Shown: positions 1 through 40,408 of the stretch, in pieces
Numbering within the stretch: position 1 is the first letter of the stretch
Layout: every line of letters starts with the position of its first letter
NCBI GenBank assembly: GCA_937868485.1
Contig: CALMML010000073.1
Location: 1 to 40,408 of the forward strand
Length of the DNA stretch: 40,408 bases
Direction: 5' to 3'
From: an uncultured Myxococcales bacterium
GTDB lineage: Bacteria > Myxococcota_A > Polyangia > Palsa-1104 > JAEUJZ01
Notes under the pieces: generated by a model
Told to the model about the DNA's origin: nothing
Databases searched by the model: none
The model's input: only the letters and a program-made list of their open reading frames with translations
Made by a program: the position numbers and the translations under genes

Positions 1-54
1 AGGCGAAGTCGACGGTGCAGGCGAAGTCGACGGTGCAGGCGAAGTCGACGGTGT
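1..54. repeat. 18-bp tandem repeat, three copies
   Basis: Three head-to-tail copies of an 18-bp unit occupy 1-18, 19-36 and 37-54, differing only at the last base. They continue to the window edge, so the array may be longer. The unit is a multiple of three and encodes the PSTSPA linker of the minus-strand secreted protein. Copy number could therefore change linker length without breaking the frame. Confidence 0.85.
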
Positions 55-153
55 CGATGGTTTCGCCGTCGCTGGCTGTGCGAAGACCTGCGCGGGAAGT
101 GCAAAACAGACCAGCAGCCAGGCTGCCGCTCGCTGAGGAGTGCCGCGTCTCAT
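1..153 (-). CDS. Secreted Pro/Ser/Thr-repeat protein, N-terminal part, cut by the left edge
   Basis: Only the first 51 codons are inside the window. The ATG at 153 opens a reading frame beginning MRRGTPQRAAAWLLVCFA, followed by a cleavage-like site around AQVFA-QPA. This is a convincing Sec signal peptide. The mature part begins with a low-complexity linker in which the hexapeptide PSTSPA repeats, which in DNA is an 18-bp tandem repeat. The start lies 17 bp after the glyA stop codon, so the two genes are probably co-transcribed. There is no clear Shine-Dalgarno sequence before the ATG. The linker suggests a protein held away from the membrane or wall, but the functional domain lies outside the window and no function can be given. 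Confidence 0.7.
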   Translation of the reverse strand, partial: MRRGTPQRAAAWLLVCFALPAQVFAQPATAKPSTPSTSPAPSTSPAPSTSP

Positions 154-170
154 GGGCGTTGGTGAAGGGC

Positions 171-1421
171 TTACAGGCCGGGCGCGGGGAAGCGGATGAG
201 CAGCTCGCGGACTTCGCCCGCAATCTGGGTCAAGGTCTGGCCGTCGCTGCGTAGCTCGGCTTCGATGGCGCGATCCATCCACGCGGCGATCTGTTCCATG
301 TCGCTTTCGATCATGCCGCGCGATGTCACCGCTGGCGTTCCGATGCGCAGACCGGATGGATCGAAGGGCTTTCTCGGGTCAAACGGGACGCTGTTGTAGT
401 TGGTTTCCAGACCCGCTTTGTCGAGCGCCTGAGCGACGCGCTTTCCGGGCAGCCCTTTGTTTGTCAGATCGATGAGGATCAGGTGGTTGTCGGTGCCGCC
501 GGACACGAGATCGTAGCCTCGGGCAAGCAGTGCATCGGCCAGCGCTTTGGCGTTCTTCACAATCTGATGGGCGTAGCGCTTAAAGTCCTCGCTCGCCGCT
601 TCTTTGAGCGCAACCGCCAAGGCCGCCACCGTCGCGTTGTGCGGACCGCCTTGCAGACCGGGGAACACCGCTTTGTCGATGGCTTGGGCGTGGTTTGCGT
701 TGCACAGGATCATGCCGCCGCGCGGACCACGCAGGGTCTTGTGGGTGGTTGAGGTCACAACCTCGGCATGTCCCACCGGCGATGGATGTGCGCCACCGGC
801 CACCAGACCGCTGATGTGCGCAATGTCGGCAATCAGGATGGCTCCGACTTCTTTGGCAATCTGGGCAAAGCCGGGAAAGTCGATCGTGCGCGACACCGCC
901 GTGCCACCACAGAACAGCAGGCGAGGCTTGTGCTTGCGCGCCAGCTCCGCGACTTCGTCCATGTCGACGCGGCCCGTGTCCTTGCGAACGCCGTAGGGCA
1001 CCGACGTAAAGTACTTGCCCGAGATGCTGACATTCCAGCCGTGGGTCAGGTGTCCGCCCGCTGGCAGCCCAAGGCCCATGATGGTGTCGCCGGGCTTACA
1101 AAACGCCAGGTAGACCGCCAGGTTGGCCGGCGATCCCGAGTACGGCTGGACGTTGGCGTGATCCGCGCCGAACAGCGACTTGGCGCGTGCGATGCAAAGC
1201 TGCTCGATCTGGTCGATGAACTGCTGACCTTCGTAGTAGCGCTTGCCGGGATAGCCTTCGGAATACTTGTTCGACAGCGCCGAGCTGAGCGCTTCCAAGA
1301 CCGCCGCCGAGGTGTAGTTTTCACTCGGGATCAGACGAATCTTGTCGCGCTGGCGCTGGTCTTCTTGTTCGAGCAGAGAGAAAATCTCGGGATCGACTCG
1401 GCGGAGGGTGTCGCGAAGCAT
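171..1421 (-). CDS. glyA: Serine hydroxymethyltransferase
   Basis: Cytoplasmic PLP enzyme that converts serine and tetrahydrofolate to glycine and 5,10-methylene-tetrahydrofolate, the main entry of one-carbon units. The family pattern is clear: an N-terminal IPSENYTS block, KYSEGYPGKRYYEGQ, and the PLP-lysine region STTHKTLRGPRGG. The ATG at 1421 gives 416 residues, matching the usual length near 417. An in-frame TTG at 1457 would add twelve residues with no family similarity, so I reject it. The gene runs divergently from the kinase gene, and the secreted repeat protein follows 17 bp downstream on the same strand. The identification is secure. Confidence 0.97.
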   Translation of the reverse strand: MLRDTLRRVDPEIFSLLEQEDQRQRDKIRLIPSENYTSAAVLEALSSALSNKYSEGYPGKRYYEGQQFIDQIEQLCIARAKSLFGADHANVQPYSGSPANLAVYLAFCKPGDTIMGLGLPAGGHLTHGWNVSISGKYFTSVPYGVRKDTGRVDMDEVAELARKHKPRLLFCGGTAVSRTIDFPGFAQIAKEVGAILIADIAHISGLVAGGAHPSPVGHAEVVTSTTHKTLRGPRGGMILCNANHAQAIDKAVFPGLQGGPHNATVAALAVALKEAASEDFKRYAHQIVKNAKALADALLARGYDLVSGGTDNHLILIDLTNKGLPGKRVAQALDKAGLETNYNSVPFDPRKPFDPSGLRIGTPAVTSRGMIESDMEQIAAWMDRAIEAELRSDGQTLTQIAGEVRELLIRFPAPGL

Positions 1422-1523
1422 GGGCCCATTTAGATTCCCGTTTCCCTCACCTGTCAATCACCTCGGATGCGGCTGCGGAAGCGGCTTGGCTGGGTCGCGG
1501 TAGACTGCGCGCAGAGCCTGGCG

Positions 1524-2999
1524 ATGCGTCCGACGTTTTCACCTCCATCCGAAGTCGCGGAGTACCGGATTGTCCGGCTGCTCGGACGTGGCGCGATGGG
1601 TCAGGTCTATCTGGCGCAGGACACGCTGCTCGATCGGCCTGTGGCGATCAAGTTCATCGCGTCGGAGCCAAGCCCAGCGCTGCGCGAGCGATTCTTGGTC
1701 GAAGCGCGAGCGATTGCGCGGCTGCATCATCCCAACGTGGTCAGCATCTATCGCGTCGGAGAGCACGCGGGCCGACCGTATCTGGTGTCCGAGTTTGTGC
1801 GCGGTCAGAGCCTGTCGGATCTGCCAAAGCCGGTGCCGCTCAACGAAGCGCTGCGGATTGGACTCGGGCTGTCGGCGGGGCTGCGGGCGGCGCATCAAGC
1901 GGGCGTGCTGCATCGCGATGTCAAGCCTGCCAATGCGATGTTGACCGACGGTGGAGAAGCCAAGCTGCTCGACTTTGGACTGGCCAAGCTGTCACCGCAG
2001 CAGGTTCCGTCTGCCGCAGAGGCTTCGTCCGATGCTTCGTCTCCGACGGCTCACGCGGCGGCGGAACAATCGATCAGCGGCGATGAAGCGACGCTGACAC
2101 CGGAAGCAGACGCGAAGCGATCGGGCCTGGCGTTGCCAAGTGCTGACGTGACGCTCTCGGGGCCAGCAACCGGGGATGAACCGTCCGTCCGCGACGACGT
2201 GTTGCCAGCGCAGCCACCGGTTTCGCTGACCAAGACCGGCGCGTGGGTTGGAACGCCGCGCTACATGGCACCCGAGATTTTTTCCGGCGAGCCAGCGACG
2301 ACGCGAAGTGATGTCTATTCTCTCGGAGCGCTGCTGTTTGAGCTGTGCGTCGGGAAGCCTCCGTTTGTCGAGTCAGATGTCGCGCGGCTGTCGTCGGTGG
2401 TGCAGTCGCAGGATGCGCCCTTATTGGATTCCCTGATTCCCAACGGAACGCTATCGGCAGGAATCTCGCAGATCGTCGCGCGCTGTCTGCGTCGGAATCC
2501 ACTCGAGCGCTACCAAGACGGAAACGAGCTGTGGCAAGCGCTGACGCAGCTTTCGTCGAGTCCGGTATCAGCGCGTGTGGTTCCGTCGTCGCGGCGCGCG
2601 TGGCCGTGGGGACTGGCGATGCTGTCGCTGCTCGGGCTGTGGCTGGGTCGATCGTATGTGACACCGTCGTCGCAGCCGCTTCCGACCATCGGAGATGCGG
2701 GACGTGTGGCTTGGACGCTCGCGGTGGATGCGGGGGCGGAGCTGCGAATGCCCGACCTGCGCGAGCCTGTGCCGCAGCCCGACCTGCGCGAAAATCCGAC
2801 GGATATGCTGCGTCCGCAGGCGGTGCAAAGGCCGAAAGCCAAGCCGCAGACGCAAGCTGCAAGTCCGTCGCCAAAGCCTGTGCCTACCGTGCCAGCCGAG
2901 CCGGTCCGTCCCGTGCCCGTCGAAAAGCCGGCTGGGATCCCTGCTTCAGGCCACAAACCGGACTCAAACGACTCGGTGGAGATTCCGATCGAGCGCTGA
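1524..2999 (+). CDS. Hanks-type serine/threonine protein kinase with a transmembrane segment
   Basis: Membrane-bound signalling kinase. All kinase landmarks are visible (numbering from the ATG at 1524): glycine loop GRGAMGQVY, VAIKF lysine near 43, catalytic HRDVKPAN with Asp near 132, DFG near 150, and GTPRYMAPE near 243-251. A single hydrophobic stretch near 360-378 follows. The last 110 residues are rich in Pro, Lys and Arg and should be outside the inner membrane. The distance from DFG to APE is about 100 residues, far more than the usual 20-30, because of a Ser/Thr/Ala-rich insert. An in-frame ATG at 1467 would add 19 residues and leave only 45 bp to glyA. Neither start has a good ribosome-binding site. 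The target is unknown; the lipoprotein gene begins 78 bp downstream. Confidence 0.9.
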   Translation: MRPTFSPPSEVAEYRIVRLLGRGAMGQVYLAQDTLLDRPVAIKFIASEPSPALRERFLVEARAIARLHHPNVVSIYRVGEHAGRPYLVSEFVRGQSLSDLPKPVPLNEALRIGLGLSAGLRAAHQAGVLHRDVKPANAMLTDGGEAKLLDFGLAKLSPQQVPSAAEASSDASSPTAHAAAEQSISGDEATLTPEADAKRSGLALPSADVTLSGPATGDEPSVRDDVLPAQPPVSLTKTGAWVGTPRYMAPEIFSGEPATTRSDVYSLGALLFELCVGKPPFVESDVARLSSVVQSQDAPLLDSLIPNGTLSAGISQIVARCLRRNPLERYQDGNELWQALTQLSSSPVSARVVPSSRRAWPWGLAMLSLLGLWLGRSYVTPSSQPLPTIGDAGRVAWTLAVDAGAELRMPDLREPVPQPDLRENPTDMLRPQAVQRPKAKPQTQAASPSPKPVPTVPAEPVRPVPVEKPAGIPASGHKPDSNDSVEIPIER

Positions 3000-3077
3000 C
3001 TGTCGAGGACATCGCGGCTTGCCGTGCCGCTGCGACTGTGACATGGTCCGACCCTCTGACACGAAAGGAAGAGGGAG

Positions 3078-4193
3078 ATGTCGCGTCGTCCATCGCATGG
3101 TGTTTCCGTCGGTATTGCGCTGCTTGCGCTCAGTGGTGCGTGTTCGAAGTCTGATCTCATCATCGTCACCGACGAGCAGACGGATCTGCCAAGACCCGCA
3201 GATCTGCTGATTCCTCCGTCGTCGGATCTGGGCATGGAATCGAAGGATCTGGCGATGCCGTCGGATCTGGCCAGCCAGTACAGCTGTCGAGGCGAAGACG
3301 CACCGGGCACAAGCTACAAGCTGGTGATGAACAAGCTGACGCTGCCTTCTTCGTCGGGAAGCGGAGCGTTTTTGTATGACTACGACGGGGACGGGCGGGC
3401 GGAAAACCAGCTCAAGAACCTGATCTCGACGGTGTCGCTGGCTGGGCTGGACATTCAGACGACGCTTCAAAACGCGGTGACGAGCGGACAGCTCATCAAC
3501 TTGGTGGCGCTCAAGAGCAGTTCGACGGACTCGTCGTCGTGCGTCGGTGTTTCGCTGAACCAAGGCAAGCCGGGACCGACGCCCAGGTTCGATGGCACCG
3601 ACACGTTTATGCCGGCGATGGCGATGGGCAGCCCGCTCGGGGGAACGCTCTCGAGTGGACGGCTTGTGACGACGGACTCGCGCAGCTTGAAGGCCGATAC
3701 AGAGGCGCAGTTTTCGCTGCAGATCTCGCTGGGAAGTGGGCTTGTGACGCTGCCGCTGCGAGGCGTTCACGTCGAAGGGACGCTCCAAAGCAGTGGCTCG
3801 CTGCGGACGATGTCGTCGGGCGTGCTGCACGGCGTGGTGGCCAAGTCGGACATCGAGCGCAAGCTGATGCCGGCGCTGGCGGATCAGATCACGCAGATGA
3901 TCAACAGCGATCCCTATTCGTCGACCAGCCAGACGATCATCAGCCTGTTCGAGAGCAAGACCGCTCCTGTCAGCGTCAACAAGTGCATGACGATGTCGCG
4001 CTGCTGCCGTCTGAGCCCAGCGACCTGCGTGATCCTGCCAGAAGAAGTGAGCGCGTCGCCGATCGGTGGTGTGATCGCGCCGGATGTGGAAGTGCTCGAC
4101 GCTGCCGGCAAGTGGAAGCCGGTGCCCGGTGGCAAAAACTACAACGCGATGTCCGTCGGAATGGGCTTTACAGCGATCAGCGCGTGGTTTTAG
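3078..4193 (+). CDS. Putative lipoprotein with an Asp-Leu repeat linker
   Basis: The start is set by a strong AGGAAGAGGGAG ribosome-binding site directly before the ATG. The signal peptide ends in a lipobox, LSGAC, with the lipidated Cys at 22. Next comes a linker repeating Asp-Leu and Pro motifs (PADLLIPPSSDLG, KDLAMPSDLAS), a style common in lipoproteins of myxobacterial genomes. The remaining 300 residues contain a possible EF-hand-like acidic loop, YDYDGDGRAEN, and many Ser/Thr/Gly residues with beta character. I do not recognise a catalytic family. The C-terminal half has a Cys cluster, KCMTMSRCC. The gene ends 17 bp inside the end of the convergent beta-propeller gene. Confidence 0.8.
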   Translation: MSRRPSHGVSVGIALLALSGACSKSDLIIVTDEQTDLPRPADLLIPPSSDLGMESKDLAMPSDLASQYSCRGEDAPGTSYKLVMNKLTLPSSSGSGAFLYDYDGDGRAENQLKNLISTVSLAGLDIQTTLQNAVTSGQLINLVALKSSSTDSSSCVGVSLNQGKPGPTPRFDGTDTFMPAMAMGSPLGGTLSSGRLVTTDSRSLKADTEAQFSLQISLGSGLVTLPLRGVHVEGTLQSSGSLRTMSSGVLHGVVAKSDIERKLMPALADQITQMINSDPYSSTSQTIISLFESKTAPVSVNKCMTMSRCCRLSPATCVILPEEVSASPIGGVIAPDVEVLDAAGKWKPVPGGKNYNAMSVGMGFTAISAWF

Positions 4194-5193
4194 CGCTGGG
4201 TGAAGGATGCTGTGACGGTGAAATCCACAGCGGGTGCCAGTTTGGACCCTTGCTGCTGGTAATCCGTCGCAGGTTCTTTCCGTCGGAGTCGATCAGATAC
4301 ACCTGACTCGAAGCGCCGAGTCCCAGCGTGAACGCAACCTGCTTTCCGTCGGGAGAAAAGACCGGCTCCGTCGCGTGCTCCGTCTTGTGTTCGTACAGCA
4401 CGATGCGTTTTTGCGTCGCTAGCTCGACGATGCAGAGCTTGTCTTTGTGCTCGCGCTGACGATGAACGAACAAGACGCGCTTGCCGTCGGGGGAAAAGCT
4501 CGCACTCTCTTCGACGGTGAACGGATCACGGGGCTCGCTGCTGACGCGACGGGGAGCGCTTCCGTCGACAGCGAGCGTATAAAGTCGGTCTGCGCCTTCG
4601 CGATCGCTGCCAAACAGCAGGGTCTTTCCGTCGGGAGACCACTGCGGCTGCCACTCGTCTCGCTCGGTCTGGGTCAGTCGCTTGGCTGGTCCGCCGCTGC
4701 TCGACGCAAGATACAGCTCAGCGACTTGATCGCGGCTGGAGACGAACACCACGCGATCGCCGCTCGGGGACACGCTGGGCTGGAAGTTGCCCTGACGATT
4801 GCTGGTCAGCTGCGTCACGCGCTGTCCGTCGATGGTCAGGCGATAGACTTCACGCAGTCCGGTCGAAGAGCCCTCGAAAAACAGGAACTTTCCGTCGAAA
4901 GAAAAGCTGGGACTGCGCAGCACGGATCGAGCGGGTCCAAGAGGCTTTGGCGCTCCGCCGGACAGCGGATGCAGCCAAAAGCGCTGCGGACGCTTTTGAT
5001 CGGACTCACTCACCGACGTAACGAGCAGATATCGTCCGTCGGGAGTGCTGGGTCCGTTGTAGTCCGCCTCGGGACTCTTCGTCAGCCGTCGCTCACCTTG
5101 GCCGTCAGGCTGGATGAGGTAGACCTCACGGTTGCCGTCGCGCTCGGAGATAAACGACAGAAGCAGCGCGGCACCGAGTGCGAGCGACGACAA
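4177..5193 (-). CDS. TolB-like beta-propeller protein (PD40/WD40-like repeats)
   Basis: Exported or membrane-anchored beta-propeller of 338 residues. Repeated blades carry the signature FSPDGK or WSPDGK followed by a short strand and an Asp-Gly turn, at least six times, as in TolB and other PD40 proteins. The start needs care. The open frame extends further upstream, but that part is antisense to the amidase end and looks artificial. A TTG at 5193 preceded by AAGGTGGAG at good spacing gives an N-terminus of one hydrophobic helix (SSLALGAALLLSFIS), a signal or anchor. The ribosome-binding site lies across the stop codon of the amidase gene, so translation is probably coupled. Such propellers often bind proteins or cell-wall fragments; no partner can be named from sequence. 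Confidence 0.85.
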   Translation of the reverse strand: MSSLALGAALLLSFISERDGNREVYLIQPDGQGERRLTKSPEADYNGPSTPDGRYLLVTSVSESDQKRPQRFWLHPLSGGAPKPLGPARSVLRSPSFSFDGKFLFFEGSSTGLREVYRLTIDGQRVTQLTSNRQGNFQPSVSPSGDRVVFVSSRDQVAELYLASSSGGPAKRLTQTERDEWQPQWSPDGKTLLFGSDREGADRLYTLAVDGSAPRRVSSEPRDPFTVEESASFSPDGKRVLFVHRQREHKDKLCIVELATQKRIVLYEHKTEHATEPVFSPDGKQVAFTLGLGASSQVYLIDSDGKNLRRITSSKGPNWHPLWISPSQHPSPSAKTTR

Positions 5194-5198
5194 GACGA

Positions 5199-6764
5199 CT
5201 ACTCCACCTTGATGGCGTCCGCGACGACCATCGAGCCTGCCGTCGTCCAGCGCGATACCGCGACCTGGTTCCAGCCCGCCGTGAAGCTGTACGAGCCGAG
5301 AGAGACCCACTTGCTGCCGTCGATCTGCTGGTTCTTGTTGACCGTGCCGAGCTTGGTTCCGCTGGCGTTGAAGATCAAGAACGGCGTCGAGGTGCTGCGG
5401 TCCGAGGCTGCGGTCCACCACGCGAAGACCTCACGGGTGGCAGCGGCGGGCAGGTAGAACTTGAAGTAGACGGCGTCGGACACCGCGTCGGTCGGAGCGA
5501 CGAAATAGCCGGTTCCGTAGTAGCCGCTGACGCTGGTCGACGACTTCCAGTTGCTGCTGGGCGCGTCGATCTGAGCGCTGGGACCGTTGTTGTCCTGGTT
5601 GCTGTCGACGACGATCGCGGAGCTGCCACCGACGCAGCTGCTGATGCGATTCATGTAGTCCGCCCACGGGAAGTCGCGACCTGGATCGTCGGCTCGACGG
5701 ACGGGATCGGGCTGGTAGTGACCGATGATGTGGTTTCTGTCGCGCGCGATGCCGTTGCGCTTGACGATGTCGCACGACAGCTTGGCCGACGCGGCGATCT
5801 GGCCTTCGGTCCACTTGTTGGTGCTTTCGTAGGAAAAGCCGCCGTGCTCAATGCCGACGGAGCGCGGGTTGGTGGGACGACCTTCCCATGATGCGCCGAC
5901 GTGATGCGCGGTGTCTTTTTCATCGACGAGCGCAGAGATCTCGGACCCGCTTTCGTTGACGACGTAGTGCGCCGAGGTCTTGTTCGGGTTCGTCGGATAG
6001 GGCGTATTTAGCCACGAGACGCAGCCGGAATACGCGCCCGAGCAGGTGTGGATGACGAGCAGATCAATTGCCGCCGAGCGTCCGACGGTGTAGTTCGACG
6101 AAGGCGCGGGCTTCCAGACCGATCCCGAATAGCGCGCTCCGGCAAGCGAGGTGTCGGGCTCACTCGGGGTCGCAAACTGCGGAACCAGGTTGGGCTGTGG
6201 CGCGCTCGACAGACCGTGAGCGACGGCGATTTCCGACGGGAGCCCTTCGCGCAAGGTCTTGTAGACGACGTTGTGAAGAAAGTACGCTTGTGCGTCTTGG
6301 CTCGGCAGTCCCGAAAAGCGTGCGATCGGACCGGCCCAGGCCGCGAGGTCTCTGCGATCGATTCCCGCTTCGTCGGCATAGCTGCGTAGAAGTGCGGCTC
6401 CGGCGAGCACGTTCGACAGGACATCGCGCTGCGCAGCTTCGGTCGAAACGCCAGCGAGTCGAGCGCCGTTTGTCAGACGGTCGCCGCGAAGCGCCATCAC
6501 GCCGTAGATTGGCTCGTCGCCCGTGGCGTCACTGGCTTGACCGGGCACAAAGTACAGCCGAGTTTCCGCGTATGCGACCGACGACAGCACCGCTTGAGGG
6601 ATGTCGAACTGACGCGATGCGCTGATGAGCGACCGGCCAATGTCCGACGGCTGTTGTGCGGCTGCGGACTCGCCTACCGGCGGAGCAGTCACGACGTTCG
6701 ATGGCTCTGCTTGCCCGCACGCGGCGAGCAGCGACAACGACAGCAAGGTGAACCGAGTCTTCAT
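5199..6764 (-). CDS. Lipoprotein with lysozyme-like, amidase_2 and golvesin-type domains
   Basis: Probable cell-wall hydrolase of 521 residues. The ATG at 6764 follows GGAGG and starts a lipoprotein signal with lipobox LLAAC (Cys 16). Residues about 45-170 resemble a soluble transglycosylase/lysozyme fold, with a candidate catalytic Glu in AYAETRL near 67 and an AGAALLRSYADEAG helix. Residues about 220-375 form an N-acetylmuramoyl-L-alanine amidase domain (amidase_2). Candidate zinc ligands are His in LLVIHTC near 239, His in IIGHYQPDP near 349 and Asp in ADDPGRDFPW near 360, with Glu in VGIEHGG near 306. Residues about 385-521 match the C-terminal carbohydrate-binding-like domain of golvesin and xanthan lyase, ending WVSLGSYSFTAGWNQVAVS and VVADAIKVE. 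The beta-propeller gene follows directly. Confidence 0.88.
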   Translation of the reverse strand: MKTRFTLLSLSLLAACGQAEPSNVVTAPPVGESAAAQQPSDIGRSLISASRQFDIPQAVLSSVAYAETRLYFVPGQASDATGDEPIYGVMALRGDRLTNGARLAGVSTEAAQRDVLSNVLAGAALLRSYADEAGIDRRDLAAWAGPIARFSGLPSQDAQAYFLHNVVYKTLREGLPSEIAVAHGLSSAPQPNLVPQFATPSEPDTSLAGARYSGSVWKPAPSSNYTVGRSAAIDLLVIHTCSGAYSGCVSWLNTPYPTNPNKTSAHYVVNESGSEISALVDEKDTAHHVGASWEGRPTNPRSVGIEHGGFSYESTNKWTEGQIAASAKLSCDIVKRNGIARDRNHIIGHYQPDPVRRADDPGRDFPWADYMNRISSCVGGSSAIVVDSNQDNNGPSAQIDAPSSNWKSSTSVSGYYGTGYFVAPTDAVSDAVYFKFYLPAAATREVFAWWTAASDRSTSTPFLIFNASGTKLGTVNKNQQIDGSKWVSLGSYSFTAGWNQVAVSRWTTAGSMVVADAIKVE

Positions 6765-6991
6765 GGACGCCTCCAAAGCGATCGTGGGAATCGATGGAAC
6801 ATCTCCGCTGTTTGCGAAGAATGGGTACCTAACGCGCAGAGCATAGTCGTGCTTGGGTCCGAGTGCGGCTTTTTGTTCAGCTTGCCTCGATTGCGACGTA
6901 AACTGCTCCAACTGATCTGTGCTTGATTGGCGTAATTCCTGTCTGTCGGGCCGCGTCGATTGAGAGAACAACAACCCTTGTAGGAGTCGGT

Positions 6992-8503
6992 ATGAAGCGA
7001 CATCTCCTTGTGTCTGCGCTGCTGCTCGGACTTGGCTCTGCGACGATGGTGAGCCAGTCCGCTCGGGCGCAAGACCTGGCCAGCTTTGAAAAGCGCACGA
7101 CGGTCAAGACGCTGGCGAACGGTCTGACCGTGATCATCGTCGAGCGACCCGAGGCGCCGGTCTTTTCGTACTTTACGCACGTCGACGTCGGTGGCGCGCA
7201 AGAAGCGATGGGTCAGACGGGCCTCGCGCACATGTTTGAGCACATGGCGTTCAAGGGCACCGACAAGATCGGCACCAAGAACTTCGCGGCGGAAAAAGGG
7301 CTGATCGACAAGGTCGAAAAAGCCTATCTCGCGTACGACGCTGAGCGACGAAAGCCGCAAGGCAGCGATCCCAAGAAGGTCGAGTCGCTGGAAAAGTCGT
7401 GGCGCGATGCCATCGCTGAAGCGAGCAAGCAAGTCGTTGCCAACGAGTTCGGCGAGCTGGTCGATCGCAACGGTGGCGTCGGGCTCAATGCGTTTACGAA
7501 CAGCGACGAGACAGGATATTTCTACTCGCTGCCGTCGAATCGCTTGGAGCTGTGGGCGTATCTGGAGTCGGAGCGCAGCAAGCGTCCAGTGATGCGCGAG
7601 TTTTACACCGAGCGTGATGTCGTCAACGAAGAGCGACGGATGCGCACCGATAGTCGTCCCGTCGGAAGAATGCTCGAGCAGCTTCTGGCGGCAGCGTTTA
7701 CGGCGCATCCCTATGGTCGTCCCGTCGTCGGTTGGCCGTCGGACTTGAACACCTGGTCGGCGACCGACGCGATGAAGTTCTGGGAGCTGTATTACACCCC
7801 GGCGAACATGGCGATTGCTCTCGTCGGTGATGTCAAAGCGAGCGAAGCGCTGCCGGTGCTGGAGTCGTACTTTGGTCGGCTGCCGAAAGGTTCGAAGCCC
7901 GCGCCGCTGAGCACCGTCGAGCCGAAGCAGGCTTCCGAGCGGATGGTGATCCTGAAAGAAGCGTCGCAGCCGTGGTATGCCGAGGGCTATCACCGTCCCG
8001 ATGTCTTCGACAAAGATGACGCAGTGTACGACGCGATTGCCGATCTGATGTCGACGGGACGAACGGCTCGGCTGTATCGCGCGCTCGTCCGAGACAAAAA
8101 AATCGCAGCAGCGGCGGGTGGCTTTTCGGGTCTGCCGGGACGGAAGTATCCGCACCTGTTTGCTTTTTATGCGATGCCGACACCAGGAAACTCTCCGCAG
8201 CAGGTTCGGACCGCGATTCATGAAGAGCTGGAAAAGCTCAAGAACACGCTGGTCAGCGACGATGAGCTTCAGATGGTCAGGGCGCGGGCGAAGATGCGGC
8301 TGCTCAACAGCCTGTCGAGCAATCAGTCGCTGGCGATCGCGATGGCGACGTCGCAGCAGCGCTTCGGTGACTGGCGAGAAGTGTTCCGTCGCGTCGATCG
8401 CATCGACAAAGTGACCAAAGAAGACATTCAGCGCGTGGCCAAAGCGGTGTTTATCGACAGCAATCGCACCGCAGCTTGGATCGAGAGCACCGGAGGCAAG
8501 TGA
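6992..8503 (+). CDS. M16B zinc peptidase, catalytic-type subunit
   Basis: Exported insulinase/processing-peptidase family protein of 503 residues. The ATG at 6992 follows TAGGAG; the longer frame upstream adds a non-signal stretch and is rejected. A Sec signal peptide, MKRHLLVSALLLGLGS to about SARA-Q, is clear. The inverted zinc motif HXXEH is intact as HMFEH (residues 80-84) inside GLAHMFEHMAFKGT. The third ligand Glu is expected in VVNEERR near 213. Residues 95-160 contain a long charged helical insertion not present in minimal M16B proteins. The next gene, with a degenerate motif, starts 3 bp after the stop, which fits the known arrangement of M16B heterodimers with one catalytic and one non-catalytic subunit. 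Substrates are unknown, probably periplasmic peptides. Confidence 0.93.
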   Translation: MKRHLLVSALLLGLGSATMVSQSARAQDLASFEKRTTVKTLANGLTVIIVERPEAPVFSYFTHVDVGGAQEAMGQTGLAHMFEHMAFKGTDKIGTKNFAAEKGLIDKVEKAYLAYDAERRKPQGSDPKKVESLEKSWRDAIAEASKQVVANEFGELVDRNGGVGLNAFTNSDETGYFYSLPSNRLELWAYLESERSKRPVMREFYTERDVVNEERRMRTDSRPVGRMLEQLLAAAFTAHPYGRPVVGWPSDLNTWSATDAMKFWELYYTPANMAIALVGDVKASEALPVLESYFGRLPKGSKPAPLSTVEPKQASERMVILKEASQPWYAEGYHRPDVFDKDDAVYDAIADLMSTGRTARLYRALVRDKKIAAAAGGFSGLPGRKYPHLFAFYAMPTPGNSPQQVRTAIHEELEKLKNTLVSDDELQMVRARAKMRLLNSLSSNQSLAIAMATSQQRFGDWREVFRRVDRIDKVTKEDIQRVAKAVFIDSNRTAAWIESTGGK

Positions 8504-8505
8504 GC

Positions 8506-9996
8506 ATGAAGACCGCAAACAGCAGCATCAAAACAGGGCTCGCGGGCCTGGTTCTCCTCGGGATGACGGGGGGAACGCAGGCGATTGCCGCTCCGGTGGT
8601 GGTCAAGAGTGACTGGCGACAGATCAAGCCGCCGCCGCTGCGCGTCGTGAGGCCGCAGCAGCCGACGCGACTGGTCTTGGAAAACGGCATCGTGCTTCTG
8701 CTTCAGCCCGACAAAGAGCTTCCGCTTCTGTCGCTGACGGTGATGATGCGCGGTGGCAGTCGAGACGAACCCGAAGGCAAGACGGGACTCGCTGACATCT
8801 TCGCAGAGTCGTGGCGCAGCGGCGGAACGCGCTCGAAGACCGGCGATCAGATCGACGACTTTTTGGCGCTACGCGCTGCGACGGTGGAAACCGGAAGTGA
8901 GCCGACGAAGATGACGCTGTCGGTTCACTGTCTGAAAAATGACTTCGCGGATGTGCTTGGGCTGGCGGTGGAGCTGCTGCGCGAGCCGGAGTTCCGTCAG
9001 GACAAGATCGACCTCGCAAAGCGGCAGATGTTTACCGCGATCAGCCGTCGCAACGATGAGTCGAGCGAGATTGCCAATCGCGAGTCGGCCAAGCTCGCGT
9101 ACGGAAAAGATCATCCGCTCGCACGGCAGGAAGAATACGCGACGGTGGCTGCGGTCACGCGCGACGATCTTCAGATGTGGCATCGTCGGTTCATTCACTC
9201 GGGGAACATGATCGTCGGTGTGTCGGGGGACTTCGATCCGGCAGAGATGACGACGCTGCTTCGTCAGAAGCTCGGGAGCCTGCCGCAGAGTCAGAAGCTG
9301 GTGACGCCAGAGCTGGGCTTTGTTCCGACGCGGCCAGGGCTGTTCTTCGTGCCGAAAAAGGAAGTGAACCAGAGCTCGATTCACTTGGTGCAGCTTGGGA
9401 CGACGCGCAAAAACCCGGATCACTACGCGATCGAGGTGATGAACGAGATCCTCGGCGGTGGCTTCTGGGCGCGGCTGTTTTCGAACATTCGTACCAAGCA
9501 AGGGCTGGCCTATAACGTCGGTGGTGGCGTCGGGCTCGGGTATGAACATCAGACGCTGTACAAAGTGGCGATGTCGACGAAGAGCCAGACCACGGGCAAG
9601 GCGATTACGGCGCTGTATGAGCAGGTGCAAGGCATGCTGATGAACCCGCCGACGCCCGACGAGCTTCAGAAAGCGAAGGACGCGATCCTGAACTCGTTTG
9701 TGTTCCGCTTCGACAGCAAGGCCAAGATCTTGGGCGATCGGATGCGGCTGGAGTTTTCGGGCTATCCCGCCGACTACACCGAAAAGTACGCGGAGCAGAT
9801 TCAGAAGGTCACGCTCGACGACGTGAAGCGCGTGGCGCAAAAGTACCTGAACCCGGGCGGCTTTGCGGTGCTAGTGGTGGGAAATCCCGACGAGATCGGC
9901 GATCAGCTCACGCAGCTTAAACACCTGGGGCCGGTTCAGACGATCGACATCGCAATTCCGCCGCCTCCGCCGAAGCCGCAAGCCGCGCAAAAGTAA
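8506..9996 (+). CDS. M16B peptidase-like protein, probably the non-catalytic partner
   Basis: Exported M16 family protein of 496 residues. The ATG at 8506 lies 3 bp after the previous stop, with GGAGG in the end of that gene, so the two are translationally coupled. A signal peptide (GLAGLVLLGMTGGTQAIAA) precedes the mature part. The fold markers of the M16 family are visible: RLVLENGIVLLLQPD, the GGSRDEPEGKTGLADIF region, and in the C-terminal half the GGGFWARLFSNIRTKQGLAY block, which is the usual R/Y substrate-binding region. At the zinc site the sequence is DIFAE where HXXEH is expected, so both histidines are missing and catalysis is unlikely. In known M16B pairs such a subunit supplies the R/Y residues while the partner holds zinc. 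The tail is Pro-rich (IPPPPPKPQ). Confidence 0.93.
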   Translation: MKTANSSIKTGLAGLVLLGMTGGTQAIAAPVVVKSDWRQIKPPPLRVVRPQQPTRLVLENGIVLLLQPDKELPLLSLTVMMRGGSRDEPEGKTGLADIFAESWRSGGTRSKTGDQIDDFLALRAATVETGSEPTKMTLSVHCLKNDFADVLGLAVELLREPEFRQDKIDLAKRQMFTAISRRNDESSEIANRESAKLAYGKDHPLARQEEYATVAAVTRDDLQMWHRRFIHSGNMIVGVSGDFDPAEMTTLLRQKLGSLPQSQKLVTPELGFVPTRPGLFFVPKKEVNQSSIHLVQLGTTRKNPDHYAIEVMNEILGGGFWARLFSNIRTKQGLAYNVGGGVGLGYEHQTLYKVAMSTKSQTTGKAITALYEQVQGMLMNPPTPDELQKAKDAILNSFVFRFDSKAKILGDRMRLEFSGYPADYTEKYAEQIQKVTLDDVKRVAQKYLNPGGFAVLVVGNPDEIGDQLTQLKHLGPVQTIDIAIPPPPPKPQAAQK

Positions 9997-10000
9997 GCGA

Positions 10001-10588
10001 TCAGCGAATCCGCAGCGTCAGTCCAACCGCACCGAGCAAGGCCGATCCCGTCGGGAAATAATCGTATCCGACGGCAAATGTCGCGGCGGCACTTCCCATC
10101 CACAGATCCACGCCCAGTCGAGGCGAAAACGCCGGTGTCAGCTTCGTCTGCGCCTGACAGCGATCGTCGGTGCTGCGCTGTGCGCTCAGTCCGGCTCGAA
10201 GTGCAACCCACGGCGACCACCACGAGCCATCGCGGTTGTTGTTCAGATCAAGCCGTAGCCCAGCGAGCGCCGACAGCGCGTGAGGACGAATGGCAGGCTC
10301 AGACGGACAAGCGGCGTAGGAAAATGGCGCCAGCTCGCCGACCATGGCACCGAGCAGCGACAGCGGACCAGACAGACGGGACGAAAGCTCCAGATCGAGT
10401 GGCACAAATGCGGTGACGCGATGCGAGCCATCCAGGTTGCGAATCAGCGTCGGAGACAAGCCCGAAAGAAGCTGTACGCGGGTCCGAAAGCGGGGCAGAT
10501 CGGGCAGCTCCGTCGGCTTGGCGATCCCCTGCGCGGGCGCGACCCACAAGGAGACAGCAGCGACGACTGCGACGCAAGGTGTGGACAT
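10001..10588 (-). CDS. Small exported beta-barrel-like outer-membrane protein
   Basis: A 195-residue exported protein of unknown function. The best start is the ATG at 10588, giving a signal peptide of the form MSTPCVAVVAAVSLWVAPAQG. The mature part alternates short amphipathic beta strands and turns (VTAFVPLDLELSSRL, ALAGLRLDLNNNRDG, PRLGVDLWMGSAAATFAVGYDYF) and ends with a strand finishing LTLRIR, which resembles a small outer-membrane beta-barrel. Two mature cysteines could form a disulfide. The gene converges on the M16B pair with 4 bp between stops. No ribosome-binding site better than a weak GAAAG is seen, and the frame is open well upstream, so the start is only moderately sure. Confidence 0.7.
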   Translation of the reverse strand: MSTPCVAVVAAVSLWVAPAQGIAKPTELPDLPRFRTRVQLLSGLSPTLIRNLDGSHRVTAFVPLDLELSSRLSGPLSLLGAMVGELAPFSYAACPSEPAIRPHALSALAGLRLDLNNNRDGSWWSPWVALRAGLSAQRSTDDRCQAQTKLTPAFSPRLGVDLWMGSAAATFAVGYDYFPTGSALLGAVGLTLRIR

Positions 10589-10738
10589 GGCTTTCGATGT
10601 TGGCACGGCAGTGGCGACGGAAGTTGAGCGGATTGGTTCACAATCTACAGCGGATGGGAATGGACTTGTGGGCTGCGCTGTTTCCATGGGCTGGGTGCGC
10701 GCGATGGGAACCGGAAGGTCGGCGGTCGGGCCGCTCGC

Positions 10739-10768
10739 TTGACGGCAAAGCGCGCTGGGAAGTAGCCT
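10739..10768 (+). promoter_or_regulatory. Candidate sigma70-type promoter of the PspA/AAA cluster
   Basis: A TTGACG box at 10739-10744 is followed, after an 18-bp spacer, by TAGCCT at 10763-10768. It lies just upstream of the first gene of the co-directional run, whose GGAGG begins at 10775. The -35 box is nearly perfect and the -10 box weak. The predicted start of transcription falls very close to the ribosome-binding site, which lowers confidence. Confidence 0.35.
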
Positions 10769-10784
10769 GATTGCGGAGGATACG

Positions 10785-11588
10785 TTGGCCGAAAAGAAAA
10801 AAGGCTTCGGAGATGCCCTCATCGGTCTGTTTGTGGTTCGGGAAGATGGAACCGACAGTGAAGAAGAGGTCGCCGTCGCCAAGCCAAGTCCGGGCAGCGA
10901 TCCTGCGGTCGATGAGCTGATCGCAAAGTACGCGGGTGGTTCGGGGGCTGCGTCGCGCGCTCCGAGTCGTCCGCCCGCACCGCCGATTCCTGCGGCTGCT
11001 TCGGCGAGCCGATCGGGTGCGACTCGTCCGCCTCGGCCTCCGGTGGCTGCGGCGGAAGCGGTTGAGCCTGCGGCTGCGGTGGTTCCTGCTGCTTCACCGA
11101 CGTCAGCTGAGCCCATTCCCGAGGTCAAAGTCGACTTCGCAGGCGTGCTGCGCAAAGCGGGTCTGACGGATGACGAGCAAGGTCGCGTCGAAAAAGCGCT
11201 GAGCCTGCTGTCGTCTCTGCCGGCGGAAACTCCGCTCGAAGTGAAGCGTCAGATCGTGGCTGCATCGCTGCAAGCGTTCGGGATTCCGATCGAGCAGATC
11301 ATCGAGTCGGCGGCGCTGCACATTCGCGCGGTCGATAAGCACAGCCTGGAAGGTCAGACGCAGACGCAGGCCTTTTTGGAACAAGGCAAGCGGCGGATTG
11401 CGGAGCTGGAAAAAGAGCTTTCGCGGGTTCGCTCGTCGATGCAAGAGCAGCAGTCGCTTCAAAAAGGGCTGGAGCTTGCGTGTAACCAAAAGAAGCGACG
11501 GATTCAGGATGTGCTCGACTTCTTTGGGCCTGAAGCGGTCGAAAAAGCCACCAAGCTGTCACCGAAGCTACGCGGTCAATCAACGTAA
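10785..11588 (+). CDS. Coiled-coil protein of unknown family, first gene of the PspA/AAA cluster
   Basis: A 267-residue cytoplasmic protein I do not recognise. It starts at a TTG preceded by GCGGAGG. Layout: a short N-terminal segment MAEKKKGFGDALIGLFVVRE that can form an amphipathic helix, an acidic stretch, a Pro/Ala/Arg-rich linker at about residues 55-110, a small helical domain (LRKAGLTDDEQGRVEKALSL and following), then a long coiled coil at about 190-245 (GKRRIAELEKELSRVRSS). The N-terminal helix plus flexible linker plus coiled coil suggests an adaptor or polymer-forming protein that touches the membrane. It lies 86 bp upstream of the PspA-like gene in the same direction, and I infer that it works with it. 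Confidence 0.8.
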   Translation: MAEKKKGFGDALIGLFVVREDGTDSEEEVAVAKPSPGSDPAVDELIAKYAGGSGAASRAPSRPPAPPIPAAASASRSGATRPPRPPVAAAEAVEPAAAVVPAASPTSAEPIPEVKVDFAGVLRKAGLTDDEQGRVEKALSLLSSLPAETPLEVKRQIVAASLQAFGIPIEQIIESAALHIRAVDKHSLEGQTQTQAFLEQGKRRIAELEKELSRVRSSMQEQQSLQKGLELACNQKKRRIQDVLDFFGPEAVEKATKLSPKLRGQST

Positions 11589-11632
11589 AGCGCGCGCCTA
11601 CGCCGCGTCGCGTTTGTTGCAACGGTTCATCC

Positions 11633-11652
11633 TGCCGCAAGATGTAGCGGCA
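11633..11652 (+). promoter_or_regulatory. Inverted repeat upstream of the PspA-like gene
   Basis: TGCCGC at 11633-11638 and GCGGCA at 11647-11652 are perfect complements separated by 8 bases. The element ends seven bases before the AAGGAG of the PspA-like gene. It could be an operator or an RNA hairpin tuning the relative output of the first two genes. There is no T-run, so it is not a simple terminator. With arms of only six bases it may also be chance. Confidence 0.3.
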
Positions 11653-11674
11653 ACACTTCAAGGAGCACTCGGAC

Positions 11675-12373
11675 ATGTCTGTCTTTGGTCGTCTTGCCAA
11701 CCTGTGGAAAGGGTTTATCAGCCTCTGGATTTCCGACGTCGAAAAGGAACACCCGGAGATCGCGTACGAGAACGCGATCAACTCGATGGTCGAGAAGTAC
11801 TCGGCGCTTAAGCGTGCGACGGCGGCGATCATTCGGCGACGGGAAGAGCTGGCCGAGCGGCTGGCGAATCAGCAAAAAGAGCTGGCGCAGGTGAGTGCGG
11901 ATCTGAGCACCGCCATCGAGACGAACCAGGATGACCTGGCGGTGGTGCTGATCCAGAAGAAGAACCAGCTGGAGTCGTCGATCGCCGAGCTTCAGACGGA
12001 CGCGGACACGGCGGCCAAGGATGCCGACAGCGCCAAGCAGTCGCTTCTGTCGGTGCAAAACGAGATCAAGAAGCTCAAGGCCGAAAAAGAGACGATGGTG
12101 GCCAAGCTGGAGTCGGCGCAGGCTCGGATGCGCATCCAAGAGCAGCTAGAGGGTCTGTCGGTCGATGCGGAAGTGCAGGCGCTCGACAACGTGCGGACGC
12201 ACATCAAGACGCAGGTTGCGCAGGCGAACCTCAACAAAGAGCTGGGCGAGACGGATCTCGATGCGCGTCTGAAGACGCTGCGCAATGCCTCGGGCGACGT
12301 GACGGCCAAGCAGCAGCTGAGTGAGCTGAAGGCCGCCGCCGCTGCCAAGCGTGCCGCTGCCAAGTCGATGTAA
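11675..12373 (+). CDS. PspA/IM30 (Vipp1) family protein
   Basis: A 232-residue peripheral membrane protein of the PspA/IM30 family, which belongs to the ESCRT-III superfamily. Known members polymerise on stressed inner membranes and keep them intact. The N-terminus [19 protein letters not shown] is an amphipathic helix of the kind that binds membrane in PspA. The next part, [20 protein letters not shown] then [14 protein letters not shown], follows the family's helix 1 pattern. The rest is almost entirely coiled coil, ending in an Ala/Lys-rich tail. The start is fixed by AAGGAG upstream. It is followed in the same direction by an ABC transporter with a wall-anchored binding protein and by an AAA+ ATPase, not by the pspBC or pspF genes of enterobacteria. 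Confidence 0.85.
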
Positions 12374-12456
12374 CACCAGTCGGACTGCCTTTCGCGAGCT
12401 GGTTATCGAGCGGAAGTCACGCGAGCCTACAGAGTTTTTTGCGAGCGGAGCCTGTT

Positions 12457-14112
12457 ATGAAGCTGACGCCTTTTGCCAAAATCTTCATCACCCTGATCAT
12501 CCTTGGGGTCGTTGGTTACGTGCTGTACGTCAAGGGAGACGGCATCAACCAGTGGGTCAACCAAGGGACAAGCAAGCCGACGGCTCCAGCGGGAGACAAG
12601 ACCGCGACGGGACCCGCGCCGGGCGTTTCCAAGGATGACTTTGCGGCGATTGGGGCCGCGCGCGAAGCCGGTCGTCAAGGCGTCACTGGAATTGCCAAAG
12701 CGCAGGTTGGCCAAGGCAAGCTCGGTCGCAAGCTGCGCGTCGGCATCAACACCTGGGCAGGACACGCGCCGGGCATTGTCGCCAACGGTGGCCTTCTGGG
12801 CGGCGACAAGTCGTCGATTTACCTCAGCAAGTACAACCTGGAAGTCGAGTTCACGCTGCTCGAAGACCCGCAGGCGAAGCTGGCGGCGTTTCTGAAGGGC
12901 GACATCGACATCATGTGGGACACCGTCGATTCGTGGGCGCGTGAAGCGTCGGCGCTGGCGGAAAACGGCAAGGGTGGCAAAGCGATCATCCAGCAAGACT
13001 GGTCGCGCGGTGGCGACGGCATCGTGGCGCTTTCCAGCATCAAGAGCATCGAGGATCTGAAGGGCAAAAAGATTGCGACGACGCGGTTTACTCCGTCGCA
13101 CTGGCTGCTGCTGTATCTGCTGTCGCAGTCGGGCCTGGCTCCGGCGGACAAAGCGGAGATCGAAAAGAACCTGGTGTTTACGGCGGAAGCGTCGCTGGCA
13201 GCGGCGGCGTTCAAGTCCAAGAACGTCGATGCAGCGGTGACGTGGGAGCCGGATCTGTCGGGATCGGTCAAAGCGCGTGGCGACGAAGCGGCAATCCTGG
13301 TTTCGACGACGGCGGCAACGAACGTGATTGCCGACGTGCTGGTTGCGCAAAACGACTTGGTGGAAAAGTCTCCTGAGACGGTGACGGCGTTTGTTCACGG
13401 CTGGTTCGATGGCATCGACGCGATCGGCAAAGATCCGGCGAGTGCCTACAACATCGTCGGAAAAGCGCTGAAGCTGCCGGAAGACGATGTCTCGGGAATG
13501 CTGTCGGGAATGAAGCTGACGAGCTTTGCGGACAACGCGCTGTTCTTCGGGCTCGACGGAAACCGCGCGCAGTTCGAGGCGCTGTTCAACGCGGCGTTCA
13601 TCGTGTGGCGCAAGCAAGGCGTGATCAGCAAGGCGGTCGATGCCAAAAACTGCGTCGATACGCGCTTTGTCTCAGCGCTCGCGGAGTTTTATCCGGGTCA
13701 AAAGGTCGTCGAGACGTTCAAGTTTGATCCGAAGAAGGTCGATCCGGCCAAAGAGCGCGCGATCATCAACAAGCAGCTCACGATCTACTTTACGACGGGA
13801 AGCGATCAGATCATGGCGGGCTCGAACTTCGTGCTCGACTCGCTGGGTGAGACGATGACGGCGTTTGGCAACACGCTGCTGCGCATCGAGGGCAACACCG
13901 ACAACACCGGCTCGCGGACGGCCAATCGGTCGCTTTCGCAGAAGCGGGCCGACGCGGTGAAGGACTATCTCATCTCGAACCACAAGATCGATCCGAAGCG
14001 CTTTCAGACGATCGGCAACGGACCGGACAACCCGGTGGCTCCGAACGCGACCGAGGCTGGACGGCAGCAAAATCGTCGGACCGACATCAAGGTCATCCTG
14101 AACGTGCAGTAA
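12457..14112 (+). CDS. Membrane-anchored ABC substrate-binding protein fused to an OmpA peptidoglycan-binding domain
   Basis: A 551-residue periplasmic protein held at both ends. One transmembrane helix (about 6-26, FAKIFITLIILGVVGYVLYV) anchors it in the inner membrane. A Pro/Thr linker leads to a NMT1/SsuA-like substrate-binding domain at about 90-395 (VGINTWAGHAPG, FLKGDIDIMWDTVDSW, DAAVTWEPDLSG). Residues about 435-551 are an OmpA C-terminal domain (IYFTTGSDQIM, GNTDNTGSRTANRSLSQKRA, NRRTDI), with Asp 482 and Arg 497 at the positions that bind diaminopimelate. The ATG at 12457 with GCGGAG upstream is preferred over a TTG at 12439. The permease starts 2 bp after the stop. The ligand is unknown: relatives bind sulfonates, nitrate, bicarbonate or thiamine precursors. 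Confidence 0.9.
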   Translation: MKLTPFAKIFITLIILGVVGYVLYVKGDGINQWVNQGTSKPTAPAGDKTATGPAPGVSKDDFAAIGAAREAGRQGVTGIAKAQVGQGKLGRKLRVGINTWAGHAPGIVANGGLLGGDKSSIYLSKYNLEVEFTLLEDPQAKLAAFLKGDIDIMWDTVDSWAREASALAENGKGGKAIIQQDWSRGGDGIVALSSIKSIEDLKGKKIATTRFTPSHWLLLYLLSQSGLAPADKAEIEKNLVFTAEASLAAAAFKSKNVDAAVTWEPDLSGSVKARGDEAAILVSTTAATNVIADVLVAQNDLVEKSPETVTAFVHGWFDGIDAIGKDPASAYNIVGKALKLPEDDVSGMLSGMKLTSFADNALFFGLDGNRAQFEALFNAAFIVWRKQGVISKAVDAKNCVDTRFVSALAEFYPGQKVVETFKFDPKKVDPAKERAIINKQLTIYFTTGSDQIMAGSNFVLDSLGETMTAFGNTLLRIEGNTDNTGSRTANRSLSQKRADAVKDYLISNHKIDPKRFQTIGNGPDNPVAPNATEAGRQQNRRTDIKVILNVQ

Positions 14113-14114
14113 CC

Positions 14115-14999
14115 ATGGCCGCCGACGTGTCGAGCCCGAAAAAAGTACCGCTGCGCTCGCGAGAGCCGATCTGGTCGCTGCGAAAGCCGCTCCCGGCGAG
14201 CTGGCAGCTGTGGCTGGGACTGGTTCTGCCGCTTTTGATCTTGGTGCTGTGGGTGGCGCTGACCTCGGGGAGCAAGCCGGTGGTGGGCGGTGCGTTTTTG
14301 CCCAGGCCGACGGATGTGCTGCGGGTGCTGCTGCGTGACTTGGTGATTGGCAGGCCGGATGTGATCGCGGGCAAGCAAGTGGTGGTGCGGGTGCTGTTTG
14401 ATGCAGCGCTCGCGTCGAGCTGGCGAATCGTGCTGTCGTTCTGTCTGGCGTCGGCGGTGGCGCTGCCGCTCGGGATCATGATGGGCGCGTTTGAGCCAGT
14501 GAATCGTCTCGTCGAGCCGGTGATGGCGCCGCTGCGTTATATGCCGATCTCGGCGTTCATTCCGCTGACGATCCTGTGGTTTGGCATCGAGGAAAAGCAG
14601 AAGCTGGCGTTTCTGTTCTTGGGCGTGTTCGTCTATCTGCTGCCGGTGGTGGTGAGCGCGATTCGTGCGGTGCCCGAAGAGCTGGTTCAGACGGCGCGAA
14701 CGCTCGGCGCAGGACGATTTCAGGTGGTGTTTACGGTGCTTATGCCAGCGGCAGCGCCGGACATCTTCGACTCGTTTCGGGTGATGAACGCGATCTCGTG
14801 GACGTACGTGATCTTGGCGGAGTTTGTGAACACCCGCAGCGGACTTGGCTACCAGATTCAGCTCGCCGGAAATCACCTGCACATCGACGAGGTGTTCGCG
14901 GGCATCTTGATCATCGGCATGATTGGGCTTGGATCCGACGCGCTGATTCGCTTCTGCGGCAAGCTGCTGTTCCCGTGGCGAGAGGCTGGACATGTCTGA
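14115..14999 (+). CDS. ABC transporter permease, SsuC/TauC/NrtB type
   Basis: Inner-membrane permease of 294 residues with six or more hydrophobic segments. The cytoplasmic coupling (EAA) loop is visible as EELVQTARTLGAGRFQVVF with the following MPAAAP, as in the nitrate/sulfonate/taurine importers. It starts 2 bp after the binding-protein gene and overlaps the ATPase gene by 8 bp, so the three form one transporter. The N-terminal 28 residues are basic and cytoplasmic. Whether it moves a solute, or only passes a conformational signal from the wall-tethered binding protein to the cytoplasm, cannot be told from sequence. Confidence 0.93.
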   Translation: MAADVSSPKKVPLRSREPIWSLRKPLPASWQLWLGLVLPLLILVLWVALTSGSKPVVGGAFLPRPTDVLRVLLRDLVIGRPDVIAGKQVVVRVLFDAALASSWRIVLSFCLASAVALPLGIMMGAFEPVNRLVEPVMAPLRYMPISAFIPLTILWFGIEEKQKLAFLFLGVFVYLLPVVVSAIRAVPEELVQTARTLGAGRFQVVFTVLMPAAAPDIFDSFRVMNAISWTYVILAEFVNTRSGLGYQIQLAGNHLHIDEVFAGILIIGMIGLGSDALIRFCGKLLFPWREAGHV

Positions 15000-15843
15000 G
15001 CAGAGCGTCACGACAGCCAAGCCGGGCGAGCCAGGCGCTGGCGGCAACATCCCCGTCACGGTTCACAAGTCGGCGATCAAGCTTCACGTCGAGGACTTAC
15101 ACGTCACGTATCGCGGTCGTCGAGGCGAAGACGTCGAAGCGGTGCGCGCGGTGTCGTTTGACATCATCGACAAGCCCGGCGTCGGTGAGATCGTGGTCTT
15201 TTTGGGTCCGTCGGGCTGCGGCAAGTCCACGATCTTGAAAGCGGTTGCGGGACTGCTGCCTCCGACGAAAGGTCGCGTGCTGATTGGCGATCACGAAGTC
15301 GATGGACCGGGACGCGATCGCGGCATGGTGTTTCAGCAGTACACCTCGTTTTCGTGGCTGACCGTCGTTGAAAACGTCGAATATGGACTGCGGCTTCACG
15401 GCATTTCGTCGGGCGAGCGACGAGCGCGAGCGATGGAAATCCTCAAGCACGTTGGGCTCGATCAGTTCGCGAGCAAGTATCCCAAAGAGCTGTCGGGCGG
15501 CATGAAGCAGCGGGTGGCGATTGCGCGCACGCTGATCAACAAGCCGAAGCTGCTGCTGATGGACGAGCCGTTTGGTGCGCTGGACCCGCAGACGCGCTGG
15601 GAGATGCAGGGAATGCTCATCGACATCTCGCACCGCGAAGACAACACGATCCTGTTTGTGACCCACGACGTGGCGGAAGCGGTGTACCTGGCCGATACGG
15701 TCTACGTGCTGAGTCGGCGACCGGCGCAGATCCTGCATCGGATCGATGTACCGACGTTCGCGGATCGGACGCACAAGGTGAAGGCGAGCCCGGAGTTTCG
15801 TCAGTGTGAGGAGCAGCTTCTGTCGCTGCTGTACGCCAAGTGA
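14992..15843 (+). CDS. ABC transporter ATP-binding protein, SsuB/TauB/NrtD type
   Basis: Cytoplasmic ATPase subunit of 283 residues with all motifs intact: Walker A GPSGCGKST, Q-loop QQYTSFSWLT, signature LSGGMKQRVAIAR, Walker B LLLMDEPFGALDP, and H-loop FVTHDVAEAV. It has a 30-residue N-terminal extension before the first strand. Its ATG lies inside the end of the permease gene and its stop overlaps the next gene start by 4 bp (GTGA), which indicates tight coupling. It should drive the permease encoded just upstream. Confidence 0.95.
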   Translation: MSEQSVTTAKPGEPGAGGNIPVTVHKSAIKLHVEDLHVTYRGRRGEDVEAVRAVSFDIIDKPGVGEIVVFLGPSGCGKSTILKAVAGLLPPTKGRVLIGDHEVDGPGRDRGMVFQQYTSFSWLTVVENVEYGLRLHGISSGERRARAMEILKHVGLDQFASKYPKELSGGMKQRVAIARTLINKPKLLLMDEPFGALDPQTRWEMQGMLIDISHREDNTILFVTHDVAEAVYLADTVYVLSRRPAQILHRIDVPTFADRTHKVKASPEFRQCEEQLLSLLYAK

Positions 15844-16655
15844 GCGATCGCGCGTCGAGCCCGTCTCGGACTGGGAAAAAGGAAGCGCCTCCGTACGCCA
15901 AGTACGCGTTTGTCAATCCGTACAACCTGTCGCTGCTCGCGGGCGCGGGAAGTGCGTCGCTTCTGACGGGACACTGGTGGATCGGGCTGTGCGCGGTGGC
16001 AGCGGAAGCGGTGTGGATGCTGTTTGCGCCGGACTCGCGGCTGTTACAAAAGACCTGGTTCGATCCGATCTGGGACGGTGAGCAGCGAGCGGCTCGGCTG
16101 GCTCGTCAGTCGGCCAAGTTCAACGCGCTTCCTGATCTGGAAAAAGAGCGCGCGCTCAAGCTGCGGGATCAGCAAAAGCGGATCGAGAAGATGGCCAAAG
16201 ACAACGCCACCTTCACCGTCGAGCTTCTGTCGGAAGACATCGCGAAGCTGGAAGATCTCGTCGATGACTTTCTGGACATGGCCGCCGTGTCGTCGCGCTA
16301 CGAGAGCTATCTGAAAGAGATGGATCTGGCCGACATCGAGCAAGACATCCGTCGCTATTCGCTGCAAGTGGACCGCTTACCGATTGGCGACGAGCGACGG
16401 ACGGTGGCGCAGAAAAACCTGGAAGTGCTGCTGTCTCGCAAAGATCGCTACATGGAGCTGCGACGGAGCTTGCAGACGGCGCGCGGTCAGATGGACCTGA
16501 TGGAAAATACGTTTTTGCTCCTGGCTGATGAGATCGTCGGGATGCAGAATCCGACGGAGCTGGGAGCACGGCTCGACGGGCTGCGCGAAGGCGTAGCAGC
16601 GGTTCGCGAGACTTCCAAAGAGACAGAGCGTTACATGCAGGCCGCGAGTCGCTAG
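15840..16655 (+). CDS. Membrane-hairpin coiled-coil protein of unknown family
   Basis: A 271-residue protein I do not recognise. It starts at a GTG overlapping the ABC ATPase stop by 4 bp. After a basic N-terminus and the segment YAKYAFVNPYNLS come two close hydrophobic segments (about 29-44 and 47-63, SLLAGAGSASLLTGHWWIGLC and onward) that can form a hairpin in the inner membrane. The remaining 200 residues are helical and charged (KERALKLRDQQKRIEKMAKD), with strong coiled-coil potential in the cytoplasm. Placed between the transporter and the AAA+ gene, it is a natural candidate for a membrane platform or adaptor joining the transporter, the PspA polymer and the ATPase. That role is inference from position and layout only. 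Confidence 0.82.
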   Translation: MSDRASSPSRTGKKEAPPYAKYAFVNPYNLSLLAGAGSASLLTGHWWIGLCAVAAEAVWMLFAPDSRLLQKTWFDPIWDGEQRAARLARQSAKFNALPDLEKERALKLRDQQKRIEKMAKDNATFTVELLSEDIAKLEDLVDDFLDMAAVSSRYESYLKEMDLADIEQDIRRYSLQVDRLPIGDERRTVAQKNLEVLLSRKDRYMELRRSLQTARGQMDLMENTFLLLADEIVGMQNPTELGARLDGLREGVAAVRETSKETERYMQAASR

Positions 16656-16683
16656 GGACGATCGCTGGCTAGGAATCGGAGAT

Positions 16684-18582
16684 GTGTACACGATGACCAC
16701 CCTGAGCACCTCGAAGACGACCCGACTTCCCGTGTGGGCGGATGAGATTCGTCGTCGCTATCTACGCGGCGAATCGACGCAGTTTGTGCTGTTTGGCAAC
16801 GTGCATGACCTGATCCTCGACGATCCCGACGGTCAAATCGATAAGCGCAGTCCCGACGAAAAGCTGCTGACGCTGCCCGAGTTTTTGACCAAGGTTCTGC
16901 TCGAGAAAAAGTCGATGGTTGTGCTGTACAACGTATCGACGGGCGTGCGCTTTGTGCGGGGCAAGCTGCCGCCGGGCTTTGAAGATCTGGCGCTGCAAAA
17001 AGAGCCGTCGAAGGTGCTGCCGCTGCTCGAGCGACTGCTGGTGACGCAGAACGGCGTCGCGGTGGTGGTGGAATACGCCGAGACGGTGTCGCCCGCCGGA
17101 GAGACGAGCTTTTCGACGATCGAGGATCGCTCGTCGGTGGTGACGCTTCAGCGCTGGTCGATGCTGCCCGCGCTCGACAAAAACGACAGCTTGGTGTTCT
17201 TGCTCGTCGAAAACCTGTCGGAGCTGCATCCGAAGCTGGTGGCCAATCCACGGGTAGCGACGGTGCAGATTCCGATTCCCGATGCGGACAGTCGACGCGC
17301 ACTGCTTCGTCACATTCGCGCCGATATGGGCCTTTCCGAGCTGGAGATGATGACCGAGGTGACGGCGGGTCTGAAGAACATCCAGATCCAAGGCATCTTG
17401 GCTCCGCACGATGTTCCGTCGGACGATGACATCGAGCGCACCAAGTACATTGCGGAGCTGCTCGGTGGTGGCCCGGCGGCGGTAGAGCGGGCCCAGAAGC
17501 TGGCGCAGATCACCAAAGGCATGCCGCGTACCGAGATTCGTCGACTGCTGGCGCCTGAAGGTCCAGTTCCGACGGCATCGCAGGCTGACAGCGACGCCAA
17601 AAACGAAGTGCTCCGTCTGATCGCCGCGCGCAAGCGAGAGATCATCGAGCGAGAGTGCTACAGCCTGATCGAGTTTCTCGATCCCAAGCACGGCTTCGAA
17701 GTCGTCGGTGGCATGGATGAGGTCAAGCGCGACCTGTCGCTGATTGCACGGAACATTCGCGAAGGCCGTCGCAGCCGCGTCCCGATGGGACTGCTGTTCG
17801 TTGGACCGATGGGAACTGGCAAGACCTTCGTCGCTGAAGCCTTCGCCAAAGAGTCGGGTCTGACGGCGATCAAGTTCAAGAACTTCCGCAGCAAGTGGGT
17901 CGGCGCCACCGAGGGAAACCTCGAGCGAATCCTGCAAGTGGTTCAGGCCATCGGTCAGGTCATGGTCATCATCGACGAAGCCGATCGCGCCTTTGGCAAC
18001 CAAGGCGAAGACGACGGTGGCACGTCGAGCCGTGTGATTGCTCGCATCAAAGAGTTCATGAGCGACACGAGCAACCGAGGCCGCGTGCTGTTCGTGCTGA
18101 TGACCAACCGACCCGACAAGATCGACATCGATCTCAAGCGCGCGGGCCGACTGGATCGCAAGATTCCGTTCTTCTACGCGCAGACGACGGGCGAGGTCGA
18201 GCCGATCCTCAAGGCGCAGCTTCGCAAAAACAAGGTGTCGAGCGAGCTGAGCTTCCCGATCGAAGGCGATGGCCTGGCTCCGATCGTCGGTATGTCGAAT
18301 GCAGACATCGAAGCGGTGGTGCTGCTCGCGTCGGACTATGCCAGCCAGCGTGCCGAGTCGCTGGGCCTGAAGGAAACGCCGGTCAGCCTCGATGATCTGC
18401 TGCGAGCTGCACGCGATTACCTGCCGCCGCGCGACATGGAGATGCTGGAGTTTATGGAGCTTCTGGCGGTGTTTGAGGCGTCCAACCGTCGCATGCTGCC
18501 GCCCAAGTACGCAGATCTGCCGATTGAAGCGCTTCAGGAGCGACTCCATCGGCTCAAGCTTGTGGCTGGTCATCGTCGCTAA
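16684..18582 (+). CDS. Classic AAA+ ATPase with a degenerate N-terminal AAA-like domain
   Basis: A 632-residue cytoplasmic AAA+ protein. The C-terminal module is complete: Walker A GPMGTGKT (374-381), pore loop [12 protein letters not shown] with Trp 405, Walker [10 protein letters not shown] (426-434), sensor 1 MTNRPD (473-478), and Arg fingers in KRAGRLDRK (485-493). The pore loop closely resembles that of Vps4, katanin and Cdc48, ATPases that thread and pull apart protein polymers. The first 230 residues ([23 protein letters not shown]) look like a second AAA fold that has lost its nucleotide motifs, as in Ycf46-like proteins. The GTG at 16684 and the ATG at 16693 are both possible starts. 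The gene follows the hairpin protein by 28 bp. Remodelling of the PspA-like polymer is inferred. Confidence 0.92.
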
Positions 18583-18639
18583 GCCGTGACCGAGCCTGTT
18601 CGGATGTGAACCCAGTTTGTTCCCAGAAGGAGACGTGCG

Positions 18640-19083
18640 ATGAACTTCTTTCCCGAGATTGCGCTGTCGACAGCCCAGGCCGAAGCGATTGCGCGCGGTC
18701 TGTTCCACATTGCTCACGCAGATGGTCTGCATGAGCGTGAAGCGGCGCTGGTTGCGTCGTTTTGGTCCGATGCGGGCGGCAGCCACAACGCGCTGTCCGA
18801 GCTGTCGCGTCGCGGTCCGCTGTCGAGCGAAGAGCTTTCGGCTGTGCTGGACACGACGGAAGTCCGACGGCTGTTTGTGAAGACGGCGCTGCTGCTTGCG
18901 TTTGCCGACGGTCAGGTCACGGGTGCCGAGAGCGAGCTGGTGCGCAAATATGCCGGCGAGCTGGGCCTGGGCGACGAGCTGGCTCACCTGGAAGAGCAGG
19001 TCAAAGAGTATCTGCTCGGTCAGCTGTCGCACATTCACAACACCGCCGCGCTCGCCGAGATTGCCCGCAAGCTGAAGATCTAA
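18640..19083 (+). CDS. TerB-like protein
   Basis: A 147-residue, all-helical cytoplasmic protein. Two copies of the TerB/DjlA-type motif are visible: FHIAHADGLHEREAALV and LLAFADGQVTGAESELV, each with the ADG turn and a Glu seven or eight residues later. The start is fixed by AGAAGGAG. TerB-family proteins are membrane-associated helper proteins found in tellurite-resistance and stress loci; the TerB fold is known to bind metal ions. The gene lies 57 bp after the AAA+ gene and is probably the last of its transcription unit. A membrane-stress role would fit the neighbours. Confidence 0.8.
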   Translation: MNFFPEIALSTAQAEAIARGLFHIAHADGLHEREAALVASFWSDAGGSHNALSELSRRGPLSSEELSAVLDTTEVRRLFVKTALLLAFADGQVTGAESELVRKYAGELGLGDELAHLEEQVKEYLLGQLSHIHNTAALAEIARKLKI

Positions 19084-19140
19084 CCGCCCGCCGCTGTCCG
19101 TATGCGCTGCGCGATTTCTTTTGCGCGTGCGCACAAAGGA

Positions 19141-19170
19141 TTGTCGTGGCCGCAGCGGTGTGCCTAAGAT
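19141..19170 (+). promoter_or_regulatory. Candidate promoter giving a nearly leaderless transcript
   Basis: TTGTCG at 19141-19146 and TAAGAT at 19165-19170 are separated by 18 bp. Transcription would begin at about 19177, only three bases before the ATG at 19180. That ATG lacks a Shine-Dalgarno sequence, which would fit a leaderless message for the two small zinc-binding proteins. It also suggests that these genes can be expressed apart from the PspA/AAA cluster. Confidence 0.4.
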
Positions 19171-19179
19171 CGCGCCGTC

Positions 19180-19485
19180 ATGGCGTACTTTTGCCACTCG
19201 TGCGGAAACGAGCAAATCTTCGAGGTCAAGGTCGGTATCAAGGTCGGTCGCCGCGATACCTGTCCTCACTGTGGTGCGGATCTGCATTGCTGCAAAAACT
19301 GCACGCACTACGAGCCCAACGTCCACAACCAGTGCCGCGAGCCAGAGGCTGCCTTCATTCGCGACCGATCCGAGGCCAACTTCTGCACGCACTTTTCGAT
19401 GCGCGACTCCGAGGGCTGGAAAGAAGACCGCTCGGCGGAAGAAGCGAAAAAGAAGCTGGCGGCGCTGTTTAAGAACCTCAAATGA
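19180..19485 (+). CDS. Small zinc-ribbon-like protein
   Basis: A 101-residue protein with cysteines spaced as metal ligands: FCHSCG near the start, CPHCGADLHCCKNC in the middle, then single cysteines in NQCREPEA and NFCTHF. Proteins of this pattern (CKNCxHYxxxxxNxCREP) are widespread but, to my knowledge, not characterised. The tail is a short charged helix rich in Lys. It overlaps the next gene by 4 bp (ATGA), so the two small cysteine-rich proteins are made together. A zinc-bound adaptor or redox sensor is possible; no function is claimed. Confidence 0.8.
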   Translation: MAYFCHSCGNEQIFEVKVGIKVGRRDTCPHCGADLHCCKNCTHYEPNVHNQCREPEAAFIRDRSEANFCTHFSMRDSEGWKEDRSAEEAKKKLAALFKNLK

Positions 19486-19841
19486 GCATTCATCTCGACG
19501 AAGAGACTGCTTCGTTTGACCCGGACGCGCGACGACTGTGCGGCGATCCCGCGTGCATCGGTGTGCTCGGGGAAAACGGACGCTGTCGTCTGTGTGGTCG
19601 TCAAGGTGAAGGCGAGGAGCCGCTTCCCGCTGCCAGCGACGAAGATGCACCGGACCTGTCGTCATCGGACGAAGAATCAGACGAAGCGGAGGCAGTCCGT
19701 GCGGCGTCCGATGGATCGGAAGTTGCGTCAGACAGCGACGCAATGGACGATCGGCGACTGTGCGAAGATCCCGGCTGCATTGGGGTCTTAAATTCCGAAG
19801 GTCGCTGTAGCGAGTGCGCTCGTACCTTCGATCTGGCCTAG
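19482..19841 (+). CDS. Small protein with a duplicated four-cysteine motif
   Basis: A 119-residue protein built from two copies of one motif, RRLCxDPxCIGVLxxxGRCxxC, at about residues 18-38 and 91-112, separated by a very acidic, Ser-rich linker of some 50 residues. Each copy has four cysteines (20, 25, 35, 38 and 94, 99, 109, 112) suited to one zinc ion. The duplication within the gene is plain. It is translationally coupled to the zinc-ribbon-like gene before it. I do not know a function; the acidic linker suggests binding to a basic partner, possibly the Lys-rich tail of its neighbour. Confidence 0.75.
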   Translation: MSIHLDEETASFDPDARRLCGDPACIGVLGENGRCRLCGRQGEGEEPLPAASDEDAPDLSSSDEESDEAEAVRAASDGSEVASDSDAMDDRRLCEDPGCIGVLNSEGRCSECARTFDLA

Positions 19842-19956
19842 CTCCGCGCACGGCTCGTCGGTTGCGGCGGTGGCCGAAGCGTCGCAAAGCTGTTAGTTTG
19901 AGCAGAAAGCGGTGGCTTGCGTCGACAGTCGAGCCACTTTCTTTGTGTTGATGGTC

Positions 19957-20466
19957 ATGACGCGCACGCTCTTCACGGTTCAGCTGCTATCGCTGCTCTG
20001 CTCGGCGGGGTGTCTGATTCCCATTCCGCTTGAGCAGCAAGTGACGCCGGAGACCTGTAGCAGTCTGTCGGTTCAGTCGGCGATTCCTCCGTTTGGAACG
20101 CAGCGCGCGACGTCGATCCTGGAAAAGTATTCTTATCAGGTCGATGTCACGACGGACTGCCCGTCGGTGTCAGCGCGACTGTACTTGCAGCTCAATGGAA
20201 CGTGCTGTGATCTCAACGTCGACAATCCCAACGTCACGCGCTTTTATCAGCAAGCCCAAGCGCAGGCGGTGGACTCGACGGCGGGCATCTACTCGCTGGT
20301 GTTTAGTCAGCAAGTGCTGCCGTGTGCGACTGGCTTTGCCGGTTCGATTGCTTATGTTGTGCCTGTGGTTGCATCCGGTGGCTTTGCGGACGGTCCGAGC
20401 GGCTTTCGTCCCGAGGGCCTTGGTGAGGTAGACCGCAGCCACTACTGGACGGTAACTTGTCCTTAG
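19957..20466 (+). CDS. Small putative lipoprotein
   Basis: A 169-residue exported protein of unknown function. The start at 19957 gives a compact lipoprotein signal, MTRTLFTVQLLSLLCSAGC, with Cys 19 as the lipid site. An ATG two codons earlier and a GTG at 19912 are also in frame, and none has a good ribosome-binding site. The mature part has a beta-rich look and several cysteines (DCPSVS, GTCCDLN, LPCATG, final TCP) that could form disulfides in the periplasm. It lies 12 bp upstream of another lipoprotein gene in the same direction, so the two probably act together at the cell surface. Confidence 0.75.
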   Translation: MTRTLFTVQLLSLLCSAGCLIPIPLEQQVTPETCSSLSVQSAIPPFGTQRATSILEKYSYQVDVTTDCPSVSARLYLQLNGTCCDLNVDNPNVTRFYQQAQAQAVDSTAGIYSLVFSQQVLPCATGFAGSIAYVVPVVASGGFADGPSGFRPEGLGEVDRSHYWTVTCP

Positions 20467-20478
20467 AGGTTCTTACTT

Positions 20479-22284
20479 ATGCTTCAGCTTATAAACCCCT
20501 TGCCGAGGCCAAGAGGCGTACAGCGATCCAATCGACTGGCACAGCTTCTGCGGCTTTGGGTGGCGCTGCCGATCGCGCTCCAGCTTGCGGGCTGTGGTGA
20601 AGAGGCGATCGCGCTGCCCGTTGCCTGTAGCGGTGACAACTACTGTCCACCGGCGCGTAGCTCGACGTGGTGGGCGATTCAGCTCTGGCCGACCGATCCT
20701 GGAGACAAAGCAGGCAGCGATCCGCACTGGGTGCTGACGCCGCAAGAAGGCCAGAACCTTAGCTTTGATGGAACCGGATCGGCGTCGCTGCGCTTTCGAG
20801 CGGCAGCGATGCTATCGGGGCTGGTGCAGACTGCCGACAACCGAGCGCTCGTGCGGGCGCGCGTTCAAGCGACGCTACCGAGCGCGATTCCCGGTCAAAA
20901 CGACTATCGCTTCGACACACAGACGGCGGAAAAGGTGGCGGGAACGTACTCGCTGCGGATTCCAATGCCGGCGCAGCCCGACAAGCAGCTGTATCGCGTG
21001 TGGGTCGGCTTCGACGACGCCAGCCAAGCCAGCACCTATCCTCCGATGTGGCTGGAGCACGCCATCGGTGGTGACCTAGAGCTTCCGATTCAGCTTCGGG
21101 CAGCGTCGCAGCTTGCGGTGATCTCGGGACGCATTGCCAATCCGCTCGGTGAGGGCGTCGGTGGCATGTCGGTGCAGGTCTACGACGAAGGCAACCAGCT
21201 GGTTTCATCGTCGGCAGTCAGTCTGACGGCAAGCGGCTTGACGGGCGGAACCTATCGCGTGGTGTTCGATCCGCAGCTGGCCAAGAACCCGAAGGCGAAC
21301 CTGCGACTGGTGGTTCGTCCGGGCCCGATGACCACGGGTCTGCCGTCGCTGGAAGCGCAGATCGCGCCGCCGATGGCTGGCATGGAAAAGGTCCAAAACT
21401 TTGTTCTCCCGTCGCAGCGAACGCCGGTTCAGTTCATGCTGCCGGTGAAGGGACTGGGGCCAAGCGGTGCGACGCAAGAAGTCGCAGCGGCGCGGGTGGT
21501 GGCGCAGGTTCATCTGGAGGACGCGTCGACCCCACCGGGTGTTCGCGTCAGCTATACCGCGCAGGCCGATACCGACGCGCAGGGCATTGCTCGACTGATG
21601 CTGGTGCCTGCACCGACGGTGGGAGGCAACCTGACCTATCACATCACCGTTGCAAGCCCGCCGCATACGCCCTATGCGTCTGCCTCGCGTGAGATCCAGA
21701 TCGGTCCGAGCGAAGGTGTGCTGGCGGCGGTTACGCTGCCGTCGCGGCCTCGGCTGATTGGACGGCTCTTGTCGGCGTTTGGCGAGCCAATGTCCGGTGC
21801 GCAAGTCATCGCTCAGCCGATTGCCAAGGATACGACAGCGACGAGCCTACTCGACAGTGCGCCCGAGCCCATGCAGCCTCAGACCGTGACGGACAGCGAC
21901 GGACGATTTGTGCTGCGGCTTGATCCGGGTGACTACGACTTGGATCTGATTCCGATGCTTGGGACGGGACCACGGACCTCGCTCGACAACCAGCGAATCG
22001 GCGATGGCGACGTCGATCTTGGGGAAGTCAAGCTGCCACGGATGGCGCTGGCCAAGCTGTGGGTTGTCGGTCCGACGGCGCTGCCTGCTCCGCAGGTGAA
22101 GGTGCGCGTGCTGGAGCTGCCGAACACGTCGCCGCGCTACGGACTGGCTTGCACCGATGACTTGCCCTGTTCGCAGGTGGCCAAGGTTCGCGCGGAAGCG
22201 TTCACCGATAGCAAAGGTCGACTTCAGCTGCTGTTGCCCGATAGCTCACCGTCGGCTTCCTTTGTGCCGCGCAGTCGCCGATAG
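20479..22284 (+). CDS. Lipoprotein with carboxypeptidase-regulatory-like beta domains
   Basis: A 601-residue putative surface lipoprotein. The signal contains LQLAGC with Cys 39, after an unusually long basic N-terminus. The mature protein consists of repeated beta-sandwich segments of the carboxypeptidase-regulatory (transthyretin-like) type: ISGRIANPLGEGVGGMSVQV, LIGRLLSAFGEPMSGAQVIA followed by TDSDGRFVLRLDPGDYDL, and an ASGLTGGTYRVVF segment. Such domains usually serve as stalks or binding modules. The last 38 bp overlap the convergent M16-like gene. It forms a likely pair with the small lipoprotein 12 bp upstream. No enzyme motif is seen. Confidence 0.85.
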   Translation: MLQLINPLPRPRGVQRSNRLAQLLRLWVALPIALQLAGCGEEAIALPVACSGDNYCPPARSSTWWAIQLWPTDPGDKAGSDPHWVLTPQEGQNLSFDGTGSASLRFRAAAMLSGLVQTADNRALVRARVQATLPSAIPGQNDYRFDTQTAEKVAGTYSLRIPMPAQPDKQLYRVWVGFDDASQASTYPPMWLEHAIGGDLELPIQLRAASQLAVISGRIANPLGEGVGGMSVQVYDEGNQLVSSSAVSLTASGLTGGTYRVVFDPQLAKNPKANLRLVVRPGPMTTGLPSLEAQIAPPMAGMEKVQNFVLPSQRTPVQFMLPVKGLGPSGATQEVAAARVVAQVHLEDASTPPGVRVSYTAQADTDAQGIARLMLVPAPTVGGNLTYHITVASPPHTPYASASREIQIGPSEGVLAAVTLPSRPRLIGRLLSAFGEPMSGAQVIAQPIAKDTTATSLLDSAPEPMQPQTVTDSDGRFVLRLDPGDYDLDLIPMLGTGPRTSLDNQRIGDGDVDLGEVKLPRMALAKLWVVGPTALPAPQVKVRVLELPNTSPRYGLACTDDLPCSQVAKVRAEAFTDSKGRLQLLLPDSSPSASFVPRSRR

Positions 22285-25161
22285 GCTGCCTTTTTTGCCG
22301 TTCTTGCTGCTGCTTTTTCCGACGCTACGCTGACTGGATGACTTGCTGCTGACCGTCGCGGATGCCTTGCTGGCTGGCTGTCCCGACAGCTTGGCGACGA
22401 GCTTCGGCTGCTTGTCCTGCGCATCGCTGTGCTTCACGGCCAGCTGCGCTTGCGGCAGCACCGCTTGCAAGATCGCGTGTCGCTCGTCGAGATAACGCTT
22501 TGCCACATCCTGCACCTGTCCGGCGGTCAGCGACTGAAGCTGCTGTTCGTGCTGGTCGCTGCTTGGCAGACCGAGCGCCGTTCGCTGTGCCAGCTCCAGT
22601 GCCACTTCGTCGCGTCGCTGTCGATGAATTGATGATCGCCCAACCAGACGCTGCTTCGCTGTCTCCAGCTCTTCGTCGCTGAGCGGATGATCGACAATCC
22701 GTCGCAGCTCGTCGCGCAGGCTCGCTTCTGCCGAGTCCAGGCTCGTCGGTGTCGTGACGGCCCAAGCGTACAGCGCGCCGCCCGACAGACCACGCAGCAG
22801 CTTGCCTTCCAGCTTCAGCAGCAGCCCGCGTCGATCAACCAGCTCGCGCGACAGTCGTCCTCCGTCGCCGAGCAGCACTTCCGAAAGCAGCTCGAGTGCC
22901 GCTTGATCCGGCGAGCGCAGGCTTGGAACCCGAAACCCGACGGCCAGCAGCGCCTGATCTTTGCCGTGATAGGACAGAAGCTGCTTGGGCGTCTCCATCG
23001 TCGGAAGCTGCGGCATGGCATGGGCTGCACTGTGTCCGCTCGTCGGAATGCGTGACTCAATGACCGCGAGCACCTGACTTGGCTCGAAGTCACCGACGAT
23101 GGCCAGCGTCATTTGGGCCGGTGAATACGCGCGTCGCCACAGCTCCAGCAGCCGCTTGCGAGACAGCCCCGACAGCGACTGAAGCGACGGCTCCAGCTTG
23201 TAGGGATGGCTGCCAAAGAGCTGGGTCTTGAGGTTGCGCAGCGACGGCTGAATCCCTTCGTCTTGGCTGCGCACTTCGGCCACCAGCTGACGACGCTCTC
23301 GCTCTAGCTCTGCTTCCGACGGTTCGTTCTGATTGAGTCCGTCGAGAAACAGCGGCAGCGCTTCCTCATCCGCAAGGCTCGGCCACTCACCCGCGACGGT
23401 AAAAGCGTCCAGATCGATCTGCGCTCGCGTCGATCCGCGAAGCTGAAGCAGCGCTTCTCCGAGCGCCGCACCGCCTCGACCGCGTGGCGTGTGCTGCCAC
23501 AGCCGTGCCCACAGCGCGTGACTTCCCGCCGTCTGTTCGTCTTCGAGCCGTAGCCCGCCCGGCCAGCTTGCCGCCGCTGCCACCACTTTCACGCCGTGAT
23601 CGGGCATCAGCAGCACCAGCGGTCCGCCCGGCACTTGATGACGCCACACGCCGTCTTTGCCAAGCTGCGGACCACCTTGCGACGGGACACTCACGGGAAA
23701 CGCTTGCGGAAGCTGACTGAGCAGCCGCTGCCGACTTCGCTCGAGCTGCGTTGCTTCTTCCTTGGGCGCGCGACTTCGCGGTAAAAGCCACAGCACCGCC
23801 AGCGCATCTCGTCGCAGATAGCGTCCCATCGTCTTGCGCAGCGCCGCTTCGCCCAGCTCTTTGACCGTCTGTTCGTAGCGATCGTCGGGCAGTCCCAGCG
23901 ACGCGAAAAATCCCGCTCGCTGCGCCCGTCCCGACGGTAGATCAAGCTGCCTTGCCTGTTCCCCGAGCAGTCGCTGCTTGGCCCGCGCAAGCTCTCCCGC
24001 ATCAATCGGACGGTGCGACAGACGAAGCAGCTCGCCGAGCAGTCGCTGCGTCGCTTCTTCCACCTGACTTGGCTGCGTCGTCGCTTCCAGCAACAACAGC
24101 CCGGCTCTCTGTCCGGCAAAGCTCAGCGCCGCAATGTCACCACCGGGACGACCTCCGCTCGATCGAAGCCGCAGGCTGCCGCGCAGAAGCTCTGCCCACA
24201 GCTCAAGCGCCACGGCATCCGCACTGCTCGCCGACGTACCGGGCAGCGCCACCGCAATCACCGCTTGGCCCGTCGGATCTTCGTGGGAAGACACCATCAC
24301 CTGCGGCTTGGATAGTGGACTCGGCTCCGCGACGGGCTGCTCTGTCACGTCACGCCGAGGCAACCCCGACAGCAGCGCCGTCAGTGGCTGAGCCAGCGCA
24401 TCGCTGACCGCACCGCTCATCACCACCGTGAGCCGCTCGGGATGATAGCCCTGCGCCAGAAACGACTCGACATCACGAAGCTGAAGCGCTGCCAGCTTGT
24501 GCCGCTGTCCGAGCAGCGGTCGTCCGTACGGATGCCCCGGAAACGACAGCTCGCGCAGCTTTTCCACCGCCAGCCCGCGTGCGCCGAGCCCACTTCTCGT
24601 AAGCTCCAGCGTGGCTTGTTCGCGCTGCCGATGCAGCATCGCGTCATCGAGCCCTTGCGGCATCAGGATCGCGCGCAGCACTTCCAGCGCCAGCTCTTGC
24701 TTGCCTTTGGGCACGACCAGCTGAAACACCGTGTGGTCGAGCGTCGTATAGCCGCTTACCTCACCGCCGACTGTGCGCACATTCTGACTGGCGGGCGCGG
24801 CGACTTCGTGAAGCAGCAGCCGCTCACACAGGTGCGAAAGCCCCAGCGCGCCTTCCGGTTCGCTTGCAACGCCGCCTCGCACCCAGAGCTGAACCGCCAC
24901 CGTACCCACCAGCCGATCCGGCACAATCAGCAGCCTGGCCCCGCTGGGAAGCTGTTTCCACGGAGGCTCTGGCGCAACCGGCGGACGTGATTCTGCGCGC
25001 GGAGGCTCTGGCTGCTGCGCGTCCGCTGGCCCGTTTGCTTCGGTGCGGGGCGCTGTGACTGCTGGCGCACGCGGCGGCGGTGCAAGGCTGGGATGCGCAC
25101 ACGACACGCTCAGCATGAGCGCCAGCGTCCCAGCGGTTCGGACCCGATCCACGTTGCACAT
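22246..25161 (-). CDS. Full-length M16-like lipoprotein with a broken zinc motif
   Basis: A 971-residue exported protein containing two M16 halves in one chain, the pitrilysin-type layout. The signal ends at Cys 21 (LSVSCAHP), a slightly atypical lipobox, and a Pro/Ala-rich linker follows to about residue 68. In the first half the zinc motif reads HLCER (110-114) instead of HXXEH: the first His and the Glu remain, but the second His is Arg. The second half (from about 490) contains another M16 fold with SYHGKDQALLAVGFRVP and GGRLSRELVDRRGLL. The C-terminus is a basic Ser/Lys tail. Peptidase activity is therefore doubtful, and a binding or scaffold role is possible. GGAAG precedes the ATG. Confidence 0.9.
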   Translation of the reverse strand: MCNVDRVRTAGTLALMLSVSCAHPSLAPPPRAPAVTAPRTEANGPADAQQPEPPRAESRPPVAPEPPWKQLPSGARLLIVPDRLVGTVAVQLWVRGGVASEPEGALGLSHLCERLLLHEVAAPASQNVRTVGGEVSGYTTLDHTVFQLVVPKGKQELALEVLRAILMPQGLDDAMLHRQREQATLELTRSGLGARGLAVEKLRELSFPGHPYGRPLLGQRHKLAALQLRDVESFLAQGYHPERLTVVMSGAVSDALAQPLTALLSGLPRRDVTEQPVAEPSPLSKPQVMVSSHEDPTGQAVIAVALPGTSASSADAVALELWAELLRGSLRLRSSGGRPGGDIAALSFAGQRAGLLLLEATTQPSQVEEATQRLLGELLRLSHRPIDAGELARAKQRLLGEQARQLDLPSGRAQRAGFFASLGLPDDRYEQTVKELGEAALRKTMGRYLRRDALAVLWLLPRSRAPKEEATQLERSRQRLLSQLPQAFPVSVPSQGGPQLGKDGVWRHQVPGGPLVLLMPDHGVKVVAAAASWPGGLRLEDEQTAGSHALWARLWQHTPRGRGGAALGEALLQLRGSTRAQIDLDAFTVAGEWPSLADEEALPLFLDGLNQNEPSEAELERERRQLVAEVRSQDEGIQPSLRNLKTQLFGSHPYKLEPSLQSLSGLSRKRLLELWRRAYSPAQMTLAIVGDFEPSQVLAVIESRIPTSGHSAAHAMPQLPTMETPKQLLSYHGKDQALLAVGFRVPSLRSPDQAALELLSEVLLGDGGRLSRELVDRRGLLLKLEGKLLRGLSGGALYAWAVTTPTSLDSAEASLRDELRRIVDHPLSDEELETAKQRLVGRSSIHRQRRDEVALELAQRTALGLPSSDQHEQQLQSLTAGQVQDVAKRYLDERHAILQAVLPQAQLAVKHSDAQDKQPKLVAKLSGQPASKASATVSSKSSSQRSVGKSSSKNGKKGSLSATARHKGSRR

Positions 25162-25342
25162 TGCCGCTTCCGTACCGCAAAGCGGACAGCGACGCCAAGC
25201 CTAATTCCTCGATGGCCTGCCGTGGCGCGTCGATTGTTGCCAAGAAATCAGCGACGGAAGCTCGACGAAGCAATTTTCGCGCCGGTTTCGATCTTCCTGC
25301 TGGGCTTCTTGCGTCGACATCTGGCATCGTAGTAGCAGTCTC
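25162..25342. other. Divergent intergenic region
   Basis: This 181-bp stretch separates the M16-like lipoprotein (minus) from the oxidosqualene cyclase (plus), so both promoters should be here. I see no strong promoter hexamers, terminator or convincing inverted repeat. The cyclase ATG at 25343 has no Shine-Dalgarno sequence nearby. Confidence 0.5.
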
Positions 25343-27430
25343 ATGACCATGAACACGTCTACGCCTTCGTCCATTGATTCGCGAGTCTCGCTGCCACCGT
25401 CGGCCATGCCGCTGCTGTCTGCTTCGCTGCAAGGCGCCGTCTTCCATCTGACCGGCTTGCAAAAGTCCGACGGTGGGTGGGAAGGCGAGATGGTCTGGAA
25501 CACGATGATCCTGTCGCAGTACATCTTGGTACAGCGAGCCTGTGGTCAGACGATTCCGCCCGCCGACGTCGAGCAGATGATCCAGCACTACCGCGTCACC
25601 CGAACCTCCGACGGCGCGTGGGGCATGCACGGCGAGTCGAGCGGGTACGTGTACTTTACGACGCTGGCGTATGTTGCGCTGCGTGTGCTCGGGGTGTCGC
25701 CCAGTGATCCGCTCTGTGCGGACGCGCGAAAGTGGCTGCGGCAACAGCCGAGCGGCGTGCTCGGGATTCCGCACTGGGGCAAGTTCTGGCTGGCGATGTG
25801 CGGGCTGTATGGCTGGGATGGCGTCAATCCGTTCCCGCCGGAGCTGTTTGTCACGCCGAAGTGGCTGCCGTTCAACCCGTTTCGCTTCTACAACCACACC
25901 CGCTACATCTACATGGGAATCGCGTACCTGTATGGAAAGCGGTTCCAGATCAACCTGGGCGACCTGCGAGACGCGCTGCGTAGTGAGCTGTTCGATCGTC
26001 CGTTTGCGCAGATCGACTTTTCCGCGTATCGCCACGTCGTCGCCCAGAGCGATCTGTATGTTGCGCCGAGCCTCGCGCTCAAAGCCGGTTACGAGCTGCT
26101 TCACCAGTACGAAAAGCGACCGATTGCGTCGCTGCGTGAGCACGCGCTGGGCTTTTGCTTCGACCGCATCCTCTACGAGATGAAGGCGAGCGCGTACCAC
26201 GGTCTGTCGCCGGTAAACGGACTGCTCAACTGCCTGGCGATTTATTCGTATAACCCAAACCATCCCGAGCTGCCCAAGTGCCTGGCGGGCATGGAAGCGT
26301 GGAAGTGGCAAGACGAAGCCGAAGGCATTCGCTATTGCGGCGCGCGCAGCAACTCCTGGGACTCTGCGTTTGCGACGCTGGCGATGACCGAGCTTCCGGC
26401 GTCGGCGCAGGTGCTGGTTTCTTCGTCGCTACAGCGTGCGTATCAGCACCTGTGTGATCTCCAAATGCAGCAGGAGCTGCCGGACTACCAAGCCGAGCAG
26501 CGCGAGCCGATTGTCGGTGGCTGGTGTTTTTCCGACGGAGTTCATCGCTGGCCAGTCAGTGACTGCACGGCGGAAGCGGTCTGTGCCCTGCTGGCGCTGC
26601 ACGAGCCCGGTCGTCCGATTCCCGATTCCGCGAAGCTGTCCGACGAGCGCTTCCGCCAAGCTGCGCGCTTTATCCTGCGTCGTCAGAACGAAGACGGCGG
26701 CTTTGGTTCCTACGAAGCGCGACGCGCCGGATCGCTTTTGGAAAACATCAATCCGTCGGAAATGTACGGAAGCTGCATGACCGAGCGCTCCTATCTGGAG
26801 TGTACGTCGTCCTGTGTGCGCGGCCTGGTCGCACTGCGCAGCGGACTCGGCGCACGGCTCGGTAGCGAGCTGCTGTTGCAAGTGAACACCGCGATCGCGA
26901 AGGCGGTCACACTGCTGCGAAACAGCCAGCGTCCCGACGGCTCGTTCCCTGGCTTTTGGGGCGTAAACTTCACCTACGGAATCTTTCACGTTCTCGAAGC
27001 GCTGCACGCGGCGGGGCTTGCTGCGCACGATCCGGTGATGCAGCGCGCGGCGGTGTGGCTGCTCAGCAAGCAGCGCGACGACGGTGGCTGGGGCGAGCAC
27101 TACTCAAGCTGTCTGTCGGGCGAATACGTCCCGCATGAGCAGTCTCAGGTGGTGAACACCAGCTGGGCGGTGCTGGCGCTGCTGCTGGCGCTGCCGTCGT
27201 CTCACTCGGCGATCGAGCGCGGCATCCAGTTCCTTCATCGCTCGCAGCTTGTCGACGGATCGTTCCCGCAGCAAGCGCAAGCGGGCGTGTTCTTCGGGAC
27301 CGCGATGCTCGACTATCGACTGTACAAGTCATACTTCCCGCTGTGGGCGCTGGCTCGCTATGCCCGGCTTCGTGACACCCAGCGTGAGGAGGCAGGTCAT
27401 GTCCGGTGTGAAGCGCTCCCTAGCGGATGA
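25343..27430 (+). CDS. Oxidosqualene cyclase-type triterpene (sterol) cyclase
   Basis: A 695-residue cyclase that folds squalene-type chains into polycyclic triterpenes. The catalytic motif is VSDCTAE (405-411, Asp 407), the form found in oxidosqualene cyclases, not the DxDD motif of squalene-hopene cyclases. A second mark of the oxidosqualene type is the Cys in YLECTSS (487), which with Cys 408 would hydrogen-bond the acid Asp as in lanosterol synthase. GGFGSYE near 452 places a Tyr at the lanosterol synthase active-site position. QW-type repeats are present (QKSDGGW, QNEDGGF, QRPDGSF, QRDDGGW). A few myxobacteria (Stigmatella, Nannocystis) are known to make sterols. No squalene monooxygenase gene is in the window. 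The end overlaps the GH31 gene by 32 bp. Confidence 0.9.
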   Translation: MTMNTSTPSSIDSRVSLPPSAMPLLSASLQGAVFHLTGLQKSDGGWEGEMVWNTMILSQYILVQRACGQTIPPADVEQMIQHYRVTRTSDGAWGMHGESSGYVYFTTLAYVALRVLGVSPSDPLCADARKWLRQQPSGVLGIPHWGKFWLAMCGLYGWDGVNPFPPELFVTPKWLPFNPFRFYNHTRYIYMGIAYLYGKRFQINLGDLRDALRSELFDRPFAQIDFSAYRHVVAQSDLYVAPSLALKAGYELLHQYEKRPIASLREHALGFCFDRILYEMKASAYHGLSPVNGLLNCLAIYSYNPNHPELPKCLAGMEAWKWQDEAEGIRYCGARSNSWDSAFATLAMTELPASAQVLVSSSLQRAYQHLCDLQMQQELPDYQAEQREPIVGGWCFSDGVHRWPVSDCTAEAVCALLALHEPGRPIPDSAKLSDERFRQAARFILRRQNEDGGFGSYEARRAGSLLENINPSEMYGSCMTERSYLECTSSCVRGLVALRSGLGARLGSELLLQVNTAIAKAVTLLRNSQRPDGSFPGFWGVNFTYGIFHVLEALHAAGLAAHDPVMQRAAVWLLSKQRDDGGWGEHYSSCLSGEYVPHEQSQVVNTSWAVLALLLALPSSHSAIERGIQFLHRSQLVDGSFPQQAQAGVFFGTAMLDYRLYKSYFPLWALARYARLRDTQREEAGHVRCEALPSG

Positions 27431-29759
27431 TCACGGCATTCGCGCGACGCTGTTTTCGGCAGGTCGAACGCAGCGTCGGCGACGACGGGTGATCCTGCCC
27501 GTGCTGGTCGGGTTCTTTGGCGCGCTGCTGCTCATCGGGATGCTGGTTGCGCGTGCGTGGCTTCTGCCCGGCTATAACGACAAGTTCGGTGATCCGCCGC
27601 TGCTTGGGCACTTGGAAGTCGATCGCAAGCTGAAGGAAACGCGGATTCCGGTGGGCTCCTTCTTGGTTGTGTTTACGCCGGAGCAAGGTGGCCAAGTCTT
27701 CGTCAGCCATCAGAGCGAGCCGCAGCGTCGTGTCTGGGAGAGCGTCCCCGGCATGTCGTTTGTCGGTGCAACCTACGGCCACGAAAAGGTGGATGAGTCG
27801 CACGGCCTGTTCTTCTTTTCCGACAAGGCGACCGGCAGTAGCTGTGCGACGCAGAAGCTTGAGCAAGTGACCTCGGGCGGCGGACAGGCTCAGCTTCGCG
27901 GCATCCTGCGCTGCTCGGGAGCCGGGTCTGCCCCCTATGTGCTGACCTTTTCCGCGCAGAGTGAACATCAGCTTGGCTTCGAGCTGCGAATCGACGACGA
28001 CGATCTCAATCGTGCGTTTCTGACCTTCGCTTCCCCGCCGAGCGAGCACGTCTTTGGCTTCGGTGAGCAGTTTACCTACTTTGACCTCAAAGGTCGGCGC
28101 GTCCCGATCTGGGTACAGGAACAAGGGCTCGGACGAGGTCTTCAGCCGCTCACGACGATCATCGAGCTGCTGGCGCGAGCGGGCGGCTCTTGGCACACCA
28201 GCTACGTCAGCGTTCCGCACTTTGTCACCAGCGAAAACCGCAGCCTGCTGACGGAAAACTACGAGTATCAGATCTTCGACCTGCGCACGCCCGACCGCAT
28301 CCAGGTGCGCGTCTTTTCCCGCACGATGAAGGGTCGGATTCTCCATGGACGCACCCCGTCTGAGCTGATCCAGCAGTACACCGAGTACTCCGGTCGCATG
28401 CGCAAGCTGCCCGACTGGGTCCACGACGGAGCCATCGTCGGCATTCAAGGCGGTACCGAGCGTGTTCGTCAGCTCGTCGAAAAGCTACAAAAAGAAGGCG
28501 CACCCATCGCGGCGGTGTGGCTGCAAGACTGGGCCGGTCAGCGCAAGACCAGCCTCGGCAAGCAGCCGTGGTGGAACTGGCAGCTCGATCGCAGCCGATA
28601 TCCCGACTGGGAGGCGCTCGACAAGCAGCTGCAAGCGCAGCACATACGCATCCTGACCTACGTAAATCCGTTCTTGGTCGATATCGCAGCGTCGGGACGG
28701 CCTGGTCGCAACCTGTTTGCCGAAGCCCGCGAGCATGGCTACTTGGTGACCGAGCCCAACGGCCAGCCGTACATGATCCCAAACACCGACTTTTCGGCGG
28801 GACTCGTTGACATCACCAACGCCGACGCGCGCAAGTGGTGGAAGGACGTGATTCGCACCGAGGTGCTCGGCATCGGTGCATCCGGTTGGATGGCGGACTT
28901 TGGCGAAGCGCTGCCGTATGACGCGCGGCTTCACTCCGATGCGGCTCCCAGAGCGTTTCACAACCAGTATCCCGAGGAGTGGGCTCGGCTCAATCGCGAA
29001 GCCATCACCGAGAGTGGACGAGAGTCAGAGCTGCTGTTCTTTACCCGGTCCGGCTATCGCAAAAGCCCCGGTCAATCGACGCTGTTTTGGCTCGGGGAGC
29101 AGCTTGTGACCTGGGATGTTCACGATGGTCTCAAGAGCGCTGTCGTCGGCATGCTCTCGGGCGGAGTCTCTGGCTTTGGCGTAAACCACAGCGACGCGGG
29201 CGGCTACACCACCATTGTCAGCTCCTTGGGTCGCTTTACCCGCAGCCGTGAGCTTCTGTGGCGCTGGCTCGAGCTGTCCGCCCTGAGCCCGGTGATGCGC
29301 ACCAGCGAAGGCAGCCGACCCGACGACAACTTCCAGATCGACAGCGACGAAGAGACGCTTCGCCACTTTGTGCGCTGCGCCAAGCTCTACAAAGCGTGGT
29401 CCAGCTATCGCAAGCAGCTCTTGCAGCAGACCGAACAGACCGGAATGCCCGTCGCGAGGCACCTCGCGCTGCACTATCCGGGCGATCCCAACGTCTACAA
29501 GCTGTCGTTTCAGCAGTACCTGCTCGGACAAGACCTGCTGGTGGCGCCGATTACCGATCCCGGTGTGACGGTCGCGAAGGTGTATTTGCCCGAAGGCACC
29601 TGGATTCACGCTTTTTCGGGGAAGCGCTTCGCCGCACCCTCGATGGGGCTGCACATTGAGATCGCCGCACCCTTGGGTCAGCCCGCGCTGTTTGTCCGTC
29701 AGGGCTCGGCGATGAGCGAGCCGTTTTTGGCCGCGCTCAAGGATCAAGGACTGTTCTAA
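27399..29759 (+). CDS. Membrane-anchored GH31 family glycoside hydrolase, YihQ-like
   Basis: A 786-residue protein. The ATG at 27399, with GAGGAGG upstream, lies inside the cyclase gene. After an Arg-rich N-terminus one transmembrane helix (about 31-52) anchors it, and the GH31 catalytic part follows outside the membrane. The nucleophile is Asp 500 in GWMADFGEALP, a motif shared with YihQ, the E. coli sulfoquinovosidase. Similarity continues through NHSDAGGYTT, RTSEGSRPDDN and the C-terminal YLLGQDLLVAPI block. From memory of YihQ, its acid/base Asp aligns here with a Glu in FWLGEQLV (567), and its sulfonate-binding Arg aligns with a Gln in LGKQPWWNW. The substrate is therefore probably not sulfoquinovose. 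Coupling to a triterpene cyclase suggests, without proof, a glycosylated lipid. Confidence 0.88.
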   Translation: MSGVKRSLADDHGIRATLFSAGRTQRRRRRVILPVLVGFFGALLLIGMLVARAWLLPGYNDKFGDPPLLGHLEVDRKLKETRIPVGSFLVVFTPEQGGQVFVSHQSEPQRRVWESVPGMSFVGATYGHEKVDESHGLFFFSDKATGSSCATQKLEQVTSGGGQAQLRGILRCSGAGSAPYVLTFSAQSEHQLGFELRIDDDDLNRAFLTFASPPSEHVFGFGEQFTYFDLKGRRVPIWVQEQGLGRGLQPLTTIIELLARAGGSWHTSYVSVPHFVTSENRSLLTENYEYQIFDLRTPDRIQVRVFSRTMKGRILHGRTPSELIQQYTEYSGRMRKLPDWVHDGAIVGIQGGTERVRQLVEKLQKEGAPIAAVWLQDWAGQRKTSLGKQPWWNWQLDRSRYPDWEALDKQLQAQHIRILTYVNPFLVDIAASGRPGRNLFAEAREHGYLVTEPNGQPYMIPNTDFSAGLVDITNADARKWWKDVIRTEVLGIGASGWMADFGEALPYDARLHSDAAPRAFHNQYPEEWARLNREAITESGRESELLFFTRSGYRKSPGQSTLFWLGEQLVTWDVHDGLKSAVVGMLSGGVSGFGVNHSDAGGYTTIVSSLGRFTRSRELLWRWLELSALSPVMRTSEGSRPDDNFQIDSDEETLRHFVRCAKLYKAWSSYRKQLLQQTEQTGMPVARHLALHYPGDPNVYKLSFQQYLLGQDLLVAPITDPGVTVAKVYLPEGTWIHAFSGKRFAAPSMGLHIEIAAPLGQPALFVRQGSAMSEPFLAALKDQGLF

Positions 29760-29872
29760 ATTTCCGTGGTTCAGCCTGGGTTTTTGACGTGATCATCGGA
29801 CCAACATGCGGCCTTGTATTGGGCTGACATGTGGTATGTATCTCGCACTTCTTACTCCCTGAGGAGGTTGCG

Positions 29873-32800
29873 ATGATACGTAAGCTTGCCGCTCGTTCGC
29901 CCGACGCTGAATCAAGTAGCGTCACTTCTCGGCTAACCGGGACACTGCGCCACTGCCTGGCTTGGGCTGCGGCGCTTACCGTCTGCGGAGCCGCATCGTC
30001 TGCCCTGGCCGCTGGTCCGAAGTCGTGCGTCGTTTACGCATGCAGTGACTCCGCAGTCATTGCCGACATCAAGTCCAAGCTGGAAGGCACCAAGCAGTTC
30101 GACAGCGTCACCATGATCGATGGTGGCTCGTCGGTTCCTTCGGAAGCTGCCCTGACCAAGTGTGACTCGCTGATGGTCTTTGCCGACGTCAATCGGTACG
30201 GCTTCAGCGACCCCACCGGAGTCGGCAACGCGCTGGCCAACTACATTGAAAAGGGCGGCGGCGTTGTCGTCGCACTGCCGATGTACGGTGGCTACTCGAC
30301 CTCGTACTCTCCGTCGGGAACCAACTGGAGCAAGTACCAGCTCATCGACCACAGCACGTCGATGTCCTACGTCAGCAAGAAGACGCTGGGAACCAAAGAC
30401 ACCCACGCGGTGCTCACTGGCATCTCCAAGCTTGAAACGAACGGCAGCACCTGCCGAGAGCGCTCCAGCGTCACCGCAACCTCGGTTCGCTCGGGCGCCA
30501 AGGTCGTGGCCTCGTGGAACGACGGCAACGGCATGATCATCACGGGCTTCCCGAACGGACGACCGCGCATCGATCTGAACCTGTATCCCGTATCGAGCGA
30601 TGTCGGCTACTACGGCTGCTATGACTCGACGACGGACGCGGCCAAGCTGATGGCCAACGCGCTGGTCTATGTCGCCAGCCCGCTGCGTGGCAACCCGTCG
30701 CCTGCGGACTTCGGCGAAGTGCCGGTGCTCGGTAGCGCCGACCTCAGCGTCGAGTTCGAAAACCAGGGCTCGTCCCCGATTAGCATCGCCAGCGGAGACG
30801 TCTCCCCGGCGGGCGTGTTCACGGCGGAAGCCATCACGTTCCCGAAGAACCTAAACCCCGGCGAAAAGCTGTCGGTGAAGTTTACGGCGCGCCCGAACGC
30901 TGCCGGTCAGGTGACGGCCATCTATACGCTGACGCCTTCGACCGCCAACGTGGCGCCGGGAGCCGTTCAGCTTGTCGTACGCGGCATTGGTCCTCGCTAC
31001 GATGCGCAGCCCGCGCAGATTGACTTCGGCGGCGTGCCGCTTGGGATGACCGCCCCGGTTTCGACCGTGACCGTCACCAACACTGGCGGTGGATACCTGG
31101 GCTTTAACAGCGCCTCGGTCGATGACACCACCAACTTCGCGCTGGAAAACATCCCGGCTTCGACCCTGCTCGGCTCGGGCGCTGGTGTGAACTTCGACGT
31201 CAAGTTCAAGCCGACGACGGAGCGCGCCTACACCACCACCGTTCGCGTCTCATACTCGATCAACGGCGTAAACTACAGCGGCACCCTCGGCGTGAAGGCT
31301 TCCTACGGCAAGCCGAAGATCATCGCTCCGACCTCGCTGGTGCTGTCGCCGGTTCGCGTCGGCTCGACGGGCTCTGATCAGATCATCTCCATCCAGAACA
31401 CCGGCCAAGCCGACCTGGCGATCAGCAACATCCAGTTCATCAGCGGCGATGTCAGCGACTTTGGCGTCGTGACCGCTGCCTCGATGGCGGCTCCCTTCAA
31501 GATTGCGACCGCGAGCGCGGGCGACATCAAGGTGCAGTGCAAGCCGAGCGTTCAGGGTCTTCGTCAGGCCGTCCTGGAGCTGACCAGCAACGACCCGAGC
31601 CTGGCCATGGGCAAGAGCACCATCAACGTCTCGTGCCGTGGCACCATCGCCAACTTCGAGATCTCGGCGGACAAGATCGACTTCACGCCCGCGCAGCAGG
31701 CCGGACAGTGCTCGGCGGCGCAGTACGTGACGATCAAGAACAGTGGCTCCGACTCGCTGAAGATCCTGAGCATCGCCCTGACCGGCGCCAACGCCTCGTC
31801 GTACAAGTACGCAGCCCCGGCGACCCGCTCGGTTCCCGGCAGCGGCGGCACCTTCGTTGTGTCTGTTCAGTTCTGCCCGGTCGACATTGGCTCGACGACG
31901 GCGGATCTGGAAATCGCGACCGACTTCAAGACCGGCCACGTCGTCAAGGTTCCGCTCACCGGCACCTCGACCGGACCCAAGGTTGTGACCAGCCCGGCGA
32001 GCCTCGACTTCGGCGCGGTCTACATCAAGACCACCTCGATGTCGAAGCAGATTCTGATCACCAACGACGGCGACAAGGACCTGGTGTTCGGCAAGAGCGT
32101 GCTGACCCCGGCAATGGGCGCGTTTAAGGTGTCGGGCCTGCCCACCGAAGGCAAGATCCTCAAGAAGGGTGATCCCGCGATCGTTCTCGACGTGCAGGCG
32201 GGCCCTGTGACCGCGATGCAGCAGACCGGCGAGATCAGCATCATCGTCAACGACCAGATCAAGATGGGCAACCTGCGCATCCCGCTGTCGGTGACTGGTG
32301 TTCAGGCCGATCTCAAGGCCGACCCGATGATGATCACCTTCCCGCTCACGATTGTCGGCCTGCGCTCGCAAGAGCAGACCGTCAACGTGACCAACACCGG
32401 TGCCGCACCGCTGACGGGCATTGACCTGAGCGTCAGTGGATCGTCCAGCGCCGACTACGTGGTGAGCGGTGATCGCTCGGTCGTCCTTGCTCCGGGTGCC
32501 AGCGCGCCGTTCAAGGTCGCGTTCAAGCCCGTGGGAGCCGGTACCCGCAGCGCCATCCTGGTGGTGAATGCGTCGGGTCTGACTGCGCCGGTTCAGGTGA
32601 AGCTCGAAGGCACGGGCAAGCTGCTGACCATTAGCTGCTCGCCGGATGACAAGAACCTGGGCATGGTCCGCATGGGCGAGACCGCTTCGCTCAAGGTGGT
32701 GTGCCGCAACGCCGACTCGAACGACATCGAGTTCGTGACCGGCTTCTCGGAAAACCAGGATGACTGGACGGTGGACCCCTCGACGGGCACGCTGCCGGCT

Positions 32801-33079
32801 GGCACCCCGACCGAAGAGGGCCTGGCGACGCTGAACATCACGTTCAAGCCGACCGCAACCGGACCGCGCACCACGGTGATGTCGATCAAGACCAAGGACG
32901 GTCTGTCGATTGGCAGCGTCAACCTGGACGGCACGGGCCTGCCGATGCCGAAGGAAAAGCAAGCGGAAGACACGGGCTGCTCGGCCACGGGACACCAGGC
33001 TGCACCGTCGGGCACGCTGATTGGCTTGCTGCTTGCGGCTGGCACCCTGCTGCTGCGCCGTCGTCGCACCGCGCTGTAG
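29873..33079 (+). CDS. Secreted ASH/HYDIN-type repeat protein with a MYXO-CTERM-like tail
   Basis: A 1068-residue exported protein. GAGGAGG fixes the ATG at 29873. A long signal region ends near ASSALA-AGP. An N-terminal Rossmann-like domain of about 200 residues (DSLMVFADVNRYG, YIEKGGGVVVALPMYGG) resembles ThuA or glutamine-amidotransferase-like folds. About seven beta-sandwich repeats of the ASH/choice-of-anchor D type follow, each with a pattern such as IDFGGVPLGM then VTVTNTGG or LDFGAVYIKT then ILITNDGD. The C-terminus has DTGCS, a hydrophobic helix GTLIGLLLAAGTLLL and RRRRTAL, matching the MYXO-CTERM sorting signal, in which the Cys is processed for surface display. A clear terminator follows. 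A surface adhesin or scaffold is likely. Confidence 0.9.
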   Translation: MIRKLAARSPDAESSSVTSRLTGTLRHCLAWAAALTVCGAASSALAAGPKSCVVYACSDSAVIADIKSKLEGTKQFDSVTMIDGGSSVPSEAALTKCDSLMVFADVNRYGFSDPTGVGNALANYIEKGGGVVVALPMYGGYSTSYSPSGTNWSKYQLIDHSTSMSYVSKKTLGTKDTHAVLTGISKLETNGSTCRERSSVTATSVRSGAKVVASWNDGNGMIITGFPNGRPRIDLNLYPVSSDVGYYGCYDSTTDAAKLMANALVYVASPLRGNPSPADFGEVPVLGSADLSVEFENQGSSPISIASGDVSPAGVFTAEAITFPKNLNPGEKLSVKFTARPNAAGQVTAIYTLTPSTANVAPGAVQLVVRGIGPRYDAQPAQIDFGGVPLGMTAPVSTVTVTNTGGGYLGFNSASVDDTTNFALENIPASTLLGSGAGVNFDVKFKPTTERAYTTTVRVSYSINGVNYSGTLGVKASYGKPKIIAPTSLVLSPVRVGSTGSDQIISIQNTGQADLAISNIQFISGDVSDFGVVTAASMAAPFKIATASAGDIKVQCKPSVQGLRQAVLELTSNDPSLAMGKSTINVSCRGTIANFEISADKIDFTPAQQAGQCSAAQYVTIKNSGSDSLKILSIALTGANASSYKYAAPATRSVPGSGGTFVVSVQFCPVDIGSTTADLEIATDFKTGHVVKVPLTGTSTGPKVVTSPASLDFGAVYIKTTSMSKQILITNDGDKDLVFGKSVLTPAMGAFKVSGLPTEGKILKKGDPAIVLDVQAGPVTAMQQTGEISIIVNDQIKMGNLRIPLSVTGVQADLKADPMMITFPLTIVGLRSQEQTVNVTNTGAAPLTGIDLSVSGSSSADYVVSGDRSVVLAPGASAPFKVAFKPVGAGTRSAILVVNASGLTAPVQVKLEGTGKLLTISCSPDDKNLGMVRMGETASLKVVCRNADSNDIEFVTGFSENQDDWTVDPSTGTLPAGTPTEEGLATLNITFKPTATGPRTTVMSIKTKDGLSIGSVNLDGTGLPMPKEKQAEDTGCSATGHQAAPSGTLIGLLLAAGTLLLRRRRTAL

Positions 33080-33085
33080 AGAATT

Positions 33086-33114
33086 CGGCCTGACCGGGGG
33101 GACAGGCCGCTTTT
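33086..33114 (+). terminator. Rho-independent terminator
   Basis: CGGCCTG (33086-33092) and CAGGCCG (33103-33109) pair perfectly across a 10-base G-rich loop and are followed by C and four T residues. It lies seven bases after the stop of the ASH-repeat protein. This is the clearest terminator in the window. It may also serve the convergent methyltransferase operon, although the T-run faces the plus strand. Confidence 0.85.
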
Positions 33115-33151
33115 ACTTCCTTCCTTCGCTTCTCCGTTCTTCCGACAATCG

Positions 33152-34015
33152 CTACCCAAGCCGCTGCTGAGCCACTAGCTCAGCCAGCGTCGCGATCTGC
33201 GCTGTCGCCAGCGTCCCAAACGAGCAGCCTTCATCTACCAGCAGCCCCTCAAGCCTGCTCGGCACGAGCTGTCGCAGCAGGCCCAACTGCGCCTTCACCA
33301 CCGGCCCTGGCTTGCGAGCCGACACCCGATAGCTCGGCGACAGCGGCCCAAGCCGCGCGGTTCGCAGCCGCACCCACTGATAGGACGACGCAGCATCGGC
33401 AAAGCCCGCCTGCGTAAGCGCCTGCACCACCGTCTGCGGCCACAGCGGCGCTTCGTTGTCGCTCGTGCGGTCATGAACCAGCAGCCCGACGAGCGGTGCC
33501 GGCTCCAGCGCGACCAGCTGACCACCCGGTGCCAGCACCCGCACAAGCTCCCCAAACAGCCGGGACAGTGGCCTTACGTGATGGATCACCAGGTTTGCCA
33601 CGACCAGATCGAAGCTGCCCGGCGCAAACGGCAGATCCAGCGCATCGCCTATCAGGCAGTGCAGTGGAGTCTGTCGCTTCTGCGCCGCCGCCGCCCAGAT
33701 CTGCTTGGGGACTGCATCCACCGCCCAGACTTCTGCGCCCAGCTGATGCAGCGCTTGGCTGGCCATGCACTCTCCCGCCCCGATTTCCAGCACCCGCAGC
33801 CCCGCCAGCCGCTCACGGTCGCACAGCCCCAGCGCGTCACACAAGAGCAGCCCCCCGAGCTGCCCTTGCCGCTGCCACAGCTTCTGCCGGTCCCACTGCG
33901 CCGCAAGCTGCGACGGATCGACTTGGTAGTAGTCGTACTCGGCTTCTGCCCGCCACGTTGGTCGTGGCTGCATCATCCGTCGCAGGTTTTCGGCCCAGTC
34001 GTGGATTCGGCTCAT
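33152..34015 (-). CDS. Class I SAM-dependent methyltransferase
   Basis: A 287-residue cytoplasmic enzyme. SAM-binding motif I is VLEIGAGECMASQAL (75-89), the acidic residue after strand 2 is in VWAVDAVP (Asp 100), motif II is GDALDLPFAPGSFDLVVAN, and the motif III region is LVRVLAPGGQLVALEP. It belongs to the broad UbiE/methyltransferase-11 group. The C-terminal 90 residues are specific and I do not recognise the substrate. The gene begins 12 bp after the KamA-type gene on the same strand, so the two are probably co-transcribed. The product may be methylated on, or next to, whatever the radical SAM enzyme makes. Confidence 0.88.
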   Translation of the reverse strand: MSRIHDWAENLRRMMQPRPTWRAEAEYDYYQVDPSQLAAQWDRQKLWQRQGQLGGLLLCDALGLCDRERLAGLRVLEIGAGECMASQALHQLGAEVWAVDAVPKQIWAAAAQKRQTPLHCLIGDALDLPFAPGSFDLVVANLVIHHVRPLSRLFGELVRVLAPGGQLVALEPAPLVGLLVHDRTSDNEAPLWPQTVVQALTQAGFADAASSYQWVRLRTARLGPLSPSYRVSARKPGPVVKAQLGLLRQLVPSRLEGLLVDEGCSFGTLATAQIATLAELVAQQRLG

Positions 34016-34027
34016 CGTGTCCGCGCG

Positions 34028-35431
34028 TTAGCGCTTCGCCAAGACGGCTTGCCGCGCTTCTTCGAGCATCTTGTCATGCTCTGCCGGGTCCGCCCAGCGC
34101 GCCTGTCCTTCGGGCGGCAGCCGGTCGATGGGATCGAAGTAATAGAACAGCTGTCCGGGCTTCACCGCCGGGGCTGCGTACACCGACACGCCCGTCACCG
34201 GGTTGTAGTGCTCGTACGAGTGCGCATCGCGCTTGCCGCCGCCACCCGGTGCATCCATCACAAACATCGGGGTGTTAAAGCCCGCCGTCGATCCGCGCAT
34301 GGTCTTTTCAATGCGCAGCGCTTCCCCGAGCGTCGTCCGCATGTCTTCGGTCCCCTGCACCATGTCGTGGATGTAGACGTAGTACGGGTGAACGTTGACG
34401 TAGGCCAGCCGCTTCAGCAGCTGTCCCATCACCTCGACGCTGTCGTTGACGCCTCGGATCAGCACCGACTGGTTTCTGACGAAGACCCCGCGCGAAAACA
34501 GCACCTGGATGGCGTCCTGGGTGATCCCGGTGATCTCTTTCGGGTGGTTAAAGTGCGTGTGAAGCATCACGTCTTTGCCCAGCTTGCGGCCCTTTTCGAC
34601 CACGTAGGTCAGCGCATCGACCCACTCGTGATCGGACAAGAGCTTCTGCGGCATCACCGCCGGGCCCTTGGTCGCAAAGCGCATCCGCCGGATGTGATCC
34701 ATGCCAAGCAGCGCGTCGCCAATCTCGCGAATCTGCGCCGGGCGCAGGTTGTAGGAGTCGCCGCCCGAGATCACGATGTCTTCCAGCTCATGCCGCGACG
34801 CGATGTAGGCAAACGCCTTGGCCCAGCGCTCTTCATTGACGCGGAGCGTGAACTTTTCCACCTGCGGCGTGTCCACCCCGACCGCGTAGCTGCGCGTACA
34901 GAACCGGCAGTAGACCGGACAGGTATCGAGCGCCAAAAACAGCGCCTTGTCGACGTAGCGATGCGTCAGTCCCGGCGTCGGCGCGTCCGCTCGCTCGCCC
35001 AGCGAGTCGAGTCCCAGCTTCGGGTGGTCGGGAAGCTGCTTGGTCCGCACCGGGATAAACTGAATCCGCAGCGGATCTTGATACGGGTTCTGCCAGTCAA
35101 TCAGGCTCAGCAGGTACGGCGACACCCGGATGCTCATGGGCGACCGCTGGAAGCCTTCGGCCACGTCGGCATAGAACTCGGGCGACACCAGCGACTGCAC
35201 CGTATTTAGCAGCTTGTCGACGTTGGTGATGGTGTGCTTCGACTGCCACTTGTGATCGATGAAGGTGGCTTCGTCGATGTTTGCGTACGCCGGGATGTGT
35301 GCCCAGAAGCGGTCACGGCGAAGCTGGCGATGGGTCAGCGTGGCGGGGTCAACCGGCGGCTTGAGCGCCTGGGGCACACTCGTAGAAGAGACAACGGGAA
35401 GTTTCGTCGGCGAAGGGGTCTCGTTTTGCAT
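34028..35431 (-). CDS. KamA-family radical SAM aminomutase
   Basis: A 467-residue enzyme related to lysine 2,3-aminomutase, which uses a 4Fe-4S cluster, SAM and PLP to shift an amino group. The cluster motif is CPVYCRFC (171-178), after LTHRYVDKALFLALDT. The PLP lysine is in APGGGGK (about 400). The start at 35431 has AGGAA upstream, while the ATG at 35461 has none. Compared with classical lysine 2,3-aminomutase it has a longer N-terminus, FATKGPAVMPQK where IGSRTPVVLPQR is usual, and no C-terminal zinc cysteines. The substrate may not be free lysine, so I give no gene symbol. It is paired with the methyltransferase gene 12 bp downstream. Confidence 0.88.
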   Translation of the reverse strand: MQNETPSPTKLPVVSSTSVPQALKPPVDPATLTHRQLRRDRFWAHIPAYANIDEATFIDHKWQSKHTITNVDKLLNTVQSLVSPEFYADVAEGFQRSPMSIRVSPYLLSLIDWQNPYQDPLRIQFIPVRTKQLPDHPKLGLDSLGERADAPTPGLTHRYVDKALFLALDTCPVYCRFCTRSYAVGVDTPQVEKFTLRVNEERWAKAFAYIASRHELEDIVISGGDSYNLRPAQIREIGDALLGMDHIRRMRFATKGPAVMPQKLLSDHEWVDALTYVVEKGRKLGKDVMLHTHFNHPKEITGITQDAIQVLFSRGVFVRNQSVLIRGVNDSVEVMGQLLKRLAYVNVHPYYVYIHDMVQGTEDMRTTLGEALRIEKTMRGSTAGFNTPMFVMDAPGGGGKRDAHSYEHYNPVTGVSVYAAPAVKPGQLFYYFDPIDRLPPEGQARWADPAEHDKMLEEARQAVLAKR

Positions 35432-35477
35432 GGAAAAGCCGTTCCTGACTTGCTGCGCCATAGCTGGCGCGAAAGCG

Positions 35478-35492
35478 GTTCATCAAATGAAC
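35478..35492. promoter_or_regulatory. 15-bp palindrome, candidate operator
   Basis: GTTCAT and ATGAAC flank a CAA centre, giving a perfect 6-bp inverted repeat. It lies about 47 bp upstream of the preferred start of the KamA-type gene, a usual place for a dimeric repressor. It is more AT-rich than its surroundings. No regulator gene lies beside it. Confidence 0.4.
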
Positions 35493-35755
35493 GCCAAAGC
35501 CCATCCCCAAAGCGTGGCTTTCCCCCTGCTGTGGGGCGAGCGAAAGACCTAGCCTGTGGTTCGGGCTGTGCGCTTGGTTCTGCCCTGATCCCTGCGCATG
35601 GAAGCCAGGTAGCTGGGCAGACACCGCGATTCCAGGGACTGGAAGCCGCTAGACGTCAGGTTCGTGTCGTACGCTCGTAAGAAACCACACAGTAAATTGA
35701 GGATAGAGAGCCCAAGTGCTCACTGTCAACCAGGCAAGCGGTGCGCGTTTCGTCT

Positions 35756-36049
35756 TTCCGTTTGCGTGGATCGAGACTTGGTGCCGAGTTTTCGACTTCC
35801 AGCGCGAATGGATCGCAAAAACCGCGCGGAAAACCGCTTCCAGCCGCGATGGAAACGCAAAACCAGACCTAGGAAGCTGCTTCCATTTCGGATGGAAGCG
35901 TCATCCCTGACCAAAAGGCTCGATCCAGGCAGCCTGGAAGCGAAAACCCGGACTCCCAAACCGAATCCATTCCGGATGGAAGCGCAAAACCGGACAGGAA
36001 GTGCGAATCCATTCCGCCTGGATCGCAGATCCCGCACTCCAAATCCCGA
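35756..36049. repeat. Degenerate 42-bp tandem repeat, seven units, each with an inverted repeat
   Basis: Units begin at 35756, 35797, 35838, 35881, 35924, 35966 and 36008, with lengths of 41-43 bp. A typical unit has TCCATTCCGGATGGA, then GCGCAAAACCGGAC, then a variable AAG/GAA part. The first 15 bases form an inverted repeat. Its arms vary between units but stay complementary: TTCCA/TGGAA, TTCCAT/ATGGAA, TCCAGG/CCTGGA and TCCAT/ATGGA; the first unit is weakest. The period is close to a multiple of three, so open frames run through both strands, but no start signal supports translation. Confidence 0.75.
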
Positions 36050-36258
36050 TTCCCATAGACGCAGCCCCCAAAACCCCCTACGCAGCCGCAGTCCCTGACA
36101 CGGAACGGGCAGTCGCTGCACTGGTACAGTCGCTTCTTGCTTGGGATGGCGGCTTGGGGGCGCGGCGGACAGCGGGTCGGGCGGTGGCAGTGGACTCTTC
36201 GGCAGTCGCTACGGCAGTCGCTGCGGCTGCATCGGCGGCGGTGGTGAGGGGGCGCGCG

Positions 36259-37473
<1,215 letters not shown>

Positions 37474-38613
37474 TTACATTCGTGTGGGCAGGAGCATGGC
37501 GTCGCCGTAGCTGTAGAAGCGATAGCGGGCCAAGATGGCCTGCTGGTAGGCCGCAAGGATGCGCTCTCGACCGGCGAAGGCGGACACCAGCATCAGCAGG
37601 GTGGAGCGCGGCAAGTGGAAGTTGGTGATCAGCGCATCGACGACGCGGAAGGGATAGCGTCCGGTCGGCGGCTGCGGATAGATAAACAAGCGGCTCTCGC
37701 CAAAGCCGGGGGTGGGCACGCTCTGGCCTTCCGGCGTCGCCGATTCCAAGGTGCGGACCACGGTGGTTCCCACGGCCAAGACCTTGCGACCTTGCTTGCG
37801 GGCGCAGGCGATGGCTTCGGCAGTCTCGGGCGGGATGTGGAAGCGCTCCGCGTGCATGACGTGCTTTTGGGGATCGTCGTCGCGCAGCGGCAAGAAGGTG
37901 CCGGGACCAACGTGAAGCGTGACGCTGTGACGCTCGATGCCGCGACGCTGTAGCTGTGCCAGCAGTGCATCGGTAAAGTGCAGCCCGGCGGTGGGCGCAG
38001 CGACCGATCCCAGCACCTTGGCGTAGACGGTCTGGTAGCGCTCTTGGTCATCGGGCTGGGCGGGCAGGCCGCTCTGCTGACGCTGCTTGACGATGTAGGG
38101 CGGCAGGGGCAGCTCGCCCGCTTGGTCCAGCAGTGTGCCAAGTGGGACATCGGTCGGGAAGTCGATGACGGCGCGGCCTTCGCCTTCGACGCTGGAAACG
38201 GTCAGGGTCTGGCCGGGGATGGGCTCCCCTTGACGGTTAAGCACGAGCAGCGTCGCCTGGGGCCGCAGCGGCTTGCTGGTGCGGTACATCACCCGCCAGC
38301 GTGTGGCGTCGGCAGTCTGGGCAGACAGCGGCTCTAGCAGCAGCAGCTCGACGCGCCCACCCAGGGTTCCATCGGGGGCCAGCTTGCGGGTGTAGAGCCG
38401 GGCGAGCAGTACCTTGCTGTCATTGACGATGAGCAGCGGGCGCTCTCCGACATAGCGCTCGATGAGATCCGGCAGCGCGGCGAAGGTGTGATGGGCGACA
38501 TCGTCTTGTCCGACCAGAAGCAGCCGCGACTCATCCCGCTGGGCAGCGGGGGTCTGGGCAATCAGCTCGTCGGGAAGTTCGAAGTCGAAGTCAGCGGCGG
38601 ACAGGGAAGACAT
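37474..38613 (-). CDS. queA: S-adenosylmethionine:tRNA ribosyltransferase-isomerase
   Basis: A 379-residue cytoplasmic enzyme that moves the ribosyl part of SAM onto preQ1-modified tRNA, making epoxyqueuosine. The start DFDFELPDELIAQTPAAQRDESRLLL and the blocks PTAGLHFTDALL, VTLHVGPGTFLPLRDDDPQKHVMHAE and GTTVVRTLES are characteristic. It lies 6 bp after the permease gene and 3 bp before tgt on the same strand. The identification is secure; the length is slightly above the usual 340-360 because of a somewhat longer central part. Confidence 0.97.
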   Translation of the reverse strand: MSSLSAADFDFELPDELIAQTPAAQRDESRLLLVGQDDVAHHTFAALPDLIERYVGERPLLIVNDSKVLLARLYTRKLAPDGTLGGRVELLLLEPLSAQTADATRWRVMYRTSKPLRPQATLLVLNRQGEPIPGQTLTVSSVEGEGRAVIDFPTDVPLGTLLDQAGELPLPPYIVKQRQQSGLPAQPDDQERYQTVYAKVLGSVAAPTAGLHFTDALLAQLQRRGIERHSVTLHVGPGTFLPLRDDDPQKHVMHAERFHIPPETAEAIACARKQGRKVLAVGTTVVRTLESATPEGQSVPTPGFGESRLFIYPQPPTGRYPFRVVDALITNFHLPRSTLLMLVSAFAGRERILAAYQQAILARYRFYSYGDAMLLPTRM

Positions 38614-38619
38614 GTGCGG

Positions 38620-40050
38620 TCAGGATGGCTTGCGCGACAGGACAGAGTGGTGCTTGCCGTAGCTGAAGTAGATGACGAGGCCAATCGCCAGCCAAACGAA
38701 GAAGTTTAGCCAGGTGGCGCTGTCGAGACCCGCCATCATGCCCAGGCAGGTCAGCATGCCGAGCACCGGAACCACGGGAACCAGCGGCGCTTTGAACGGG
38801 CGGGGACGGTCGGGCTCGCTCTTGCGCAGCACCAGCACGCCCAGGCAGACCAGCACGAACGCAAACAGGGTGCCCATCGACGTTAGGTTGCCCGCGACCT
38901 CGGTGCTGAGCGTGGATGCACAGGCGGCGACCACCAGTCCGGTAAGCAGCGTCGAGCGATACGGCGTCTGATACTTGGGATGAACCTGGCTGATGCTGGC
39001 CGGGAGCAGTCCGTCGCGGCTCATCGCGAAGAAGACGCGCGGCTGACCCATCATCATGACCATGACCACGCTGCCCAGTCCGGCGAGCGCACCCACCGAC
39101 ACCAGCATGACACCCCACGAGACACCGGCACGCGACAGCGCCAGCGTGACCGGCGCGGGGTCTTTGAGCTGAAGGTACGGGACCATGCCGGTCAGCACCG
39201 CCGCCACGCCGATGTACAGCACGGTACAGGCGATGAGAGACGCGATGATGCCAATCGGCAGGTCGCGCTGGGCGTTCTTGGCTTCCTCGGACATGGTGGT
39301 GACGGCGTCGAAGCCGATGTACGCAAAGAAGATGGTCCCGGCACCTTGGACGATGCCCCACGGACCAAACGGCATAAACGGCGACCAGTTGGCGCTGTCA
39401 ACGTGCTGCGCGCCAATGCCCAGGAACAGGAGCACCGCGAAGATCTTCACGAACACAATCGCGGAGGTCGCTCGTACGCTTTCCTTGACGCCGACGATGA
39501 GCAGCACGGTGATGAGGCCGACCAGGATGACGGCAGGTACGTTGAAGATGCCGTGGTGGACGACTCCAGCGGCGTCGGTCTGGGTGACCAGATAGCCGTT
39601 GACCCACTCGAACGGGAGCTGGATGTGAAAGCCCTTTTCGAGGAAGCGGACGAAGTAGCCAGACCAGGAAATGGCGACGGTGATGGCGCCGACGGCATAT
39701 TCCAGCACCAGCGCCCAGCCGATGATCCAGGCAAACAGCTCTCCGAGCGTCGCGTAGGCATAGGTGTAGGCGCTACCGGCGACGGGAATCATCGCGGCCA
39801 TCTCGGCGTAGCACAGACCGGCGAAGGCACAGCCGATTCCCGACAGGACGAACGACAGCACAACGGCAGGACCGGCCTTGGTGGCGGCGGCGTTGCCGGT
39901 GAGTGCGAAGATGCCTGCGCCGATGATGGCTCCGATGCCAATCATCGTCAGGTCGAAGGCAGACAGCGAGCGCTTGAGTCGACTTGCCGAGCTCTCTGAC
40001 TCGGCCATGACTTGACTAATCGACTTGGTGCGAAACAGCGGGGTCGCCAC
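38620..40050 (-). CDS. APC-superfamily amino acid permease, cationic amino acid transporter type
   Basis: Inner-membrane transporter of 476 residues with about twelve hydrophobic segments. The N-terminal core MIGIGAIIGAGIFALTGNAAATKAGPA holds the GxG substrate-binding turn of helix 1, and CYAEMAAMIPVAGSAYTYAYATLGE is the helix 3 signature of the CAT/YfnA group. The start is a GTG at 40050 behind AGGAGG. It leads a three-gene operon with queA and tgt. A link to queuosine is not obvious; the pairing may reflect shared growth control. A possible operator lies just upstream. Confidence 0.94.
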   Translation of the reverse strand: MATPLFRTKSISQVMAESESSASRLKRSLSAFDLTMIGIGAIIGAGIFALTGNAAATKAGPAVVLSFVLSGIGCAFAGLCYAEMAAMIPVAGSAYTYAYATLGELFAWIIGWALVLEYAVGAITVAISWSGYFVRFLEKGFHIQLPFEWVNGYLVTQTDAAGVVHHGIFNVPAVILVGLITVLLIVGVKESVRATSAIVFVKIFAVLLFLGIGAQHVDSANWSPFMPFGPWGIVQGAGTIFFAYIGFDAVTTMSEEAKNAQRDLPIGIIASLIACTVLYIGVAAVLTGMVPYLQLKDPAPVTLALSRAGVSWGVMLVSVGALAGLGSVVMVMMMGQPRVFFAMSRDGLLPASISQVHPKYQTPYRSTLLTGLVVAACASTLSTEVAGNLTSMGTLFAFVLVCLGVLVLRKSEPDRPRPFKAPLVPVVPVLGMLTCLGMMAGLDSATWLNFFVWLAIGLVIYFSYGKHHSVLSRKPS

Positions 40051-40067
40051 GAATCCTCCTCTTGCCG

Positions 40068-40092
40068 TGAAGTCACCGTCGAGGGGACTTCA
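40068..40092. promoter_or_regulatory. Inverted repeat upstream of the permease operon
   Basis: TGAAGTC (40068-40074) and GACTTCA (40086-40092) are perfect 7-bp arms around an 11-base spacer. The element sits about 8 bp before the AGGAGG of the permease gene, inside the expected leader. It may be an operator or a hairpin in the mRNA leader. No T-run follows in the minus-strand direction. Confidence 0.35.
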
Positions 40093-40187
40093 GACCGGGG
40101 GAACCTTACATCGGGCGATGGAGGTAGCGACAGAAAATTGCTGGGCGAGGTGTGATTTCTGGCAGGCCGCGTGGTGCGGCGCGTGGG

Positions 40188-40408
40188 CTAGAAGTCGTCG
40201 TCGTCGTCTTTGCCGCCCTTGATCGACTGGAGCAGCGTGAAGGCGGCCTTGACCTTGGGATGGCTCGGGCTGTTGCCGAACATCTGCATGACTTTGCGGC
40301 AGTTGGCGCGCGCCTGGGCAGGGTTTTTGGACACCATGCTCTTGGCTTGCGCAAGGAGCTGATCCGCCTGCGCGTCCTTGGCGGGATCGCCACCGGCTGC
40401 GGGCTTGG
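40188..40408 (-). CDS. C-terminal part of an unrecognised protein, cut by the right edge
   Basis: The last 72 codons of a minus-strand gene. The readable part is KPAAGGDPAKDAQADQ followed by two helices (LLAQAKSMVSKNPAQARANC and HPKVKAAFTLLQSIKGG) and an acidic end DDDDDF. The helix-turn-helix spacing is like that of tetratricopeptide-type repeats, but too little is present to assign a family. Other frames here are less protein-like. The stop lies 137 bp upstream of the permease start, same strand. Confidence 0.6.
   Translation of the reverse strand, partial: KPAAGGDPAKDAQADQLLAQAKSMVSKNPAQARANCRKVMQMFGNSPSHPKVKAAFTLLQSIKGGKDDDDDF

Follow-up and report, generated by a model that had tools for sequence, protein, structure and literature searches.

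A bacterial operon that joins a PspA-like protein with an AAA-linked C-terminal tail to a tandem AAA ATPase: a candidate ESCRT-III-like remodelling pair

Results

The window analyzed here is a stretch of 40,408 nucleotides from an uncultured Myxococcales bacterium (contig CALMML010000073.1). An open reading frame check of the sequence between positions 10785 and 19083 gives eight tightly packed co-directional genes, all on the + strand, in the order cc1, PspA-like, SBP-OmpA, permease, ABC ATPase, TMcc, tandem AAA, and TerB. The permease and ABC ATPase genes overlap by 8 bp (14992-14999) and the ABC ATPase and TMcc genes by 4 bp (15840-15843), while only 2 bp separate SBP-OmpA (end 14112) from the permease (start 14115) and about 30 bp lie between TMcc (end 16655) and the AAA gene (start 16684 or 16693). 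The original prediction described eight co-directional genes of which several overlap or lie within 30 bp, and the gene run itself is correct, but several gaps are in fact wider, namely 86 bp from cc1 (end 11588) to PspA (start 11675), 83 bp from PspA (end 12373) to SBP-OmpA (start 12457), and 57 bp from AAA (end 18582) to TerB (start 18640). Promoter and terminator scans of the run gave results at chance level. A zinc-ribbon gene at 19180 is found in two close relatives only and is not counted as part of the operon. A reading of the run as a defense system was dropped, as PADLOC yielded merely generic AAA and coiled-coil matches.

The PspA/IM30-like protein (11675..12373, + strand; 232 residues) scores 68 bits against Pfam PspA_IM30 (1.2e-18; cut-off 33.9), and in a profile search its residues 4-222 align with solved Vipp1/PspA structures at an E value of 3.9e-15. 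The homology covers the whole helical core and places the protein in the PspA/Vipp1 branch of the ESCRT-III superfamily, which bears out the superfamily assignment originally made for it. It is a putative polymer or coat protein and the putative substrate of the AAA ATPase. Behind a variable Ala/Lys linker the protein ends in the tripeptide K-S-M-COOH (12362..12370, + strand), a motif that is conserved by column and tracks the AAA gene, as described below.

The ATPase (16693..18582, + strand, with the start at 16684 or 16693; Pfam AAA 1.3e-26) is a tandem AAA protein, as indicated by its AlphaFold model (pLDDT 88.9), by Foldseek, which matches the model to Rix7/Cdc48 over its entire length (E 2e-21), and by its motif columns. 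The N-terminal AAA domain (about 16696-17565, + strand) is inactive and lacks a Walker A motif, with GNVHD where GxxxxGKT is expected. The active C-terminal domain contains, all on the + strand, Walker A (17803-17826), a KWVG pore loop (17890-17916), Walker B (17965-17988, with E428), and Arg fingers (18139-18159). These elements, together with RxGR, are conserved among 55 AAA homologues, in which W401, V402, and G403 of the pore loop KWVGATE are invariant or nearly so. The enzyme had been proposed to be Vps4-like, and this is true of the aromatic KW[VM]G-type pore loop that, with Walker A/B and Arg fingers, characterizes Vps4/CdvC; it is not true of the architecture, which combines a dead N-terminal with an active C-terminal AAA domain. 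The best folds are those of Rix7/Cdc48 rather than a single classic AAA cassette, the best NCBIfam score is to CDC48 (84 bits, versus 47 bits for CdvC), and the three-helix MIT domain was not found in the protein, the N-terminal half being an AAA fold. DNA-binding or sigma54-activator features were also not found in the tandem AAA.

Five of the remaining genes encode parts of, or proteins associated with, an ABC importer. SBP-OmpA (12457..14112, + strand) is a membrane-anchored NMT1/SsuA-type substrate-binding protein (Pfam NMT1 1.5e-11) with an N-terminal transmembrane segment predicted by hydropathy (about 12475-12531) and a C-terminal peptidoglycan-binding OmpA domain (about 13786-14076; Pfam OmpA 1.7e-18), in which the motif TD..G...N..LS..R, including the conserved Asp and Arg for the stem peptide, is present in 21 of 22 homologues. 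The permease (14115..14999, + strand) is TauC/SsuC-like (Pfam BPD_transp_1 1.4e-19; NCBIfam TauC-like 8.5e-38, under the cut-off of that family) and the ATPase (14992..15843, + strand) is TauB-like (Pfam ABC_tran 3.1e-33). The cc1 protein (10785..11588, + strand), which has a TTG start with GGAGG 5 bp upstream, consists of a conserved N-terminal hydrophobic/basic motif (KKGFGDALIGLFVVRE), a Pro/Ala linker, a helical domain, and a coiled coil; it was considered as a PspA homologue and rejected, with no homology detected. TMcc (15840..16655, + strand) has an N-terminal membrane hairpin (about 15918-16025) and a long helical coiled-coil body, and its AlphaFold model (pLDDT 81) is all-helical with no significant Foldseek match among PDB folds. 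Neither cc1 nor TMcc reaches the cut-off of any Pfam or NCBIfam family. A profile search of TMcc against the PDB gave CHMP2A at an E value of only 0.47, a hit that disappears with a broader profile, and Snf7 is not among the Pfam families listed for 26 homologues, nor did profile-profile comparison match TMcc to PspA. We also considered a MIM1-like reading of the TMcc C-terminus, which is LxxRLxxLR in the window protein, and dropped it, as the Arg is not conserved. The last gene of the run encodes a TerB-like protein (18640..19083, + strand; Pfam TerB 1.6e-8), an accessory of PspA and AAA in Myxococcota and Burkholderiales.

The gene set recurs in Myxococcota, Acidobacteriota, and Burkholderiales, the operon being conserved across three phyla, and the arrangement is far beyond chance. 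The pair also occurs in the genome of a named cultured strain, Acidovorax soli (L067). Of 45 related loci, 31 include the PspA gene, 29 TMcc, 24 cc1, and 20 TerB, which is linked in Burkholderiales. Of the 14 genomes whose locus lacks the PspA gene, 13 encode a PspA with the tail at another place or on a different contig. Across 237 surveyed Myxococcota genomes, PspA is present in 49 of the 52 that have the AAA, mostly unlinked and on different contigs, and the AAA is present in 49 of the 50 with a strong PspA match, as it is in all six acidobacterial genomes with this PspA. PspA was not detected in two AAA-bearing genomes, G170 and G285. TMcc occurs in only 21 of the 237 genomes and TerB was undetected genome-wide in five of the six acidobacterial genomes having the PspA-AAA pair; neither is constant, and the AAA is therefore the only constant partner among the operon products.

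The locus splits into two modules, one of PspA and AAA, with or without TerB, and one of cc1, SBP-OmpA, permease, ABC ATPase, and TMcc, in which cc1 is retained when the transporter module stands alone. In several genomes (L198-L202) the transporter module occurs with no AAA match, and L303 keeps the PspA-AAA pair with permease and ABC genes undetected in the locus. Each module is found without the other, so the pair does not need the transporter. It was proposed that the transporter and its wall-bound sensor inform the system about the envelope, but the transporter is missing from most genomes with the pair and present in others without it, and hence cannot be a required input.

The tail of PspA tracks the ATPase. 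At the C-terminus, K-[TSNQ]-[MLIV], the entropy is 0.19, 1.02, and 1.51 bits at positions -3, -2, and -1, so these columns of the PspA alignment are conserved far more strongly than those of the linker (2.0-3.3 bits). PspA ends in K-[T/S/N/Q]-[M/L/I] in 50 of 50 AAA-bearing genomes and in one of 28 relatives without the AAA (Fisher p 4e-20, not corrected for phylogeny), and a relaxed pattern is found in 93 of 94 AAA-associated PspAs versus two of 51 others. One genome (G193, a draft assembly) has a tailed PspA with no AAA detected. Tree parsimony gives three changes of AAA presence and four of the tail, and phylogenetically independent pairs are concordant in two cases, discordant in none, and tied in one; with no more than about three independent changes, the association does not reach phylogenetic significance. 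The motif is absent from all 23 canonical PspAs. A PspA-like gene lies in or adjoins almost all distant AAA loci that can be read far enough, and these deeply diverged PspA-like proteins keep K-x-[L/I]-G-P near the C-terminus, with the motif internal (K-x-[LI]-G-P-[ED]...) and still encoded beside an AAA. Given the 49 of 52 co-occurrence and a tail that tracks the ATPase, the AAA and PspA-like proteins are very likely functional partners, as was first supposed.

Discussion

The expectation that related clusters may already be catalogued proved correct. Ravi et al. (2024; mSystems, PMC11237479) describe operons of PspA, Snf7-TM, a two-domain AAA, ABC, and PBPB-OmpA genes (example OGG56892.1) and reach the same functional proposal for them; the present run likewise combines PspA, TMcc, a two-domain AAA with an inactive N-terminal copy, ABC ATPase, permease, and PBPB-OmpA. 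The transmembrane coiled coil is called a Snf7 homologue in that work, which is not reproduced here. Its text on these operons does not mention cc1, TerB, the two-module split, or the tail motif, all of which are noted here, and relative to it the recurrence in Myxococcota, Acidobacteriota, and Burkholderiales, the modularity, the non-Vps4 architecture of the ATPase, and the PspA tail that tracks the AAA are what we add. We found no experimental characterization of the PspA-AAA-ABC-OmpA gene set in the literature.

Our best explanation is that the locus joins two modules in one operon, the core of which is a bacterial ESCRT-III-like remodelling pair. By homology to PspA and Vipp1, the PspA-like protein would polymerize on the inner face of the cytoplasmic membrane. 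The tandem AAA would dock on its short tail, K-[TSNQ]-[MLI]-COOH or, in the distant versions, K-x-[LI]-G-P, and the active C-terminal ring would draw the subunit through its KWVG pore so that the coat is stripped or turned over, with TerB as a putative accessory factor. The transporter module may form an importer-like complex that reaches from peptidoglycan to cytoplasm, an optional unit whose probable role is to provide the core with one particular cargo or envelope input. That the AAA engages the PspA tail and extracts subunits, in analogy to the action of Vps4 on the tails of ESCRT-III, has in our estimate a probability of about 0.6.

Comparable systems resemble this pair in part. Eukaryotic and archaeal ESCRT-III with Vps4/CdvC also couple a superfamily polymer protein to a classic AAA with a KWVG pore loop, and both polymers have a short C-terminal motif, the candidate docking site here and, there, the MIM motifs for the MIT domain of Vps4. 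In contrast to Vps4/CdvC, the operon AAA has no such domain and is a tandem, and unlike in ESCRT-III the tail is not a MIM by sequence and the polymer is one of the PspA/Vipp1 branch. In archaeal Halo_adaptin loci (PMC10936438) a Vps4-like ATPase without MIT adjoins a protein weakly similar to PspA, but that ATPase has a VAT-type N domain and adaptin-like neighbors. In the PspF-PspABC system of Escherichia coli, too, a PspA family protein has functional ties with envelope stress and with an AAA+ protein.

It is this last system that provides the precedent for reading the operon as a module of regulation or stress response, with the AAA titrated by PspA and no polymer disassembled, since PspA binds and inhibits PspF (literature cited in PMC8281802). 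However, PspF is a sigma54 activator, whereas the operon AAA is a classic AAA of the Cdc48-like clade with an aromatic translocation pore loop, a Cdc48/Rix7-like fold, and none of the features of such activators, and we regard titration as highly improbable; no gene of this run was found to encode PspB, PspC, or PspF. The AAA could instead be a remodeller or assembly chaperone of the transporter/TMcc complex, PspA merely recruiting the machine to stressed membrane. The transporter module, TMcc, and a distant AAA homologue do occur together, and Ravi et al. tie the operon to solute transport in their account of it (PMC11237479), but most Myxococcota genomes with the pair lack TMcc, several genomes have the transporter module and no AAA match, L303 keeps the pair with no permease or ABC gene detected in the locus, and PspA-like genes accompany almost all distant AAA homologues whose loci can be read far enough, so this role is unlikely.

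It speaks against the docking model that something other than the AAA could read the tail and that classic PspA and Vipp1 are not known to need a dedicated AAA. TerB was rejected as the reader, given the tailed PspAs of acidobacterial genomes without detectable TerB. The tail might also be a degradation tag, for example one with a basic-hydrophobic end like ClpX C-motif-2, or a self-interaction element, with its correlation to the AAA reflecting phylogenetic inheritance. KKTM and KKTI resemble the basic-hydrophobic C-terminal signals of ClpX, and the evolutionary contrasts that are independent are few. A degron that needs a free C-terminus would not, however, tolerate the internal motif of the diverged PspAs beside an AAA, and the tail is missing from canonical PspAs and from those of AAA-less genomes in the same phylum even though ClpXP is, to our knowledge, nearly universal. 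We consequently give this explanation a low probability.

Docking of the AAA on the tail thus remains the preferred reading, and we extend it tentatively, at slightly less than even odds, to a broader proposal. Many Myxococcota and some Acidobacteriota and Burkholderiales might possess a true functional counterpart of ESCRT-III/Vps4, in which the tandem AAA recognizes PspA polymers by a three-residue tail code, K-x-[MLI], and takes them apart, and this code might predate the split of several PspA subfamilies and have arisen independently of MIM/MIT. If true, this would indicate that tail-directed disassembly evolved convergently in a second branch of the ESCRT-III superfamily. With a defined ATPase and a minimal co-travelling tail signal, the turnover of PspA/Vipp1 polymers becomes reducible to a peptide-binding and disassembly experiment, and the conserved, AAA-linked "handle" on PspA suggests how bacteria could dismantle coats of the ESCRT-III family.

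Gene Organization and Conservation of the Operon

The run at 10785-19083 consists of eight genes in one direction, separated by intergenic gaps of 2-86 bp and including two overlaps, and its ORFs, spacing and Pfam/NCBIfam family assignments bear out the co-directional cluster of the original prediction. In order, the genes encode a coiled-coil protein (cc1), a PspA_IM30 protein, an NMT1/SsuA-type substrate-binding protein fused to OmpA (SBP/OmpA), an ABC permease, an ABC ATPase, a membrane-anchored coiled-coil protein (TMcc), a classic AAA ATPase (AAA) and a TerB-like protein, where cc1 and TMcc match no Pfam/NCBIfam family. Next, at 19180, comes a zinc-ribbon gene that is kept in close relatives only. 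The source genome, a draft of 6.36 Mb in 514 contigs, encodes three PspA_IM30 proteins and a single member of the AAA family, the window copy. By eye, two neighboring ORFs directly upstream on the same strand (6923-9996) resemble M16 (insulinase-type) peptidases or processing proteases, the first with an HMAFKGT-type motif, a third M16-like protein of double length (971 aa) lies on the opposite strand shortly 3' of the operon (22246-25161), and the ORF at 25343-27430 begins like a squalene-hopene/oxidosqualene cyclase (LTGLQKSDGGWEGEMVWNT).

When the AAA alignment was scanned against 84,980 species genomes, 45 good loci were found in Myxococcota, Acidobacteriota and Acidovorax, with one weak archaeal match left out. 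The complete order cc1-PspA-SBP/OmpA-permease-ABC-TMcc-AAA is found repeatedly in Myxococcota and Acidobacteriota, joined by TerB in Myxococcota, and PspA lies within 31 of the 45 AAA loci. The same PspA family is encoded elsewhere in 13 of the other 14 genomes, with tails ending in K[TSQ][ML]. Both gene sets are also adjacent in three further genomes of the Burkholderiales; in one of these (L303:7111-8274) permease and ABC ATPase genes were not detected in the locus, and a short, barely similar protein occupies the SBP/OmpA position between cc1 and TMcc.

A Core Module and a Separable Transporter Module

Among 237 Myxococcota genomes, AAA (at least 400 bits) is present in 52, tail-bearing PspA (at least 200 bits) in 50 and both in 49, mostly on separate contigs, while TMcc is present in just 21. 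In five genomes (L198-L202) the complete cc1-SBP/OmpA-permease-ABC-TMcc cluster occurs in a genome lacking AAA at the threshold used; this wall-tethered ABC importer cluster stands alone in several Myxococcota, without PspA or AAA. In three genomes (G066, G109, and G133) it is present but not linked to PspA-AAA. At more distant loci these transporter genes adjoin diverged forms of both AAA and the PspA-like gene. Since the transporter cluster occurs without AAA or unlinked from it, and TMcc is rarer than AAA, two modules are joined in the window operon: PspA, AAA and TerB form the core, and cc1, SBP/OmpA, permease, ABC and TMcc make up the transporter module. The proposed input of the transporter and its wall-bound sensor to the PspA-AAA core is thus not required, as the module is separable and dispensable to the core. 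The SBP/OmpA protein has conserved peptidoglycan-binding residues and an N-terminal transmembrane segment, hence the transporter complex would span from wall to membrane, and it may pass on a single specific input.

The C-Terminal Tail of PspA

All 31 operonic PspAs of the window family, on which the motif was defined, end in K-[TSQ]-[MLIV] (the distant L074 excluded). With N and R also allowed, the motif is present in 50/50 intact PspA genes of AAA-bearing genomes versus 1/28 in genomes without AAA in the 237-genome sample; about 20 of these tails had already been inspected when the pattern was settled. The motif is missing from the phylum's 23 canonical PspAs. Entropy at positions -3, -2 and -1 from the C-terminus is 0.19, 1.02, and 1.51 bits versus 2.0-3.3 in the linker (70 distinct tails). 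The PspA-like neighbors of distant AAA homologs, most of which score just 26-54 bits with the window-family profile, if detected at all, have K-x-[LI]-G-P in their last ~25 residues (KELGPEEK, KEIGPKEG, EKTLGPKE and HKALGPETE, among others), with one exception (LDLGP). A relaxed pattern is present in 93/94 AAA-associated PspAs versus 2/51 others. AAA presence changes only about three times on the PspA tree (independent pairs: two concordant, none discordant), so a phylogenetically independent test is nearly powerless.

A 27-genome clade of tailed-family relatives in Myxococcota (L132-L137 and others) has neither tail nor AAA, and its PspA relatives have long, variable C-termini. At L258:4559-6411 (reverse strand), a tandem pair of PspA-like genes, nearly identical at their N-termini, adjoins AAA, the first with two IGP motifs (KEIGPSEKIGPS) and the second with a repeat-like C-terminus without one.

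The tail is not always accompanied by TMcc or by TerB, so of all the products of the operon AAA alone is its constant partner. The simplest account of these sequence patterns would be tail-directed extraction, in which AAA would engage PspA subunits by their C-terminal tail and pull them out of a membrane-bound polymer.

The ATPase and Its Published Context

The AAA model is confident (AlphaFold with 55 homologs, pLDDT 88.9) and by Foldseek it matches Rix7 and Cdc48/p97 over its entire length (E 2e-21), hence the N-terminal half is, in the model, also an AAA fold. In that half GNVHD replaces the Walker A motif and [E/D]YAE stands in for DE, and it is predicted to be catalytically dead; Walker A, Walker B, sensor 1 and the arginine fingers are all intact in the C-terminal half. 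The Vps4-type pore loop that had been proposed holds, as KWVG is nearly invariant in the C-terminal half, but the Vps4 architecture does not: the ATPase has no MIT domain, and among NCBIfam families CDC48 (84 bits) outscores CdvC (47 bits). In all likelihood it is a threading unfoldase.

Ravi et al. (PMC11237479) infer ATP-dependent membrane remodeling for PspA-AAA-ABC-OmpA operons, liken it to Snf7/VPS4 and tie it to solute transport, so the gene set and the main inference of the original prediction, itself partly supported here, are already in print as a computational prediction. No experimental work on the gene set was found in the main texts of the open-access literature. Comparisons of sequence, profile and fold did not reproduce the published view of TMcc as a Snf7 homolog; TMcc is modeled as a membrane hairpin with long helices after it, and the protein remains unclassified. 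New relative to the published outline are the division into modules, the ATPase's precise class, cc1 and TerB as further conserved members, and the C-terminal tail motif, which makes the Vps4-like hypothesis open to direct test.
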